NCBI GenBank assembly: GCA_008501735.1
Contig: QQUF01000035.1
Span: 62,001 to 126,000 of the forward strand
From: Calditrichota bacterium
GTDB lineage: Bacteria > CLD3
DNA length: 64,000 nt
Direction: 5' to 3'
Part shown: positions 1-64,000 of the stretch, in pieces
How the letters are laid out: each line of letters starts with the position of its first letter
How positions within the stretch are numbered: the first letter of the stretch is position 1
Notes under the pieces: generated by a model
The model's database searches: none
What the model saw: only the letters and a program-made list of their open reading frames with translations
Told to the model about the DNA's origin: nothing
Position numbers and translations under genes: made by a program

Positions 1-1
1 G

Positions 2-1156
2 CAAGGTAAAACAGCAGACGTTTTACGAAATATTTGTTATCAAATGCTTTACCCAGAGGTTGCAGTTGGAACAGCTAGTGAAGAGCAAGCGGAAAAAAAT
101 TGGATATTATTAACCGAACATTTAGAAAAAAAATTTGGTGCAAAACTTAACAAACCTATGTTTATTGCTGAAAGAGGTGTGATTGAAATGACTTATTCTG
201 AAAAATTGTCCAATTACAAAATTGAGTATGATTTATCTTCTGCTGGAAGAGGTTTTCACCAAACATTATTACTTTTAGCTTACCTTTACTCATACCCAAA
301 TAGAGTAATATTACTTGATGAACCAGACGCACATCTAGAAATTATTAGACAACGTGAAATTTTTTCTCTTTTGATGGAAGTTGCTCGAGAACAAAATTCT
401 CAATTAATTATTGCTAGTCATTCAGAGGTAATTTTAAATGAAGCTGCTGAAATTGCTAGTGTAGTGGGAATTTTTGGTAATGAAACCCAAAATTTAAAAT
501 CAGTCAAAGCAATAAAACAATTTGAAAAAACTCTTAAAAATATTGGTTGGGATAAATATTATTTAGCAAGAGAAAAAGGGCATATTTTATATCTCGAAGG
601 AGAAACGGATTTGGTTATTCTGAAAGAGTTTGCCAAATTACTAAACCATAAAGTCTTACCTATCTTAGAAAATGCTAATATTCATTTCCTTAGCAATAAT
701 ATACCAAGTGATGCAGAAAATAATTTTTTTGGACTAAGTCAGGTTTTAAAAGAACTCAAAGGCATTGCATTATTTGATAGACTTGAGAAAGAAGTTACAA
801 ATCCTCATTTAAAAATAATTTGTTGGCAAAAAAGAGAAATTGAAAATTATTTTGGTTTCCCAGAGGTTCTTGAAAATTTTGCTTCAAATGAAAATAATTT
901 AGCTTTTATGAAAGCGGCAATAGAAAACAATACTTTACCAAGAGCATTAAAAAATAAAAACGATTCTTGGTGGAAAGATGAAAAGATTTCAGATAATTTT
1001 CTAACGCCCGTCTTTGAAGAATTTTACAAAACATTAAAAATTTACAACCAACTTCCCAAAGGTAAATTTTACGAATTAGTTAAATTTTTAAAACCTGAAA
1101 AAGTTGAAAAAGAAGTAATCGAAAAACTTGATTTAATTTATGAATACTTAACATAG
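2..1156 (+). CDS. AAA ATPase with TOPRIM-like C-terminus, 5' truncated by window edge
   Basis: The frame is open from base 2, ahead of the first in-frame ATG at 44, so the true N-terminus and the Walker A loop lie outside the window. Counting from that ATG, an ABC-type signature-like stretch (DLSSAGRGFHQ, 63-73), Walker B with D-loop (VILLDEPDAH, 88-97) and a switch-His segment (IIASHSEVIL) follow in the order seen in AAA_15/AAA_21 ATPases. The second half carries LYLEGETDLVIL, which resembles the first acidic motif of TOPRIM domains, and KREIENYF, often seen in OLD-like or DUF4435-type ATPase-TOPRIM proteins. Such proteins are commonly nucleases or DNA-processing factors, some of them antiphage. 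The downstream DxD acidic motif of TOPRIM is not clear (only LFDRLEKE), so nuclease activity is uncertain. It ends in a small convergent gap before the acyl-CoA ligase. Confidence 0.7.
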   Translation, partial: QGKTADVLRNICYQMLYPEVAVGTASEEQAEKNWILLTEHLEKKFGAKLNKPMFIAERGVIEMTYSEKLSNYKIEYDLSSAGRGFHQTLLLLAYLYSYPNRVILLDEPDAHLEIIRQREIFSLLMEVAREQNSQLIIASHSEVILNEAAEIASVVGIFGNETQNLKSVKAIKQFEKTLKNIGWDKYYLAREKGHILYLEGETDLVILKEFAKLLNHKVLPILENANIHFLSNNIPSDAENNFFGLSQVLKELKGIALFDRLEKEVTNPHLKIICWQKREIENYFGFPEVLENFASNENNLAFMKAAIENNTLPRALKNKNDSWWKDEKISDNFLTPVFEEFYKTLKIYNQLPKGKFYELVKFLKPEKVEKEVIEKLDLIYEYLT

Positions 1157-1159
1157 AAA

Positions 1160-1186
1160 TGGTACAATCCCGAAAGTATTGTACCA
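1160..1186. terminator. Hairpin between convergent genes
   Basis: A perfect inverted repeat has arms TGGTACAAT and ATTGTACCA around a 9-base loop. It sits in the 46-bp gap between the convergent AAA ATPase and acyl-CoA ligase genes. A bidirectional transcription end is likely, although the T tract is weak on both strands. Confidence 0.5.
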
Positions 1187-1202
1187 ACCATAAGATTTTA
1201 AC

Positions 1203-2744
1203 TTAACTTCTTGATTCTAATTCGTGTGTGCGTTTTTCGCTTTTAAGTAATTTTTTGAGGACTTTTCCCAATTCATTTTTTGGCAGTGAATCGCAAAATT
1301 CAATGTATTTCGGGCATTTGTAGTTTGCCAAATTTTTACGACAGAATTCTATCATTTCTTTTGCAAAAGCATTTTCATTTTCTTTCAAAACAATGTAAGC
1401 CTTTGGTTCTTCACCGCGAATTCTATCCGAAACTCCAATCACTGCAACCTCTTTTACCTTTGGGTTTTTCAAAATTACTTCTTCGACTTCACTCGGGTAA
1501 ATGTTGAATCCACTTTTGATAATCATATTGTCTTTACGACCTGCAATGTAGTAATAACCTTCTTCGTCAACCCAAGCCATATCGCGAGTGTAAAGCCAAT
1601 TATTTTTTAAAACTTCTGCTGTTGCTTCGGGGTTTCTCCAGTAACCTTTCATCACATTTTCGCCTCTAACAATGATTTCTCCGATTTCACCTTCGTGAAC
1701 CTCGTTGCCTTCCGAGTCAACTAACTTTACCTGAACTCCGTGAATTGGAAATCCGATTGAACCTAATTTTCTTTCCTCAAAAGATTGGTTAAAAGTAACA
1801 ACTGGCGAAGTTTCTGTCAAACCGTAGCCTTCAAGAACTTTGACGTTAAAAGTATTTTCAACCATTTTTGCCAAAGGAACGGCTATCGAATCACCGCCTG
1901 TTAAAACATACTTTAGTGAGCTAAAATCAATTTCATTTATGCCTTTGTAAGAAACCATTAAGTAAAACATCGCAGGAACACCGACAAAAATATTCACTTT
2001 ATATTTCTCGATGTCAGCAAGAACTTCAGGAGTGTTGTACTCTTCGTGAAGGACGATTTCTGCTCCGATTAAAAGTGAGGCATTCATTACTGTTGTTTGC
2101 CCAAAAGTGTGGTAAAGTGGCAAATCTCCACTAATCACTACATCTGATGTCAAGTGCATTAATTCAACACAAGCGATTGCATTACTCGCAAGGTTTTGGT
2201 TTGTAAGTTCAACACCTTTTGATTTTCCAGTTGTGCCTGATGTGTAAATTATTACGGAAGTTTCGTTTGGTCCGAGTCTTCCTTGTGAAACCTCAAAATC
2301 AACTTCTTCTTCGGTGAGATTTGGCAAAACTTTAACTTCTTCAAAATTCTCAATAGCTTGAGTTGAGAAAAGTTTCATTGGCTTTCCGTTACTTTTGTAA
2401 GCTCCCAAAAATTCGCCTTTGAGTTTGAAATCGAAAACTGCAAAGTTTGCTTGTGAGTCGCTAAGAATGTGCATAATTTCCATTCGCTTAAGCATAACAT
2501 TCACAGGAACGACTATTGCTCCCAAAGTTGTAATTGCGTAGTAAGAAATGATGAACTCGGGCGAATTATTGAACATCAAAATTACTCTGTCGCCTTCTTT
2601 AACCCCAGCAGAATCAAGTGTTTTTGCACAATGTAAAATTTTATTTTTTAATGATTTGTATGAAATTCTTTTATCTTGAAAATCTAAAGCTACTTTGTCT
2701 CCCCACTTCTCCGAATGTTTCAAAAATCTGCGTGCTAAATTCAT
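1203..2744 (-). CDS. Long-chain acyl-CoA synthetase / AMP-dependent ligase
   Basis: A 513-residue member of the ANL adenylating superfamily, of normal length for FadD-like fatty acid:CoA ligases. It would activate a carboxylic acid to an acyl-adenylate and then to the CoA thioester in the cytoplasm. The P-loop-like core motif IIYTSGTTGKSKGVE, the A5 motif EGYGLTETSP, the TRDMAW segment with the downstream GRKDNMIIKSG hinge, and the C-terminal lysine region (PKNELGKVLKK) are all present, so the enzyme looks intact. It is transcribed alone, convergent with the AAA ATPase. The crotonase at 42230 could act in the same pathway, but no fatty-acid operon surrounds this gene, so the chain-length preference and role (beta-oxidation or lipid recycling) cannot be read here. 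Confidence 0.88.
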   Translation of the reverse strand: MNLARRFLKHSEKWGDKVALDFQDKRISYKSLKNKILHCAKTLDSAGVKEGDRVILMFNNSPEFIISYYAITTLGAIVVPVNVMLKRMEIMHILSDSQANFAVFDFKLKGEFLGAYKSNGKPMKLFSTQAIENFEEVKVLPNLTEEEVDFEVSQGRLGPNETSVIIYTSGTTGKSKGVELTNQNLASNAIACVELMHLTSDVVISGDLPLYHTFGQTTVMNASLLIGAEIVLHEEYNTPEVLADIEKYKVNIFVGVPAMFYLMVSYKGINEIDFSSLKYVLTGGDSIAVPLAKMVENTFNVKVLEGYGLTETSPVVTFNQSFEERKLGSIGFPIHGVQVKLVDSEGNEVHEGEIGEIIVRGENVMKGYWRNPEATAEVLKNNWLYTRDMAWVDEEGYYYIAGRKDNMIIKSGFNIYPSEVEEVILKNPKVKEVAVIGVSDRIRGEEPKAYIVLKENENAFAKEMIEFCRKNLANYKCPKYIEFCDSLPKNELGKVLKKLLKSEKRTHELESRS

Positions 2745-2800
2745 AAACTGTAAACCTGATTTTAAAATTAATCTATGTAAAAAATATTTTCGTTAAAACG

Positions 2801-2808
2801 CAAAGGTA
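2801..2808 (-). promoter_or_regulatory. Candidate Bacteroidota-type -7 box for the acyl-CoA ligase
   Basis: The minus strand reads TACCTTTG, an exact match to the TAnnTTTG -7 element of Bacteroidota sigma-A promoters, about 57 bases upstream of the ATG at 2744. No good TTTG -33 partner is seen at the usual distance, so the call is weak. Confidence 0.3.
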
Positions 2809-2907
2809 AATAAAATTCAATCTTTTATAACTAAAAAATTATGTTCCTGTTTCAAGATTTGTTTTTAAGTTTATTCAAATGAAGTTTAGCTATTCGAGTA
2901 AGAAAAA

Positions 2908-3069
2908 TTAAACTACAAATTTCTTGAGCCGCACAGGTTGGTGAGCAAATTTCATTGGAGTAAGTTCTAATGCTTCAATCCAATTTTCTACTTCTTCAAT
3001 TAACTCACTTATTAAAATACCAGAGTCTCTTGTGTCTAAAAAAACTGAGTTGTAAGGTTGAGTTTGCAT
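2908..3069 (-). CDS. Small hypothetical protein, 53 aa
   Basis: A 53-codon frame begins MQTQPYNSVFLDTR and ends VRLKKFVV. It contains a predicted amphipathic helix (ELIEEVENWIEALEL) followed by a short basic tail. It is preceded by a weak TAGG purine element and is the only plausible gene in an otherwise empty 516-bp gap between divergent neighbours. The codon content resembles the neighbouring genes. It could be a small regulator, an antitoxin-like fragment, or a remnant of a longer gene. No family was recognised. Confidence 0.4.
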   Translation of the reverse strand: MQTQPYNSVFLDTRDSGILISELIEEVENWIEALELTPMKFAHQPVRLKKFVV

Positions 3070-3260
3070 TTTTAAAGCCTATTTTTGAAATTAATTTTTG
3101 TTATTTATTAAGGCTTATTAAATTTTTGTGCCAAAAGTGAAATCGCCTTTTCAAGTAATTTTGAATTTGTTTATGACAGAAATCACCTTTAACTTCATCA
3201 CTAAATTTCACCGTTTGACGAAATATCGTCAAAGCTAAAATTCTCGTTAGGATTAATTTT
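3070..3260. other. Intergenic stretch, nothing recognised
   Basis: This AT-rich sequence lies between the small ORF and the YdjM-like gene. I see no RNA, repeat or strong hairpin in it. Together with the bases 2745-2907 on the other side of the small ORF it makes up the only gap over 300 bp in the window. Confidence 0.5.
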
Positions 3261-3764
3261 ATGGCAATGTTTCGAGGTCATCTTTGGGGAGGAATTGTTG
3301 CAGTTGTTCCTTTGGTCTTCGCTGTCCAAAAATGGTTTGTTCCGACAATCATTCCCGAACTGACTTTTTTGGATATTGCAATTATGTTTGGTTGTAGCAT
3401 TCTTGGCGGACTTTGGCCAGACATTGACACCAAAAGTGTCGGACAAGGTTTGTTCTACAAAATATTTTTTGTGATTGATATTTTTTTATTAATTGAAAAA
3501 AAATTCATTGAATCAGCGATTTTGGGACTTCTGGCAATGACTCCACTTCTTGGAAAACACAGAGGTTGGACTCATCGTTGGTGGACAGCACTTCTCATTC
3601 CTTCTTCAATAATAATTTTTCACTCAATTTTCAGTGGCGAACTTCAAATTTTGAAAAAGCCTCCTTTCTTTTCAGGAAAACTTATTTTCACAAGTCTGCA
3701 CTTCTACCTTGCCGCAGTAACGGGTTATTTCAGCCATTTGGTCTTAGACAAAAAAATCAAATAA
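3261..3764 (+). CDS. YdjM-like membrane-bound metal-dependent hydrolase family protein
   Basis: A 167-residue integral membrane protein resembling the YdjM/DUF457 (PF04307) family. The family signatures are visible: an early FRGHLWGG histidine, LGGLWPDIDT in the place of the 'LLPDIDH' metal-binding motif, HRGWTHRWW in the middle, and SHLVLD near the C-terminus. Histidines and aspartates of these motifs are thought to hold a metal. Three or four hydrophobic segments alternate with them. Physiological substrates of the family are poorly known; some members are LexA-regulated inner membrane proteins. A TTAGGA ribosome-binding element precedes the ATG. It is followed 82 bp later by the glycosyltransferase gene on the same strand. 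Confidence 0.75.
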   Translation: MAMFRGHLWGGIVAVVPLVFAVQKWFVPTIIPELTFLDIAIMFGCSILGGLWPDIDTKSVGQGLFYKIFFVIDIFLLIEKKFIESAILGLLAMTPLLGKHRGWTHRWWTALLIPSSIIIFHSIFSGELQILKKPPFFSGKLIFTSLHFYLAAVTGYFSHLVLDKKIK

Positions 3765-3846
3765 TCACTTGAATAAATTTTGTAAGTTTACGTTTTCTTA
3801 ACCCGACTTTAGTTTTGCTGCAAAAAAAATTGGATTTAAAACAACA

Positions 3847-5325
3847 TTGAATTTTGAACTCTTTGAGACGGTTTTCGCCTTTCTCTACTACTTAGCACTA
3901 ACAATTCTTGGAATTTTTGGACTTCACAGATTTTACCTCATTCACCTTTTTATGAAGTACAAAGACAAAGTTCCTGTTCCAAAGTCACATTTCAAAGAAC
4001 TACCAAAAGTTACTGTTCAGCTCCCAATTTTCAACGAAATGTACGTTGCCTCAAGACTCGTTGACGCAATTACTAAACTTGATTACCCAAAAGATTTACT
4101 CGAAATCCAAGTTCTTGACGATAGTACGGACGAGACTCAAAATATTTTAAGTAAACTTGTGCAAGACTACAAGAAACAAGGTTTTGACATTCAATATTTG
4201 CATAGAACTGATAGAACAGGTTTTAAAGCAGGTGCTTTAGCAGAAGGTTTGAAAGTTGCAAAAGGTAATTTTGTTGCAATTTTTGATGCTGACTTTGTTC
4301 CGAATCCTGAAATGCTCAAGCAGTCAATTCACTTTTTCACTGACGAAAAAGTTGGAATGATTCAGACTCGTTGGGGACACATTAACCGTGACTATTCTTT
4401 GCTCACAAAAATCCAAGCCGTAATGCTTGACGGGCATTTTGTTGTCGAACAAACAGCACGAAACCGTTCGGGCAGTTTTTTTAATTTTAATGGAACAGCT
4501 GGAATTTGGAGAAAAAAGGCAATTTTGGAGTCAGGCGGTTGGCAACACGATACTCTGACTGAAGATTTGGATTTGAGTTACAGAGCTCAACTTGACGGCT
4601 GGGATTTTATCTTTTTACCACACATTGTAACTCCTGCTGAACTTCCTGTCGATATGAATGCTTTCAAATCTCAGCAACATCGTTGGGCAAAAGGTTCAAT
4701 CCAAACAATGAAAAAATTACTACCAAAAATTCTCGGTAGCAAATTGCCTTTCAAGGTAAAATTCGAGGCATTTTTTCACCTTACAAATAATATCGCTTAC
4801 TTGCTGATGAGCATTCCGTCATTTTTGGTAATTCCTGTGATTGTTTCGAATAAACACCTTTCCGACAACTTAACACTTTCTACAATCGGCTATTTTTTGT
4901 TCTTCTTCTTTGCGACTTTTTCGGTTTCGATGTACTATTTAGTTTCACAAAAATATGCTTATAATGACTGGAAAGACCGAATCAAATTGCTTCCGCTTTT
5001 GATGGGAATTGGAATCGGACTTTCGATTAACAACTCAAAAGCAGTTCTTGAAGCTTTGTTCAACCACGCAACGGATTTTATCCGAACCCCAAAGTATGGT
5101 GACATTTCTAAAAGCAGTAAAAGGATTAGCAAAAAATACATTACTCGCAAAAACTTCTCACTTTTTCTTGAGCTCGGACTCGCCTTTTATTTCACAACAA
5201 GCCTCTTCTATTTGTTTTGGGAAACAAAAGATTACGTTTCAATTCCATTTTTGCTCTTGTTTCAATTTGGTTTTCTTTACGTCTCAATGGCTTCCTTTTT
5301 GCCTGGAATTCTAAAGCGAACTTAA
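3847..5325 (+). CDS. Processive family 2 glycosyltransferase, cellulose-synthase-like
   Basis: A 492-residue membrane glycosyltransferase of the CESA/CelA-like GT2 group. It would polymerise or transfer sugars from a nucleotide sugar on the cytoplasmic face. The catalytic set is complete: LDDS with D91 and D92, FDADF with D147 and D149, TED with E239 and D240, and QQHRW at 276-280. An N-terminal membrane helix (about 8-27) and several C-terminal helices (about 310-490) frame the soluble domain. There is no in-frame ATG; the only plausible start is TTG at 3847, since an in-frame stop lies at 3799. The 3' end overlaps the convergent pseudouridine synthase gene by 15 bp. The product (beta-glucan, mannan or a glycolipid headgroup) cannot be told from sequence; no BcsB- or BcsZ-like partners are nearby. 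Confidence 0.85.
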   Translation: MNFELFETVFAFLYYLALTILGIFGLHRFYLIHLFMKYKDKVPVPKSHFKELPKVTVQLPIFNEMYVASRLVDAITKLDYPKDLLEIQVLDDSTDETQNILSKLVQDYKKQGFDIQYLHRTDRTGFKAGALAEGLKVAKGNFVAIFDADFVPNPEMLKQSIHFFTDEKVGMIQTRWGHINRDYSLLTKIQAVMLDGHFVVEQTARNRSGSFFNFNGTAGIWRKKAILESGGWQHDTLTEDLDLSYRAQLDGWDFIFLPHIVTPAELPVDMNAFKSQQHRWAKGSIQTMKKLLPKILGSKLPFKVKFEAFFHLTNNIAYLLMSIPSFLVIPVIVSNKHLSDNLTLSTIGYFLFFFFATFSVSMYYLVSQKYAYNDWKDRIKLLPLLMGIGIGLSINNSKAVLEALFNHATDFIRTPKYGDISKSSKRISKKYITRKNFSLFLELGLAFYFTTSLFYLFWETKDYVSIPFLLLFQFGFLYVSMASFLPGILKRT

Positions 5326-6051
5326 TTCTGAATTTTCCAAGATTTTCCACTTTCCTTCTGGCAAAGCCTCAAGTCTTATTCCGCCGACTCGGACTCTTTC
5401 CAAGTCTTCAACTTTCAAGAAAACTTTTTGGCACATTCTTCGGATTTGGCGATTTTTACCTTCACGCAAAATAAATCTTAAAGTTTGTTTTCCAGTTCTA
5501 TGAATTCGGCAAGGTTTGAGCTGAATATCTTTCAAACGCATTCCATTCGACATTCTTCGAATTTTTTCTTCTGTAATTTCCCCAGAGACTTTTACAAAAT
5601 ATTCTTTTTCAATTTCTGAATTTTCGCCAATAATTTTTTTAGCAACTGTTCCGTCTTGAGTCAAAACCAAAAGACCTCTTGAATCTTTATCCAACCTTCC
5701 TGCAACTGAGAAAGACTTAACATTTTTTAAAATTTCGTTTAGTTTTTTTGTGTAGTCGAAAGAGTTCTTTTTAGTGATTAATCTTTTAGCTTCAATTTCT
5801 CCTTTTAGAGGAAGGTTTGAGACGTAACCAACAGGTTTGTTCAAAATTATCGTGAATTGTTTTTGGAGAATTTGCTCGGCTTTTTCTAAGATTTTCACTT
5901 TTTGAGTTTCGGGGTTAATTTTCACACCTTGTTCCGTAACAATTTTTCCGTCAACTGAAACCAAACCTTTTGCAATAAATTCTTCGGCTTTTCGACGTGA
6001 GCAGATTCCTTGGTTCGCAAGGAATTTTGAGATTCTAAGTAAATTTTCCAT
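5311..6051 (-). CDS. RluB/RluF-type pseudouridine synthase
   Basis: A 246-residue RNA modification enzyme with an N-terminal S4 RNA-binding domain (ISKFLANQGICSRRKAEEFI, residues 6-25) and an RsuA/RluB/E/F catalytic domain. The catalytic aspartate sits in GRLDKDSRGLLVLTQDG, which looks closest to RluF-type enzymes acting on 23S rRNA, and the C-terminal EGKNRQIRRM motif is intact. It isomerises specific uridines of rRNA. The length is normal. The gene stands alone on the minus strand and overlaps the end of the glycosyltransferase gene tail to tail. Subfamily assignment (RluB, RluE, RluF) is uncertain. Confidence 0.85.
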   Translation of the reverse strand: MENLLRISKFLANQGICSRRKAEEFIAKGLVSVDGKIVTEQGVKINPETQKVKILEKAEQILQKQFTIILNKPVGYVSNLPLKGEIEAKRLITKKNSFDYTKKLNEILKNVKSFSVAGRLDKDSRGLLVLTQDGTVAKKIIGENSEIEKEYFVKVSGEITEEKIRRMSNGMRLKDIQLKPCRIHRTGKQTLRFILREGKNRQIRRMCQKVFLKVEDLERVRVGGIRLEALPEGKWKILENSELSSL

Positions 6052-6243
6052 CTGATAATTTTAATCTAAAAATACTTTTATCGTTAATAAAAACTAACAA
6101 CCTCTCTTTTTTAAGAGTATATTACCAAATTGTGATTTATGCCACTAAATTTCGTCAAAACCTTCTTACTTTCCGTCGTCATTTAGTAGTCATTTATCGA
6201 AAAAGAAAGAATTGGAAACACATTATCGTTTAGTTTCCTTGCT

Positions 6244-8583
6244 ATGTTTATTTTAGTCTTTTTAATACTTACAACAAATTTATTTGCACAGTCAGGGCAA
6301 AACGACTTTACGCTCAGAACAATTACCGGAAGTGAAGACGAATTGGCAAATCACGGACAAGCAGTCGTTGGTGGATTCGATATTGACGGCGACGGATTAG
6401 GTGAATTTATCGTCTTTTCAAGAGATTCAACAGGACACATCAAATATTTTGAAGCAACCGCAGATAACAATTACGTAATCAGAACAAAACACAACATCAA
6501 TGATGACGAAGCATCAATGACAACTCCAAGTGCCGTAGATTTTGCAACGGTAAACAGAGGTCTTGCATTTGGAAATGTTGACGGAGACTCCGATTTAGAA
6601 ATCCTTGTTGGTTATGGAAAAAAGACAGATGGAGATACATTGGAAGCAAGAAGATTGAGAATCTACGATGTTAATACCACAACTTTTGCAATTACAGAAC
6701 ACCCTGGTTCGCCAATTACAAACACTTCAAGTGCAAATGGTGGTGGAAGCAATGCAACAATTAATTCTAAAGTTGCTTCGATTCAAATTCTTGGAGATAC
6801 AGATTTGGACGGAAAACCCGAATTCGTTGTTGGAACTCAGGCGGGTAATAATAACATTAGAGTTATGGAATGGAACGGAACTGACGGCTGGAGAAGATTT
6901 GACAATCACGATTTTGAAAATGGAATTAGTTTTCTGCAAGTTGGGAACGTTGATGACGACAGTGATTTAGAAATCGTTTGTCTTTCAGACGGAAATCCTT
7001 CTAATGCTTTAGGGATTTTCACAATTTCAGGCGACTCAGTCATAGCCGATGGAACAATTTCAGGAAACCCCACTGTTACTTCTGCTGGAAATAATATTCT
7101 AACAATTGGCGACCTTGACCAAAACGGAACAAATGAAATTATATTTTCACTTTTGAGTGATGACAAGATTTATATTTTTGAAAACAGTGGCGGAACAAAT
7201 TATGCAATGGATTCGGGAAGCGGAATTTTTACACTTGCAGATGACCCAGAAGCACTTGAAGTTGGTGATTTTGACAACGATGGTTTTAGTGAAATATTTT
7301 ACTCCTATAAGAATTTAAGCGGTTTAGAATATCTTGAATTTTTTGGCTCAACAGGCAGTTTCACAAGTTCAGATTTTCATTCTTCCGTAACAGTTTTTGA
7401 CGGTTTAGGAAATAATGACGAAGTGAATGACATCGTTTTCATTCCTGCAAGTACGTCACTTTTAGACGGAGATTCTTATCCTGAAATTGTAATGGTTACT
7501 GACCCTTTTAATAATGGCGAAGAAGTTTATCTAATAGAATTTGTTCCAACTTTTAACGGCTCTAACGTAACAAACACTGTTTCAAGTAGCACTGTATTTT
7601 CTTTTAATGAAAGCACAGAAGAGCCTTCTGTTGACATTTCATTCACAGGAGTTTCTAATTCAGCAAACATTCAAATACAGAGTTTCACAAGAGGAATTCA
7701 AAACCTTACAGGAGTTTCAGAAACAAACATTGGAGATTACAGATGGGTAATTTCTGATGCAGGTTTAACTTTTACAAATGCCGAAGTTAGAATTGACCAC
7801 TCGCAGTTTCCAAGTGGAGTTGACGGAGCAGGAACAGTTGTAATTTATCACAGAGCAACAGTTGGATCAGGCTCATTTTCAGCACTCACAACTACAACAG
7901 TTGGTTCGGAATTTAGAGCAACTGTTACGAGTTTTGGTGAATTTATTTTAGCGAGTAATGATGTTTCTTTGCCTGTTGAACTTTCTTCTTTCGAGGGCAA
8001 AGAATCAGAAAAAGGTATCGAACTTAATTGGCAAACAGATTCTGAAACAAATAATTTAGGTTTTAATGTTATGCGTTCGGAATTTGCTGACAAAGGCTTT
8101 GAACAAGTTGATTCTTTTGTAAACAATCCGGAACTAAGAGGTCAAGGAAGCACTCCTTTTCAAACTAATTACGAGTGGACAGATTTGGAAGCCGAACCTA
8201 ACGAAACTTATTTTTATTATTTAGTTGATGTTGATTTTAACGGAATAAAAGAATCTCACAATAATAAAATTGTGAGTGTAAAAACTTCTTCCCAAAATGA
8301 AATCAAAAATAATTTCTACCTCTCACAGAATTATCCAAATCCATTTAACCCAACAACGACAATTAATTACAAATTGCAAATTACGAATTTCGAAAACAGG
8401 GAGTTGGTAATTTTTAATGTTTTGGGTGAGAAAATTAAAGCCTTTAAGTTGAGTGATTCAAAAGGTTCAGTTGTTTGGAACGGAACTGATGAGTTTGGAA
8501 ATGAAGTCGCAAGTGGAGTTTATTTTTACAAAATTTCCTTTAAGAATTTTACCAAAACAAAAAAGATGTTGTTCTTGAAATAG
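6244..8583 (+). CDS. Secreted FG-GAP/VCBS-repeat protein with T9SS type A sorting tail
   Basis: A 779-residue exported protein. A hydrophobic signal peptide (MFILVFLILTTNLFAQ) is followed by repeats of the type 'GDxDxDGxxE' (for example FDIDGDGLGEF, NVDGDSDLEI, GDTDLDGKPEF, NVDDDSDLEI, DLDQNGTNEI, DFDNDGFSEI), the calcium-binding loops of FG-GAP/VCBS beta-propeller blades. A middle beta-sandwich-like region leads to a fibronectin-like segment (ELSSFEGKESEKGIELNW). The last 90 residues form a Por-secretion/FlgD-like tail, SQNYPNPFNPTT through ASGVYFYKI to KTKKMLFLK. That tail predicts export across the outer membrane by a type IX-like system and surface attachment. Ligand or function is unknown. 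Confidence 0.82.
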   Translation: MFILVFLILTTNLFAQSGQNDFTLRTITGSEDELANHGQAVVGGFDIDGDGLGEFIVFSRDSTGHIKYFEATADNNYVIRTKHNINDDEASMTTPSAVDFATVNRGLAFGNVDGDSDLEILVGYGKKTDGDTLEARRLRIYDVNTTTFAITEHPGSPITNTSSANGGGSNATINSKVASIQILGDTDLDGKPEFVVGTQAGNNNIRVMEWNGTDGWRRFDNHDFENGISFLQVGNVDDDSDLEIVCLSDGNPSNALGIFTISGDSVIADGTISGNPTVTSAGNNILTIGDLDQNGTNEIIFSLLSDDKIYIFENSGGTNYAMDSGSGIFTLADDPEALEVGDFDNDGFSEIFYSYKNLSGLEYLEFFGSTGSFTSSDFHSSVTVFDGLGNNDEVNDIVFIPASTSLLDGDSYPEIVMVTDPFNNGEEVYLIEFVPTFNGSNVTNTVSSSTVFSFNESTEEPSVDISFTGVSNSANIQIQSFTRGIQNLTGVSETNIGDYRWVISDAGLTFTNAEVRIDHSQFPSGVDGAGTVVIYHRATVGSGSFSALTTTTVGSEFRATVTSFGEFILASNDVSLPVELSSFEGKESEKGIELNWQTDSETNNLGFNVMRSEFADKGFEQVDSFVNNPELRGQGSTPFQTNYEWTDLEAEPNETYFYYLVDVDFNGIKESHNNKIVSVKTSSQNEIKNNFYLSQNYPNPFNPTTTINYKLQITNFENRELVIFNVLGEKIKAFKLSDSKGSVVWNGTDEFGNEVASGVYFYKISFKNFTKTKKMLFLK

Positions 8584-8731
8584 TGTCAAATAATTTTCAT
8601 AGACAATTTCAGACTTCCCTCCTATTTTATAAAAACCATTTTACTAAAAATTAAAATTACTAATCAAACTCTAAGGAAAATGGTATAAATTCCGCAAATT
8701 GAATTGGATAATAAAACTTTAGCCTAAAGAC

Positions 8732-11245
8732 TTGAATATTTTTTTTACTGTAATTATAACATTCTTCTTTGCAGGAGTTTTAGGAACTTTTGTAACAAAA
8801 CTTGTAAGAGACACTTCGCTAAAATTTGGTTGGGGAGACAAACCAAATCAACGAAAAGTTCACACTAAAATAATTCCTACAATGGGAGGAATTGGGATTT
8901 TCCTCGGTTTTTGTGCAATCATTCCGATTTCATTTTTTTCCGGTTTGGATTTAGAAAAGGTTGTGCCTTTAGTTCTTGTCGGCTTCTTTTTGGTTGCTGT
9001 TGGAATTTGGGACGATTTTATCCCAATGCGTTTTACCCTCAAATTCTTTTTGCAAATTATTGCAGGCGGATTTTTAATTTACTCAGGTTTCCGAGTAGAA
9101 AAAATCCTCATTCCTTTTTATCACTTCGACTCTTTTTACCAACTTGATTTAGGTTACTTCTCAATTCCGTTTACACTTTTTTGGCTCATCGGTGTAACAA
9201 ACGCAGTCAATTTGATTGACGGTTTGGACGGACTTGCTGGAGGTGTTGCAGGAATTTGTAGCTTTACTTTTGGAGTAATTGCATTACTTCACAACCAAGT
9301 CGAACTTGCTGTTCTGTCATTCGGCTTAGCTGGTGGGATTCTAGGATTTTTGCGTTACAACTTCAATCCTGCGAGCATTTTTATGGGCGACACAGGAAGC
9401 CTTTTACTTGGTTTTGTTCTTGGTGGAATCGGAATAAAAATCGGACAACTTGAGCAAACCAACCTAACAATGGATTTACTTCCTGTTGTTGTGATTTTGA
9501 CTGTTCCGATTTTTGATACTTTGATTGCAATTTTTAGAAGGCTTGGCAAAAAAATGCACCCTTTTAAACCAGACAAAGAACACATTCACCACAGGTTAGT
9601 TGAACTTGGATTAAATCACAAACAAGCTGTTACACTTGTTTACGTTTTCACTTTAATCTTTTGTGTACTTGGTTTTTGGGTAAAAATTGACTCTGGTTTT
9701 TTGAGTATAAATTTGCTGATAATTTTTGTGTTTCTGACGGCTCTTGCAATTAAAAGACTCGGTTACGTAGAGTTTCTTCGTTACACTCCACCACGTTTTT
9801 CAATTGATTTTGGAACTCAACAAGAATCCTACTTGCCTCCGATGAACCTAATTAGAATCGGAGAAAAAAGTCTCATTCTACTTTCAGATTTTATTGCAAT
9901 AAGTTTTGCTTTTGTCATCACTTATTTTCTAAAGTTTGAATCTGGGCTTTTCACTTTTCGAGATAAAATACCAATCGAATTTTATACTGTCCCAATTATT
10001 TGGTTTTCGGCTTTTTGGGTAATTCTTTTTGTCTTTTCAGGGCTTTACGAGATGCCTTGGGAAATTCCTTTTGCGAAAAAAATAATCACAATTCTTAAAA
10101 CCGTTCTCATCGGGATTCTGATTTTCTTTTTGCTTCTGACTGATGGTTTCAACGACTTGTTTGGAGAAATGAATTTGATTCTTCTAATCTATGGAATTTT
10201 GATTTATAGCGGAGTTGTTTTGGGTCGTGGTTTTGTGATTTGGTTAGAAAAGCGGTACAAAATTTTAGAGTACAGCGACAAAGTTGCGGTCATTGTTGGA
10301 GCTGGTGAAAGAGGAAAACAGCTTCTTGAACAAATCAAAAAATACCCAAAAATGAATTATAAAATCGCGGGTTTCTTAGTTGAGGACAAAACAAAATTCG
10401 GTAATAGTTTTCAAGGTATTAATGTTTTGGGAGAGTTCGACGACCTTGAAAAATTAGCAACTGAGTACAAAATCCAAGAAGCACTTGTCGCAATTTCAGC
10501 GACAGATTTCCAAAAAATGTTGGAGCTTCTTTACCGTTGCATTGGTCTAAAAATCACTTTCAAAGTTATGCCTGACCTTTACGACATTACTGCTGGACAC
10601 AAAACAACAGAAGTCAGAGGAGTTCCTTTAGTTAGAATCGCAACTCGAAACATTAGTTCTTGGGGGAATTTTGTCAAACGAACCTTAGACTTGCTTACTT
10701 CATTTTTCCTAACAGTTCTACTTTTGCCTCTTGGAATTTGTATTTGGATTTTGGTGAAATTTACTAGTAAAGGCTCAGGAATTATAAAACAAGATAGAGT
10801 TGGTAAAAATGGTTATGTCTTCAAAATCTATAAATTCCGTTCGATGATTCAAAATGCTGAAAAACAAACAGGACCTATTTGGGCAAAAACTGACGACAAA
10901 AGAATTACACCTCTTGGTAAGTTTTTACGAAAATACAAACTTGACGAATTACCACAGTTGATTAATGTTTTGAAAGGCGAAATGAGTCTTGTCGGACCAA
11001 GACCTGAAAGACCTTACTTTGTCGAACAACTTCAAGACCAAATTCCATTTTATACAAAAAGATTAGTAGTTCGCCCGGGAATTACTGGTTGGGCTCAAGT
11101 TAAAGGAACTAAAGAACAAAACCTTGAGGACACAAAAGAGAAAATGAAACACGACCTTTTTTACTTAGAAAATATGGGTATTTGGTTTGACTTCAAGATT
11201 CTCTTCAAGACGATTTTCGTTATTTTATCAGGCAAAAGTGAGTAA
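8732..11245 (+). CDS. Fused WecA-like and WbaP-like polyprenyl-phosphate sugar-phosphate transferase
   Basis: An 837-residue fusion. Residues 1 to about 330 form a polytopic WecA/TagO/MraY-type transferase, with LIDGLDGLAGG (D163) and the HIHHRL motif starting at residue 284. This class moves a HexNAc-1-phosphate from a UDP-sugar to undecaprenyl phosphate. From about 370 a second enzyme begins: four hydrophobic helices, a CoA_binding_3/Rossmann region (VIVGAGERGKQLLEQ, about 520-640) and a monotopic bacterial sugar transferase domain with DRVGKNGYVF, KFRSM, LDELPQ (D738-E739), SLVGPRPE and RPGITGWAQV. Both active sites look intact. The start is TTG, the only option downstream of an in-frame stop. 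It probably initiates one or two surface polysaccharides. No polysaccharide operon follows directly. Confidence 0.85.
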   Translation: MNIFFTVIITFFFAGVLGTFVTKLVRDTSLKFGWGDKPNQRKVHTKIIPTMGGIGIFLGFCAIIPISFFSGLDLEKVVPLVLVGFFLVAVGIWDDFIPMRFTLKFFLQIIAGGFLIYSGFRVEKILIPFYHFDSFYQLDLGYFSIPFTLFWLIGVTNAVNLIDGLDGLAGGVAGICSFTFGVIALLHNQVELAVLSFGLAGGILGFLRYNFNPASIFMGDTGSLLLGFVLGGIGIKIGQLEQTNLTMDLLPVVVILTVPIFDTLIAIFRRLGKKMHPFKPDKEHIHHRLVELGLNHKQAVTLVYVFTLIFCVLGFWVKIDSGFLSINLLIIFVFLTALAIKRLGYVEFLRYTPPRFSIDFGTQQESYLPPMNLIRIGEKSLILLSDFIAISFAFVITYFLKFESGLFTFRDKIPIEFYTVPIIWFSAFWVILFVFSGLYEMPWEIPFAKKIITILKTVLIGILIFFLLLTDGFNDLFGEMNLILLIYGILIYSGVVLGRGFVIWLEKRYKILEYSDKVAVIVGAGERGKQLLEQIKKYPKMNYKIAGFLVEDKTKFGNSFQGINVLGEFDDLEKLATEYKIQEALVAISATDFQKMLELLYRCIGLKITFKVMPDLYDITAGHKTTEVRGVPLVRIATRNISSWGNFVKRTLDLLTSFFLTVLLLPLGICIWILVKFTSKGSGIIKQDRVGKNGYVFKIYKFRSMIQNAEKQTGPIWAKTDDKRITPLGKFLRKYKLDELPQLINVLKGEMSLVGPRPERPYFVEQLQDQIPFYTKRLVVRPGITGWAQVKGTKEQNLEDTKEKMKHDLFYLENMGIWFDFKILFKTIFVILSGKSE

Positions 11246-11287
11246 CTTTGCTAAGAATCTTTAATTTTTTTGGAAAGGAACAAAACA

Positions 11288-11638
11288 ATGCCTTTTTGTC
11301 CAAATTGCAAAAGTGAATACCGAGAAGGTTTCACAGAATGTTACGACTGCCAAATTGATTTGGTTGATGAATTAGTTGACGATAAAAGATTAGCAGAATT
11401 AAAGAAACAGGGTTACGACATTTTTGAAGACTGGATTTCGATTCGTACTTTTGAACAAAACTACGAAGCTCAACAGTTAGTTGATTTGTTCGACTACAAC
11501 GGAATTCACTCGCAAATTCTTTCACAAGCTGACAGTATGTTCAAACTTCCTGGTGAGTTAAGCATTATTAGGGTAATGATTCAACTTGAGAACTTTGACA
11601 AAGCTATTGAGGTTTTAAAAAATCAGGAACAAAACTAA
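11288..11638 (+). CDS. Small zinc-ribbon protein with DUF2007-like domain
   Basis: A 116-residue cytoplasmic protein. The start is taken at the ATG at 11288 rather than the TTG at 11270, because AAAGGA lies at ribosome-binding distance and the protein then opens directly with its zinc ribbon. Four cysteines (MPFCPNCKSEYREGFTECYDC) form two CxxC knuckles. The rest (ISIRTFEQNYEAQQLVDLFD to AIEVLKNQ) resembles the small alpha/beta DUF2007 'putative signal-transducing protein' domain. The function is unknown. It lies 42 bp after the fused transferase gene and 6 bp before the TVP38-type gene, so co-transcription is likely. Confidence 0.65.
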   Translation: MPFCPNCKSEYREGFTECYDCQIDLVDELVDDKRLAELKKQGYDIFEDWISIRTFEQNYEAQQLVDLFDYNGIHSQILSQADSMFKLPGELSIIRVMIQLENFDKAIEVLKNQEQN

Positions 11639-11644
11639 ACTGAA

Positions 11645-12358
11645 TTGAAGAAAATTTTTACTCAACTTAAACTTGCTTACCAATCTTCGCCTCTTTTTTT
11701 TACACTTTCGGCAATCGGAATCATTTTACCGACCTTAGTAAGTGCAAACGTGATTTTTTTCTTTAGTGATTCGCTCATAAAAATCCAAGAGTTTGGGAAT
11801 TATGGGCTTTTACTTTACACACTTTTAACAATTCCTCTAATGTGTTTTGCTTTAGTTCCAGCAACTTTTGTCGCAGGGGGAGCAGGTTTCCTTTTTGGAA
11901 TTAAGGGCTTCTTGCCTGTTTTTGTCGCTTACAACTTCGCAAGTGCAGTTTCATTTTTAGTGATTCGACAGTTCCAAAAGGACAAAATTCAAAAACTCCT
12001 TGAAAATTATCCCAAAGCAATCGAGTTTCAGAAAAAAGTTGAGAAGGACGAAAAGTGGATTATCGTTTTCTCACGAATTTCGCCAATCGGAACTTTTGTT
12101 TTGATGAACATTGTTTTTGCAGTTTCCAGAGTCTCCTTTACGAAATATTTTTGGGGTACTATGATTGGAATGACTCCTAGAACACTCTTAGCCGTTTTAG
12201 CTGGACTTTCTGCACAAAGTATTTACGATTTTATTAGCACAAACAAATTACTTTCATTAGAAAACCCGATTGGTCTTACATCAGCGATTTTGGCAGTTTT
12301 GGCTTTTGGTGGACTTTATTTTTTTATCTCCAAAAATTTCAAAGCACAAAAAGACTAA
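11645..12358 (+). CDS. TVP38/TMEM64 (DedA-like) membrane protein
   Basis: A 237-residue polytopic membrane protein of the VTT/SNARE-associated family. The conserved core FVAGGAGFLFGIKGFLPVF, the re-entrant-loop region and the second motif FSRISPIGTFVLMN are present, along with a C-terminal helix pair. DedA/TVP38 proteins are implicated in flipping lipid carriers such as undecaprenyl phosphate or phosphatidylethanolamine. That would fit its place immediately downstream of a polyprenyl-phosphate transferase, but the link is inference. The start codon is TTG at 11645, 6 bases after the preceding stop. Confidence 0.75.
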   Translation: MKKIFTQLKLAYQSSPLFFTLSAIGIILPTLVSANVIFFFSDSLIKIQEFGNYGLLLYTLLTIPLMCFALVPATFVAGGAGFLFGIKGFLPVFVAYNFASAVSFLVIRQFQKDKIQKLLENYPKAIEFQKKVEKDEKWIIVFSRISPIGTFVLMNIVFAVSRVSFTKYFWGTMIGMTPRTLLAVLAGLSAQSIYDFISTNKLLSLENPIGLTSAILAVLAFGGLYFFISKNFKAQKD

Positions 12359-12436
12359 AAATTCTATTTTTTAAAATTTTAAATCAAACGTAAAATCAAT
12401 TACATTTAGAAACTTTTAGAAAAAATAGGTTAAACA

Positions 12437-12808
12437 ATGGAATCAAGTTGCCCAAATTGCACATTGCCTTTAGATTATAATTTTATAAAAATTGCAGAGG
12501 GTTTTGGATTTTGTAACGCTTGTCAAACAATTTTAGAAATATTCGAGGATTCAGAAGCTAAAATCGCATCTTTTGAAAAAATTGTAGAAAATTCCCACAC
12601 CTTAGCAGAGAACGTAATCTTACCTGAACAAACAGAAATTTTCCGAAAGTTGCTTGAAGCTAACGCCGTTGTGATTTCTAAGAATTGGTACAAACACGGC
12701 GAATTTCCCAAAAATGGCACTTACGAAGGAATTAATTTGGGTGAATTGATTGAATTCAATCTTTACCCCGAAATTTTGCAAATTATGAAAAACGAATTTT
12801 TTGAATAA
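12437..12808 (+). CDS. Small zinc-finger-like hypothetical protein
   Basis: A 123-residue protein with CPNC and CNAC pairs in the first 35 residues, forming a probable zinc ribbon, followed by an acidic helical region with no recognised domain (VENSHTLAENVILPEQTEIF onward). An AGG element precedes the ATG at 12437. It lies between the TVP38-type gene and glutamate dehydrogenase, all co-directional, with 45 bp to the next gene. No family could be named with confidence. The N-terminal ribbon suggests a nucleic-acid or protein adaptor. Confidence 0.55.
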   Translation: MESSCPNCTLPLDYNFIKIAEGFGFCNACQTILEIFEDSEAKIASFEKIVENSHTLAENVILPEQTEIFRKLLEANAVVISKNWYKHGEFPKNGTYEGINLGELIEFNLYPEILQIMKNEFFE

Positions 12809-12853
12809 TAATTAAAAATAATAACTAATAGAAAAAAGCAGGATTTAATAAAA

Positions 12854-14140
12854 ATGGCTGTTAAAAAAACTCAAACAGAACCACAAAACGAATTAACAAA
12901 ACTTGACAAACTCTCTGCTTACGAAATGGTAAATTACTATTTCGAACAGGCAGCAAATAAACTCAATCTTCCTGAGGAATATAGAGTTGCAATGAAAGGG
13001 ACTTACAGAGAACTTAAAGTCCAACTTTTACTTAGAATGGACTCAGGTGAATTAAAAGAGTTTACAGGTTTTAGAGTTCAGCATAATGCTGCAAGAGGAC
13101 CTTACAAAGGAGGAATTCGTTTCCACCAAGATGTTGACCAAGATGAAGTTAGAGCCTTAGCAAGTTTGATGACTTGGAAAAATGCAATTGTCGATATTCC
13201 TTTTGGAGGTGCAAAAGGTGGAATTGCTGTGAAAGCAAGAGAACTTTCACCAAGAGAGCTTCAAGGAATCACAAGAATTTACACACGCAAAATTGACCTT
13301 TGTCTTGGACCACACAAAGACATTCCAGCTCCTGATGTCAATACAAACGCAACCGTAATGGGTTGGTTTATGGACGAATACGGGAGAAGAAGAGGTTACA
13401 GTCCAGCTTGTGTTACAGGAAAACCTCTTGAACTTGGTGGTTCTGAAGGTCGTGAACAAGCAACAGGACGAGGTTGTTTATTCGTTACTCAAGATGCTTG
13501 TGAAGATTCTGGAATTGATATTCGCGATTGTGCAGTTGCGGTTCAAGGTTTCGGAAACGTTGGCTCAAACTATGCTCTTTTTATGGACGAGCAAGGAGCA
13601 AAAGTAGTCGCAATTAGTGATGTTAGTGGTGGAGTTTATGATAAAGAGGGAATTCACATAAAAAAGGCAATGGCTTACGCAAAGAAAAATGGTTCTCTCG
13701 AAGGTTTTATGCCTAACAACAGAATTTCAAATGAAGAATTAATTGAACTTGAATGTGATATCCTTTGTCCTGCCGCTTTGGGTGGTGTCATTACATTAGA
13801 AAATGCTGACAGAGTTAAAGCAAAAATAATTGTTGAAGCGGCAAATCATCCAATCACTCCTGGCGGAGATGAAATTCTTAATGATAAAGGAATTGTTGTA
13901 ATTCCTGACATTCTTGCAAATGCAGGTGGAGTAACTGTAAGTTATTTTGAGTGGACTCAAAACCTACAACAGTTGCATTGGGAAGAAGAATTCGTAAACA
14001 ACGAGCTTCACAAAAAGATGTCAAAAGCCTACCGAAGAGTTCAGTCTAAGTCAAAACAATACGGCGTAAGTATGAGAATCGGAGCTTTCATCTTAGCTCT
14101 CGAAAGAGTTTTCGACGCAATGAAGATGAGAGGAATCTAA
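12854..14140 (+). CDS. gdhA: Glutamate dehydrogenase (Glu/Leu/Phe/Val dehydrogenase family)
   Basis: A 428-residue enzyme of the hexameric GDH class that interconverts glutamate and 2-oxoglutarate plus ammonia with NAD(P)H. The dimerisation/substrate domain shows RVQHNAARGPYKGGIRFH and the catalytic PFGGAKGGI loop, and HKDIPAPDVNT lies just beyond. The Rossmann part carries the dinucleotide-binding motif VQGFGNVGSN. The length is normal. ISDVSGG follows at the end of the second beta strand, but cofactor preference cannot be fixed from it. The next gene (rdgB) begins 3 bases after the stop, which suggests a shared transcript. Leucine or phenylalanine dehydrogenase is less likely given the full-length GDH N-domain. 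Confidence 0.92.
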   Translation: MAVKKTQTEPQNELTKLDKLSAYEMVNYYFEQAANKLNLPEEYRVAMKGTYRELKVQLLLRMDSGELKEFTGFRVQHNAARGPYKGGIRFHQDVDQDEVRALASLMTWKNAIVDIPFGGAKGGIAVKARELSPRELQGITRIYTRKIDLCLGPHKDIPAPDVNTNATVMGWFMDEYGRRRGYSPACVTGKPLELGGSEGREQATGRGCLFVTQDACEDSGIDIRDCAVAVQGFGNVGSNYALFMDEQGAKVVAISDVSGGVYDKEGIHIKKAMAYAKKNGSLEGFMPNNRISNEELIELECDILCPAALGGVITLENADRVKAKIIVEAANHPITPGGDEILNDKGIVVIPDILANAGGVTVSYFEWTQNLQQLHWEEEFVNNELHKKMSKAYRRVQSKSKQYGVSMRIGAFILALERVFDAMKMRGI

Positions 14141-14143
14141 GCT

Positions 14144-14746
14144 TTGTCTAAGACTCAGATTGTTTTAGCAACACGAAATAAAAAGAAACTAAAAGAGCTT
14201 CAAGAAATTTTGGGAGAAGAGTTCGAGATTTTAACTCTCGATTCTTTTCCTAATTCTCCCGAAGTAATTGAGGACGGAAAGACTTTTGCTGCAAATGCTT
14301 TGAAAAAGGCTACGGAGATTTTTCAGCACACAAAAATCACAGCAATTGCCGATGACTCAGGTCTTGAAGTTGATGCTTTAAATGGAGAACCTGGGGTTTA
14401 CTCTGCACGTTTTTCAGGCGAAAATGCAACTGACGAAGAAAATAATGCTTTACTTCTCAAGAAACTCGAAGGAATTCCTGAAACTGAAAGAACTGCTCGT
14501 TTCCGTTGTTGCATTGCTGTTGTTGGGGAAAAGGTCAAAGAGACTTTTGAAGGAAGTGTCGAAGGAACAATTTTACTCGCTCCTTTTGGGAAAAATGGTT
14601 TTGGTTACGACCCTTTGTTTTTTGTCAAAACTCATACTTCTACTTTTGCACAAATTCCACCGAAAATCAAAAATCAAATCAGTCATCGAGGAAACGCACT
14701 TCGCGAACTTTTCTTGAGTCTTGAAAAAATCAAAGAATTAATTTAA
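14144..14746 (+). CDS. rdgB: Non-canonical purine NTP pyrophosphatase (RdgB/HAM1)
   Basis: A 200-residue house-cleaning enzyme that hydrolyses dITP, ITP and XTP to the monophosphate, keeping deaminated purines out of DNA and RNA. Family motifs are intact: ATRNKKKLKELQEIL at the N-terminus, IADDSGLEVDALNGEPGVYSAR in the substrate loop, GFGYDPLF, and the C-terminal SHRGNALREL. The start is TTG at 14144, three bases after the gdhA stop, with no better ATG upstream. The length matches the family (about 195-205). Confidence 0.92.
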   Translation: MSKTQIVLATRNKKKLKELQEILGEEFEILTLDSFPNSPEVIEDGKTFAANALKKATEIFQHTKITAIADDSGLEVDALNGEPGVYSARFSGENATDEENNALLLKKLEGIPETERTARFRCCIAVVGEKVKETFEGSVEGTILLAPFGKNGFGYDPLFFVKTHTSTFAQIPPKIKNQISHRGNALRELFLSLEKIKELI

Positions 14747-14757
14747 GAAGAAACCTT

Positions 14758-15564
14758 GTGAAAAGTCTTTGCCCCAAAATTCTTGTTCTCTTACTAATCT
14801 TCGTTTACGGTTGTGCGACTCAGAAAATAGCCTTAGACCCAAAAACCGAGCCTGCAAAAATTGTTTCTCTTGTAAACAAAAACCACAAAAAACTAAACAC
14901 GTTTTTAGGTCAAGCAAGCATTAGCGTTGAAACCCAAAGTTTTAATCAAAGTTTTAATGCTGACGTGATTTTCAAAAAACCTGAACCACTTTTTTTGAAC
15001 GTAAAAACTTTACTTGTCGGAAGTATTGCAAAAGTTCTTGCTGACAGTACGGAATTTAAGGCTTACAACAAGCTCAAAAATGAAATTTATTTGGGTAAAA
15101 CTTCAAGTGCAACAATCGAAGACTTTATCGGAGTTGCAATGGGATTTGAAGAATTAACACGAGTTTTGACAGGGCTTGAGTTTTTTTCACCAAAAGAAAT
15201 TGCGAAACTCGAAGGCTTTAAAATTGATGACGACAAATTTCTATTTACCTTTGAGAACGAAAGTTATTTGAGGAAAATCTGGGTTGAGCCGCAATTCTCA
15301 GTCATTACAAAAAGTCAAATTATTGACTTAGTTTCGGAAGAAGTTATTTTGGAAAAGAAATACAAAAACTTTGTTAAGACAAAAGGTGTTTACCTTCCCA
15401 AAGCAATAAAAGTCAAAAACCTTGCGAACAATCAGTATCTTTTGATTAATTACAGAACTCAAAAAGTGAATAAAAAATTAAAAGATAAAGTTTTTGAATT
15501 GAACTACCCAAGTTCGGCAAAACAAATCGAATACATTACATCGGAAGATTATGGAAAACAATAA
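14758..15564 (+). CDS. DUF4292-like outer-membrane lipoprotein
   Basis: A 268-residue lipoprotein starting at GTG. The N-terminus (MKSLCPKILVLLLIFVYGC) is a lipoprotein signal peptide with the lipobox VYGC; cysteine 19 would be the acylated residue. The body resembles DUF4292, a LolA/LolB-like beta fold seen in Bacteroidota, with the typical QASISVETQ and GVYLPKAIKVKN strands. A role in outer-membrane lipid or lipoprotein handling is possible but unproven. It follows rdgB by 11 bp and overlaps the next gene by 14 bp, indicating translational coupling with the Rieske protein. Confidence 0.65.
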   Translation: MKSLCPKILVLLLIFVYGCATQKIALDPKTEPAKIVSLVNKNHKKLNTFLGQASISVETQSFNQSFNADVIFKKPEPLFLNVKTLLVGSIAKVLADSTEFKAYNKLKNEIYLGKTSSATIEDFIGVAMGFEELTRVLTGLEFFSPKEIAKLEGFKIDDDKFLFTFENESYLRKIWVEPQFSVITKSQIIDLVSEEVILEKKYKNFVKTKGVYLPKAIKVKNLANNQYLLINYRTQKVNKKLKDKVFELNYPSSAKQIEYITSEDYGKQ

Positions 15565-17497
15565 AGATTTAGCAAAAAATGAAACTGCTGCTGAAAAGCC
15601 AGAAATGGAAACTAAAAAAGATTCAGCAAAAAATGAAACTGCTGCTGAAAAGCCAAAAATGGAAACTAAAAAAGATTCAGTAAAGAATGAAACTGCTACT
15701 GAAAAGCCAAAAGTGGAAACTAGCGAAGTTGCAGCAAAAGATGAAACCGCCACTAAGCAACCGAAAACACAAACGAACAAAGACTTAGTAAAAATTGATA
15801 CTGACATTGAAAAACCAAGTGTAGTTAAAGAGAACGGTAAGGAAGTTGCAGTTTTTAAATTAGGTGAAAATAAGTTTTACGCAGTTGACAACCGTTGTCC
15901 GCATCAAGGTCATCCACTTTCCAAAGGAACAACAAACGGACACATTTTAGTCTGTAGTTACCACAACTGGAAATTTGACTTAAGAAACGGTGCTTGTCTT
16001 GGAAAGAATGGAAAAGACGTTCCTTGTTACGAGATTCTACAAAAAAATGAAGAAACTTTCGTAAATCTCGGTAGCAGTGAAGAACAGAAAGAAACCAAAA
16101 AAGCAAATACCTTTGAGTTCCTTAAAGAAGGAATAGGACAAAAGAATCAAGCTCAAATTTTAAGTTCTGTCAAAAACCTACTTAGCCTAAAAACTTCTGT
16201 AAAAGAAATAACTGAGTTTGCAGTCAAAATTGTTTCTAAAAAAGCAACTTGGGGACACAACTTGGCTTCTTTTGTTGCTTCTGTAAGACTTGCAGAAAAC
16301 TTTACTTTTGCGGGAAAAGTTGAAACTTTAACTCTTGGTTTTATGACAATTGCAGAGTCTTTAGTTGGAGTTCAAGATTTTAATGAAGTTGAAAAAATCA
16401 CTCCTGAAAATTTTGAACAAGGAAAAGTAGATTTCTTCCAAGCCTGTGAAGATGACGACAAAACAAAGGCAAGACAACTAATGCTCGGAGTTTTGGAAGT
16501 TGAAAAAGACACTTCACTTCTTAAAGATTTTGTTTTAGAATTTGCGACTCAACATTTTTACGGTTACTCACACGGTTTAATTTACACGATTAAAGCATTT
16601 GAGACTTTGGATTTTATTGGTTGGGAAAAAGCAAATTTAATTTTGCCGTCACTCGTTACAACTTTACTGAATTCTTCAAAGGACGAGAATACCCTTTACT
16701 TAGACGAAACAACAAAACTTTTTGAAAGTGCTGAACTCAATTTAGATGAAATTTGGCAAAAACAAGAAGCCGAAGAAAAACCGTTTTTCAGCGAAGAAGA
16801 CAACTACATTCAAATTTTACTTGAAGGAAATTCAAAAGATGTTTTTGAAGAAACTTTAAGACTTTTGGAAAATGGAGTTCACTTTGAACTTCTGATTGAC
16901 TGCCATTCGCTTTCTGCTGCGGAAAGAATGATTCGCTTTGACCTTGAAAATGAAAATCAACTTCCTTCGCACTCAATGTTAGTTGTTACACATTGCTTAA
17001 CTCACATTCAGGCTTTGCGAAGTACTTACAGAACTACTTCTTCAAATATTCTGATTCGTCAACTTTTTTATTCTGCACAAATGATTAACTATTGCAAAAA
17101 GTTTGACCTTGAAGAAAACAAAAGTGATTACTACAAGTACGACGTAATTCGTAGAATCAGTTCTTCTGAACTTTGTAATTACTTAGATAGATTTTACGAG
17201 GAAAAAAGATACGTTCACGCAATGGAAAAGGTTTACCAAATCGGTTTGGAAAATTTGAACCCAAATCCATTTTTTAGAAAAATTGTTTCTTTAATTGGTA
17301 AAAACAGCGGAAATCCTCACACTTTAAAAACCACTCTTGCAATTTTCAGTGAGTACTTAGCGTTAGAAGATTACGAAAATCGTTACTTGTTGATTTGTGC
17401 TTTGACAAAATTTATTTTTACAAATCAAAACAAACGAAAAATTTTCACTTCTGCACAAGACGTTTCAAAATACTTGAAGCTGAGAACAACTTACTAA
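15551..17497 (+). CDS. Rieske [2Fe-2S] protein with N-terminal repeat tract and large helical C-terminal domain
   Basis: A 648-residue protein in three parts. Residues 5-90 are five 18-residue repeats (KDxxKNETAxEKPxxET pattern), highly charged and probably disordered. Residues about 80-175 form a Rieske-type ferredoxin domain whose cluster ligands are complete: C116-x-H118 in CPHQGH and C135-x2-H138 in CSYHNW. Residues about 180-648 are a mostly helical domain with many aromatic and acidic residues that I do not recognise. It contains histidine-bearing stretches such as HFYGYSHG and LPSHSMLVVTHC. No signal peptide is present, so it is probably cytoplasmic. It may be an electron-transfer component or the electron-accepting part of an unknown oxidoreductase. 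Its start codon lies inside the lipoprotein gene. Confidence 0.75.
   Translation: MENNKDLAKNETAAEKPEMETKKDSAKNETAAEKPKMETKKDSVKNETATEKPKVETSEVAAKDETATKQPKTQTNKDLVKIDTDIEKPSVVKENGKEVAVFKLGENKFYAVDNRCPHQGHPLSKGTTNGHILVCSYHNWKFDLRNGACLGKNGKDVPCYEILQKNEETFVNLGSSEEQKETKKANTFEFLKEGIGQKNQAQILSSVKNLLSLKTSVKEITEFAVKIVSKKATWGHNLASFVASVRLAENFTFAGKVETLTLGFMTIAESLVGVQDFNEVEKITPENFEQGKVDFFQACEDDDKTKARQLMLGVLEVEKDTSLLKDFVLEFATQHFYGYSHGLIYTIKAFETLDFIGWEKANLILPSLVTTLLNSSKDENTLYLDETTKLFESAELNLDEIWQKQEAEEKPFFSEEDNYIQILLEGNSKDVFEETLRLLENGVHFELLIDCHSLSAAERMIRFDLENENQLPSHSMLVVTHCLTHIQALRSTYRTTSSNILIRQLFYSAQMINYCKKFDLEENKSDYYKYDVIRRISSSELCNYLDRFYEEKRYVHAMEKVYQIGLENLNPNPFFRKIVSLIGKNSGNPHTLKTTLAIFSEYLALEDYENRYLLICALTKFIFTNQNKRKIFTSAQDVSKYLKLRTTY
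15563..15820 (+). repeat. Five tandem 54-bp coding repeats in the Rieske gene
   Basis: Four 54-bp units plus a fifth, partial and diverged, unit are in frame. The second and third copies are nearly identical in DNA (AAAGATTCAGYAAARAATG core). The fifth (residues 77-90, KDLVKIDTDIEKPS) overlaps what should be the first beta strand of the Rieske domain. The tract therefore looks like an outward duplication of the domain's own 5' end. Confidence 0.85.
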
Positions 17498-17537
17498 AGA
17501 AGCAAATTATGCAAAAACAATTAATTCTAAATTTCTA

Positions 17538-18737
17538 ATGGAAAATATTTTACGAAAAATTTTTCCTGCAAAAGGTCAAAAGGAATTAATTGATTTTTTG
17601 GTTAAAACTCTCGCTCCTTTTATGCTAGTTCAAAAAGCAGAAGTTCTTGATGACCAAATTAATATTTTGGGAAAACCACAAAACTTCGGCGATAATTTTT
17701 ATTTCTCAATTCAAGACGAATTGCTTCGTAAGGGATTTTTCTCAAATGTAAAATTCGATTCCGAAAGCGGTAAACTCAATGTCCAAGTTTATTTGCCCGA
17801 AGCTCTTGAAGGAAAAAGACAACCGCTTTTTGCAAAACAAGAAAAACTTTGGCTAAACATTCTTCTTTTTGTTGTAACAATTTTTAGCACAATTTACGCA
17901 GAAGCATCTTTTGAAACAGGTTTCTTTGAAATCCTTGACAATCCAACTTTGCTTTGGAACGGAGTTTCGTTTTCGTTTTGTTTGTTAGCAATTTTGCTTT
18001 CTCACGAGTTTGGACACTACTTTGCAGCAATTTATCACAGAATGCCGACTTCACTTCCATTTTTCATTCCAATGCCATTTCTTGGCTTAATCGGAACAAT
18101 GGGAGCTTTTATCAAAATGCGTGCAAGAATGGAAAATCTCAAAAAACTTCTCGATGTCGGAGCAGCTGGTCCAATTGCAGGTTTTGTGATTTGCATTCCT
18201 GTTTTGATTTACGGAATAGCGACAAGTTCTTTGGTGGAAGTTTCTCCAAGATTTCTTGGCGAGGTTTCACAAATGAGTTTGGTTAGGCTAAGTCCTTACA
18301 GCGATTTCAATCTTTTTCTCGGCGAGCCACTTGTTATGAAATTCATAAAAATGGTAATTTGGGGTGAAGGAATTGCAGAAATGACTGCTCTGAATTTAAA
18401 CGGAATTGCTTTTGCCGGTTGGGTTGGACTTCTCGTAACTTCTTACAACTTGATGCCTGTTGGGCAACTCGATGGAGGACACATTCTTTACGCAACTTTT
18501 CCGCGTTACCACAAAACCGTTGCAAATACTTTTTGGGTTAGTTTGCTTGCTCTTGGTTACTTTACAGAATTTTATGGTTGGTTCGTTTGGGCTGGACTTT
18601 TATTCTTTATGAAACTAACTCATCCACCTGTTATGGATTATTCGGAAATTTCTAAGGAGCGAAAAGTCGTTTCATTAATTAGCTTAGTTATTTTTATACT
18701 TTGCTTTACACCAATTCCAATTGAAATAAGTTTTTAG
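17538..18737 (+). CDS. Site-2-protease-like M50 zinc metalloprotease
   Basis: A 399-residue membrane protein of the S2P/M50 family, which cleaves substrates within the membrane. The zinc-binding motif HEFGH lies in the helix LLAILLSHEFGHYFA, and the third ligand is in NLMPVGQLDGGHIL. About seven hydrophobic segments surround these. The N-terminal 110 residues are soluble and resemble the domain found ahead of plant-EGY1/cyanobacterial-type members. No PDZ domain is visible, so it is not a classical RseP. It sits 40 bp after the Rieske gene and 9 bp before the isomerase gene. Substrates are unknown. Confidence 0.85.
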   Translation: MENILRKIFPAKGQKELIDFLVKTLAPFMLVQKAEVLDDQINILGKPQNFGDNFYFSIQDELLRKGFFSNVKFDSESGKLNVQVYLPEALEGKRQPLFAKQEKLWLNILLFVVTIFSTIYAEASFETGFFEILDNPTLLWNGVSFSFCLLAILLSHEFGHYFAAIYHRMPTSLPFFIPMPFLGLIGTMGAFIKMRARMENLKKLLDVGAAGPIAGFVICIPVLIYGIATSSLVEVSPRFLGEVSQMSLVRLSPYSDFNLFLGEPLVMKFIKMVIWGEGIAEMTALNLNGIAFAGWVGLLVTSYNLMPVGQLDGGHILYATFPRYHKTVANTFWVSLLALGYFTEFYGWFVWAGLLFFMKLTHPPVMDYSEISKERKVVSLISLVIFILCFTPIPIEISF

Positions 18738-18746
18738 GAGTTCAAA

Positions 18747-19796
18747 ATGAATTTTGGCGAAAAAATTTTAGAAATCGACAAAACCAAAATGGTTGACAAT
18801 CTTGGGAGTTTCAGTAGTCAAATTGATTCTTCCGAAAAAGTTGTGAATGCAACAAATTTCACAATCGACAAATCAAAAGTAACTACAATCGTAATTTCTG
18901 GACTTGGAGGTTCAGCAATTGGCGGTGACCTTTTGAAGACTTACCTTGAAAGACAAATCGAAATCCCGATTTTCGTGAATCGTTCTTACTTTTTGCCAAA
19001 TTTTGTTTCTGACAAAACTTTGGTAATCGCTTCTTCTTACTCAGGAAACACAGAAGAAACAATTTCTGCCTTAAAAGATGCTTTGAAGCGAAAAGCACAA
19101 ATTATGTGCATTACAACTGGTGGCGAAGTTGGAAAGATTGCAGAAGAAAACAATCTTGATTTGGTAAAAATAAATGGTGGTTTACAACCTCGTGAAGCAC
19201 TTGGTTATTCGTTTTTCGGATTGCTTTGTTCTTTAGCAAAAATGGGCTTTTACGAACTTCCTGCCAAAGACATTGCCGAGACAAAAGAGCTTTTGAAACA
19301 AAAAGCAAAAGATTACTTCGTTGACCCAAACACAAACTTCCCGCTGACTTTAGCCAAAAACTTGCAAGACAAATTTATTTTGGTTTATGGTTCAAGTGAC
19401 TTGCACAAAACAGTTGCACAGCGTTGGAAAGGGCAGTTTTGTGAAAATGCTGAACACTTTTCTTTTGCAAATGAAGTTCCTGAAATGAACCACAACGAAC
19501 TTGTTGCCTTTACCAAAAGAAATGAATTTTCTGAAAAGGTCGCTGTGATTAACCTTCGCGACGAAAATGAATTTGAGCGAGTTCAGCAAAGATTTAACCT
19601 GATTGGTAGAATTTTTACAAGAACAGCAGGTTTTGCGACAGACGTTGTTTCTGAGGGAAATTCACTTTTGGCGAGAACTTTCCACTTGATTCAACTTGGT
19701 GATTGGACGAGTTATTACCTTTCTATTTTAAAAGGAATTGACCCAACTCCCGTCGAGATTTTAGTCAACTTAAAAGAAGAACTTAAAAAGTATTAA
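18747..19796 (+). CDS. Bifunctional phosphoglucose/phosphomannose isomerase
   Basis: A 349-residue SIS-domain sugar isomerase of the archaeal/Bacteroidota-type PGI/PMI family. It interconverts glucose-6-P or mannose-6-P with fructose-6-P. The first SIS domain begins SGLGGSAIGGDLLKTYL and has the phosphate-binding SSYSGNTEETISAL. The C-terminal PMI-type domain includes VYGSSDL, EVPEMNHNELVAF and HLIQLGDWTSYYL. The length fits (about 320-350). AGGAG lies just ahead of the ATG. It closes a co-directional run and is followed by a strong terminator. It could supply precursors for polysaccharide synthesis upstream in the window. Confidence 0.88.
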   Translation: MNFGEKILEIDKTKMVDNLGSFSSQIDSSEKVVNATNFTIDKSKVTTIVISGLGGSAIGGDLLKTYLERQIEIPIFVNRSYFLPNFVSDKTLVIASSYSGNTEETISALKDALKRKAQIMCITTGGEVGKIAEENNLDLVKINGGLQPREALGYSFFGLLCSLAKMGFYELPAKDIAETKELLKQKAKDYFVDPNTNFPLTLAKNLQDKFILVYGSSDLHKTVAQRWKGQFCENAEHFSFANEVPEMNHNELVAFTKRNEFSEKVAVINLRDENEFERVQQRFNLIGRIFTRTAGFATDVVSEGNSLLARTFHLIQLGDWTSYYLSILKGIDPTPVEILVNLKEELKKY

Positions 19797-19820
19797 GAAC
19801 CTTTTTCAACAACAAAATTT

Positions 19821-19864
19821 AAAAAAAATCCACCGTTTTAAGTTACAAACGGTGGATTTTTTTT
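19821..19864 (+). terminator. Rho-independent terminator after the isomerase gene
   Basis: A perfect 14-bp inverted repeat (AAAATCCACCGTTT and AAACGGTGGATTTT) encloses an 8-base loop and is followed by a T run. It separates the metabolic gene run from the NTPase array. Confidence 0.93.
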
Positions 19865-19934
19865 GCCTAAAATTCCCAAACCATTTGAATTTTAACCTTT
19901 GAGAATTTCATTTCATTTTTAACTTCTTTAAAAC

Positions 19935-19955
19935 AAAACCTAAGGCAAATCTCAA
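19935..19955 (+). promoter_or_regulatory. Leader/ribosome-binding element repeated before every array gene
   Basis: The bases AAAACCTAAGGCAAATCTCAA precede the first NTPase gene. Almost the same element, from TAAGG to the ATG, precedes each of the next five genes. AAGG is the likely ribosome-binding core, 10 bases from the ATG. In the later copies its TAA is also the stop codon of the gene before. Confidence 0.7.
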
Positions 19956-22900
19956 ATGTTCATTCCAAGACACGAAACAGAAGTTTTGCAAAACAAGTTA
20001 AACCAAGCAATCCAAAATGGAATTGGTTCAACAATTCTAATTTCAGGTGAACCCGGAATCGGTAAAACTACTCTGATTAAAAATTTTATGGACAATTGCG
20101 ATGCAACTTCTGAAAAAAATGTTCTTACAGCAGTTGGTTCTTGCTTGGATATGGACGGAGTTTCTCGTGGTTTTCTTCCTTGGAGAGAAGTCTTAATTGA
20201 ACTTGATGCAGACAAAGCAGCAGGTAAAGACGAAGAGAAAAAGACTAATTTTAAAAAGATTGTAAAAACAGTTTTTGATGAAGCAGGTTCACAGTGGCTT
20301 GAAGCTATTCCTGTAATCGGAGACATTTCTTCTGCAATCTTTGAAACTGCAAAAACAATCTCAAAAGACGAATTGATTGACACTGAAACAGGAGATTCAA
20401 AAAAGTTAGCCTTAAAAGACAGACTCAAAAACGTTGCAAAAGAATGCACAGGAGAATGGCTAAATGTAATTCCTGTTGTTGGAAATCTTTCAGCAGCGAT
20501 TTACAAAACTACGAATGCAATTCAGAAGTCCAAGCAAGTAACTTACTCGCAAAACCAACAAGATTTTTTTATTCGAGTGATGAGTCGTTTTCGTGAACTT
20601 TGTGAAAACAATCCTGTTGTGATTTACATTGACGATTTGCAATGGGCTGACATTTCTTCGATGAATCTGTTTTTCTATTTGGCTAAGAATCTTAAAGACT
20701 CACCTTATCCGTTAGTTTTAATTGGTTCATTTCGACCACAAGACGTAAAAGACGGAAGACTCAACCCAATTGCGGGCGAAATGGAACGTCACCCTTGGGA
20801 AGAAAAAATTAACAATCTTCAGCGTTACAATGCTGTTGAGTTAATTGAGGTTTCTTATTTAAACCAAAATCAAATTGGTTCCTACATTGATTTACAATTT
20901 CCCAAAAATAAATTTTCACAAAAGTTCAAAGATGAAATTGTAAATCTTACGAGAGGCAATTCACTTTTTGTAAGAGAATTACTTTTGAACTTAGTAGAGC
21001 GAGAAATAATTTTTCAAAAAAACGAAACCTATTTTTCAGATGAAACTTTGGATTTATCCACTTTGCCAACAACAGTCTCAGGAGTAATCAAAGAAAGGTT
21101 TCAAAGATTGAGTGAAGATTTGCAAGAAATTCTTCAAGTAGCTTCTGCACAAGGAAGTGATTTTTCACTTGAACTAATTGCCACAATTTTAGAAATAAAT
21201 TCATTCAAATTAGGCAAAAAAGTAAACGAATTACAGCAAAAATATTCGCTTGTTCTAAAGTCCGAAACGGTTTACGACAAACTCAAAAAAATTTACAACT
21301 TCACTCACAACTTAGTTCAAAAGTATATTTATTATCAAATTAGCGAAGATTTTCGTTTGGACTTACATAGTGCTTTGGCTGAGGCTTTGGAGTCATTTTT
21401 TGAAGGCGATGAAATTTATAAAGTTGCAGAACCTTATTCTTATCACTTCGGAGTCGCGAATGGAATTATTGATGAAAATGGAAGATTAATTATTGAGGGT
21501 GATTTTGATGAAGAGAGTTTAAAAAAATATTTAGAGTTTCAAAATCTCCTTGCCCTAAATCATCGAGATAGCTATCAAAATGAAGAGGCTTTGGAGAAAT
21601 ATTTTAGAATCGTTGAAATTGCTAAAATATTATCAGATATTGAAAATGGAATAGAGGCAAAAAGGTCTATTTCAAGAATCCTTTCTTTAACAGGTAAAAT
21701 GAAAGATGCTTTAGTTTATTTGGAAGAAGCATTAGCAGAGGCAAAAGAGTATGGTTTTAGAAAAAGAGAAGCTAATCTTTTACTTGGAAAAGGATTTTAT
21801 CTGCTTTCACAAGGAGCATTCGATGAATCATTGGAAAATAACTATAAAGCCTTAGAAATTAGCAAAGATTTAAATGCTTTGGAAGCTACTGCACAAGCTT
21901 TAACAAATATTGGTATGGCTTTTTTTGAAAAAGGTTTTTATACAGAGACATTGGAATCTTATGCAAAAGCTTTAGAAATTTTGCATAAGATTGAAAATCC
22001 GCGAAATACAACTCAAGTTTACATTGGAATGGGAAATGTTTACAAAAATCAAGGAAAACTTGATAAAGCAATGGAATATTACACAAAAACTTTGGACGAT
22101 GAAAAATTGCGTGAAACTGACAATGCAAAAGCGGTGATTGTTAATATCGGAATTATTTACTATGAAAAAGGAGAATATGAAAAAGCATTAGAATACTATA
22201 ATCGTTTTTTAGAGATTTGTAAAAAAGTAGGTTATAAAAGAGGAATTGCCTTAGGAATGGCAAATTTGGGTTATGTATATGTTGCTCAAACCTTATACGA
22301 TAAAGCGATTGAATATGGCAAAGAATATTTAAAGATTAGCCAAGAATTAGGAGACAAAGTTTCCATAGGATATGCTTATGCACTTTTTGGAACAATTTAT
22401 TCCAGATTAGAGAAATTTGAGGAAGCATTCTCTTTTCAAAAAAAACGATTGGCAATTTTGGAAGAAATTGGATATAAAAGAGGAATTGGAAACGCCTTAA
22501 TATCAATTGGTTCACTTTACCCAATTTTTGGTGATTATGAAAAAGCAATGGAGCACTTACAAAGAGCATTGAAAATTGTTAAAGAAATGGGAGAAAAAAA
22601 TGAGATAGCAAGTGTTTATGGTTTTATAGCTTTGGCTTACTCCGACAAAGGAGATTATGCAAAAGCTATGTCTTATTTTAATAAGGAATTAAAAATCTTA
22701 GAGGAATTGGATAATGAAAGAAGCAAAGTTACTTGCTTGTCAAGAATCGGAAATGTTCATTTGCTTAAAGGTGAATTTAATGAGGCTAAATATTTTTTCC
22801 AAGAATGCATAAAAATTTTAGAGCAATTTAATGCCCCAGCTGATATTTCTGTAATTTGGGGGAAAATAGGAAGAATTCACATTCAAGAAGGAAATTTTGA

Positions 22901-23354
22901 AGAAGCTCAAAATTTATTTGAAAAAGGTCTTGATGCATTAAAAAACAGTCCAAAAAAATATAATATTGCAGAAATATGCCTTAATAAGGCAAAATTACTT
23001 TTTCAACTAAAGGATTATGAAAAATCCCAAAAAGCTAACGATGAGTGTTTAACTCTGTTTAAAAAAGTGGGTAGAAAAGACAAAGAGGCAAAACAGTTTT
23101 TATTTGAAAGCAATATTCTTTCCCTAAAATTAAATTTCATACTTAATGACAAAGTAAATCCACCTCAAGAACTTCTCGAAATGCTTTCGCAAACAAAAGA
23201 CGAAGAAGAAAAAGCAACTCTCAATTACGAACTTTGGAAAATGACTTCAGAAGAAAAATACAAAATTGAAGCATCAAAACTCTACCAAGAATTATATTCT
23301 AAAATTCCAAATTTCGAATACAAAAAACGCATCGAAGAACTTTCCCAAACCTAA
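19956..23354 (+). CDS. STAND-like NTPase with TPR array, copy 1
   Basis: A 1132-residue cytoplasmic protein, probably an ATP-driven switch. Walker A is GEPGIGKTT (31-39). Walker B with its following motif is VVIYIDDLQWAD (221-232), and LIGSFRPQD resembles the sensor strand of AAA_16/COG3899 ATPases. Residues 95-191 hold a duplicated hydrophobic insert. FTHNLVQKYIYYQ near 450 matches the conserved helix after the winged-helix part of such NTPases. From about 560 to 1060 there are roughly twelve TPRs of about 40 residues (pattern NIGxxYxxKGxYxxALEYYxxxL), then a tail (NPPQELLEMLSQT to the end). No nuclease, TIR, kinase, HTH or protease domain is visible at either end. MalT, COG3899-type regulators and antiphage Avs proteins share the general layout; the function here is unknown. 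Confidence 0.82.
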   Translation: MFIPRHETEVLQNKLNQAIQNGIGSTILISGEPGIGKTTLIKNFMDNCDATSEKNVLTAVGSCLDMDGVSRGFLPWREVLIELDADKAAGKDEEKKTNFKKIVKTVFDEAGSQWLEAIPVIGDISSAIFETAKTISKDELIDTETGDSKKLALKDRLKNVAKECTGEWLNVIPVVGNLSAAIYKTTNAIQKSKQVTYSQNQQDFFIRVMSRFRELCENNPVVIYIDDLQWADISSMNLFFYLAKNLKDSPYPLVLIGSFRPQDVKDGRLNPIAGEMERHPWEEKINNLQRYNAVELIEVSYLNQNQIGSYIDLQFPKNKFSQKFKDEIVNLTRGNSLFVRELLLNLVEREIIFQKNETYFSDETLDLSTLPTTVSGVIKERFQRLSEDLQEILQVASAQGSDFSLELIATILEINSFKLGKKVNELQQKYSLVLKSETVYDKLKKIYNFTHNLVQKYIYYQISEDFRLDLHSALAEALESFFEGDEIYKVAEPYSYHFGVANGIIDENGRLIIEGDFDEESLKKYLEFQNLLALNHRDSYQNEEALEKYFRIVEIAKILSDIENGIEAKRSISRILSLTGKMKDALVYLEEALAEAKEYGFRKREANLLLGKGFYLLSQGAFDESLENNYKALEISKDLNALEATAQALTNIGMAFFEKGFYTETLESYAKALEILHKIENPRNTTQVYIGMGNVYKNQGKLDKAMEYYTKTLDDEKLRETDNAKAVIVNIGIIYYEKGEYEKALEYYNRFLEICKKVGYKRGIALGMANLGYVYVAQTLYDKAIEYGKEYLKISQELGDKVSIGYAYALFGTIYSRLEKFEEAFSFQKKRLAILEEIGYKRGIGNALISIGSLYPIFGDYEKAMEHLQRALKIVKEMGEKNEIASVYGFIALAYSDKGDYAKAMSYFNKELKILEELDNERSKVTCLSRIGNVHLLKGEFNEAKYFFQECIKILEQFNAPADISVIWGKIGRIHIQEGNFEEAQNLFEKGLDALKNSPKKYNIAEICLNKAKLLFQLKDYEKSQKANDECLTLFKKVGRKDKEAKQFLFESNILSLKLNFILNDKVNPPQELLEMLSQTKDEEEKATLNYELWKMTSEEKYKIEASKLYQELYSKIPNFEYKKRIEELSQT
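20238..20528 (+). repeat. Internal duplication inside the NTPase domain (shown for copy 1)
   Basis: Residues 95-137 and 149-191 align with each other at a 54-residue spacing. The cores are EWLNVIPVVGNLSAAIYKT and QWLEAIPVIGDISSAIFET. Both combine a tryptophan, an IPV(I/V)G turn and a small-residue-rich hydrophobic helix. The same duplication recurs at the same place in all six genes. Confidence 0.8.
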
Positions 23355-23602
23355 GGCAAACCCCAAATGTTCATTCCAAGACACGAAACAGAAGTTTTAC
23401 AGAAAAAGCTAACTCAAGCAATCGAAAATGGAATTGGCTCAACAATTCTAATCTCTGGTGAACCTGGAATCGGTAAAACTACTCTCATTAAAAATTTTAT
23501 GGACAACTGCGACAGCACTTCTGAAAAGAACGTCTTAACAGCAGTTGGTTCTTGCTTGGATATGGACGGAGTTTCAAGAGGCTTTCTTCCTTGGAGAGAA
23601 GT
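22739..23602 (+). repeat. 864-bp near-identical block, first copy
   Basis: This stretch covers the last ~205 codons of gene 1, the 12-bp spacer and the first ~79 codons of gene 2. By eye it matches 29192-30055 with a single difference (23544 versus 29997). The block crosses a gene boundary, which points to recent conversion or segmental duplication. Confidence 0.9.
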
Positions 23603-26396
23603 TCTAATTGAACTTGACGCAGACAAAGCAGCGGGTAAAGACGAAGAGAAAAAATCTAATTTTAAAAAAATAGTCAAGACAGTTTTCGATGAAGCAGGTT
23701 CACAATGGCTTGAAGCAATTCCTGTAATCGGAGACATTTCTTCTGCAATCTTTGAGACTGCAAAGTCTGCAAAAAAAGATGAGTTGATTGACGTAGAAAC
23801 AGGAGATACAAAGAAACTTGCTTTAAAAGACAGACTTAAAAATGTAGCAAAAGAATGCACGGGAGAATGGCTCAACGTAATTCCTGTTGTTGGAAATTTG
23901 TCAGCTGCAATTTACAAGACAACAACTGCGATTCAGAAGTCAAAGCAAGTAACTTACTCACAAAATCAACAAGACTTTTTTATTCGAGTAATGAGCCGTT
24001 TTCGTGAACTTTGCGAAAACAATCCTGTTGTGATTTACATTGACGACTTGCAATGGGCAGATATTTCTTCGATGAATTTGTTTTTCTACTTAGCTAAGAA
24101 TCTTAAAGACTCACCTTATCCGTTAGTTTTAATTGGTTCATTTCGACCACAAGACGTAAAAGACGGAAGACTAAATCCAATTTCAGGTGAAATGGAACGT
24201 CATCCTTGGGAAGAAAAGATGAACAATCTTGACCGTTACGAAGCTTCTGAATTAATTGAAGTTTCTTACTTAGACCAAAATCAAGTAGGTTCATTCATAG
24301 ATTTACAATTCCCCAAAAACGAATTCGGTGTCAAGTTCAAAGATGAAATTGTAAACCTTACGAGAGGCAATTCTCTTTTTGTAAGAGAGCTTCTTCTGAA
24401 CCTTGAAGAACGGAAAATCATTTCTGAAAAATATGGGACATATTTTTCAGATGAAACTCTAGACCTTTCGACTTTACCAAAGACAGTTTCAGGAGTAATC
24501 AAAGAGAGATTCCAAAGATTGAGCGAAGAACTACAAGAAATTCTCCAAGTAGCTTCTGCACAAGGAAGTGATTTTTCATTGGAATTAATCAGTTCAATTT
24601 TGGAGGAAAATTCATTCAAAGTAAGCAAGAAAATCAATACACTTCAACAAAAGTACTCTCTAGTTTTGAAATCCGAGACAGTTTATGACAAACTCAAAAA
24701 AATTTACAATTTCACTCACAACTTAGTTCAAAAATACATTTATTACCAAATGAGCGAAGATTTTCGTTTGGACTTACACAGTGCTTTGGTTGAGACTTTA
24801 GAAGAGTTTTTCGAAGGTGATGAAATTTTCAAAATTGCTGAACCTTACTCTTATCATTTCGGAGTTGCTAACGGAATTATTGATGAAAACAGGAAACTCT
24901 TGTTAGATAAAAATCAAGTGAGTGATGAAATTTTAGATGAATATTTGAAATTTCAGAAAACACTTGCTGAAGATTTTCATAAAAATTATCAGTTTGAGGA
25001 AGCAACTAATAAGTATTTAGAATTAACTAATATTTACAAAATTCGAAATTATAAAGAAGCTGAAATTGAAGCAATGCTTGAACTTTGTAAAGTTTATACT
25101 TACTTAGGTGAATTTGATAAAACGATTTCGCAATTAGAGCTTTGTTTGATTGAGGCAGAGAAAGAAGATTTTCAAAAACTCATTGGAATTATTTGTCTTC
25201 GATTAGGAGAAGCTCTTTCAATTAAAGGTAAATATGAGAAAGCAGAAGAATTGTTTGAAAAGGCTTTAAAGATATTTGAAATAAGTGTAGATAAACACCA
25301 AGTAGCAACTTTAATTTCAGTAAAAGGCTCTAATAGTATAAGAAGAAATAACTATGAAGAAGCAATGAAGAATTTCAGAGAGTCTTTAAAAACCTTTGAA
25401 GAAGTTGGAGATCAAAAGAGGGTTGCAAAAATATCTGGAAATATTGGTGTTATTTATTTTAACAAAGGTGAATTTGACAAAGCATTAAAATATTTTGAAA
25501 GATGGTTAAAAATAAATAACGAACTTGGTGATAAAGGAAACTCTGCAAGGGCGTTAACAAATATTGCAAATGTTCATAGAACAAAAGGTGATAATGACAA
25601 AGCATTACAATTTGCCCAAGAAAGTTTAGAAATGGGTGAAGATATTGGAGATAAAATAAATATTGGACATATAGTCCGACTAATTGGAACGATTTACACA
25701 GAGAGAGGAGAATTGGATAGAGGCTTGCAATTTTATCAAAGAGGTTTAAAAATTTTTGAAAATTTATGCCTAAATCGAGAGATTGCTAATACAAAATTTT
25801 ATATCGGTGATATATATGGACGAAAAGAAATCTTTGATACAGAATTAAAATATTACTCAGATGCATTAAAAGTTATGGAAGAAGTAGGTGCAAAGAGAAT
25901 AATGTCACACTTATATGCAAATATGGGATTAAGTTATTTAAAAACAGAAAACCACACAAAATCTCTTGAGGTTTTTGAAAAGGGATTAGAAATTGCAAAT
26001 GAGTTGAAATTAATAGATATGATTACTGTGCATTTATCCTACAAAACAAAAGTATTAATCACTTTAGAAAAATTCGAAGAAGCTAAGATTGTAAACATCG
26101 AAGCAATAGAAGCAACTAAAAAATTAAATAGAAAAGATGAGACCTTTAAAATTAGACTCCAATCTTCAGTAATCGATTTCGCACTTGGTGACAAGGAAAA
26201 CCCTCCTAAAGAACTTCTCGAAATGCTTAGTCAAACAGAAGTAAAAGAAGAAATCGCAAACCTCAACTACGAGCTTTGGAAAATGACTTCCGAAGAAAAT
26301 TACAAGATTGAAGCACTAAAACTTTACCAAGAATTATATTCTAAAATTCCAAATTTCAAATATAAGAAATGTATTGAAGAGCTTTCCAAAACCTAA
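23367..26396 (+). CDS. STAND-like NTPase with TPR array, copy 2
   Basis: A 1009-residue paralogue of the preceding gene. The ATPase half is almost the same, but the first insert ends in AKSAKKDELIDVETGDTKK, where copies 1 and 3-6 have a (K/R)TISKDEL form. Its first ~79 codons are identical to copy 4 except for one base. The TPR half (about 560-940) is distinct and shorter, about nine repeats, with well-formed units such as NIGVIYFNKGEFDKALKYFE and TNIANVHRTKGDNDKALQFA. The conserved tail begins NPPKELLEMLSQT near residue 946. The GLN-like spacing and 'ELGDK' linkers resemble the LGN/GPSM type of TPR. It would bind peptides or proteins through the TPR superhelix and couple this to nucleotide-driven oligomerisation; ligand and output are not known. 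Confidence 0.82.
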   Translation: MFIPRHETEVLQKKLTQAIENGIGSTILISGEPGIGKTTLIKNFMDNCDSTSEKNVLTAVGSCLDMDGVSRGFLPWREVLIELDADKAAGKDEEKKSNFKKIVKTVFDEAGSQWLEAIPVIGDISSAIFETAKSAKKDELIDVETGDTKKLALKDRLKNVAKECTGEWLNVIPVVGNLSAAIYKTTTAIQKSKQVTYSQNQQDFFIRVMSRFRELCENNPVVIYIDDLQWADISSMNLFFYLAKNLKDSPYPLVLIGSFRPQDVKDGRLNPISGEMERHPWEEKMNNLDRYEASELIEVSYLDQNQVGSFIDLQFPKNEFGVKFKDEIVNLTRGNSLFVRELLLNLEERKIISEKYGTYFSDETLDLSTLPKTVSGVIKERFQRLSEELQEILQVASAQGSDFSLELISSILEENSFKVSKKINTLQQKYSLVLKSETVYDKLKKIYNFTHNLVQKYIYYQMSEDFRLDLHSALVETLEEFFEGDEIFKIAEPYSYHFGVANGIIDENRKLLLDKNQVSDEILDEYLKFQKTLAEDFHKNYQFEEATNKYLELTNIYKIRNYKEAEIEAMLELCKVYTYLGEFDKTISQLELCLIEAEKEDFQKLIGIICLRLGEALSIKGKYEKAEELFEKALKIFEISVDKHQVATLISVKGSNSIRRNNYEEAMKNFRESLKTFEEVGDQKRVAKISGNIGVIYFNKGEFDKALKYFERWLKINNELGDKGNSARALTNIANVHRTKGDNDKALQFAQESLEMGEDIGDKINIGHIVRLIGTIYTERGELDRGLQFYQRGLKIFENLCLNREIANTKFYIGDIYGRKEIFDTELKYYSDALKVMEEVGAKRIMSHLYANMGLSYLKTENHTKSLEVFEKGLEIANELKLIDMITVHLSYKTKVLITLEKFEEAKIVNIEAIEATKKLNRKDETFKIRLQSSVIDFALGDKENPPKELLEMLSQTEVKEEIANLNYELWKMTSEENYKIEALKLYQELYSKIPNFKYKKCIEELSKT

Positions 26397-26408
26397 GGCA
26401 AATCACAA

Positions 26409-29400
26409 ATGTTCATTCCAAGACACGAAACAAAAGTTTTACAGGAAAAACTAAACCAAGCAATCCAAAATGGAATTGGTTCAACAATTCTAATTTCAGG
26501 TGAACCCGGAATCGGTAAAACTACTTTAATCAAAAATTTTATGGACAATTGCGATGCCACTTCTGAAAAGAATGTCCTTACAGCAGTTGGTTCTTGTCTC
26601 GATATGGACGGAGTTTCTCGTGGTTTTCTTCCTTGGAGAGAAGTCTTAATTGAACTTGATGCAGACAAAGCAGCTGGAAAAGACGAAGAGAAAAAAACTA
26701 ACTTCAAAAAGATTGTAAAAACAGTTTTCGATGAAGCAGGTTCACAATGGCTTGAAGCAATTCCTGTAATCGGAGACATTTCTTCGGCTATTTTTGAGAC
26801 TGCAAAGACAATCTCAAAAGACGAATTAATTGATGTTGAAACAGGAGATACAAAAAAACTTGCTTTAAAAGACAGACTCAAAAATGTGGCAAAAGAATGC
26901 ACAGGAGAATGGCTGAATGTAATTCCTGTTGTAGGAAATTTGTCAGCTGCGATTTACAAAACTACGAATGCGATTCAGAAATCTAAACAAATGACTTATT
27001 CGCAAAATCAGCAAGACTTTTTTATTCGAGTGATGAGTCGTTTTCGAGAACTTGCTGAGAACAATCCTGTAATTATTTATATTGACGACTTGCAATGGGC
27101 AGATATTTCTTCGATGAATCTGTTTTTCTATTTGGCAAAGAATCTTAAAGACTCAACCTATCCAATGGTTCTAATCGGTTCGTTCAGACCACAAGACGTG
27201 AAAGATGGAAGGCTCAATCCAATTTCGGGTGAAATGGAACGACATCCTTGGGAAGAAAAAATGAACAATCTTGACCGCTACGATGCAGCAAAATTGATTG
27301 AAGTTTCTTATTTAAACCAAAATCAAATTGGTTCTTACATTGATTTACAATTTCCACAAAATGAATTCGGTGCCAAGTTTAAAGATGAAATTGTAAACCT
27401 TACGAGAGGCAATTCTCTTTTTGTAAGAGAACTTCTTCTGAATCTTGAAGAACGGAAAATCATTTATGAAAAAGATGGAACATATTTTTCAGATGAAACT
27501 CTAGACCTTTCGACTTTGCCAAAGACAGTTTCGGGAGTAATTAAAGAAAGATTTCAAAGGTTAAGTGAAGATTTACAGGAAGTCTTGCAAATTGCTTCGG
27601 CTCAGGGAAGTGATTTTTCACTCGAATTAATTGCTTCAATTCTTGAAGTAAACAATTTCAAACTCAGTAAGAAGATTAATACACTTCAACAAAAGTATTC
27701 ACTTGTTCTCAAATCCGAGACAGTTTATGACAAACTTAAGAAGATTTATAATTTCACTCACAATTTAGTTCAAAAATATATTTACTACCAAATGACAGAA
27801 GATTTCAGATTGGATTTACACAGTGCTTTGGTGGAGACTTTAGAATCATTTTTTGAAGGTGATGAAATTTATAAGATTGCTGAACCTTACTCTTACCACT
27901 TTGGAATTGCAAATGGAATTATCGATGAAAATGGAAAATTAATAATCGAAAATAATTTTGATGAGGAAAGTTTACAAAAATATTTGGAATTCCAAAATCT
28001 TCTTGCTGAAAAATTTAAAAATAATTACCAAAACGAAGAAGCTTTAGAAAAATTTTTCAAAATCATTGAACTTGCTAAACTTTTATCTGACAAGAAAAAT
28101 GAATTGAATGCAAAATTAGAAATTTCTCAAGTTTTCGGAATATTCGGAAATTTAGATAATGCCATTTCTTTTTGTGAAAAAGTTATCAAAAAGTCAAGGA
28201 AATTAGGTTTAAAAATAATTGAGTCAGATAGCCTAATTGTAAGAGGAAGGATTTATATACGACAAGGGTTCTACGATGAATCAATGGATTGCTATCAACA
28301 ATCTTTAGAGATAAAGAAAAATTTAGGCGATTTAAAAGCCGTTGCAAAAATACTATCCTATATTGGAAGGATTTATGCTGAAAAAGGTTATTACAATGAA
28401 GCATTGGAATTTTTTTCAAATTCTATAAAAGCATTTGAAGAAATCGGTAAACCTCAAGAAACATCATTTGCTTATATTGGAATGGGCAATATCTACAGAG
28501 ATAAAGGAGATTACGACAAAGCATTGGAATTTTATAACAAACTCTTAGAAGATGAGAAAATGAGAAAAAATGGAAATGCACAATCAGTAATACTCAATAT
28601 AGGAAATATACACTACGAACGAGGTGAATATGAAGAAGCAATAAAATGCTATAACCAAGTTTGGGAATTTAGTAAAAAGACAGGTCACAAAAGAGGAATT
28701 GCTATGGCTAAGGGAAACTTGGGTTATGTTTATGTTGATCAAACTTTATACGGTAAAGCCATTGAGTATGGCGAAGAATATTTAAAAATTAGCCAAGAGT
28801 TAGGAGAAAAAGTTTCAATCGGATATGCATATTCACTTTTGGGAACAATTTATTTCAGATTAGAGAAATTTGAAAAGGCATTTTCCTATCAAAAAAAACG
28901 ATTGGCAATTTTTGAAGAAATTGGATTTAAAATAGGCATTGGAAACGCCTTAGTATCACTTGGCTCGCTTTACCCAATTTTTGGCGATTATGAAAAAGCA
29001 ATTCAACACTTACTAAGAGCTTTGAAAATTGTCAAAGAAATAGGGGATAAAAAAGAAATTGCAAATATTTACGGTTATTTAGCTGCAATTTACTCCGACA
29101 AAGGAGATTATGCAAAAGCAATGTCTTATTTTAATAAGGAATTAAAAATCTTAGAGGAGTTGGATAATGAAAGAAACAAAGTTACTTGCTTATCAAGAAT
29201 CGGAAATGTTCATTTGCTTAAAGGTGAATTTAATGAGGCTAAATATTTTTTCCAAGAATGCATAAAAATTTTAGAGCAATTTAATGCCCCAGCTGATATT
29301 TCTGTAATTTGGGGGAAAATAGGAAGAATTCACATTCAAGAAGGAAATTTTGAAGAAGCTCAAAATTTATTTGAAAAAGGTCTTGATGCATTAAAAAACA

Positions 29401-29807
29401 GTCCAAAAAAATATAATATTGCAGAAATATGCCTTAATAAGGCAAAATTACTTTTTCAACTAAAGGATTATGAAAAATCCCAAAAAGCTAACGATGAGTG
29501 TTTAACTCTGTTTAAAAAAGTGGGTAGAAAAGACAAAGAGGCAAAACAGTTTTTATTTGAAAGCAATATTCTTTCCCTAAAATTAAATTTCATACTTAAT
29601 GACAAAGTAAATCCACCTCAAGAACTTCTCGAAATGCTTTCGCAAACAAAAGACGAAGAAGAAAAAGCAACTCTCAATTACGAACTTTGGAAAATGACTT
29701 CAGAAGAAAAATACAAAATTGAAGCATCAAAACTCTACCAAGAATTATATTCTAAAATTCCAAATTTCGAATACAAAAAACGCATCGAAGAACTTTCCCA
29801 AACCTAA
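26409..29807 (+). CDS. STAND-like NTPase with TPR array, copy 3
   Basis: A 1132-residue protein, the same length as copy 1 and collinear with it at an offset of 6453 bp. The NTPase half and the last ~205 residues are nearly or completely identical to copy 1. The segment from about 535 to 690, covering the first TPRs, is strongly divergent, and 690-920 is moderately divergent. Walker A and Walker B (VIIYIDDLQWAD) are intact. The pattern of a changed sensor segment between unchanged ends suggests diversification of ligand recognition or mosaic gene conversion. The N-terminal signature MFIPRHETKVLQ differs from copy 1 by one residue in this stretch (E9K). No effector domain is seen. Confidence 0.82.
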   Translation: MFIPRHETKVLQEKLNQAIQNGIGSTILISGEPGIGKTTLIKNFMDNCDATSEKNVLTAVGSCLDMDGVSRGFLPWREVLIELDADKAAGKDEEKKTNFKKIVKTVFDEAGSQWLEAIPVIGDISSAIFETAKTISKDELIDVETGDTKKLALKDRLKNVAKECTGEWLNVIPVVGNLSAAIYKTTNAIQKSKQMTYSQNQQDFFIRVMSRFRELAENNPVIIYIDDLQWADISSMNLFFYLAKNLKDSTYPMVLIGSFRPQDVKDGRLNPISGEMERHPWEEKMNNLDRYDAAKLIEVSYLNQNQIGSYIDLQFPQNEFGAKFKDEIVNLTRGNSLFVRELLLNLEERKIIYEKDGTYFSDETLDLSTLPKTVSGVIKERFQRLSEDLQEVLQIASAQGSDFSLELIASILEVNNFKLSKKINTLQQKYSLVLKSETVYDKLKKIYNFTHNLVQKYIYYQMTEDFRLDLHSALVETLESFFEGDEIYKIAEPYSYHFGIANGIIDENGKLIIENNFDEESLQKYLEFQNLLAEKFKNNYQNEEALEKFFKIIELAKLLSDKKNELNAKLEISQVFGIFGNLDNAISFCEKVIKKSRKLGLKIIESDSLIVRGRIYIRQGFYDESMDCYQQSLEIKKNLGDLKAVAKILSYIGRIYAEKGYYNEALEFFSNSIKAFEEIGKPQETSFAYIGMGNIYRDKGDYDKALEFYNKLLEDEKMRKNGNAQSVILNIGNIHYERGEYEEAIKCYNQVWEFSKKTGHKRGIAMAKGNLGYVYVDQTLYGKAIEYGEEYLKISQELGEKVSIGYAYSLLGTIYFRLEKFEKAFSYQKKRLAIFEEIGFKIGIGNALVSLGSLYPIFGDYEKAIQHLLRALKIVKEIGDKKEIANIYGYLAAIYSDKGDYAKAMSYFNKELKILEELDNERNKVTCLSRIGNVHLLKGEFNEAKYFFQECIKILEQFNAPADISVIWGKIGRIHIQEGNFEEAQNLFEKGLDALKNSPKKYNIAEICLNKAKLLFQLKDYEKSQKANDECLTLFKKVGRKDKEAKQFLFESNILSLKLNFILNDKVNPPQELLEMLSQTKDEEEKATLNYELWKMTSEEKYKIEASKLYQELYSKIPNFEYKKRIEELSQT

Positions 29808-30055
29808 GGCAAACCCCAAATGTTCATTCCAAGACACGAAACAGAAGTTTTACAGAAAAAGCTAACTCAAGCAATCGAAAATGGAATTGGCTCAACAATT
29901 CTAATCTCTGGTGAACCTGGAATCGGTAAAACTACTCTCATTAAAAATTTTATGGACAACTGCGACAGCACTTCTGAAAAGAACGTCTTAACAGCAATTG
30001 GTTCTTGCTTGGATATGGACGGAGTTTCAAGAGGCTTTCTTCCTTGGAGAGAAGT
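29192..30055 (+). repeat. 864-bp near-identical block, second copy
   Basis: Partner of 22739-23602. It spans the end of gene 3, the spacer and the start of gene 4. The identity stops at a silent T/C difference at 30056, and upstream of 29192 differences become frequent. Confidence 0.9.
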
Positions 30056-32591
30056 CTTAATTGAACTTGATGCAGACAAAGCAGCAGGTAAAGATGAGGA
30101 AAAGAAGTCTAACTTTAAAAAAATAGTAAAAACTGTTTTCGATGAAGCAGGTTCTCAGTGGCTTGAAGCAATTCCTGTAATCGGAGACATTTCTTCTGCA
30201 ATTTTTGAGACTGCAAAGACAATCTCAAAAGACGAATTAATTGATGTTGAAACAGGAGATACAAAAAAACTTGCTTTAAAAGACAGACTCAAAAATGTTG
30301 CAAAAGAATGTACAGGAGAATGGCTGAATGTAATTCCTGTTGTAGGAAATTTGTCAGCTGCGATTTACAAAACTACGAATGCGATTCAGAAATCTAAGAA
30401 AATTAGTTACGCACAAAATCAGCAAGACTTTTTCATTCACGTAATGTCTCAGCTTCGTGAACTTGCAGAACACAACCCTGTTATGATTTACGTTGACGAT
30501 TTGCAATGGGCTGACATTTCTTCGATGAATCTGTTTTTCTATTTGGCAAAGAACTTGAAAGATTCACCTTATCCAATGGTTTTAATTGGCTCATTCCGAC
30601 CTCAAGACGTGAAAGATGGAAGACTCAATCCAATTTCAGGCGAAATTGAGCGTCATCCTTGGGAAGAAAAAATTAATAACTTGAAACGTTACGATGCAGC
30701 AGAGTTCGTTGAAGTTTCTTACTTAAATCAAAAACAAATTTCATCTTACATTGATTTGCAGTTTCCAAAGAATGAATTCAGCGAAAAGTTTAAAGAGGAA
30801 ATAGTAAATCTCACAAGAGGTAATTCGCTTTTTGTTCGGGAACTTTTACTTAACCTTGAAGAACGAAAAATCATTTTTGTAAAAAACGGAACTTACTTTG
30901 CAGACGAAACATTAGATATTTCAACTTTACCACAAACAGTTACAGGAATTATTGAGGAAAGATTTCAAAGGCTTAGTGAAGATTTGCAGGAGATTTTGCA
31001 AATTGCTTCTGCACAAGGAAGTGATTTTTCTTTGGAATTAATTAGTGCAATTTTAGAAATTAAGACATTCAAACTTAGTACAAAGATGAATGCCTTACAG
31101 CAGAAGTATTCACTTGTCCTAAAGTCAGAGACAGTTTATGACAAACTCAAAAAGATTTACAATTTCACTCACAACTTAGTTCAAAAATACATTTACTACC
31201 AAATGAGTGAGGATTTCAGATTAGATTTACACAGTGCTTTGGTTGACACTTTGGAAGACTTTTTTGAAGGAGAAGAAATTTACAAAGTTGCAGAACCTTA
31301 CTCTTATCACTTTGGAGTTGCGAATGGAATTATTGATGAAAACGGGAAACTGCAAATTGAAAATGAAATTGAAAAAGAGAGTTTGAAGAAGTATTTGGAG
31401 TTTCAAAAATACTTAGCAGATAATTTGAAAAAGAGTTATCAAAATGAAGAAGCAATTTCTAAATATTCTGAACTTTGTGAAATTGCAAAACTTCTGGGTG
31501 ACAAGAAATTAGAAATGAAATTTAGACTAACCTTAGCTCAAATTTATTTTAGAGTCTCTCAATATGAAAAAGCACTTTCATTTTCTAAAGAGGCTTTGGA
31601 AGAGTGTAAAAAATACAATTTGAGAATGCAAGAAGCAGATTTTCATTTAGAGGTTGGGAATTCATTAAGCGTACAAGGTAATAAAGAAGAGTCAAGGAAA
31701 CATTACGAACAATCTTTAGCACTTTATGAAGAATTAAATGACAAAATTGGACAAGCAAATGTGTTAGGAAATATTGGGAATCTTTTTGATAAGATAAATG
31801 AATCTAAAGTAGCTGAAGAATATTTTAGAAAAGCATTAAAGCTAAATAACGAACTTGGAAATAAATCAGGAGCTTCAAAAAATATCGGAAATATAGGTGT
31901 TATTTATGGGGTAAAAGGTGAGTTTGATAAATGTCTAAAATACTTTGAAGATTCTTCCGAGATGAGAAAAGGCAGCAATGACAAAAATGGAATTGCCTTG
32001 AATATTGGAAATATGGGAGCTGTTTATGGAAACAAAGGTGAGTTTGATAAAGCTTTAAAATGCTATAAAGAAAGTTTAAAAATTAGCGAAGAGATTGGTG
32101 ACCGAAGTAATCTCTCTCATTTTTTTGCAAACATTGGACTAATTTATAGTTATAAATGTGAGTTTGAAGATGCTTTGGAATTCCTTCATAAAAGTTTAAA
32201 AATTAATGAGGAAATTGGATTTAAGGGTGGAAAATTATATACTTTAAGATTGATGGCAATAGCTTACTACAGAATAAAAAATTACCCTAAAACCAAAGAA
32301 TGTTTTGAAAAAATATTGGGACTCTCAAGTAGTCTAAATTTCGAACTTAGAGTTATAGAACAAAAAATGAATTTTAAACTTGGAGACTCCAAAAACCCTC
32401 CTAAAAAGCTTCTCAAAATGCTTGCTGAAACAGAAGACAAAGAAGAAATTGCAAACCTCAAGTACGAACTCTGGAGAATGACTTCCGAAGAGGAATACAG
32501 AATTGAAGCATTAAAACTCTTCCAAGAATTATATTCTAATTATCCTTACTTTATTTACAAAGAGAGTATCGATAAACTTTCCTCTAAATAA
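29820..32591 (+). CDS. STAND-like NTPase with TPR array, copy 4
   Basis: A 923-residue paralogue. The Walker A region is identical to copy 2. Before Walker B the sequence departs from the others (KKISYAQNQQDFFIHVMSQL, then VMIYVDDLQWAD), so the constant half is itself a mosaic. About seven TPRs (560-850) include an unusually regular set with the GxVYGNKGEFDKALK pattern repeated three times. The tail begins NPPKKLLKMLAET near residue 859. It is shorter than copies 1-3 because TPR units are absent from the middle, not because of a frameshift; the reading frame is intact throughout. Expected location cytoplasmic; no signal or membrane helix. Confidence 0.82.
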   Translation: MFIPRHETEVLQKKLTQAIENGIGSTILISGEPGIGKTTLIKNFMDNCDSTSEKNVLTAIGSCLDMDGVSRGFLPWREVLIELDADKAAGKDEEKKSNFKKIVKTVFDEAGSQWLEAIPVIGDISSAIFETAKTISKDELIDVETGDTKKLALKDRLKNVAKECTGEWLNVIPVVGNLSAAIYKTTNAIQKSKKISYAQNQQDFFIHVMSQLRELAEHNPVMIYVDDLQWADISSMNLFFYLAKNLKDSPYPMVLIGSFRPQDVKDGRLNPISGEIERHPWEEKINNLKRYDAAEFVEVSYLNQKQISSYIDLQFPKNEFSEKFKEEIVNLTRGNSLFVRELLLNLEERKIIFVKNGTYFADETLDISTLPQTVTGIIEERFQRLSEDLQEILQIASAQGSDFSLELISAILEIKTFKLSTKMNALQQKYSLVLKSETVYDKLKKIYNFTHNLVQKYIYYQMSEDFRLDLHSALVDTLEDFFEGEEIYKVAEPYSYHFGVANGIIDENGKLQIENEIEKESLKKYLEFQKYLADNLKKSYQNEEAISKYSELCEIAKLLGDKKLEMKFRLTLAQIYFRVSQYEKALSFSKEALEECKKYNLRMQEADFHLEVGNSLSVQGNKEESRKHYEQSLALYEELNDKIGQANVLGNIGNLFDKINESKVAEEYFRKALKLNNELGNKSGASKNIGNIGVIYGVKGEFDKCLKYFEDSSEMRKGSNDKNGIALNIGNMGAVYGNKGEFDKALKCYKESLKISEEIGDRSNLSHFFANIGLIYSYKCEFEDALEFLHKSLKINEEIGFKGGKLYTLRLMAIAYYRIKNYPKTKECFEKILGLSSSLNFELRVIEQKMNFKLGDSKNPPKKLLKMLAETEDKEEIANLKYELWRMTSEEEYRIEALKLFQELYSNYPYFIYKESIDKLSSK

Positions 32592-32603
32592 GGCAAATCC
32601 CAA

Positions 32604-35390
32604 ATGTTCATTCCAAGACACGAAACAGAAGTTCTACAAGAAAAACTAAACCAAGCAATCGAAAATGGAATCGGTTCAACAATACTAATTTCGGGTGAAC
32701 CCGGAATTGGTAAAACTACTCTCGTTAAAAATTTTATGGACAACTGCGACAGCACTTCTGAAAAGAACGTCTTAACAGCAGTTGGTTCTTGCTTGGATAT
32801 GGACGGAGTTTCTCGTGGTTTTCTTCCTTGGAGAGAAGTTCTAATTGAACTTGACGCAGACAAAGCAGCGGGTAAAGACAAAGAGAAAAAATTTAACTTT
32901 AAAAAAATAGTAAAAACTGTTTTCGATGAAGCAGGTTCACAGTGGCTTGAAGCAATTCCTGTTATCGGAGACATTTCTTCTGCAATCTTTGAAACTGCTA
33001 GAACAATCTCAAAAGATGAACTCATCGACACAGAGACAGGCGATTCCAAGAAACTTGCCTTAAAAGACAGACTCAAAAACGTAGCAAAAGAATGTACAGG
33101 AGAATGGTTAAATGTAATTCCTGTCGTAGGAAATCTGTCAGCAGCGATTTACAAAACAACAACTGCAATTCAGAAATCTAAGCAAGTAACTTACTCGCAA
33201 AACCAACAAGACTTTTTCATTCGAATGATGAACAGATTCAGAGAATTAGCGGAAACAAATCCAGTTGTGATTTACGTTGACGACTTGCAATGGGCAGATA
33301 TTTCTTCAATGAATTTATTTTTCTACTTAGCCAAAAACCTTAAAGATTCACCTTATCCTTTAGTTCTGATTGGTTCATTTCGACCAGAAGATATAAAGAA
33401 TGGAAGATTAAATCCAATTTCTGGTGAAATAGAAAGACATCCTTGGGAAGAGAAAATTAATAATTTGAATCGTTACGGTGCAGTTGTGGAAATAAAAATT
33501 AGTTACTTGAGTAATAATCAAATCTTAGATTTTATAAATTTACAATTTCCGCAAAATGAGTTTTCTAATGGGTTCAAAAACGAAATTATCAATCTTACGA
33601 GAGGCAATTCACTTTTTGTCAAAGAGTTAATTTTGAATTTACAGGAAAGAGGAATCATATTCCAAGTTGATGGAAAATTTTATTCAGATGAGACTTTGGA
33701 TTTATCAACTTTACCAACAACTGTTTCGGGTGTAATTGAAGAAAGATTCCAAAGGCTTAGCGAAGATTTACAAGAAGTTTTACAAATTGCCTCAGTGCAA
33801 GGAAGTGATTTTTCTTTAGAATTAATAAGCACTGTCTTAGAAGAAAATAATTTCAAACTTTTAAAAAAGGTTCAAGATTTACAACAAAAATATTCTCTAA
33901 TCTTGAAATCTGAGACAGTTTACGATAAACTGAAAAAGATTTATGAATTTGTCCACAACTTGGTTCAGAAATATATTTACTACCAAATGAGTGAGGATTT
34001 TAGATTAGGCTTACACGGAATTTTGGCAGAAACTTTGGAGTCATTTTTTGAAGGTGATGAGATTTTTAAAGTTGCAGAACAGTATTCGTTTCACTTTGGA
34101 GTTGCGAACCAAATTATCTCTGAAAATGGTAAGATTTCTTTTAACAACATTGGAATCGAAAGTGAAAAATTAGACAAATATTTAAAATTCCAAATTTACC
34201 TTGCTGAAAATTATAGGAAAAATTATCAGAACGAAGAGGCAATTAATAAATTATTCGAATTAGTCGAAATCTATAAATTACAATCGAAAAAAGAAGCCGA
34301 AGTAAAAACCAAATTAAAGATTTCAAAAACTTATTCTCTAATGGGTGAGTTTGGAAAAGCGTTACCAATTTCGGAAAAATGTCTTGCCGATTCGGAAGAG
34401 CATAATTTTAGAGATTTGTTTGGGATTGCACAAAATCAAATTGGCTTAATTTCTATGAACCAAGGTAACTTTGAGAAGGCTTTAGAATTTTACAAAAGCT
34501 CTTTGGAAATCAGTACGGAATTAGGAGATAAAGCTAAAATTTCAGAAACAATCTCACTAATAGGTCTAATTTATTCGGACAAAGGTGAATTAGACAAAGC
34601 AATGCAGCAGTATCAAAAATCATTGATGATTTGCGAAGAATTGGAAGATAAAGTTGGAATTTCATACGCTTACGGAAATATGGGAAATATTTATTCTTCA
34701 CAAGGAAATAAAGAAAAGGCAATGGAGTGTTGCAAAAAACTTTTGGAAATTAGTGAAGAGATAAAAAACAAACGAGGAATTGCATTTGCGGTTGGCAACA
34801 TTGGAACTCTTTTTTTAGAAGCAAAAGAGTATGCAAAGGCTTTGGATTATTTGCAAAAAGCAAAAAAAATAAGTGAGGAATTAGGCAATAGAAACGGATT
34901 ACTAATAAGTTTTATAAATATTGGGAAAATTTATAAAGCTCAAGGTAACTTTGAAAAAGCAATAGAGTATTTTGACAAATCCATCAAGTTGGCAAAAGAA
35001 TTAGGAATCAAATTTTTCTTAAGCCTACTGCTAATTGGCAAAGCAGAAATATTATTTTTTCTAAAAAACTTGAGTGAAGCTAAAAAAATAATCTCCGAAG
35101 GTTTAGAAATCGCAAAAGAAATAGGCAAAAAAGACGATATTTTCAAAGGTAAACTACTTTCCTCCAAAATAGATTTTGCACTTGGAGACAAGGAAAATCC
35201 ACCAAAACAACTCCTCGAAATACTCACTGAAACAAAAGACAAAGTTGAAATTGCAGATTTAAACTACGAACTTTGGAAAATGACATCTGACAGAAAGTAT
35301 AAAATCGAAGCATTAAACCTCTACCAAAGATTATATTCTAAAACCCAAAAAGATTATTTTAAAAAATACATTGAAGAACTAGAAAACTAA
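32604..35390 (+). CDS. STAND-like NTPase with TPR array, copy 5
   Basis: A 928-residue paralogue with more substitutions in the ATPase half than copies 1-4: GKDKEKKFNFKK in the first insert, FRPEDIKNGRLN after the sensor strand, and YEFVHNLVQKY in the helix that reads YNFTHNLVQKY elsewhere. Walker A (GEPGIGKTTLVKNF) and Walker B (VVIYVDDLQWAD) are intact. The TPR region (about 560-860) has seven or so units, for example IGLIYSDKGELDKAMQQYQ and YGNMGNIYSSQGNKEKAME. The tail starts NPPKQLLEILTET near residue 865. The following spacer (GGTAAGTCACAA) is the most diverged of the five. This copy and copy 6 look older than the 1-4 pairs. Confidence 0.82.
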   Translation: MFIPRHETEVLQEKLNQAIENGIGSTILISGEPGIGKTTLVKNFMDNCDSTSEKNVLTAVGSCLDMDGVSRGFLPWREVLIELDADKAAGKDKEKKFNFKKIVKTVFDEAGSQWLEAIPVIGDISSAIFETARTISKDELIDTETGDSKKLALKDRLKNVAKECTGEWLNVIPVVGNLSAAIYKTTTAIQKSKQVTYSQNQQDFFIRMMNRFRELAETNPVVIYVDDLQWADISSMNLFFYLAKNLKDSPYPLVLIGSFRPEDIKNGRLNPISGEIERHPWEEKINNLNRYGAVVEIKISYLSNNQILDFINLQFPQNEFSNGFKNEIINLTRGNSLFVKELILNLQERGIIFQVDGKFYSDETLDLSTLPTTVSGVIEERFQRLSEDLQEVLQIASVQGSDFSLELISTVLEENNFKLLKKVQDLQQKYSLILKSETVYDKLKKIYEFVHNLVQKYIYYQMSEDFRLGLHGILAETLESFFEGDEIFKVAEQYSFHFGVANQIISENGKISFNNIGIESEKLDKYLKFQIYLAENYRKNYQNEEAINKLFELVEIYKLQSKKEAEVKTKLKISKTYSLMGEFGKALPISEKCLADSEEHNFRDLFGIAQNQIGLISMNQGNFEKALEFYKSSLEISTELGDKAKISETISLIGLIYSDKGELDKAMQQYQKSLMICEELEDKVGISYAYGNMGNIYSSQGNKEKAMECCKKLLEISEEIKNKRGIAFAVGNIGTLFLEAKEYAKALDYLQKAKKISEELGNRNGLLISFINIGKIYKAQGNFEKAIEYFDKSIKLAKELGIKFFLSLLLIGKAEILFFLKNLSEAKKIISEGLEIAKEIGKKDDIFKGKLLSSKIDFALGDKENPPKQLLEILTETKDKVEIADLNYELWKMTSDRKYKIEALNLYQRLYSKTQKDYFKKYIEELEN

Positions 35391-35402
35391 GGTAAGTCAC
35401 AA

Positions 35403-38105
35403 ATGTTCATTCAACGACACGAAACAGAAGTTTTACAGAAAAAATTAAGCCAAGCAATCGAAAATGGAATCGGTTCAACAATTCTAATTTCAGGTGAACC
35501 CGGAATCGGTAAAACTACTTTAATCAAAAACTTTATGGACAATTGTGACAAAGCTTCAGAAAAGAATGTTCTCACAGCAATTGGTTCTTGCTTAGATATG
35601 GACGGAGTTTCGAGAGGTTTTTTGCCTTGGCGAGAAGTTCTAATTGAACTTGACGCAGACAAAGCAGCAGGTAAAGATGAGGAAAAGAAGTCTAACTTTA
35701 AAAAAATAGTAAAAACTGTTTTCGATGAAGCAGGTTCACAATGGCTTGAAGCTATTCCTGTAATCGGAGACATTTCTTCTGCAATCTTTGAAACAGCAAA
35801 GACAATCTCTAAAGATGAATTAATTGACACTGAAACAGGCGATTCTAAGAAATTAGCTTTAAAAGACAGACTCAAAAACGTTGCAAAAGAATGCACAGGA
35901 GAATGGCTGAATGTAATTCCTGTTGTCGGGAATTTGTCAGCAGCAATTTACAAAACAACCAATGCCATTCAGAAATCTAAACAAGTAACTTACTCACAGA
36001 ATCAACAAGATTTTTTTGTTAGAGTTATGCACAGATTTCGTGAATTGGCAGAATCTAATCCTGTTGTAATTTATATTGATGACTTGCAATGGGCAGATAT
36101 TTCTTCAATGAATCTTTTTTTCTACTTATCCAAAAATTTAAAAGACGAGCCTTATCCAATGGTTTTGATTGGTTCCTTCAGACCACAAGACATAAAAGAT
36201 GGAAGACTGAATCCAATTTCAGGTGAAGTAGAAAGACATCCTTGGGAAGAAAAGATAAATAATCTTCAGCGTTACAGTGCTATTGACTTAGTTGAAGTCT
36301 CTTACTTAGACCAGAGCCAAATTGGTTCTTACATTGATTTGCGGTTTCCACAAAATGAATTTAGTGCAAAATTTAAAAATGAAATTGCAACACAGACTAA
36401 AGGCAACTCACTCTTTGTTAGAGAACTTTTACTGAATTTGGAAGAACGAGAAATCATCTATGAAAAAGATGGAATGTATTTCTCAGACGAAACTTTGGAC
36501 TTAACAACTTTACCGACCACAGTTTCTGGTGTAATTGAAGAAAGATTCCAAAGGTTAAAGGAAGAATTGCAAGAAGTTTTGCAAATTGCTTCTGTTCAAG
36601 GAACTGATTTTTCTTTGGAAGTCATCGGTACAATTTTAGAAGACAGTAATCTGAAACTACTCAAAAAAGTCCAAGAATTACAAAAGAAATATTCCCTAAT
36701 TTTGAAGTCGGAAACAGTTTACGACAAACTAACTAAGATTTACAACTTTACACACAATTTGGTTCAAAAATACATTTACTACCAAATTAATGAAGATTTT
36801 AGACTTGAAATCCATTCGATGATTGTTGAAACTTTAAAGAATTTCTTTGAGGGTGATGAAATTTACAAAGTTGCTGAACAGTATTCTTTTCACTTTGGAG
36901 TCGCTAATGAAATTATTGATGAAAATGGGAAAATCATTTTTTCAATTGAAGCCTACTCAGAAGAAACTTTAAATGAATACTTAAAATTCATAAAGTATTT
37001 GGGAGAAAAATATAAAGACGAGTACCGCAATGAAGAAGCAATAGGGAAATATTTGACAATAATTGAAATCCTAAAAATTAAAGCTGATAACGAAGCTGAA
37101 ATTATGGCTCAAATTGACATTTCAAAAATTTATACTTTTATCGGCAAAGTTGACGAAGCTATTTCGGTTTTAAAAAAGTGTTCGGAACAAGCCCAAAACC
37201 TCTCCTTTAAAAAATTGCAAGGAGTTGCTTTTAACGAAATTGGAGTAAACCTGGTTTATCAAGGTAATTTTGACGAAGGTATGAAGTATTTTTTAAAACA
37301 AGTTGAAATTTGCAATGAGATTGGAGAAAAAGATAAAATCTTAAATGTTTACGGAAATATGGGAGTTGTTTATGCAGAAAAGGGTGATTATGACAACTCT
37401 ATCGAAAGTTTCCAAAAATCATTAAAAATCGGCAAAGAAATCGGTGACAAAAAAGGAATTGGAAACGCAATTGGAAACATTGGAATTGTTTACACCGAAA
37501 AAAACGAATTAGGCAAAGCAATGGAGTGTTTTGAGGAACAACAAAGAATTTATGAAGAAATCGGTGACAAAAATGGAGTTTCAATTGCACTTGGAAATAT
37601 GGGCAGGGTTTATGGGAGCCAAAAAAATCCAGGAAAAGCAATTGAGTGTTACAGAAAACAGATAAAAATTTGTGAGAAACTCGGCAACAAAAGAGGAATT
37701 TCGATTGCTTCAGGAAATATTGGTAGTGTTTTTAAAGGTATCAAAAGTTATGAAAAGGCTATGGAGTATTTCCAAAAGAAAATGATTCTTTGTAAAGAGT
37801 TGGGAGATAATTTCGGGCTTTCAATTGTACTTGGAAATATCGGAGAAATTCATAGGATAAATGGAGAGTTCGACAAAACTTTAGAGAATTTTGATAAGGC
37901 AATCGAAGTTTTAAGAAATCTAGGAATCCCAAGATACTTGTGTAACCAACTAATGGAAAAAGCTGATTTACTTTTTTCGACTAAAAAATATGAAAATGCA
38001 AAAGCCATAAACTCAGAAGTCCAAAAGCTTGCTGATAAAAACAATCTAAATGAATTTATTGATAGAAGTAGAAGCCTTGCAGAAAAGATAAATTCAGTAA
38101 TTTAA
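35403..38105 (+). CDS. STAND-like NTPase with TPR array, copy 6, lacking the conserved tail
   Basis: A 900-residue paralogue and the last of the array. It starts MFIQRHETEV where all others have MFIPRHE. Walker A, the duplicated insert and Walker B (VVIYIDDLQWAD) are intact. About eight TPRs follow (560-890), many ending in 'EIGDKxGxxxALGNMG'-type linkers that are almost perfectly periodic. Unlike the other five it lacks the closing NPPxxLLExLxxT...ELWKMTS tail and ends NLNEFIDRSRSLAEKINSVI. Either the tail was lost at the array edge, or copies 1-5 keep it because each 3' end is duplicated together with the next leader. A convergent terminator overlaps the stop codon. Confidence 0.82.
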   Translation: MFIQRHETEVLQKKLSQAIENGIGSTILISGEPGIGKTTLIKNFMDNCDKASEKNVLTAIGSCLDMDGVSRGFLPWREVLIELDADKAAGKDEEKKSNFKKIVKTVFDEAGSQWLEAIPVIGDISSAIFETAKTISKDELIDTETGDSKKLALKDRLKNVAKECTGEWLNVIPVVGNLSAAIYKTTNAIQKSKQVTYSQNQQDFFVRVMHRFRELAESNPVVIYIDDLQWADISSMNLFFYLSKNLKDEPYPMVLIGSFRPQDIKDGRLNPISGEVERHPWEEKINNLQRYSAIDLVEVSYLDQSQIGSYIDLRFPQNEFSAKFKNEIATQTKGNSLFVRELLLNLEEREIIYEKDGMYFSDETLDLTTLPTTVSGVIEERFQRLKEELQEVLQIASVQGTDFSLEVIGTILEDSNLKLLKKVQELQKKYSLILKSETVYDKLTKIYNFTHNLVQKYIYYQINEDFRLEIHSMIVETLKNFFEGDEIYKVAEQYSFHFGVANEIIDENGKIIFSIEAYSEETLNEYLKFIKYLGEKYKDEYRNEEAIGKYLTIIEILKIKADNEAEIMAQIDISKIYTFIGKVDEAISVLKKCSEQAQNLSFKKLQGVAFNEIGVNLVYQGNFDEGMKYFLKQVEICNEIGEKDKILNVYGNMGVVYAEKGDYDNSIESFQKSLKIGKEIGDKKGIGNAIGNIGIVYTEKNELGKAMECFEEQQRIYEEIGDKNGVSIALGNMGRVYGSQKNPGKAIECYRKQIKICEKLGNKRGISIASGNIGSVFKGIKSYEKAMEYFQKKMILCKELGDNFGLSIVLGNIGEIHRINGEFDKTLENFDKAIEVLRNLGIPRYLCNQLMEKADLLFSTKKYENAKAINSEVQKLADKNNLNEFIDRSRSLAEKINSVI

Positions 38106-38137
38106 AAAGAATTTATCTTTATAAAATTCTTTTTAAA
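38101..38137. terminator. Bidirectional terminator closing the NTPase array
   Basis: A perfect 14-bp inverted repeat (TTTAAAAAGAATTT and AAATTCTTTTTAAA) with a 9-base loop overlaps the stop codon of NTPase copy 6 and, in its loop, the stop of the convergent TerB-like gene. T-rich flanks on both strands support termination in both directions. Confidence 0.75.
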
Positions 38138-38451
38138 GCTCTAAAAATATTTCTTTCGTTAATACTAAAATCATCGTCTGATTTGAAAAGGTCCATAATT
38201 TCTTCGAGCAATCTGTCTTTAGTTGCATCTGTCATTAAATATTTATCTTTTAATTCCATAATCAGTTGAATCACTTCATAATCTGACATTGAATCACTTA
38301 ATTTTTTCAATTCCTTCAAGCGTTTTTCAGAAACGATTTCTACTAAAATATCGTTCTCCTCTTCAGAAACATTGAAATCTGCTCTCGCCGCATAAAGAAA
38401 TAAAAAGGCTTTAAAATCCTTATAATCTAATTCATTAGGTGTAAGTGACAT
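38119..38451 (-). CDS. Small TerB-like helical protein
   Basis: A 110-residue all-helical acidic protein. The sequence FLFLYAARADFNVSEEENDILVEIV and the C-terminal DFSINERNIFRALKRIL resemble the paired, metal-binding acidic helices of TerB/DjlA-type domains. TerB domains occur in stress and membrane-associated systems, including some tied to phage or tellurite responses. It is convergent with the NTPase array and shares its terminator, so a functional connection is only a possibility. It could equally be a stand-alone protein of unknown role. Confidence 0.5.
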   Translation of the reverse strand: MSLTPNELDYKDFKAFLFLYAARADFNVSEEENDILVEIVSEKRLKELKKLSDSMSDYEVIQLIMELKDKYLMTDATKDRLLEEIMDLFKSDDDFSINERNIFRALKRIL

Positions 38452-38509
38452 TTATTTTTCCTCTGTTTTTCTTTAGTTAAATATTTTCATTCAATTTAAA
38501 TTAGAATCA

Positions 38510-39901
38510 CTACCTAACAAATTCATTTTTTTCGAAAAGTAGCTTGTGCAAATTCCTCACAACCTCTTGAACATCTTTAGACTCAACCACAAAACTAAGA
38601 ACAATTCCTAAAGTTCCTTGCGAGAAAACGTGAATCTTAAAATTCATCAAGTTGTGCAAAATTAATTCGAGACTGTCCTTCTTTAACCAAAAGTTCTTTC
38701 CGACAATTCCAACCAAACCAACATTTTCCGAAACTTTAATTTCACCCAGAAGTTTTAGTTCTTGCTTAACTCTGTCATACTCAGAAGTCTTCTCAAAAAC
38801 AATTCCAACTCCTGACTCCGAAATTGTTACAGCATCAACGTTCACTTTATTTTTTGCAAAAACTCCTGTTACCAAAGCCAAAAATTCTGCGTGTTGAATC
38901 ATTTCAAACGGAACTACTTGCAAATTCACCAAACCTTCTTTAAAAGCAATTGCCTTCGGTTCTTGCGAATCTTTCGAAACATTTTTAGTAATTTTTGTTC
39001 CTTCGGCTTGTGGCTTTTTTGAATTCAAAATGTAAACTGGAATTTTGCGTTCGATTGCAGGACGAATCGTCGAAGGGTGAAGCACTTTTGCTCCAAAGTA
39101 AGCAAGTTCAGAAGCTTCGTTAAAAGAAAGCGATTCAACAGTTTTTGCCTCTGAGCAAATTCTTGGGTCAGTTGTCAGAACTCCACTAACGTCAGTCCAA
39201 ATTTCGATTTGTGCAACACTCAAAAGCGAACCGAAAATCGCCGCAGAAAAATCAGAGCCTCCACGACCAAGAGTTGTTGTAATTCCATTTTCGTCAGAAC
39301 CAACAAAACCTTGTAAAACAGGAACAGAATCAGCTTCGTAAATTGGTTTTACAATTTCTTCCAATTTGATTTTTGTCTTTGGAAAATCAGGAACTGCTTT
39401 TGCAAAGTGACTGTCAGTTACCAAAACTTTTCTTGAGTCACAAAGATTGGCTTTTACTTTGTGAAAATTCAACGCTTCAGAAATTATCAAAGTCGAAAGT
39501 CTTTCCCCATAAGAAAGAAAAGTATCCAAAAATCTCGGCGTAAGTTCTCCGTAAAGTGAAACTCCTGTGAGCAAGTCTTTGAGTTCCTCCAAAAGCAAGT
39601 CAAGTTTTCGCCTAATTTCTTCCTCATTTCCTGCACCTTTTAGCAAAACTCCAACAGTGTTAAAATGCAAAATTCGGATTTCATCTCGGACAATTTCTTT
39701 AGCTTTTTCCAGTTGATTTTCTTTGGCAAGATTTGCACAAAAAAGCAATCTGTCTGTAATTTTCCCCATTGCAGAAGCTACAAGAATTGGTGAAAAACCT
39801 TGCTCTATTTTGGACTTCACAATCGAAATTAAATTCAGAATTGCTTTAGCATTTTCAACGGAAGTTCCGCCGAATTTCATTAAAATTGGAGTTTTTTGCA
39901 T
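38510..39901 (-). CDS. lysC: Aspartate kinase
   Basis: A 463-residue monofunctional aspartokinase that phosphorylates aspartate in the first step of lysine, threonine, methionine and diaminopimelate synthesis. The kinase domain opens KFGGTSVENAKAI, shows GFVGSDENGITTTLGRGGSD at about residue 201-220, and has the WTDVSGVLTTDPR motif of the family. The C-terminal 150 residues form two ACT domains (one centred on LVTGVFAKNKVNVDAV), so feedback by lysine or threonine is expected. No homoserine dehydrogenase part is fused. The gene is monocistronic, divergent from uvrB. Confidence 0.93.
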   Translation of the reverse strand: MQKTPILMKFGGTSVENAKAILNLISIVKSKIEQGFSPILVASAMGKITDRLLFCANLAKENQLEKAKEIVRDEIRILHFNTVGVLLKGAGNEEEIRRKLDLLLEELKDLLTGVSLYGELTPRFLDTFLSYGERLSTLIISEALNFHKVKANLCDSRKVLVTDSHFAKAVPDFPKTKIKLEEIVKPIYEADSVPVLQGFVGSDENGITTTLGRGGSDFSAAIFGSLLSVAQIEIWTDVSGVLTTDPRICSEAKTVESLSFNEASELAYFGAKVLHPSTIRPAIERKIPVYILNSKKPQAEGTKITKNVSKDSQEPKAIAFKEGLVNLQVVPFEMIQHAEFLALVTGVFAKNKVNVDAVTISESGVGIVFEKTSEYDRVKQELKLLGEIKVSENVGLVGIVGKNFWLKKDSLELILHNLMNFKIHVFSQGTLGIVLSFVVESKDVQEVVRNLHKLLFEKNEFVR

Positions 39902-39926
39902 CGGTCTTTTGGGTAAAACCTTCTTT

Positions 39927-39934
39927 CAAAATTA
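39927..39934 (-). promoter_or_regulatory. Candidate Bacteroidota-type -7 box for aspartate kinase
   Basis: The minus strand reads TAATTTTG, an exact TAnnTTTG match, about 26 bases upstream of the ATG at 39901. A -33 partner is not clear, so the evidence is motif and position only. Confidence 0.3.
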
Positions 39935-40041
39935 ACAACTGACACAAAGCTGTCAGAGGTAAAGATTAAGTTTGACTTGGCTTAAGAATGCCTTAAAATA
40001 ATGTAAAATATCCTAAACCGAAACTTAACTTTTTGGTCAAA

Positions 40042-42048
40042 ATGAATAAATTTAAATTAGTCTCGAACTACAAACCCGCTGGCGACCAACCAAAAGCAAT
40101 CGAAGAACTTTTGCAAGGAATAGAAAAAGGACAGAATCACCAAACTTTACTTGGTGTTACAGGAAGCGGAAAAACATTTTCAATGGCAAACATTATCGAA
40201 AAGTTAAACAGACCGACTTTGATAATTTCGCACAACAAAACGCTTGCGGCACAGCTTTACAGCGAGTTCCGCAATTTCTTTCCAGAAAACGCAGTCGAAT
40301 ATTTTATTTCTTACTACGACTACTACCAACCTGAATCTTACTTGCCAACGACTGACACTTACATCGAAAAAGTTACTGCAATTAATGAAAACATCGATAG
40401 ACTCAGACTACGTGCAACAAGTTCGGCTTTGGCAAGACGAGACGTAATCATTGTTGCTTCCGTTTCTTCAATTTACGGACTTGGGAATCCTGAGCAGTAC
40501 AGATTTATGGTTGTAGAAGTCTCAGTTGGCGACGAAATTGAGCGAAATTCACTTCTTCGCAAACTCGTTGACATTTACTATACTCGCAATGACATTGCTT
40601 TTGAAAGAGGAACTTTCCGAGTTCGCGGAGACATCATCGAAATTATTCCTGCTTATGAAGAAACGGCAATCAGAATTTCGATGTTTGGTGACGAAATTGA
40701 GTCAATCGAAGAAATCGACACACTAAAAGGTGAAACTATTCGCAAAATGAGTCAAGTTTACATTTACCCTGCAAAGCATTTTGTAACAACAGAAGACCGA
40801 ATCGAAAAAGCCTTGAAAGAGATTGAAGAAGAATTAGTTGATAGATTAGCTTACTTCCGTAAAAATGGTAAACTTCTCGAAGCTCAAAGAATTGAAACTC
40901 GTGTAAACTACGACCTCGAAATGATGAAAGAGCTTGGATTTTGCTCAGGAATTGAAAATTACTCAAGATTTATGGACGGGCGAAAAGAAGGCGAAACTCC
41001 GCACACTTTATTCGATTACTTTCCAAAAGATTATTTACTTTTTATTGATGAATCTCACGCAACACTTCCACAAATTCGTGCAATGTACAACGGAGACCGT
41101 TCAAGGAAAATGAGTTTGGTTGACCACGGTTTCAGACTTCCTTCAGCTTTGGACAATCGTCCTTTAAAATTTGAAGAATTCGCATTGAAAGTGAACCAAG
41201 CGATTTACGTTTCCGCAACTCCTGCTGACCTTGAACTTGAAAAATCTGGCGGAGTTGTTACCGAACAAATTATTCGTCCAACAGGTTTACTTGACCCTGA
41301 AATCGAAGTCCGAAAAATCAAAGGTCAAATCGACGACCTTTTAATCGAAATCCAAGACAGAGTTTGGAAAGACGAGAGAATTTTGATTACAACTCTGACC
41401 AAAAAGATGAGTGAAAGTTTGGCGGATTTCCTCAAAGAAGCAGGAGTAAAAGTCAAATATTTACACTCAGAAATTCATTCGCTTGACAGAATAAAAATTT
41501 TGCGTGAACTAAGACTTGCAGAAATTGATGTTTTGGTTGGTGTGAACTTGTTAAGAGAAGGACTTGACTTACCCGAAGTTTCGCTTGTCATAATTTTGGA
41601 CGCAGACAAAGAAGGGTTCTTGCGTTCAGAACGTTCTTTGATGCAGACAGTCGGAAGAGCAGCGAGAAATTCGGCAGGAAAAGTAATTTTCTACGCCGAC
41701 AAAATGACAAATTCAATGGCAAAAACAATTTCCGAAACAAACCGAAGACGCAAAGTCCAAATGGAATACAACCAAAAACACGGAATTCAGCCCAAAACAA
41801 TCACACGCACAAAAGACGAAATTATGAAACTCACTTCCGTTGTTGAAATGATTCGTAAAGATGAAGACCAAAAAGAGAAAGTCAAAGATTTTGAATTTAA
41901 AGCCGCAAGCCTTGACCCTGTCGAAGTTATCAAAGAATTAGAGAAAGAAATGTACCTTTGCGTTGAAAGACTCGAATTCGAGAAAGCCGCACAATTCCGC
42001 GACGAAATCCAAAAACTGCAAAAAGAGTTAGGACAGAAGTTCATCTAA
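40042..42048 (+). CDS. uvrB: Excinuclease ABC subunit B
   Basis: A 668-residue UvrB, full length, the damage-verification helicase-like subunit of nucleotide excision repair. Walker A is GVTGSGKT, the beta-hairpin tyrosine-rich region [12 protein letters not shown] is intact, DESH marks Walker B, and [18 protein letters not shown] and QTVGRAARN follow. The last 35 residues form the UVR motif that contacts UvrC. The ATG at 40042 ([20 protein letters not shown]) is preferred over the TTG nine bases upstream, because UvrB proteins begin with this F-x-L-x-S-x-Y-x-P-x-GDQP segment. Single gene, no SOS box recognised upstream. Confidence 0.96.
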
Positions 42049-42053
42049 TTTTA

Positions 42054-42150
42054 ATCACGGATTTTATGGATTAAAGGATTAACACGGATTTTGGTTAAGT
42101 ACCAAACTTTAAAACCCGTGCAATCAGTGTAATCTGTTTTAATCCGTGAT
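42054..42150. repeat. Imperfect palindromic intergenic repeat
   Basis: Outer arms ATCACGGATT and AATCCGTGAT form a perfect 10-bp inverted repeat around an 77-bp interior that contains further CACGG/CCGTG and GGATTA/TAATC pairs. 'AATCCGTGAT' palindromes of this kind are scattered between genes in many Bacteroidota and Chlorobiota genomes. It lies between uvrB and the crotonase gene and could fold as a long hairpin. Confidence 0.6.
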
Positions 42151-42229
42151 TCTGACAATGATATTAAAGTTTATTTTCGTAAATTGGTTGCTGAAATTCA
42201 ATAATTAAAAATATTTAGGACTTTAGAAA

Positions 42230-43003
42230 ATGGACTTCAAAACTCTTGATGTAAAAATGGAAGGTAAACTCGGAATTCTCACAATCAACAGACCTGAAGT
42301 GAGAAATGCGATTAACCTTGAAACAGTCAACGAAATTTACAAAGCACTTGATTTCTTCCAAGAAAATGAGGCTTCTGTTGTAATAATTACAGGAGCAGGC
42401 GACAAAGTTTTCGTTTCGGGAGCAGACATTAACGACCTAAAAACTCGCAATAAATTCGACGCTTTCAAAGGGATCAACAACAAACTTTTTGACACAATCG
42501 AAAAGTTTTACTGTCCTGTAATCGCAGCAATTAACGGATTTTCACTTGGAGGTGGTTTTGAAATCGCTTTAGCTTGTGACATCAGAATTGCAAGTACAAG
42601 AGCAAAATTCGGTTTCCCTGAAACAAGTCTTGGAATCATTCCCGGAGCAGGTGGAACTCAAAGACTTCCAAGATTAATCGGCTTAAGTAGAGCAAAAGAA
42701 ATCGTTCTCACAGGTAGAATTTTTGGGGCAGAAGAAGCAAAGAATGTTGGAATTGTAGCAGAAGTTACAGAACCAGAAGCACTTTTGGAAAAAGCAACAG
42801 AAGTCGCCGAAAAAATTATGGCTCGAGCTCCACTCGCAGTAAGATTCGCAAAACTCAATTTGAACAACTCAACACAAACTCCACAAGATGCAGGAATGCT
42901 TTTGGAAATGATTTCTCAAGCTGTTCTTTTTGAGTCTGACGACAAACTCGAAGGAATGACAGCTTTCTTAGAAAAACGTAAAGCCGACTTCAAAGGCAGA
43001 TAA
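42230..43003 (+). CDS. Enoyl-CoA hydratase/isomerase (crotonase family)
   Basis: A 257-residue crotonase-fold enzyme. The oxyanion-hole segments SGADINDLK and NGFSLGGGFEIALACD are intact. The two catalytic glutamates of classical enoyl-CoA hydratase are both represented: the one in the GGGFEIA helix and the one in FPETSLGIIPGAGG. Hydration of trans-2-enoyl-CoA to 3-hydroxyacyl-CoA is the likely reaction, as in beta-oxidation or butanoate metabolism. TTAGGA lies upstream of the ATG. The next gene starts within 10 bases but encodes an unrelated secreted protein. Confidence 0.88.
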   Translation: MDFKTLDVKMEGKLGILTINRPEVRNAINLETVNEIYKALDFFQENEASVVIITGAGDKVFVSGADINDLKTRNKFDAFKGINNKLFDTIEKFYCPVIAAINGFSLGGGFEIALACDIRIASTRAKFGFPETSLGIIPGAGGTQRLPRLIGLSRAKEIVLTGRIFGAEEAKNVGIVAEVTEPEALLEKATEVAEKIMARAPLAVRFAKLNLNNSTQTPQDAGMLLEMISQAVLFESDDKLEGMTAFLEKRKADFKGR

Positions 43004-43013
43004 AATTAAAAAA

Positions 43014-44771
43014 TTGACCTTAACATTTTTACTTGTTGCCTCTACTCTCCAAGCAACGAGTATTTCCTTCTCAACTTACTTAGGTGGAAGTTCTGCGGAC
43101 TTAGGTTATGGAATTGATGTTGACTCACAAGGAAATTCCTTTGTTACGGGTTGGACACAAAGCACAAATTTTCCAACGACAAGTGGTTCTTTCAATGAAA
43201 ATTTTAGCGGAGTAAGAGACATTTTTGTTACTAAAATGAACTCACAAGGAAGTGCTTTAGTTTTCTCAACTTACTTAGGCGGAAGCTCAGCAGAAGAAGC
43301 TCTTGCCATAAAAGTTGACTCACAAGGAAATTCTTATTTTAGCGGTTCTACAAAATCTCAAGACTTTCCGACAGTGAGTTCTTCTTTTGACACAACTTCC
43401 AATTCTTCAAAAAAAATTTTTGTTACCAAACTGAACAACTTAGGTAACAGTCTAATTTTTTCAACTTTTCTTGGCGGAACCCAAAACGATGATTCATACT
43501 CACTCGAACTAAGTTCACAAAATGAAGCTATTGTTTCAGGAACTACCGTTTCAGTCGATTTTCCTGTTTCGAGCGGAGCTTTTGACGAAAATTTTAACAG
43601 TGGTTTCGGAGACGTTTTGTTAACAAAATTCAATCCGAGTGGAACAGCTTTGAGTTTTTCAACTTTCCTTGGCGGTTCTGCTGCCGACAACAGTTACTCA
43701 CTTGAAATTACTTCTGACAACAAAATTATCATTGCAGGAAGCACTGGTTCAAGCAATTTTCCAACCACAAACGGTATTTTTCAAAATTCAAAAAATGGCT
43801 TGACTGACAACTTCCTAACCAAGTTTGAAAGCGACGGAACAGCATTAAATTTCTCAACTTTTTTAGGTGGAAGTTTGGCAGTCGTTGGTGGAACAGCAGG
43901 ATTTGGAACTCAAGCAGTTTACGAAATTGCCCTAAACCAATCTGAAAATGCAATTGGTTTGACAGGTGTAACTTTGGCGGTTGATTTTCCAACAACAAGC
44001 GGAAGTTTGAGCCAAATGAGAATGGGAAGCGACGACGCTTTTGTTACCAAAATGAACTCCGACGGAACTGCATTAATCTTTTCAACTTACTTTGGCGATG
44101 AATTTAGCGAAACGGGTTACGGAATTGGATTTCTTAGCGATGAATCGGTTGTAGTTACTGGAGTAATTAATTTTTCTGCGGGAAGTCCGTCAAAGCAAAA
44201 ATCAAAAATTTCTCACGGGATTTCAGATGTTTTTGTCAGTAAGCTGAATGCTTTAGGAAACACAATGGTTTTCTACGACTCACTCGGTGGAAATGATGTT
44301 GAAGAACAGCAAATCGGAACACCTTCTTTAGTCAAAAATGATTTTCTTTTTGTAACGGGAAATGTTACTTCTGTTGACTTCCCAACGACAAACGGAGCTT
44401 TTTCAGAAAACTACAACAGTGGCACAAACGATGCTTTTTTAACAAAGTACGATTTCACAAATGCCACAGAAATTGAAACCAAACAAAATCTTAAAAACTC
44501 ATTTTCTCTTAGCCAAAACTATCCAAACCCTTTCAACCCAACAACTTCCATAAATTACGAATTACTAATTACTAATTACGAGAGAAGCACATTGGCAATT
44601 TTTAATATTTTGGGCAAGAAGGTCAAAGGATTTGTTTTGAATAAAAACAAAGGTTCTGTTGTTTGGAACGGCACAAATGAGCTTGGTGAAGAAGTTGCAA
44701 GTGGAATTTATTTTTACCAACTGCAAAATTCAGGCTTTTCCCAAACAAAGAAAATGTTACTTTTAAAATAG
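43014..44771 (+). CDS. Secreted SBBP beta-propeller protein with T9SS type A sorting tail
   Basis: A 585-residue exported protein. The N-terminus is a signal peptide (LTFLLVASTLQA). About seven blades of roughly 60 residues follow, each opening FSTYLGGS or a variant and containing FPTTSGxFxENFxxGxxDxFVTKxNSxG, the SBBP repeat pattern. The last 90 residues are a Por-type sorting tail (SLSQNYPNPFNPTT to KKMLLLK) very like that of the protein at 6244. Surface display through a type IX-like system is expected. The TTG at 43014 is a minimal start; three codons earlier, ATT at 43005 would give MKKLTLTF, a more typical basic signal-peptide N-terminus. Ligand unknown. Confidence 0.8.
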   Translation: MTLTFLLVASTLQATSISFSTYLGGSSADLGYGIDVDSQGNSFVTGWTQSTNFPTTSGSFNENFSGVRDIFVTKMNSQGSALVFSTYLGGSSAEEALAIKVDSQGNSYFSGSTKSQDFPTVSSSFDTTSNSSKKIFVTKLNNLGNSLIFSTFLGGTQNDDSYSLELSSQNEAIVSGTTVSVDFPVSSGAFDENFNSGFGDVLLTKFNPSGTALSFSTFLGGSAADNSYSLEITSDNKIIIAGSTGSSNFPTTNGIFQNSKNGLTDNFLTKFESDGTALNFSTFLGGSLAVVGGTAGFGTQAVYEIALNQSENAIGLTGVTLAVDFPTTSGSLSQMRMGSDDAFVTKMNSDGTALIFSTYFGDEFSETGYGIGFLSDESVVVTGVINFSAGSPSKQKSKISHGISDVFVSKLNALGNTMVFYDSLGGNDVEEQQIGTPSLVKNDFLFVTGNVTSVDFPTTNGAFSENYNSGTNDAFLTKYDFTNATEIETKQNLKNSFSLSQNYPNPFNPTTSINYELLITNYERSTLAIFNILGKKVKGFVLNKNKGSVVWNGTNELGEEVASGIYFYQLQNSGFSQTKKMLLLK

Positions 44772-44795
44772 TAGAGATGCACGGCTGTGTGTCTA
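44771..44795. repeat. Short palindromic element after the propeller gene
   Basis: Arms AGATGCAC and GTGTGTCT pair (with two G-T pairs) around GGCT, starting at the stop codon. It resembles a degraded GTAGAGACGCAC...GTGCGTCTCTAC intergenic palindrome. It could also act as a weak terminator, though no T run follows. Confidence 0.45.
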
Positions 44796-44830
44796 AAAAA
44801 TTCTGTGCCTCTAAAAAAGAAAGAAGAAAA

Positions 44831-45367
44831 ATGTCAGAAAAAATTGAAAAAGCCACACTTGGTGGAGGTTGCTTTTGGTGTCTCGAAGCAATTTACCAAC
44901 GAGTTAAAGGAGTTAGCAAAGTTGAATCAGGTTACGCAGGTGGAAAAAACGAAAACCCAAATTACCGAGAAGTTTGTAGCGGAACAACAAACCACGCAGA
45001 AGTAATACAAATCACTTTTGATTCGGAAGTAATTTCCTTTGAAGAAATTCTTTTCATTTTCTGGAGAATTCACGACCCAACAACTTTGAACAGGCAAGGA
45101 GCAGATGTCGGAACTCAGTACCGTTCGGTGATTTACTTTCACGACGAGAATCAAAAAGAAATCGCTTTAAAATCTAAGTCAGAGACGGAAAATGCAAAAA
45201 TTTGGTCAAACCCAATTGTAACTGAAATTTCGTACTTACCTAAATTTTTCAAAGCAGAAGAAAGCCACCAAAATTATTTTAACGACAACTCTAACCAACC
45301 TTATTGCCGTGCAGTTATCGAACCAAAAGTTCGTAAGTTTATGGAAGCTTTTGAACCAAAAGCCTAA
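44831..45367 (+). CDS. msrA: Peptide-methionine (S)-S-oxide reductase
   Basis: A 178-residue MsrA that reduces methionine-S-sulfoxide in proteins and free methionine. The catalytic cysteine lies in GGGCFWCLEAIYQ; GYAGG, HAEVIQI and DVGTQYRSVIYFH are conserved, and FKAEESHQNYF matches the C-terminal part of the active site. The start is the ATG at 44831 after an AAGAAGA stretch; an upstream ATG at 44777 would lie in the palindromic repeat and add an unrelated 18-residue leader. No msrB domain is attached. The ATP-grasp genes follow at 36 bp. Confidence 0.94.
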   Translation: MSEKIEKATLGGGCFWCLEAIYQRVKGVSKVESGYAGGKNENPNYREVCSGTTNHAEVIQITFDSEVISFEEILFIFWRIHDPTTLNRQGADVGTQYRSVIYFHDENQKEIALKSKSETENAKIWSNPIVTEISYLPKFFKAEESHQNYFNDNSNQPYCRAVIEPKVRKFMEAFEPKA

Positions 45368-45403
45368 AATCAAATTTTAATAAAAACCAAATTTTGAAGT
45401 GCA

Positions 45404-46624
45404 ATGAGAACAGTAGTTTTTTACTCACCTTACTTTGGCGAAAACACTTTGCGTTACGTTTACGCACTTAGAAAATTTCCAAACATAGAAATCATCGGAC
45501 TTGGCCAAGACAGCTATGAGAATGTTGAGAAAGCTGGTTGCTTCGACCATTTTGTGAAAGTTGAAAATGCTTTTAACCAAGTTGAACTTGAGCAAGCTCT
45601 TCACCAAATTTTGCAAAATCGGAAGATTTACAGAATTTTCAACATTCAAGAATCTCTGCAACTTCTGATTGCACGTCTTCGCGAAAAATACAACATTGAA
45701 GGAGTGCGTTTTACGACTGCCCTAAAGTTTCGTGACAAGGCTTTGATGAAACAGATTTTTAAAAAAAATGCTATTCTCTGTGCTAATTATCAAAAAGCCG
45801 AAAGTAACGAGGAGGCATTTGATTTTGCAGAAAGAAACGAGTTCCCAATAATTTTGAAACCGCTAAAAGGCGTTAGCTCCAAAAGCACTTTCCTAGTTGT
45901 AAGCAAAAAAGATTTAGAGAAAACTCTTGAGGAATTTAAAATTTCAGAATCAGAACCTGCGATTCTTGAAGAATTTATTGACGGTGAAGAAGGCTCTTTC
46001 GACACTTTGACGCTTAACGGTGAAATTAAATTTCAGTCAATTACGCACTACGTTCCACCACTTTTGCACGTTATCCGAAATCCTTGGATGCAACTAATTT
46101 GTGCTTTCGACAAAAATTTAAATGACCCAAAGTATAACGACATTCGGAAAACAGGAAAAAAGGTAATCAAAGCACTTGGGCTGCAAACTGAAATGACTCA
46201 TATGGAATGGTTCAGACGAAAAAGTGATGGAAAAATTTACGTCGGTGAAATCGCTGCAAGAGCTCCAGGAGGTCCAACAATTGATTTGCATAATTTTGGA
46301 CATAACATTGACCTTTACTACGAATGGGCAAATGTAATGCTTGAAGGAAATTACACATTAGGAACTCCTGAACCAAAATTTAGCGTTGCAGGAGCTTGTT
46401 TACGTTCACAAGGAATTGGAACTCACATTACTGAAATCACAGGAGTTGATTTGATAAAAGAAAAAATGGGGCATTTAATGTGTGGCTTAGAACTTCCTGA
46501 AATCGGTGCAAAAAGAGTCATCGGTTACGGAGGCGAAGGTTTGCTTTACGTTCGCGGAGAAGATTACCAAGAAATGCTCAAAGCAGCGACTTTTGCTTGT
46601 GAAAATATTCGTTTTAATAGTTAA
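45404..46624 (+). CDS. ATP-grasp domain protein, copy 1 of a tandem trio
   Basis: A 406-residue cytoplasmic ATP-grasp enzyme. The N-terminal Rossmann-like pre-grasp domain opens VVFYSPYFGENTLRYV and ends IIGLGQD. The nucleotide-binding core shows KFRDKALMKQIF, FPIILKPLKGV and ILEEFIDGEEGSFDTLTLNGEI. The metal site is in KIYVGEIAARAPGG, with the E-I-x-x-R form used by many carboxylate-amine ligases. Such enzymes form an acyl-phosphate and join it to an amine or another nucleophile, often in dipeptide, antibiotic or cofactor pathways. The substrate cannot be told. Two related genes follow. Confidence 0.78.
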   Translation: MRTVVFYSPYFGENTLRYVYALRKFPNIEIIGLGQDSYENVEKAGCFDHFVKVENAFNQVELEQALHQILQNRKIYRIFNIQESLQLLIARLREKYNIEGVRFTTALKFRDKALMKQIFKKNAILCANYQKAESNEEAFDFAERNEFPIILKPLKGVSSKSTFLVVSKKDLEKTLEEFKISESEPAILEEFIDGEEGSFDTLTLNGEIKFQSITHYVPPLLHVIRNPWMQLICAFDKNLNDPKYNDIRKTGKKVIKALGLQTEMTHMEWFRRKSDGKIYVGEIAARAPGGPTIDLHNFGHNIDLYYEWANVMLEGNYTLGTPEPKFSVAGACLRSQGIGTHITEITGVDLIKEKMGHLMCGLELPEIGAKRVIGYGGEGLLYVRGEDYQEMLKAATFACENIRFNS

Positions 46625-46669
46625 ATTTGTTATCAACTTTTTACCAAAATATTCTAAGGAAAAATAAAA

Positions 46670-47887
46670 ATGCTAGATGTTGTTTTTTACTCACCTCATT
46701 TTGGACAGAACACTCTAAGATTTGTCGAACCAATTAAAAACTTGCAAGACGTAAATTTAATCGGTTTAGGACAAGACTCACAAGAATACATTGACGGATT
46801 AGGTTGCTTTAACGAGTTTTACAGAGTTGAAAATGCAACAGACGAAGAGCAGTTGACCGAAGCCTTGACAAAAATTTCGCGTGGCAGAAAAATTGATAAA
46901 TTGCTCAATACTTTAGAAGAATATCAAATTATGGTTGGCAGACTCAGAGAAAAATTTGGAATCGAAGGTCTTGACTCAGAAACTGCCAAAAAATTCCGTG
47001 ACAAAGCTTTGATGAAACAAGTCTTCAAAGAAAATGGAATCCTTTGTGCCGATTACCAAAGAACTGAAAACAACGAAGACGCAAGAGAATTTATCGCAAG
47101 AAATGGTTTTCCAATTATCGCAAAACCTCTCAAAGGTGCAGGTTGTGTGAATACTTTTTTGATTTTTAATGACGAACAATTTGAAAGTGCTTTGAAGGCT
47201 TTGAATCCTTCACCTGAAAATCCTTCAATTTTAGAAGAATTTATTCAAGGCGAAGAAGGTTCTTTCGACACTTTCACAGTAAACGGCGAAATTGAATTTT
47301 ATTCGATAACAACTTACAATCCACCACTTTTAGATGCGATGATGAACGAATGGATTCAGCCGATTTATGCTTTGAACAAAAACTTACGTGGAAGCCACAA
47401 CAATGAAATCAAAGAAATTGGGGCAAAAGTCATAAAAGCACTTGGTTTGAAAACTGCAATGACTCATATGGAATGGTTCAGACGTGAAAGTGATGGGAAA
47501 ATTTACATTGGAGAAATTGCTGCAAGACCTCCTGGACACCCTGTAATTGATGTTCACAACTACGCACACGACATTGACATTTTCGCTGAATGGGGAAAGT
47601 TGATGATTTATGACAAAAATTTCATAATTGCAGAACCTAAGCACAACGTTGGAGCAGCTTGTCTGAGAGCTCAAGGCGAAGGTCAGACAATCACTGGAAT
47701 TTCTGGCGTTGAAGAAGCTAAAGACCGTCTCAAAGATTACATTGAAGGATTACACTTACCTGAAATTGGTTCACCAAGAATGGACAGTTACGTTGGAGAA
47801 GGTTTACTTTTCTGTCGTGGAGAAGATTTTGAGAAAACTCTTTGGGCTTCAACTTACGGAACAGAAATTATTAAACTTCACTGTTAA
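46670..47887 (+). CDS. ATP-grasp domain protein, copy 2 of a tandem trio
   Basis: A 405-residue paralogue of the preceding gene, collinear over its whole length. Shared signatures are VVFYSPHFGQNTLRFV, LIGLGQDSQEYI, KFRDKALMKQVF, FPIIAKPLKGAGC, ILEEFIQGEEGSFDTFTVNGEI and KIYIGEIAARPPGHP. The C-terminal 90 residues (NVGAACLRAQGEGQTITGISGVEEAK) are conserved too. Here GAGCVNTF follows the lysine of the core, as in copy 3, where copy 1 has GVSSKSTF, so substrate loops differ between copies. AAGGA precedes the ATG. Active-site residues are kept, so it is likely a working enzyme rather than a relic. Confidence 0.78.
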   Translation: MLDVVFYSPHFGQNTLRFVEPIKNLQDVNLIGLGQDSQEYIDGLGCFNEFYRVENATDEEQLTEALTKISRGRKIDKLLNTLEEYQIMVGRLREKFGIEGLDSETAKKFRDKALMKQVFKENGILCADYQRTENNEDAREFIARNGFPIIAKPLKGAGCVNTFLIFNDEQFESALKALNPSPENPSILEEFIQGEEGSFDTFTVNGEIEFYSITTYNPPLLDAMMNEWIQPIYALNKNLRGSHNNEIKEIGAKVIKALGLKTAMTHMEWFRRESDGKIYIGEIAARPPGHPVIDVHNYAHDIDIFAEWGKLMIYDKNFIIAEPKHNVGAACLRAQGEGQTITGISGVEEAKDRLKDYIEGLHLPEIGSPRMDSYVGEGLLFCRGEDFEKTLWASTYGTEIIKLHC

Positions 47888-47901
47888 ACTTAGAGGTAAA
47901 A

Positions 47902-49125
47902 ATGCGAAACATAGTTTTTTACTCACCACATTTTGGTGAAAATATTTTAAGGTTTGTAAGACCTCTTTTGGCTTTACAAAATATTCGTTTGATTGGACTT
48001 GGACAAGACCCAACAAGTTACGTGAGAAGTCTCAATTGTTTCGATGATTTCTTCCAAGTTTACAACGCAATGGATGAAAAGCAGCTTACTCGTGCACTTT
48101 CAGACATCACAAAAAAATATGGACAAGTTGATTCCATTCTAAATATTTTGGAAAACGTCCAAACGCTTCTCGGAAGGCTCAGAGAGAAATTTGGAATCGA
48201 AGGACTTGATGAACCAACTGCCGACAAATTTAGAGATAAAGCCGTGATGAAAGATATTTTTCGTGCAAACGGAATCCTTTGTGCTAATCACAAAAAAGTC
48301 GCAAGTCCAGAACAAGCAATAGAATTTATTACTCAAAATGGCTTTCCAGTAATTTGGAAGCCTGTTAAAGGTGCAGGTTGTGAAAATACTTTTCTGATTT
48401 ATAACTCAACTCAGTTCCACGAAATGCTTACAACAGTTCCGCTTAACAACCAAAATCTAGTAATTTTGGAAGAATACATTGAAGGCGAAGAAGGAACTTT
48501 TGATGCTCTTGTTTTAAATGGAAAAATTGTTTTTCACGCAATTTCCCAATATTTTCCACCACCTTTAGACGCGATGCTAAATCCTTGGATTCAGACAATT
48601 TGTATGTTTGACAAAAATATGGACTCACCCGAAAACGACGAAATAAAATTTATCGGTGCAAAAACTGTTGATGCATTTCAAGTTGAAACTTCAATGATTC
48701 ATATGGAATGGTTCAGAAGCAAAAAAACAGGTCGAATTTACGTTGGCGAAATTGCTGCAAGACCTGCAGGTGGTTCGATAATTGACGTTTTTAATTTTGG
48801 GCACGACATAAATTTATTTTCTGCTTGGGGAAAATTGATGGTCGATAAAGAGTGTAATCTCTCATCAGTTAGGAAATTTAATTCAGGTTCTGCTGCTTTG
48901 CGAGCTCAAGGAGCAGGAAGTAGAATCGCTGGAATTTCAGGAATGAATTTAACAGAACACAGGCTTGGAAATTTGATTGTCGGAAGAAAAATGCCTCGTT
49001 TCGGAATGCCGAAATCGACAAGTTACATCGGAGATGCTTCTTTGTTTTGTCGAGGTGATAACTATTCGGAAGTTTTTCAAGGCTTAAGGTTTGCCACAGA
49101 GGCAATCCAAATTCACTGTGAATAA
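47902..49125 (+). CDS. ATP-grasp domain protein, copy 3 of a tandem trio
   Basis: A 407-residue third paralogue beginning VFYSPHFGENILRFV. The ATP-grasp core has KFRDKAVMKDIF, FPVIWKPVKGAGCENTF, ILEEYIEGEEGTFDALVLNGKI and RIYVGEIAARPAGGS. It differs most in the C-terminal quarter (MLNPWIQTICMFDKNMDSPEND and the tail), where the other two copies also differ from one another. AGAGG precedes the ATG, 14 bases after the copy 2 stop. fmt follows 18 bases downstream, so the trio may share a transcript with it. No peptide substrate gene, phosphopantetheinyl or amidotransferase partner is visible nearby. Confidence 0.78.
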   Translation: MRNIVFYSPHFGENILRFVRPLLALQNIRLIGLGQDPTSYVRSLNCFDDFFQVYNAMDEKQLTRALSDITKKYGQVDSILNILENVQTLLGRLREKFGIEGLDEPTADKFRDKAVMKDIFRANGILCANHKKVASPEQAIEFITQNGFPVIWKPVKGAGCENTFLIYNSTQFHEMLTTVPLNNQNLVILEEYIEGEEGTFDALVLNGKIVFHAISQYFPPPLDAMLNPWIQTICMFDKNMDSPENDEIKFIGAKTVDAFQVETSMIHMEWFRSKKTGRIYVGEIAARPAGGSIIDVFNFGHDINLFSAWGKLMVDKECNLSSVRKFNSGSAALRAQGAGSRIAGISGMNLTEHRLGNLIVGRKMPRFGMPKSTSYIGDASLFCRGDNYSEVFQGLRFATEAIQIHCE

Positions 49126-49143
49126 AAAGAAAACGCATAAAAA

Positions 49144-50070
49144 ATGAAGATAATTTTTTTCGGAACAACTGATTTTGCGGTTGAGAGTTTGAGACGAATT
49201 TTGGAAGAAAATCACGAAGTTTGTGCTGTCGTTACGCAACCTGACAGGCGAAAAGGAAGAGGAATGAAACTCGCTTTCACTCCTGTTAAAGAATTTGCGT
49301 TAGAAAAAGGAATTCCAATTTTGCAGCCTGAAAACCTCAAAAGAAATTATGAGTTTAATTCTGAATTGAAAAGTTACAATGCAGAGCTTTTCGTCGTTGT
49401 TGCTTACAGAGTTTTGCCCGAAGAAGTTTTTGTGATTCCACCAAAAGGAACTTTCAATCTTCACGGCTCACTTTTACCGAAATTCAGAGGAGCAGCTCCA
49501 ATAAATTGGGCAATTATTCAAGGTGAAAAGGAAACAGGAGTAACAACTTTTTTCATTCAAAAACGAGTTGACACAGGGCAGATTTTACTCAAAGAAAAAA
49601 CTGAAATTTTACCGAACGAAACTTTTGGCGAACTTTACGAAAGACTCAAAGAAATTGGCTCGGAAGCAACAGTAAAAACAATCAAAATGATTTCCGAAAA
49701 TAATTTCACACTACAAACTCAAGACGACAACGAAGTTACTCAAGCACCAAAACTAACTCGTGAAAACACAAGAATTGATTGGAACAAGACAGCTTTGGAA
49801 GTCAAAAATTTTATTCTTGGTCTTTCGCCGATTCCTTGTTCTTGGACTGAGTTTAGGGAATTGAACTTAAAAATACTTTTTGCGGAAGAAGTTGGGTTTT
49901 CAGGAAATCACGAAATTGGAGAACTTGTAGCTCAAAAGAAACGTCTTTTGGTAAAGTGCAAAGATGGTTACCTTTCGGTCAGAAAATTACAGCCACAAGG
50001 CAAAAAAGCAATGGAAGTTATAAATTTCCTAAATGGGAGCAGAATTCAGGAAAATGAAAAATTTATCTAA
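49144..50070 (+). CDS. fmt: Methionyl-tRNA formyltransferase
   Basis: A 308-residue enzyme that formylates initiator Met-tRNA using 10-formyltetrahydrofolate. The N-terminal formyltransferase domain shows FFGTTDFAVESL, QPDRRKGRGMK, FNLHGSLLPKFRGAAPINWAI (catalytic N, H and the SLLP motif) and ETGVTTFFIQKRVDTG. The C-terminal OB-like tRNA-binding domain runs from about 205 to 308 (the segment beginning RIDWNKTALEV). The length is normal. No def gene is adjacent, unlike in many genomes. Its last 17 bases overlap the start of the downstream lipoprotein gene. Confidence 0.95.
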   Translation: MKIIFFGTTDFAVESLRRILEENHEVCAVVTQPDRRKGRGMKLAFTPVKEFALEKGIPILQPENLKRNYEFNSELKSYNAELFVVVAYRVLPEEVFVIPPKGTFNLHGSLLPKFRGAAPINWAIIQGEKETGVTTFFIQKRVDTGQILLKEKTEILPNETFGELYERLKEIGSEATVKTIKMISENNFTLQTQDDNEVTQAPKLTRENTRIDWNKTALEVKNFILGLSPIPCSWTEFRELNLKILFAEEVGFSGNHEIGELVAQKKRLLVKCKDGYLSVRKLQPQGKKAMEVINFLNGSRIQENEKFI

Positions 50071-50902
50071 ACTCTTTACTTTAATTTTATTCACTTTACT
50101 TCTTTCTTGCGGCGAAAATCCAAAAGAAGAGCCAAAATTTTCTTACAAACCCGAACTTGAAAAAGGCTTTTGGTGGGTTACAGGAAAAACTCAATCAGGT
50201 TGGGAATCTCGCGATAAAATCAAATCCCGTTACAGAAAATATGAAGTCGAAATTGTTGACTCACTCTTCGTAGGAGTCGGAATTCATTTTACAAATTCGC
50301 CAAGGCTTAACAGAAAAAAAGCAAGCAACATTCGTTATAGCTATTTTTTAGACAGAAAAACTGCACAAGTTCTGCAACTCAACAGAATTGACGAAGGAAA
50401 ACCAACAACTGAACGAGTTGGAACGAACAATCTCGGAATTTTCAGTCTCTCGCCTTTTGTAATGCGAACAGATGAAATTCCTGTTTTCCCACAGTTTCCG
50501 TTAGAAATCACAAACGATTACAAAGATTCAACTCTCGCACACTTGCCTTACGTGAAAAATGGTTACGCAAGTGTCAGTGCTTCACAACTTTTCCAACAAG
50601 TTAGACCAATCGAGAAAAAAGACTTTGAACAACTAATTGACCGAACTTTGAAAGAGCAAAATGCTTTCCCTGACAGTGGTTACGTCGAAGTTTTGATTTT
50701 TGAAAAAATTTCAACAACAGTTGGGAAACTTTATAGACAAGTTTGGCATCCTGAAATCCCATTTTATCTTTTTTCAAGGATTCAAAGTGTGAATTTTACA
50801 GAAGCAGAAAGATTCCAAACTTTAGTCGAAGACAAACGAAACAGACTTTTAGTAACAGAATGGTTAGTGGAGTTTAAGAGAGATAAAAAAAAGAAAAAGT
50901 AG
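50054..50902 (+). CDS. Hypothetical lipoprotein
   Basis: A 282-residue protein. The ATG at 50054 (MKNLSKLFTLILFTLLLSCGEN) is preferred over the upstream ATG at 50033 because it yields a standard lipoprotein signal with lipobox LLSC and has CAGGAAA at ribosome-binding distance. The mature part begins with a short KEEP-rich linker and contains YRKYEVEIVDSLFVGVGI, SRIQSVNFTEAERFQ and a very basic end (RDKKKKK). No domain was recognised. Overlap with fmt suggests translational coupling, but no functional link is evident. Confidence 0.6.
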   Translation: MKNLSKLFTLILFTLLLSCGENPKEEPKFSYKPELEKGFWWVTGKTQSGWESRDKIKSRYRKYEVEIVDSLFVGVGIHFTNSPRLNRKKASNIRYSYFLDRKTAQVLQLNRIDEGKPTTERVGTNNLGIFSLSPFVMRTDEIPVFPQFPLEITNDYKDSTLAHLPYVKNGYASVSASQLFQQVRPIEKKDFEQLIDRTLKEQNAFPDSGYVEVLIFEKISTTVGKLYRQVWHPEIPFYLFSRIQSVNFTEAERFQTLVEDKRNRLLVTEWLVEFKRDKKKKK

Positions 50903-50906
50903 TGTT

Positions 50907-51479
50907 TTAACTCAAAACTCTTTTCACTTCTTCTTTCAACTTCGGAACAACGAGTTTTTCAAACCACTCGTTTTTTGCTCGCCAAATGTTGTTTCGTGGT
51001 GAAGGGTGAGGCAAAACGAAAAATTTCGGTAGGAAATCTTGGTAATTTTTGACTGTTTCAGTTAGAGTTTTCTTTTTGCTTTGTAGCAAGTAATAATCTT
51101 GTGCATACTTTCCAATTAAAAGAATCATTTCGACATTTTGCATTTTTTGAAAAAGTAACTCGTGCCACAAAGGAGCACATTCTTTTCTTGGTGGTAAATC
51201 TCCACTTTTCCCTTTTCCCGGATAACAAAAACCCATCGGAACTAAAGCGATTTTCTTTGGATTGTAAAAAATCTCGTTGTCAATTCCCATCCAACTTCTA
51301 AGGTTTTCTCCACTTTTGTCTTTCCAAGGAACTCCGTTTCTGTGAACGATTTGTCCGGGTGCTTGACCGATAATTACAATTTTACTTGCTTCGTCAGCCG
51401 ACAAAATCGGATTCGCCCCTAATTCAAGTTCTGGGATGCAAATCTCACATTTTCTGATTTCTTGCAGTAGTTTTTGCAT
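50907..51479 (-). CDS. Uracil-DNA glycosylase superfamily protein
   Basis: A 190-residue protein with the UDG fold signatures of the COG1573-like families: IVIIGQAPGQIVHRNGVPWKDKSGE corresponds to the water-activating/active-site loop, and VLPHPSPRNN to the minor-groove-reading loop. A CEICIPELELGANP segment lies at the N-terminus; two cysteines there and more at about 110-125 (GFCYPGKG, KECAPL) could be an incomplete or absent Fe-S site, so a family 4 enzyme is not certain. It probably removes uracil or another damaged base. It ends 6 bases before the rsgA stop region and is convergent with the lipoprotein gene. Confidence 0.75.
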   Translation of the reverse strand: MQKLLQEIRKCEICIPELELGANPILSADEASKIVIIGQAPGQIVHRNGVPWKDKSGENLRSWMGIDNEIFYNPKKIALVPMGFCYPGKGKSGDLPPRKECAPLWHELLFQKMQNVEMILLIGKYAQDYYLLQSKKKTLTETVKNYQDFLPKFFVLPHPSPRNNIWRAKNEWFEKLVVPKLKEEVKRVLS

Positions 51480-51484
51480 TTTTA

Positions 51485-52390
51485 TTACAAAGAGTCAAAA
51501 ATATTTAGGTAAGAATCGTAGCGAAGTTGTTGGATTTTGTCATTTTCTAATGCTTCTAAGACTTTGCATTTTGGTTCGGTAATGTGCTTACAGTTTGAAA
51601 ATTTACAGTCAGCACCAAACTCTTGAAATTCCTTGAAGCAATCTCTAAGGTTTTCTTTATCAATTCCCCAAAGTCCAAACTCACGAATTCCCGGAGTATC
51701 GGCGATGAAACCACCAAAACTTAACTCGAAAAATTCAGAATGAACAGTTGTATGCCGTCCTTTTTCGTTGTAATCACTAACGTCTTTTGTCTTGAGATTT
51801 AAGTTAGGTTCGACACAATTTAGCAATGAAGATTTCCCGACTCCTGATTGCCCGATTACGGTAGAAACTTTGTCTTTAAGGGAATTTGCTAATTCCTCAA
51901 CACCTTTTCCACTCACAGCACTTGTCAGAATTGTTTTGTAACCGATTGACGAGTAAAGCTCTAGCCAAAAATCCGCTTCTTCCTTTTCTGCCAAATCAAA
52001 TTTATTAAGGCAAATTACCGCCTCAATTTCTTCTCTTTCTGCAACGGTAAGAATTCTGTCCAAAATCCCAGATTTAAATTTCGGTTTTGTAAGCGAAACT
52101 ACAGCAACAATTTGGTCAATGTTTGAAACAATGACTTGTTCTTTGTCAGTGTAATAGTTTGCTGGTCTCGAAAGCCTACTTCTTCGTGGCAAAACTTCTG
52201 AGATTACACCTGAGTTAGAATTTGCCTCAGGTTCAAAAATTACATTGTCGCCAATTGCAACAGGATTGTGTTGGTCGGAATTTGCGATTCGCATTTTGCC
52301 CTTAACCGAACAAGTGTAAATTTTACCTTCGGATTTTACAAAGTAGGAACTTCCGTAACCTTTAATGATTTTACCGTTCTTTTGAAGCAT
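51485..52390 (-). CDS. rsgA: Ribosome small subunit-dependent GTPase A
   Basis: A 301-residue circularly permuted GTPase that assists late 30S subunit maturation. An N-terminal OB fold (GKIIKGYGSSYFVKSEGK) precedes the permuted G domain, where G4 (CLNKFDL) comes before G1 (GQSGVGKSSLLN) and G3 (DTPGIREFG). The C-terminal zinc knuckle has CKFSNCKHITEPKC. The length and motif order are standard. It shares a strand with the UDG-family gene just downstream, with a 5-base gap, and may be cotranscribed. Confidence 0.95.
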   Translation of the reverse strand: MLQKNGKIIKGYGSSYFVKSEGKIYTCSVKGKMRIANSDQHNPVAIGDNVIFEPEANSNSGVISEVLPRRSRLSRPANYYTDKEQVIVSNIDQIVAVVSLTKPKFKSGILDRILTVAEREEIEAVICLNKFDLAEKEEADFWLELYSSIGYKTILTSAVSGKGVEELANSLKDKVSTVIGQSGVGKSSLLNCVEPNLNLKTKDVSDYNEKGRHTTVHSEFFELSFGGFIADTPGIREFGLWGIDKENLRDCFKEFQEFGADCKFSNCKHITEPKCKVLEALENDKIQQLRYDSYLNIFDSL

Positions 52391-52435
52391 CTTATCTTTT
52401 AGTTCACTTTTTTGCTTCGCAAGTTAGTTAAAAAA

Positions 52436-52834
52436 CTAAACTTTTTCTAAAACATTAAATTTCTTGAAACAGTCGTAGCCAAATTCTCTTGCGGCACGAA
52501 TTTGGTCAGGCATTCCAAAGTAATCTTTGTAACCTTCTTCTTCAGCCTTCCAAAGACAATTCCACTCAAAATCAATTGATAGTTCTTCTTCCGCCCAAAT
52601 TTTTGCAGTTCCACGAAAATACTCACAGCCAGAACTTCCGTCAATTTCAACTTTTGAGATTGGTAAGTCTTGAAGTTCCTCAACAATTTTGGTCAAAGTT
52701 CGCTCAACCTTTACCCTTGGTGCTGTCCAATTGTATTTTATTAAATCGCTTTTTCCACCATTAAGAAAGTCGTTAACTGATTCTTTAAATTCTTTTGTTG
52801 CTTTTGAATTATTTAGAAAATTTTTAATGTCCAT
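52436..52834 (-). CDS. Conserved-looking hypothetical protein, 132 aa
   Basis: A 132-residue acidic protein with the features of a folded alpha/beta domain. The middle part (VEIDGSSGCEYFRGTAKIWAEEELSIDFEWNC) looks like a beta-rich segment with several tryptophans and two cysteines, and the end (AAREFGYDCFKKFNVLEKV) is helical. No family was recognised. It sits 45 bp upstream of rsgA on the same strand. The codon usage looks like its neighbours, and the amino-acid composition is that of a cytoplasmic protein. Confidence 0.55.
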   Translation of the reverse strand: MDIKNFLNNSKATKEFKESVNDFLNGGKSDLIKYNWTAPRVKVERTLTKIVEELQDLPISKVEIDGSSGCEYFRGTAKIWAEEELSIDFEWNCLWKAEEEGYKDYFGMPDQIRAAREFGYDCFKKFNVLEKV

Positions 52835-53010
52835 TTTTTATCTCCAGTTTTTATTTTTCGTCCAATTAAATCTAAACAACTATTAAAGTATTCCACTAAT
52901 TAAAAATTAAATGCATTTTATTGTTTGCGAAAAGAAATTTAGCTAACTTTATTGGCTTTTCATTTTTACAAGTAAACCTTTAAAATTTAGAGATTTAAAA
53001 ATAAAAATAA

Positions 53011-55590
53011 ATGATTAAAAAATTACTTTCATCACTTGCCGTTTTTTCCTACAAAAACTCAAAAGCAATTCTCATTACAGGTCTTTTGCTGACCCTCGTT
53101 TTGGGATTTTTTGCAACCAAACTCAAGCTAAACAGCAATTTTATTTACCTTGTTCCTCAAGATTCAGAAACCGTAAAAAGTTTTTGGGAAGCAAGTACAG
53201 ACTTCGGAGCGACTGAATACCTTGTAGGATTAATCGAAATCAAAGATGGGCAAAAAGACAAACTTCACAAACTCCAAACTTTCGGAGATTTTTACGTCTC
53301 GGAAATTGCAAAAATTCCTGAAGTCTCAACTGTCGAGCACAAAATTAACAAACAGAAACAAAGTTTCTTAGCAGACTTTTTCATTGAAAATTCTCTGCTC
53401 TACTTAGACAAACCTGACCTCGAAAAAGTCTTAGGCAAACTTTCCGACGAAAAAATTGCGGAGCAAATCCAAACCGACAAAGAACTTTTGACTTCTCCAA
53501 TCGGAAGCACTCTCAAAAAAACAATCATTCAAGACCCTCTTTTGATTTCTGAAATTCTCAAAAAATACTATGAAAGAATCACGGGAAAATCAGAAGAAGC
53601 CTTCGGTGCAAAAAAAGAATGGTATTTTCTTTCAGAAGACGAACAAGCTCTTTTGGTTTTAATTAAACCCACAAGACTTGCTCAAGACGTTGATTTCTCA
53701 AAAGGTTTGATGGAAAAAGTTTATGCAACAACTGAAAGAGCCTTCGCCGATTTTGATGGTGCAGAAGAGACTTTACAAATCGGTTTTGCAGGTGGCTACG
53801 TTTCAAGTCTTTCAAATGCCAAGTCTATTAAACGCGACTTAATCGTTTCTTCGAGTATTGTTTTAATCGGAATTATTTTCATTTTCTACCTTTTCTACCG
53901 AAACAAACGCTCACTTTTTTACATCGTTTTGCCACTTTTAATGGGAATTGCTTGGACGCTTGGTTTAGCTTACTTTTTAATTGGAAGTCTGAATGTAATC
54001 ACAATTGTTTCCTCCGCACTGCTGATGGGACTTGGAATTGATTACTCAATTCACATTTACAATCGTTACCTCGAAGACGAACTCGAAGAAGTTGATGCTT
54101 TGCAAAAAATCCGAAACACTTTTCAATCCACTGGAGCAAGTGTTTCACTTGGAGCTTTGAGTTCCGCAATCGCTTTTGCGGTTTTAATCATCACGGATTT
54201 TCGTGGACTTTCGGAATTAGGTTTACTTGCAGGAATGGGTTTAATGGTAATTCTTTTCACAATGTTCACGATTTTCCCAGCTGAAATTTCTTTGTGGGGA
54301 ATTGCCGAAGATGTTAACAAAAAACTTCATTTTCAGGAGTCGCTTTCAAAATTGATGGACAAAAACTTTTACTTTGTCATCACTCACCCGAAATACATTG
54401 TTACAGGAACTGCGATAATTACAGTTTTGATGCTCGTAACTTTGTCTGGAGTTTTGCCAACAAAACTTCCCGGAATTGGAATTCCATTTGAAGAGGATAT
54501 GCAAAAAATTCGCCCTGAAACCGACGAAGATATTTTGATTCAAGAAAAAATTTCAACAAAATTCAACTCAAACTTCAAGCCGCTTTACGTAATTTCAAAA
54601 GCCAAAAACAGTAACGAGGTCATTGAACAAGTTTCGGCTCTTTCAACAACTTTAGACTCTTTACAAGCAAGAGGTTTAGTCGAAAACTACCAGACAATTA
54701 CGAACTATATTCCACCTCTTAGCAGACAAAAAAATAACATTGAGTTAATCAAAAACATTGACATTGAAAGAGTTATTTCTAAGACAAAAGAAGAACTTAA
54801 AGCACAAGGTTTTAAAGCTGATAAATTTAAATTTGAACGCCTTAAAAAAGCATTTTCAGTTCGAGAACCGATTTCGATTGACGACTTTGAAAGACTCGGC
54901 CTTCACGACATAATTTCAAAATTTTACGTCAAAAAAGATGACGAATACAGAGTCAAAACTCAAGTTTTCCTGAACGGTTACGTTGAAGATTTGAGCAAAG
55001 TCTCGAACTTTGAAAAAGAACTCAAATTAAGTGGAATTAACGACACAGTTACTGGAATCCGAATGGTTGTTGCAGAGTTTATGGGAATTGTAAAACACGA
55101 CTTTTTTCTTGCAACGATTGCTGCTTTACTTGCTGTGATTTTTACAGTAACACTGACTTACAGACGGACAAAACACATTATTCTTAGCCTGATTCCTCTG
55201 ACTTTTGGAATAATTTGGATGCTCGGAGCAATGAAGATTTTCGGAATCACAATGAATTACGCAAATATGATTGTTACTCCTTTAATTTTGGGAATTGGAA
55301 TTGATTATGGAATTTACATTCTAACTCGTTATCTCGAAGACGGTAAAAACGACATTCTTGCAGCAGTTCGTGAGACAGGTCAGTCTTTGATTTTTGGTGC
55401 TTTAACGACTCTCGTTGGTTTCGGCTCACTGATTTTCTCACAAAACAGAGGTCTCGAAAGTGTCGGTTACTTGGCAATTCTTGGAATTACTTTTTGTGCA
55501 ATAAATTCTCTAATCTTTTTACCTGCTCTTCTCGAACTTGTTAACCGTCGCGAAAAATTGATTTTAGAAAGGCAATTGAAAAAATGTTAA
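53011..55590 (+). CDS. MMPL/RND-superfamily exporter
   Basis: An 859-residue inner-membrane transporter of the RND superfamily, MMPL/HpnN-like branch, which moves lipids or hydrophobic compounds out of the inner membrane using the proton gradient. It is an internal duplication. Each half has one helix, a soluble periplasmic domain and five helices, and the key aspartate of TM4 appears twice: GLGIDYSIHIYNRYLED (D344) and GIGIDYGIYILTRYLED (D765). The gene ends 7 bases inside the LolA-like gene, so the two are translationally coupled. No membrane-fusion protein gene is adjacent, as expected for MMPL-type exporters. Confidence 0.85.
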   Translation: MIKKLLSSLAVFSYKNSKAILITGLLLTLVLGFFATKLKLNSNFIYLVPQDSETVKSFWEASTDFGATEYLVGLIEIKDGQKDKLHKLQTFGDFYVSEIAKIPEVSTVEHKINKQKQSFLADFFIENSLLYLDKPDLEKVLGKLSDEKIAEQIQTDKELLTSPIGSTLKKTIIQDPLLISEILKKYYERITGKSEEAFGAKKEWYFLSEDEQALLVLIKPTRLAQDVDFSKGLMEKVYATTERAFADFDGAEETLQIGFAGGYVSSLSNAKSIKRDLIVSSSIVLIGIIFIFYLFYRNKRSLFYIVLPLLMGIAWTLGLAYFLIGSLNVITIVSSALLMGLGIDYSIHIYNRYLEDELEEVDALQKIRNTFQSTGASVSLGALSSAIAFAVLIITDFRGLSELGLLAGMGLMVILFTMFTIFPAEISLWGIAEDVNKKLHFQESLSKLMDKNFYFVITHPKYIVTGTAIITVLMLVTLSGVLPTKLPGIGIPFEEDMQKIRPETDEDILIQEKISTKFNSNFKPLYVISKAKNSNEVIEQVSALSTTLDSLQARGLVENYQTITNYIPPLSRQKNNIELIKNIDIERVISKTKEELKAQGFKADKFKFERLKKAFSVREPISIDDFERLGLHDIISKFYVKKDDEYRVKTQVFLNGYVEDLSKVSNFEKELKLSGINDTVTGIRMVVAEFMGIVKHDFFLATIAALLAVIFTVTLTYRRTKHIILSLIPLTFGIIWMLGAMKIFGITMNYANMIVTPLILGIGIDYGIYILTRYLEDGKNDILAAVRETGQSLIFGALTTLVGFGSLIFSQNRGLESVGYLAILGITFCAINSLIFLPALLELVNRREKLILERQLKKC

Positions 55591-56231
55591 AAATACTTTC
55601 ACTCATTTTAGTTTCCGTTCTTGCAAACTTTACGAATGCTCAAGAACTTACCGTTGATTACGTAATTGAAAAAATGAAAGAGAAGTCAAAAACTCTTGAA
55701 ACTTTTACCGCAGATTTTGAACAAAAGAAAATTTCAACACTTTTTGACGAAGAAGAACTTTCATCGGGAAAGTTTTTCTACAAGAAAAAAGATAAATTTT
55801 TACTCGATTACCAAAAACCACAAAAAACGACTTTCGTTTCTGTTGGCAGGACTTTGACAATCATTTCCGAAAGCCGAAAAAAAGCAGACATTTACAAAGT
55901 CAAAAAAGGCGTTGAACACAAAGAAGGATTTTGGGGTTTCGGTGAAACTTTTGAAGAAGCTAAAAAGAAATTCAACATCAAAATCAGCGAAATAGGCTCT
56001 CAAATTACGATTCAACTATTTCCTTTAGAAGACAACCCTTCGGCAAAATATTTCACACAAATTGACTTAACAGTTCAAAGAAAGAATTGGACTCCAAGCA
56101 AAATCGTAATGTTAGACCTTGACGAAGACATCACCGAAATCACATTCAAAAAACCAATCGAAAACAAAGAGATTTCGGACAAAATTTTTGAAGTTGAAGT
56201 TCCTAAAGAATACGAAAAAATAATTCATTAA
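55584..56231 (+). CDS. LolA-like periplasmic lipid/lipoprotein carrier
   Basis: A 215-residue exported protein with a signal peptide (ILSLILVSVLANFTNAQ) and a LolA/LolB-type unclosed beta barrel: FTADFEQKKISTLF, SSGKFFYKKKDKFLLDY, and the C-terminal DEDITEITFKKPIENK. LolA chaperones lipoproteins from LolCDE to the outer membrane. The coupling with an MMPL exporter instead suggests carriage of a lipid exported by that pump, as proposed for LolA-like proteins in lipid-export operons. The start overlaps the exporter's stop by 7 bases. A 170-bp gap follows, with no gene. Confidence 0.75.
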   Translation: MLKILSLILVSVLANFTNAQELTVDYVIEKMKEKSKTLETFTADFEQKKISTLFDEEELSSGKFFYKKKDKFLLDYQKPQKTTFVSVGRTLTIISESRKKADIYKVKKGVEHKEGFWGFGETFEEAKKKFNIKISEIGSQITIQLFPLEDNPSAKYFTQIDLTVQRKNWTPSKIVMLDLDEDITEITFKKPIENKEISDKIFEVEVPKEYEKIIH

Positions 56232-56401
56232 AATTTTTTGAAGTTTTTAAGTTAATTTTCAATTTATCTTTTTGTAAAACTACAGTAAAGAAGCACTTAT
56301 CTTATAAAAGTAAGCGATTATCGAATAAATTGAAAAGTTTATAGATAATAACTTTACTATCAACAAAGTCAAATCTTAACTAATTTAAATTAGAATTCGT
56401 T

Positions 56402-56632
56402 ATGCCAACAGTAATGCGAAATGCAGAATTTAGATTTTTCTTCTACTCAGGTGACCAAAGTGAATCGCCTTACGTTAACGTTGAAGGTGCAAATTCTCTT
56501 GCGAAATTTTGGCTCTCACCTGTGCGTTTAGAAGAAAGTAACGGCTTTTCACGTAAACACCTTGCAAAGGTTCAAAGAATTGTTCAAGAAAACCAACAAC
56601 ACTTTTTAACGAGTTGGTACAATGAAGTTTGA
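56402..56632 (+). CDS. DUF4160 family protein, probable toxin-antitoxin partner
   Basis: A 76-residue protein matching the DUF4160 layout: MPTVMRNAEFRFFFYSGD at the start, then SPYVNVEG, AKFWLSPV and a C-terminal helix FSRKHLAKVQRIVQENQ. In most DUF4160 proteins the second block reads like 'PPHVHV' with two histidines; here it is SPYVNV, so both are missing. DUF4160 genes are commonly found just ahead of DUF2442 genes and are treated as putative type II toxin-antitoxin pairs. It overlaps the next gene by 11 bases. Which partner is toxic is not known from sequence. Confidence 0.72.
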   Translation: MPTVMRNAEFRFFFYSGDQSESPYVNVEGANSLAKFWLSPVRLEESNGFSRKHLAKVQRIVQENQQHFLTSWYNEV

Positions 56633-57077
56633 TTTTAAAATTTTAGAACTCAATGTGACCGAAGATTCAATTTACGTTGACCTCAATGATGGTAGAACGA
56701 TAATTGTTCCTCTCATTTGGTATCCAAGACTTTTCAACGCTTCTCAAGAAGAAAGAGAAAATTGGAGACTAATCGGAGATGGAGACGGAGTTCATTGGGC
56801 ATTTTTGGACGAAGATATTAGCATAAAACATTTTGTACTTGGAAGACGCTCAGGCGAGAGCCAACGTTCACTACAACAATGGCTTGGAAACAGAGTTGAA
56901 ACTCACCAAAATGCTCCGACTAAATTGCCTCAAGAACCTCTTTACAAAGCACAGGAATCTGAGGAAACTCAGCCTAAACCTGTTCCACAAGAGCAAAAAG
57001 CGGAAGATCAAATTATTCCTCCAAATCAAACTCTTAAAAGACCTCAACCAAATCAATTCAAAAGACGACTTCTCTAA
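56622..57077 (+). CDS. DUF2442 family protein, partner of DUF4160
   Basis: A 151-residue protein. Residues 1-85 match DUF2442: DSIYVDLNDGRTIIVPLIWYPRL, ASQEERENWRLIGDGDGVHW and LDEDISIKHFVLGR. The last 60 residues are a low-complexity, proline- and glutamine-rich extension (KPVPQEQKAEDQ, PPNQTLKRPQPNQ) that is absent from most short DUF2442 proteins. The gene starts inside the DUF4160 gene, so the two are translationally coupled. It is a candidate antitoxin or DNA-binding component. A hairpin terminator follows directly. Confidence 0.72.
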   Translation: MKFDFKILELNVTEDSIYVDLNDGRTIIVPLIWYPRLFNASQEERENWRLIGDGDGVHWAFLDEDISIKHFVLGRRSGESQRSLQQWLGNRVETHQNAPTKLPQEPLYKAQESEETQPKPVPQEQKAEDQIIPPNQTLKRPQPNQFKRRLL

Positions 57078-57080
57078 AAC

Positions 57081-57114
57081 AAAAAAGCCCGTCTGAAAAA
57101 TCAAACGAGCTTTT
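57081..57114. terminator. Bidirectional terminator between DUF2442 and the tRNA
   Basis: Arms AAAAGCcCGT (57083-57092) and ACGaGCTTTT (57105-57114) pair with one mismatch around a 12-base loop. A T run follows on the plus strand and an A run precedes, giving a T run on the minus strand. It can end both the DUF pair transcript and the tRNA transcript. Confidence 0.7.
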
Positions 57115-57116
57115 GA

Positions 57117-57190
57117 TGCCGATGCACAGATTCGAACTGCGGACACGCGGATTATGATTCCGCTGCTCTAACCGACTGAGCTACATCGGC
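57117..57190 (-). tRNA. tRNA with CAT anticodon (elongator Met or Ile2)
   Basis: The minus strand folds into a complete cloverleaf: acceptor GCCGATG/CATCGGC, D arm GCTC/GAGC with the GG loop, anticodon arm GCGGA/TCCGC with loop ATCATAA, a short variable loop (GTGTC) and T arm CGCAG/CTGTG with TTCGAAT. The anticodon is CAT. The perfectly paired acceptor, including a closed first base pair, excludes initiator tRNA. Elongator methionine and lysidine-modified isoleucine tRNAs cannot be separated with certainty by eye. The 3' CCA is not encoded. Confidence 0.95.
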
Positions 57191-57406
57191 AAAATCGGGC
57201 TTGGAAAATAAAAACTTGTTACTAAAACTCAAACAGTTTTTTTCAGTTTTTTTATTTTGAATTCGAACTCACTAGAAAATCTATTTAAAGAAATTAAATT
57301 TACTGTCTTTGTTAGGACTTTTTAACGAATTTTAGAATTGTGAAATTTTAAAGAAATTACGTTTGTAACTTTTTTAAAATTATTTCACAATTCTTAGAAT
57401 TTTCAT

Positions 57407-57414
57407 TACATTAG
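57407..57414 (+). promoter_or_regulatory. Candidate -7 box upstream of the TPR membrane gene
   Basis: TACATTAG, a near match to TAnnTTTG, lies about 62 bases before the ATG at 57476, in a 285-bp non-coding stretch between the divergent tRNA and this gene. The rest of that stretch holds nothing I recognise. Confidence 0.2.
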
Positions 57415-57475
57415 CCAACCTTTTATAAAACTGTAATTTATTCGAAAAAAATAGAATTTCGGAGCTGAAGAAAAA

Positions 57476-58147
57476 ATGGCAAAAAAGAAAGCACAAGAAA
57501 CAAACCAAATATCTACCGCTGAAGATTTAATTTTAAAGCAAGCTGTCGTAGAAGACCTTTTTAAAAAGAATCTACCTTTAATCGGAACAATCGCTACAAT
57601 TATTGTTTTGATTGCAGCAGCTTACTTTGGGTATGACAGCTACAAAATCTCCCAAAACGGTGAGGCTTTTGCTTCTCTCGCAAAAGGACAAACTGCTTAC
57701 CAACAAGGAAATTATACTGAAGCAATTCCTCTTTTAGAAGAAACAGCACAAAATTACTCAGGAATGAATGCTGGAGGTTATGCAGTTTTTTACCTTGCAA
57801 ACTCGCTTTATTATCAAGAAAAATTTGACGAAGCTAAAGTCAGGTTTGAAGAATACATCAGTTCTTACGACGATAATCTTTTGATTCCTTCAAGTTATGC
57901 TGGTGTTGCAGATTGTTACGCTGCTTTAGAAAATCACTCGGAAGCTGCTTCACAGTATGAGAAAGCATTCAATCTTTCAAATTACCCTTCTGAAAAAGCG
58001 AACTATATTTTTAAAGCTGGTTTGGCTTACGAAAAAGCAGGAAATTCTGAAAAAGCAAAAGAGTCTTACCAAAAAGTAAAAGATGATTTTGATGACTCAG
58101 AAGAAGCTAAAAACATTGACGCTTACCTCGCAAGACTTAATAAGTAA
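57476..58147 (+). CDS. Membrane-anchored TPR protein
   Basis: A 223-residue protein with a cytoplasmic N-terminal segment of about 33 residues, one transmembrane helix (PLIGTIATIIVLIAAAYFGY) and four TPR-like helical pairs facing the periplasm (GQTAYQQGNYTEAIPLLEE, NSLYYQEKFDEAKVRFEEY, ADCYAALENHSEAASQYEKA, GLAYEKAGNSEKAKESYQKV). The layout resembles YfgM-type ancillary SecYEG chaperones and Bacteroidota TPR anchors. GGAGC precedes the ATG. A scaffold role at the membrane is likely. The TPRs are not related in sequence to those of the NTPase array beyond the general motif. Confidence 0.75.
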   Translation: MAKKKAQETNQISTAEDLILKQAVVEDLFKKNLPLIGTIATIIVLIAAAYFGYDSYKISQNGEAFASLAKGQTAYQQGNYTEAIPLLEETAQNYSGMNAGGYAVFYLANSLYYQEKFDEAKVRFEEYISSYDDNLLIPSSYAGVADCYAALENHSEAASQYEKAFNLSNYPSEKANYIFKAGLAYEKAGNSEKAKESYQKVKDDFDDSEEAKNIDAYLARLNK

Positions 58148-58187
58148 TAATTTTTTCCGAATTCATTTTTGAGTTCGGATTTTTTAG

Positions 58188-59150
58188 ATGAAAATTTGTG
58201 CAATCTGCCTTCACAATGCTGGCGACATCTTACTGACCTTTGAGTGTTTGACTTTGCTCAAAAAGAAAATTCCCCAAGCACAAATTTCTTACATTTCCAA
58301 ATTCCCCGAAGTTGCAAACCTTTCTTTTGATGTTGCAGAATCACGAAATTACTCTGATTTCTTTTCAAACCTAAATTTTATCGCACAAGCAGATTTGGTT
58401 TTAGATTTTTCTAACAATCCCAAAGCAAGACTACTTGGATTTTGCCTTCCTGAAAAAAAATGGATTTCCTTTCCCAAGAAACGTTTACAAAAATTTCTTC
58501 AAGTAAAGTTCAAAACAAACATCAATTACGAAGAAATTCCGTTTCTTTACTGTTCATTCCTTTCCCGAAAATTGGGATTCAAATTCAATCCGAAACACAG
58601 TTCGGGCGAAAGTTTCGGAGTTCCACAAACAAAGCTAATTCTTGAAGAAAACTCAAAGTTTGACTTGCCCGAAAAATTCACAGTTTTAGCAATCGGTGCT
58701 ACTAAAAGAACAAAAATTTGGACAGAGTTTTCAGAATTTGCAAAACTTAACTTTGAGAAAAATGGTTTAAAGTCAGTTTTACTTGGTTTCCCTAAAGAAT
58801 TAGAGAAAGCAGGTTTCGACAAACAGAACTTACCCGAATTTGTAATTGACCTAACAGGCAAAACAACGATTTCAGAATTTGCAGAAATTATTCAAAAATC
58901 GGAATTTTTAGTCTGTAACGACAGTCTCGGAATGCACTTGGCAAGGATTTTAGAGAAAAAATACTTTGCGGTTTTTGGCTCAACGACCAAAGAATTTGGC
59001 TTTTGGGTAGAAAACAAAAATGGCTACCTTTTTGAGAACAAAGACTTGGATTGCCGACCTTGTGCAAAATCAGGCTTCGACAAATGCCCCAAAACCCACT
59101 TTAAATGTATGAAAGATTTAAAAGCACAGAATTTAGTTGAAATTGTTTAA
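58188..59150 (+). CDS. Glycosyltransferase family 9 (heptosyltransferase-like)
   Basis: A 320-residue GT9 protein, the family that adds ADP-heptose or related sugars to lipopolysaccharide core. The N-terminal GDILLTFECLTLLKKK, a central Rossmann-like region and the nucleotide-sugar-binding end (SEFLVCNDSLGMHLARIL, AVFGSTTKEFGFWVENK) are in the expected order. The last 30 residues are cysteine-rich (CRPCAKSGFDKCPKTHFKC), which GT9 proteins often show. It fits a Gram-negative envelope. It is 40 bp downstream of the TPR gene and 54 bp upstream of the formate dehydrogenase gene, with which no functional link is obvious. Confidence 0.82.
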   Translation: MKICAICLHNAGDILLTFECLTLLKKKIPQAQISYISKFPEVANLSFDVAESRNYSDFFSNLNFIAQADLVLDFSNNPKARLLGFCLPEKKWISFPKKRLQKFLQVKFKTNINYEEIPFLYCSFLSRKLGFKFNPKHSSGESFGVPQTKLILEENSKFDLPEKFTVLAIGATKRTKIWTEFSEFAKLNFEKNGLKSVLLGFPKELEKAGFDKQNLPEFVIDLTGKTTISEFAEIIQKSEFLVCNDSLGMHLARILEKKYFAVFGSTTKEFGFWVENKNGYLFENKDLDCRPCAKSGFDKCPKTHFKCMKDLKAQNLVEIV

Positions 59151-59204
59151 ATTTTATTTTAACGTAGATTTTACAAATTTCCAAAAATTCACAAAGGTTT
59201 TTAA

Positions 59205-62009
59205 ATGAAATTAAAAGTTAACGGTCAATTTGTAAACTTTTCAGAAGGCGAAACAATTTTGGAAGTCGCTTCAAAAGTTGGAGCAGAAATTCCAACTCTT
59301 TGCCACGACGCAAGATTGAATCCTGTTGGAGCTTGCCGAAGTTGTCTTGTAGAAGTCGAAGGAAGTCGCCGTTTAGTTCCCTCTTGCTACCAAAAAGCCG
59401 AAGATGGAATGGAGATTACAACTGAAAATGACCGAATCGAAAGACACAGAAAAACTCTTTTCGCACTCTACTTAACTGACCAACCTGAAACTCGCGAACA
59501 AGCAGAGCCACATAAAACCAACGAAATTTTTGAATTTGCAGAACGTTACGAAGCTCCTCAAAATTGGGGAAAGATGGAAAACATTCGAGAAGACCGAGAA
59601 GACCGAAACCCTTACGTAAATTTTGAGCCTGAAACTTGCATTTCTTGTGCTCGCTGCGTTCGTTACTGTGATGAAATAGAAGGAGTTTCTGCAATCACTT
59701 TAGCTGACAGAGGAAGTAAAACAACAATCTCAACTGTTGACTCACTTTCACTTTTAGACACAACTTGTGAAATGTGTGGAGGTTGCATTGACGTTTGCCC
59801 AACTGGAGCAATGGGAGAGAAAATTCCACTCACAAAAAATGCAAAACACGAAAGGGAACTCGAAAAAGTCCGTTCAACTTGTAATTTTTGTGGAGTTGGT
59901 TGCCAACTTGAATTGAATGTTGATAAAGAAGCAAACGATGGAAAAGGTCAAGTTGTGAAAGTTACAAGTCCACCTGTTGGAGAAACCACAAATGACGGGA
60001 ATCTTTGTGTCAAAGGACGTTTTGCCTATGAATTTATTAACCACGAAGACAGACTTACAGAACCTTTAGTTCGCGGGGAAGACGGACAATTTTACCCGAC
60101 AACTTGGGAAAATGCTTTAGAAGTTGCCGCAAAAGGTTTGCTTGGAGTTGCCGAAAGACACGGAGCAGATTCCTTAGGTTTTGTCAGTTCCTCACGCTGT
60201 ACGATGGAAGAAAATTATTTAGTCCAAAAATTGTCGAGAGCTGTTTTCAAGACGAACAACGTTCATCAATGTGCTGCTACTTGACACGCTCCAACTGTTG
60301 CCGGTCTGGTCAACACGTTTGGAGCTGGAGCAATGACGAATTCAATCGGAGAAATCCGAGATGCAGATTTTCTCTTCGTAATTGGCTCAAATACAAGTGA
60401 AGCTCACCCAATCATTGCAATGGAAATGAAACGAGCTGTCAAAAGAGGAGCAACTCTTGTAGTTGCTGACCCAAGAGCAATTTGGATGTCAACAATTGCA
60501 GAAAAACATTTGCACATAAATCCTGGAACTGATGTTTGGCTTTTGAATGCAATGGCTCACGTAATCATAGAAGAAAATTTGATAGACGAAGAATTTATCA
60601 AAAATAGCACTGAAAATTTTGAAGATGTTAAAGAAGCGGTTAAAAACTACACTCCCGAAGAAGCCGAAAAAATGACTGGTATTTCAGCAGAAGACATTCG
60701 TTGGACTGCAAGAAAATACGCGACAACTAAGAAAGCAGGAATTTATTACACTCTTGGAATCACCGAACACACTCACGGAATAGACAATGTTTATGCTTTG
60801 TCGAATTTGGTTTTGATGACTGGACATCTCGGAAAACCTTCTGCTGGAATGAATCCTTTGCGTGGGCAAAATAATGTTCAAGGTGCAAACGACGCAGGAG
60901 CAACTCCTGTTTTTTATCCTGGTTACCAAAAAGTTGACGACAAAGAAGTGCAAAAAAAATACGAAAAATCTTGGGGAACTTCACTTTCTCCAAATCTTGG
61001 TTTGAACCTAAATGAAATGATGAAAACAGCAGGAAATAAAATTAAAGCCTTTTTTGTGATGGGTGAAGACATTGTTCTTTCTGAACCAAATGTTTTGAAA
61101 CTCGAAGAAGGTCTTAACCAAATGGAGTTCATCGTAATCCAAGAGCCTTTTATAAATGAAACGACTCGTTTTGCAGATGTAGTTTTTCCTTCTGGAGTTT
61201 TTGCCGAAAAAGACGGAACGTTCACAAATTCGGAACGTCGAGTGCAAAGAGTCAGGAAAGCTGTCGAACCTCCCGGAAATGCTTTAGCAGATTGGGAAAT
61301 TCTCGTTCGTTTGGCAAATGCTTGTGGTGCAAATTGGGATTACAAAAACCCTGCTGAAATCTACTCAGAATTTGTAAAAGACACTCCAAAATTTTCAGGA
61401 ATTAGTCACGAAAGACTTGACACAGAAATCGGAACAGGTGGAAAAACAGGTTTGCAATGGCCCTGTGAGAATCCTTCTGAAACTGGAACAAAGTACTTAC
61501 ACGAAAACGGAATTTCTCGTGGGAAAGGTCTTTTCCAAGCAGTTTCTTTCGAGCCTTCACCAGAATTGCCTTGCGAAGAATACGGCTTACTTCTTTCAAC
61601 AGGAAGAACTCTTTACCACTACAATGCAGCAACCCAAACAAGAAGAGAAGAAGGTTTGGCTCTCAAACAATCGGAAGCATTCATTGAGATTCACCCAAAA
61701 GATGCAAAAAAACGTGGAATCGCACACAAAGAAATGGTTGAAGTCCGAACTCGTAGAGGTTCAATCGAAGCAAGAGCTCTTTACTCAAGACAAGTTCGTC
61801 CTCACTGCATTTGGATGCCTTTGCACTTTGCCGAAGCAAGAGCAAACGTTCTTACAAACGATGTTGGCGATAAAATTACAGGAACTGCTTCTTACAAAAT
61901 TTGTGCGGCAGAAGTTTTTAAATTAGATACAAAAGACCACAGCCACGACATTTTTCCGGGAGCTTTCTTTTTTGAGGAATCTCCTGAACTTGAAAAGGAA
62001 CTCAGTTGA
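59205..62009 (+). CDS. Selenocysteine-containing formate dehydrogenase, alpha subunit
   Basis: A 934-residue protein read through an in-frame TGA at 60282-60284 (residue 360). It oxidises formate to CO2 at a Mo/W-bis-pterin site with Sec as ligand. The N-terminus is a NuoG-like [2Fe-2S] domain (C33, C44, C47, C61), followed by two [4Fe-4S] ferredoxin motifs (CISCARCVRYC and CEMCGGCIDVC), the catalytic-domain cluster CNFCGVGC...C, and the active site HQCAAT-Sec-HAPTVAG, collinear with E. coli FdhF. The second half (GLVNTFGAGAMTNSI to the end) is a complete molybdopterin oxidoreductase. The usual His-Cys3 cluster region reads YLTDQPETREQ without ligands. No FdhB-like NuoF/NuoE partner is adjacent; only fdhD follows. 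A rival reading as two broken ORFs is rejected. Confidence 0.93.
60282..60322 (+). promoter_or_regulatory. Bacterial SECIS element directing Sec at the FDH TGA
   Basis: Directly after the TGA a hairpin can form: CCAAC-T-GTTG-CC, loop GGTCT, then GG-T-CAAC-AC-GTTTGG. The apical GGTCT is separated from the TGA by 18 bases, the same spacing and loop as in E. coli fdhF, and a bulged U is present. This is the SelB-binding signature. Confidence 0.85.
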
Positions 62010-62908
62010 AAATTGTAGAAAATGAAGTTCAAAAAGAAACTTTATCTGTTTGTCCTGTTGTAACAAAAGATCCTTTACCAAGTACTCAAAAGTTAAAAAT
62101 TACAAAAATCAAAAATGGTGTTGCAACTAAAGTAATTGATGAAATTGCAACCGAAGAGCCTTTAGAAATTCGTGTCGGTTGGGTTGAAGGTGGAAAACAA
62201 AAGATCAACAACATCGCCGTAACAATGCGAACTCCAGGAAATGATTTTGAACTCGCCGCAGGATTCTTGCTCAGTGAAGGAATTGTCAAGAAGAATTCTG
62301 ACATCAAAAGCATTGACTACTGCAAAACTGCCAAAACAACCCAATTCCAAAACATCGTTACAGTTGAGCTAAACGAAGGGAGTAAGTTTGACTCTGAAAG
62401 ATTTAGCCGAAAAGTTTTAACAAACTCAAGTTGCGGAATTTGTGGTCGAACTTCTTTGGAAATGGTTCGGAATCTTTCGCCAACAAAACCAAAAGGTAAT
62501 TTCAAAGTTTCAGCAGATTTTTTTGTTAAGATTTTAGACTACTTGAACGACTCACAAAGAATTTTTTCAAAAACAGGCGGACTTCACGCTTCGGCACTTT
62601 TTGATACAAAAGGTGAGTGTTTTGCAATTCGTGAAGATGTTGGAAGGCATAATGCTTTGGACAAAGTTCTCGGAGCGATGTTGCTTGAAAACAAACTTCC
62701 TGCTTCTGACACAGCCCTTTTGGTCAGCGGAAGAACAAGTTTCGAGCTCGTACAGAAAGCAATCATTGGAGGAATTCCGTTTCTCGCTGGAATCGGAGCT
62801 CCAAGCACTTTAGCAGTCGAATTAGCGAGAGAATTCGGAGTAACTTTAGTCGGCTTTTTGGGAAGAGAGAAGTGCAATGTTTATTCTAGTGGCGAAAGAG
62901 TTTTCTAA
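62006..62908 (+). CDS. fdhD: Formate dehydrogenase accessory sulfurtransferase FdhD
   Basis: A 300-residue FdhD, which transfers sulfur from IscS to the molybdenum cofactor so that formate dehydrogenase becomes active. The catalytic CGICGRTS loop (cysteines in the CxxC of the family), NDFELAAGFLLSEGIV, GGLHASALFD, REDVGRHNALDKV and the GRTSFELVQKA segment are conserved. It starts at TTG, whose last two bases overlap the TGA of the dehydrogenase gene, so translation is coupled. This supports the assignment of the upstream gene. A selB, selA or selD gene is not in the window. Confidence 0.95.
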   Translation: MKIVENEVQKETLSVCPVVTKDPLPSTQKLKITKIKNGVATKVIDEIATEEPLEIRVGWVEGGKQKINNIAVTMRTPGNDFELAAGFLLSEGIVKKNSDIKSIDYCKTAKTTQFQNIVTVELNEGSKFDSERFSRKVLTNSSCGICGRTSLEMVRNLSPTKPKGNFKVSADFFVKILDYLNDSQRIFSKTGGLHASALFDTKGECFAIREDVGRHNALDKVLGAMLLENKLPASDTALLVSGRTSFELVQKAIIGGIPFLAGIGAPSTLAVELAREFGVTLVGFLGREKCNVYSSGERVF

Positions 62909-62909
62909 C

Positions 62910-64000
62910 CTAAATCTCTGCACTCAAAATTTCTTTTATGGCTTTGGAAAGGTCTTCAACTCCATAAGGTTTGTTAAGAAATCCAACTGCTCCACCTTGT
63001 TCTACTTCTTCAATGTATTTTTCTTTCGAATAACCACTTGAGAAAAGCACTTTGACGTTTGGGTCAATTTCTTTCAGCTTGGCAAATGTTTCTTTTCCAT
63101 TCATATTTGGCATAATCATATCGCAAATTACAAGCGTGATTCTATTTTTATTCTTCTCAAAAACTTCAACGCCTTTTTCTCCGTCTTCTGCTAAGAGAAC
63201 AGAATAACCTAACATTTCAAGGCTTGTTTCCAAAAACTCACGTAAGAAATCTTCGTCTTCAATCACCAAAATTGTCCCAGAACCTCTAACGGGTTTAGTG
63301 TCTGACTTCTCTTCGTAGTCCAATTCTTGTTCTTTGACTTTTGGCAAATAAAGTTTTACTTCCGTTCCTTCACCCAAAACACTGTCAATTTCTACAAATC
63401 CGTTGTGACTTTCGATAATTCCGTAAGCAGTAGAAAGTCCAAGCCCTGTTCCTTTTCCAACCTCTTTAGTTGTAAAGAATGGTTCGAAAATCTTTGGCAA
63501 GTTTTCTTCCGAAATCCCTGAACCTGTGTCAACAATTTTGATTAAAATATAGTTTTCAAGAGGCTCTGATTTGGTTTTTGAAATAGTCGTCTCAGATGTT
63601 GAAACAATTATTCTTCCGCCTTGAGGCATTGCATCTCTTGAGTTATTTAGGAAATTGATAAGCACTTGTTCAATTTTACCTCCGTCTCCCAAAGTAAAAG
63701 AACTCTTTGCTTTTAATTCCAATACAACGCTAATTTTTTTATCGAATGAATGGGTTACAATTCCAAAAACATCTTTAATTACCGAATGCACATTAAATTT
63801 TTTGAAATCAAATTTTTCTTTTCTTGCGAAAGTTAGAAGTTGAGCAACTAATTCCGAAGCTCGTTGTGAAGATTTAATAATTTTTGAGACGTAATCTTCG
63901 CTTTTAGAATTCCATTCTGATTGTATTTCGAGCAGTGAAGCAAAGCCAAGAATTCCATTTAAAATATTATTAAAATCGTGGGCAATTCCTCCTGCAAGAG
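62910..64000 (-). CDS. Hybrid histidine kinase, C-terminal part (5' end beyond window)
   Basis: The frame is open to the right edge, so the sensor domains are outside. Reading inward from base 63998, the H-box LAGGIAHDFNNILNGILGF gives a phospho-accepting histidine. The HATPase domain follows with the N-box FLNNSRDAMP, G1 DTGSGISEENLPKIFEPFF and the G2 box GTGLGLSTAYG. A fused receiver domain of about 120 residues holds the acidic pair IEDEDFLRE, the phospho-aspartate in CDMIMPNMNG and the conserved lysine in FLNKPYG. GTG at 63791 is an internal codon, not the start. NtrB/CheA-like Ntr-type hybrids of this shape sense redox or small molecules. It is convergent with fdhD, 1 base apart. Confidence 0.9.
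   Translation of the reverse strand, partial: LAGGIAHDFNNILNGILGFASLLEIQSEWNSKSEDYVSKIIKSSQRASELVAQLLTFARKEKFDFKKFNVHSVIKDVFGIVTHSFDKKISVVLELKAKSSFTLGDGGKIEQVLINFLNNSRDAMPQGGRIIVSTSETTISKTKSEPLENYILIKIVDTGSGISEENLPKIFEPFFTTKEVGKGTGLGLSTAYGIIESHNGFVEIDSVLGEGTEVKLYLPKVKEQELDYEEKSDTKPVRGSGTILVIEDEDFLREFLETSLEMLGYSVLLAEDGEKGVEVFEKNKNRITLVICDMIMPNMNGKETFAKLKEIDPNVKVLFSSGYSKEKYIEEVEQGGAVGFLNKPYGVEDLSKAIKEILSAEI

What the first reader, a model, noticed from the sequence alone, without database searches (positions are those of the whole stretch)
20238..20528. Internally duplicated hydrophobic insert between Walker A and Walker B of the array NTPases
Seen: residues 95-137 and 149-191 align, each with W-L-x-x-I-P-V-(I/V)-G-(D/N)-(I/L)-S-(S/A)-A-I and a preceding basic stretch, repeated in all six genes. 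The usual AAA core has no such insert. The IPVVG turn flanked by small hydrophobic residues looks like a membrane-active or oligomerisation hairpin. Since no other effector is seen, this is the best candidate for the output module. That is inference.
Basis: partly seen in the sequence, partly recalled or inferred. Interest (0 to 1): 0.62.

Follow-up and report, generated by a model that had tools for sequence, protein, structure and literature searches.

The report
Duplicated helical hairpin in STAND ATPases
The doubled hydrophobic stretch is real, but it is a tandem copy of a helical hairpin that many related soluble bacterial signalling ATPases carry once at the same spot, so it looks like an enlarged regulatory surface and not a hidden membrane toxin.

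Summary
Residues 95-137 and 149-191 of the NTPase at 19956-23354 align at 18/43 identity, above all 5,000 shuffles. Both copies occur in all six array genes and in four more genes of the genome. The reading as a private output insert does not hold. The proteins are AAA_16/STAND NTPases with TPR tails. Relatives in Gemmatimonadota and Bacteroidota carry the same W-L-x-x-I-P-x-x-G hairpin once, at the same place between Walker A and Walker B. A profile built only from those foreign single copies recovers both copies in this genome and little else. No segment is hydrophobic enough for a membrane helix. By helix order the element sits where solved TPR-STANDs (PH0952, MalT) carry the ISMb helix, which touches the TPR sensor and keeps the protein off (PMC6468293). 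Best explanation: a duplicated ISMb-type hairpin acting as a regulatory docking surface. Only the duplication is unusual; it was seen in no other of 156 segments. AlphaFold does not place it confidently, so sensor docking versus NBD-NBD contact stays open.

The parts
19956..23354 (+). NTPase 1 of the array: AAA_16/STAND NTPase with TPR tail, 1132 aa
   Evidence: ORF; Pfam AAA_16 58.1 bits against cut-off 32.6, many TPR models
20046..20069 (+). Walker A, GEPGIGKT, residues 31-38
   Evidence: sequence
20175..20222 (+). helix 74-89 after strand beta2, by order the ISM helix of STAND/initiator-type NBDs
   Evidence: AlphaFold model secondary structure; description of ISM/ISMb in PMC6468293
20238..20366 (+). 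copy 1 of the duplicated helical hairpin, residues 95-137 (WLEAIPVIGDISSAI)
   Evidence: hhalign to foreign single-copy elements E 5e-8
20367..20399 (+). acidic linker between the copies, residues 138-148
   Evidence: sequence; least conserved piece of the 1-191 region among the ten paralogues, 78% nucleotide identity
20400..20528 (+). copy 2 of the duplicated helical hairpin, residues 149-191 (WLNVIPVVGNLSAAI); closest to the single-copy element of Gemmatimonadota relatives
   Evidence: hhalign E 1e-8 over 36 columns; score 77 against L138, 57 for copy 1
20544..20603 (+). helix 197-216 before Walker B, by order helix H2
   Evidence: AlphaFold model
20622..20651 (+). Walker B strand, IYIDDLQWAD, residues 223-232
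   Evidence: sequence
23649..23939 (+). same duplicated hairpin in NTPase 2 (gene 23367-26396)
26691..26981 (+). same duplicated hairpin in NTPase 3 (gene 26409-29807)
30102..30392 (+). same duplicated hairpin in NTPase 4 (gene 29820-32591)
32886..33176 (+). same duplicated hairpin in NTPase 5 (gene 32604-35390)
35685..35975 (+). same duplicated hairpin in NTPase 6 (gene 35403-38105)
21633..23090 (+). variable TPR part of NTPase 1 (about residues 560-1045), the probable sensor
   Evidence: identity among the six proteins falls from 0.88-0.97 (residues 1-280) to 0.10-0.42 here; TPR models

Best explanation
The stretch is not an added effector. [quoted passage not shown] It lies between the ISM helix and helix H2, at the position of the ISMb helix of TPR-sensor STANDs. 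I infer that it works as in PH0952 and MalT: in the resting protein the NBD tip with this element packs against the arm/TPR sensor and helps hold the ADP form closed. A signal on the TPRs breaks the contact and lets the protein assemble. The second copy enlarges that surface. Shown: homology, position, copy number, lack of membrane character, strong purifying selection. Inferred: equivalence to ISMb, docking on the TPR or arm, and the effect of the duplication.
For: Family: AAA_16 plus TPR; fold match of the model to MalT, PH0952, CED-4, Apaf-1 and plant NLRs. Single-copy homologues at the same place: L051, L055, L136, L137, L138 (APYW[LI]xxIPxxG, Walker A to B distance 136-138 against 195 here) and L164, L165, L166, L171, L175, L176 in Bacteroidota. 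Single-copy profile against copy 1 E 5e-8, against copy 2 E 1e-8; the same profile used on the whole genome finds both copies of the family genes and otherwise only two weak places. Helix order: beta2 57-62, helix 74-89, two hairpins, helix 197-216, Walker B strand 221-226 in this protein, and beta2 57-62, helix 74-85, one hairpin 93-108/117-131, helix 143-160, strand 163-168 in the single-copy relative L055. PH0952 has exactly two extra helices, ISM and ISMb, between strand S2 and H2; ISMb wedges into TPR repeat 4, and MalT ISMb mutations M96T and H102Y give gain of function (PMC6468293). dN/dS 0.04-0.05 in both copies.
Against: The hairpin(s) have low pLDDT in both models (mostly below 50 here, 46-65 in the single-copy relative), so packing is unknown and ISMb equivalence rests on helix order, not on superposition. 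The insert is among the most conserved blocks of the six paralogues (identity 0.94-0.97) whereas the TPR part is the least (0.10-0.42); a surface docking on the variable TPRs should vary with them, so the partner may be the arm, the conserved part of the sensor, or another NBD. Lower dS in codons 1-191 than after shows recent homogenisation, which weakens but does not remove this objection.
Confidence: 0.5

Rival explanations
1. Homotypic assembly surface: the hairpins stick out from the NBD and make contacts between neighbouring protomers, also between different paralogues, in the active ring or filament.
For: The insert is nearly invariant among ten paralogues while their sensors differ, as expected for a shared interface; STAND NBD faces mediate oligomerisation (MalT R143/R173, PMC10427625); the genes are co-arranged with 12-nt gaps.
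Against: No oligomer could be modelled; no tool result places the hairpins on a lateral face; gene conversion of the 5' part could also cause the invariance.
Confidence: 0.27
2. Docking platform for a partner in trans, such as the nucleotide cyclase STAND encoded between two paralogues, which would carry the output.
For: Class III cyclase + AAA_16 + TPR gene (L031 8425-11913) lies between two family members, same strand, gaps of 2 and 15 bases.
Against: No cyclase was found among the genes next to the six-gene array that were scanned; no interaction evidence; a cyclase link of the single-copy relatives was not looked for.
Confidence: 0.12
3. Membrane-active or toxic output hairpin.
For: Proline-glycine turns flanked by small hydrophobic residues; no other effector domain in the protein.
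Against: Best 19-mer insertion cost +9.0 against +0.3 for a true membrane helix; helical moment at most 0.32; homologous single element inside AAA_16 proteins, with a related one in a kinase fusion.
Confidence: 0.05
4. Structural elaboration of the NBD without a dedicated function; the duplication is neutral and spread by gene conversion.
For: The site tolerates other insertions: Thermoplasmata relatives have 225-236 residues between Walker A and B with unrelated sequence; dS is lower in codons 1-191 than after.
Against: dN/dS about 0.04-0.05 in both copies and near-invariance with old divergence between the copies argue that each copy is kept by selection.
Confidence: 0.06

Closest known systems
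PH0952 (6MFV) and E. coli MalT (8BOB), TPR-sensor STAND ATPases
   Same: NBD-HD-WHD order then TPR sensor; extra helices between strand S2 and H2 (ISM, ISMb) in PH0952; fold match
   Different: One ISMb helix there; two hairpins of about 43 residues here. MalT has a DNA-binding output domain, none seen here
Single-hairpin AAA_16 proteins of Gemmatimonadota (L051, L055, L136, L137, L138) and Bacteroidota (L164, L165, L166, L171)
   Same: Same element W-[LIV]-x-x-[IV]-P-x-x-G or a close variant at the same place; TPRs follow in most of those scanned
   Different: One copy; Walker A-B distance mostly 135-142 (171 in L165) against 195
Chloroflexota/Deinococcus/Parabacteroides AAA_16 proteins (L043, L029, L030, L057)
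   Same: Among the best-scoring relatives over 1-487; RHP motif shared by the Deinococcus and Parabacteroides proteins
   Different: Region reads (G/A)PDL(I/V)xxxxPG; similarity of that stretch to the hairpin is not significant
Avs/AVAST and NLR-like defence STANDs
   Same: STAND fold (Avs3 8dgc matches the L055 model)
   Different: No effector domain; no PADLOC defence model matched beyond a weak mads_8 and TPR models

Membership tests
AAA_16 (Pfam PF13191, COG3899-type ATPases) | profile match above the gathering score | tested here: met
   58.1 bits against 32.6
STAND ATPases | Walker A and Walker B in an NBD with ISM helix, followed by HD and WHD | tested here: met
   motifs; helix order; Foldseek matches to Apaf-1, CED-4, MalT, PH0952 with prob 1.00, but TM only 0.27-0.47 normalised by the query
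STAND ATPases | C-terminal repeat sensor | tested here: met
   many TPR models in the C-terminal half
STAND ATPases | effector domain at one end | tested here: not met
   none by Pfam, NCBIfam, PADLOC; the literature says 'generally', not always
ISMb element of TPR-STANDs | helix between ISM and H2 | tested here: met
   position by helix order
ISMb element of TPR-STANDs | packs on the TPR sensor in the resting form | not testable with these tools
   insert pLDDT < 50; no multimer or experiment
Single-copy WLxxIPxxG hairpin family | significant profile similarity at the same position | tested here: met
Membrane-active hairpin effectors | hydrophobic or strongly amphipathic segment | tested here: not met

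The most novel reading that the evidence does not exclude
The duplicated hairpin is a shared assembly code: all ten paralogues, with different TPR sensors, join through it into mixed rings or filaments, so that one array makes a combinatorial sensor hub whose output lies in a separate partner such as the cyclase.
Probability: 0.1. Interest if true: 0.6.

Novelty: new variant of a known kind. Interest (0 to 1): 0.28.

Why it matters
It removes a tempting but unsupported lead (a hidden membrane effector) and puts the stretch on a known regulatory surface of STAND ATPases. If the ISMb reading is right, a natural duplication of the autoinhibition element, fixed in a ten-member family with variable sensors, offers a clean system to test how NBD-sensor contacts set the activation threshold.

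Tried and rejected
The search for related loci with the insert alone in genome contigs and with residues 1-315 in viral contigs: no relative. Phage records: none. Nine genomes of the phylum (own included): no family member outside the own genome. Search with the 43-aa copy-2 profile in 301 genomes of the phylum of the Chloroflexi record L043: empty, and uninformative without a positive control. Sequence search of the PDB: mostly the P-loop part matched. AlphaFold of this protein and of a single-copy relative: core good, hairpin region poor in both, so the packing question is not settled. The (G/A)PDL...PG stretch of Chloroflexota/Deinococcus relatives was considered the same element, but pairwise scores are not significant. 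Membrane hypothesis tested and rejected on hydropathy.

Full report
WHAT IS THERE. Window 19956-38105 holds six head-to-tail genes on the + strand (1132, 1009, 1132, 923, 928, 900 aa), 12 bases apart. Each protein has Walker A GEPGIGKT at residue 31 and Walker B DDLQWAD at 226; the first and last, which were scanned, have an AAA_16 match over 7-256 and a long TPR tail. The finding's interval 20238-20528 is exactly codons 95-191 of the first gene. The two 43-residue copies share 18 residues, score far above shuffles (z about 19) and repeat with a period of 54 residues. DNA identity between the copies is 71/129, so the duplication is old. The genome has ten such genes: six here, two at C41 37-45 kb and two on the short contig C35, one cut by its end.

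IS IT AN INSERT FOREIGN TO THE FAMILY? No. tblastn of plasmids gave two full-length relatives, in Deinococcus aetherius and Parabacteroides distasonis. A genome-contig scan with the resulting alignment gave 80 relatives. Searches of 298 and 396 genomes, from the phyla of a Gemmatimonadetes and a Bacteroides record, gave more. I extracted 156 Walker A to Walker B segments. Their median length is 129 residues, against 195 here. Gemmatimonadota proteins have 136-138 and read, for example, AKQVAPYWLQVIPVAGDLIAAAAQTATELRRT (L138). Bacteroidota proteins read LAFAWVKFVPIVGDVIESTVETV (L166) or TAPNWISLVPVLGPVVGAAAEIV (L165). A kinase-AAA_16 fusion (L169) has APTWLVQMPGL there, a weaker but above-chance match. 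hhalign of an alignment of eleven foreign single copies against copy 1 gives E 5e-8 and against copy 2 gives E 1e-8. Used alone on the whole 4.1 Mb genome, that foreign profile returns 22 places, of which 20 are the two copies in the ten genes. Copy 2 scores higher than copy 1 against the single-copy elements of all five Gemmatimonadota proteins, in one case by a single point, so copy 1 is probably the added one; that is inference.

THE DUPLICATION ITSELF is unusual. Self-comparison of all 156 segments gives z 14-20 for the family members and at most 5.8 for any other. No family member outside the own genome was found in the nine genomes held for the phylum. The sampling of that phylum is thin, so 'unique to this genome' is not proven.

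STRUCTURE. AlphaFold2 of residues 1-487 with 47 sequences gives most of the core above pLDDT 85, but 115-195 below 50, predicted as helices 93-116, 118-133, 149-164, 178-192. The single-copy relative L055 gives one hairpin, 93-108 and 117-131, again with low confidence (pLDDT blocks 46-65). TM-scores are modest. In PH0952, two helices, ISM and ISMb, are inserted between strand S2 and helix H2. ISMb is wedged between two helices of TPR repeat 4, and in MalT ISMb substitutions M96T and H102Y give gain of function (PMC6468293). The helix order in both models places the hairpin(s) at the ISMb position. This is equivalence by order, not by superposition.

MEMBRANE OR OUTPUT? The most favourable 19-mer in the insert costs +9.0 kcal on the biological insertion scale (scale values entered from memory), against +0.3, +1.3 and +1.8 for segments of the S2P-like membrane protein at 17538-18737; TPR segments of the same protein reach +6.5. 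Eisenberg moments are at most 0.32. This does not fit a membrane hairpin. As to an output: in the second cluster a class III nucleotide cyclase with AAA_16 and TPRs (L031 8425-11913, minus) lies between two family members with gaps of 15 and 2 bases. So signalling through a cyclase in trans is a possibility. The scanned neighbours of the six-gene array are ordinary metabolic, repair and secreted-protein genes.

MECHANISM. I commit to a regulatory NBD surface. The favoured version is autoinhibitory docking to the arm/TPR sensor as in PH0952/MalT, with the duplication enlarging it (0.5). The main rival is a homotypic assembly surface (0.27). The strongest point for the rival is that the insert is among the best conserved blocks of the six proteins (0.94-0.97) while the TPRs are the least (0.10-0.42). 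dN/dS in the copies is 0.04-0.05 against about 0.10-0.11 in residues 266-487, and dS is also lower in the first 191 codons (0.48-0.80, apart from the short linker) than after (1.25-1.65), which points to recent homogenisation of the 5' part.

VERDICT. Not an effector on present evidence.

Noticed in passing
L031:5254-14579 (G000 C41 about 35.3-44.6 kb): Two further family members flank a class III adenylate/guanylate cyclase with AAA_16 and TPRs, same strand, gaps of 2 and 15 bases: a possible output partner of this STAND family.
   Followed up: partly
19956-38105: Array proteins have near-identical 5' parts (codons 1-191, lower dS), divergent TPR middles and, in five of six, a similar C-terminal end (NYELWKMTSEE-YKIEALKLYQELYS): pattern of gene conversion with variable sensors.
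   Followed up: partly
23126-23425 and 29579-29878: The ends of NTPases 1 and 3 running into the next gene are 100% identical DNA over at least 300 bases, and about the last 215 residues of the two proteins are practically identical: a sign of recent exchange.
   Followed up: no
L046, L053, L056, L059, L060: Thermoplasmata and DHVE2-group archaeal AAA_16-TPR proteins have 225-236 residues between Walker A and B with an unrelated inserted stretch (SLACVIEGxxxEFLIDDM) that looks like a small domain (Roadblock-like by eye); Pfam did not name it in the four scanned.
   Followed up: partly
19952-20449, 23414-23875, 26393-26902, 32555-33076, 35411-35896 (minus): Open frames antisense to the 5' part of five array genes; their similarity follows from the conserved sense strand and they are probably shadows.
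   Followed up: no
15551-17497: 648-aa protein with an N-terminal repeat of about 17 residues (KNETAAEKPKMETKKDS) before a Rieske domain.
   Followed up: no
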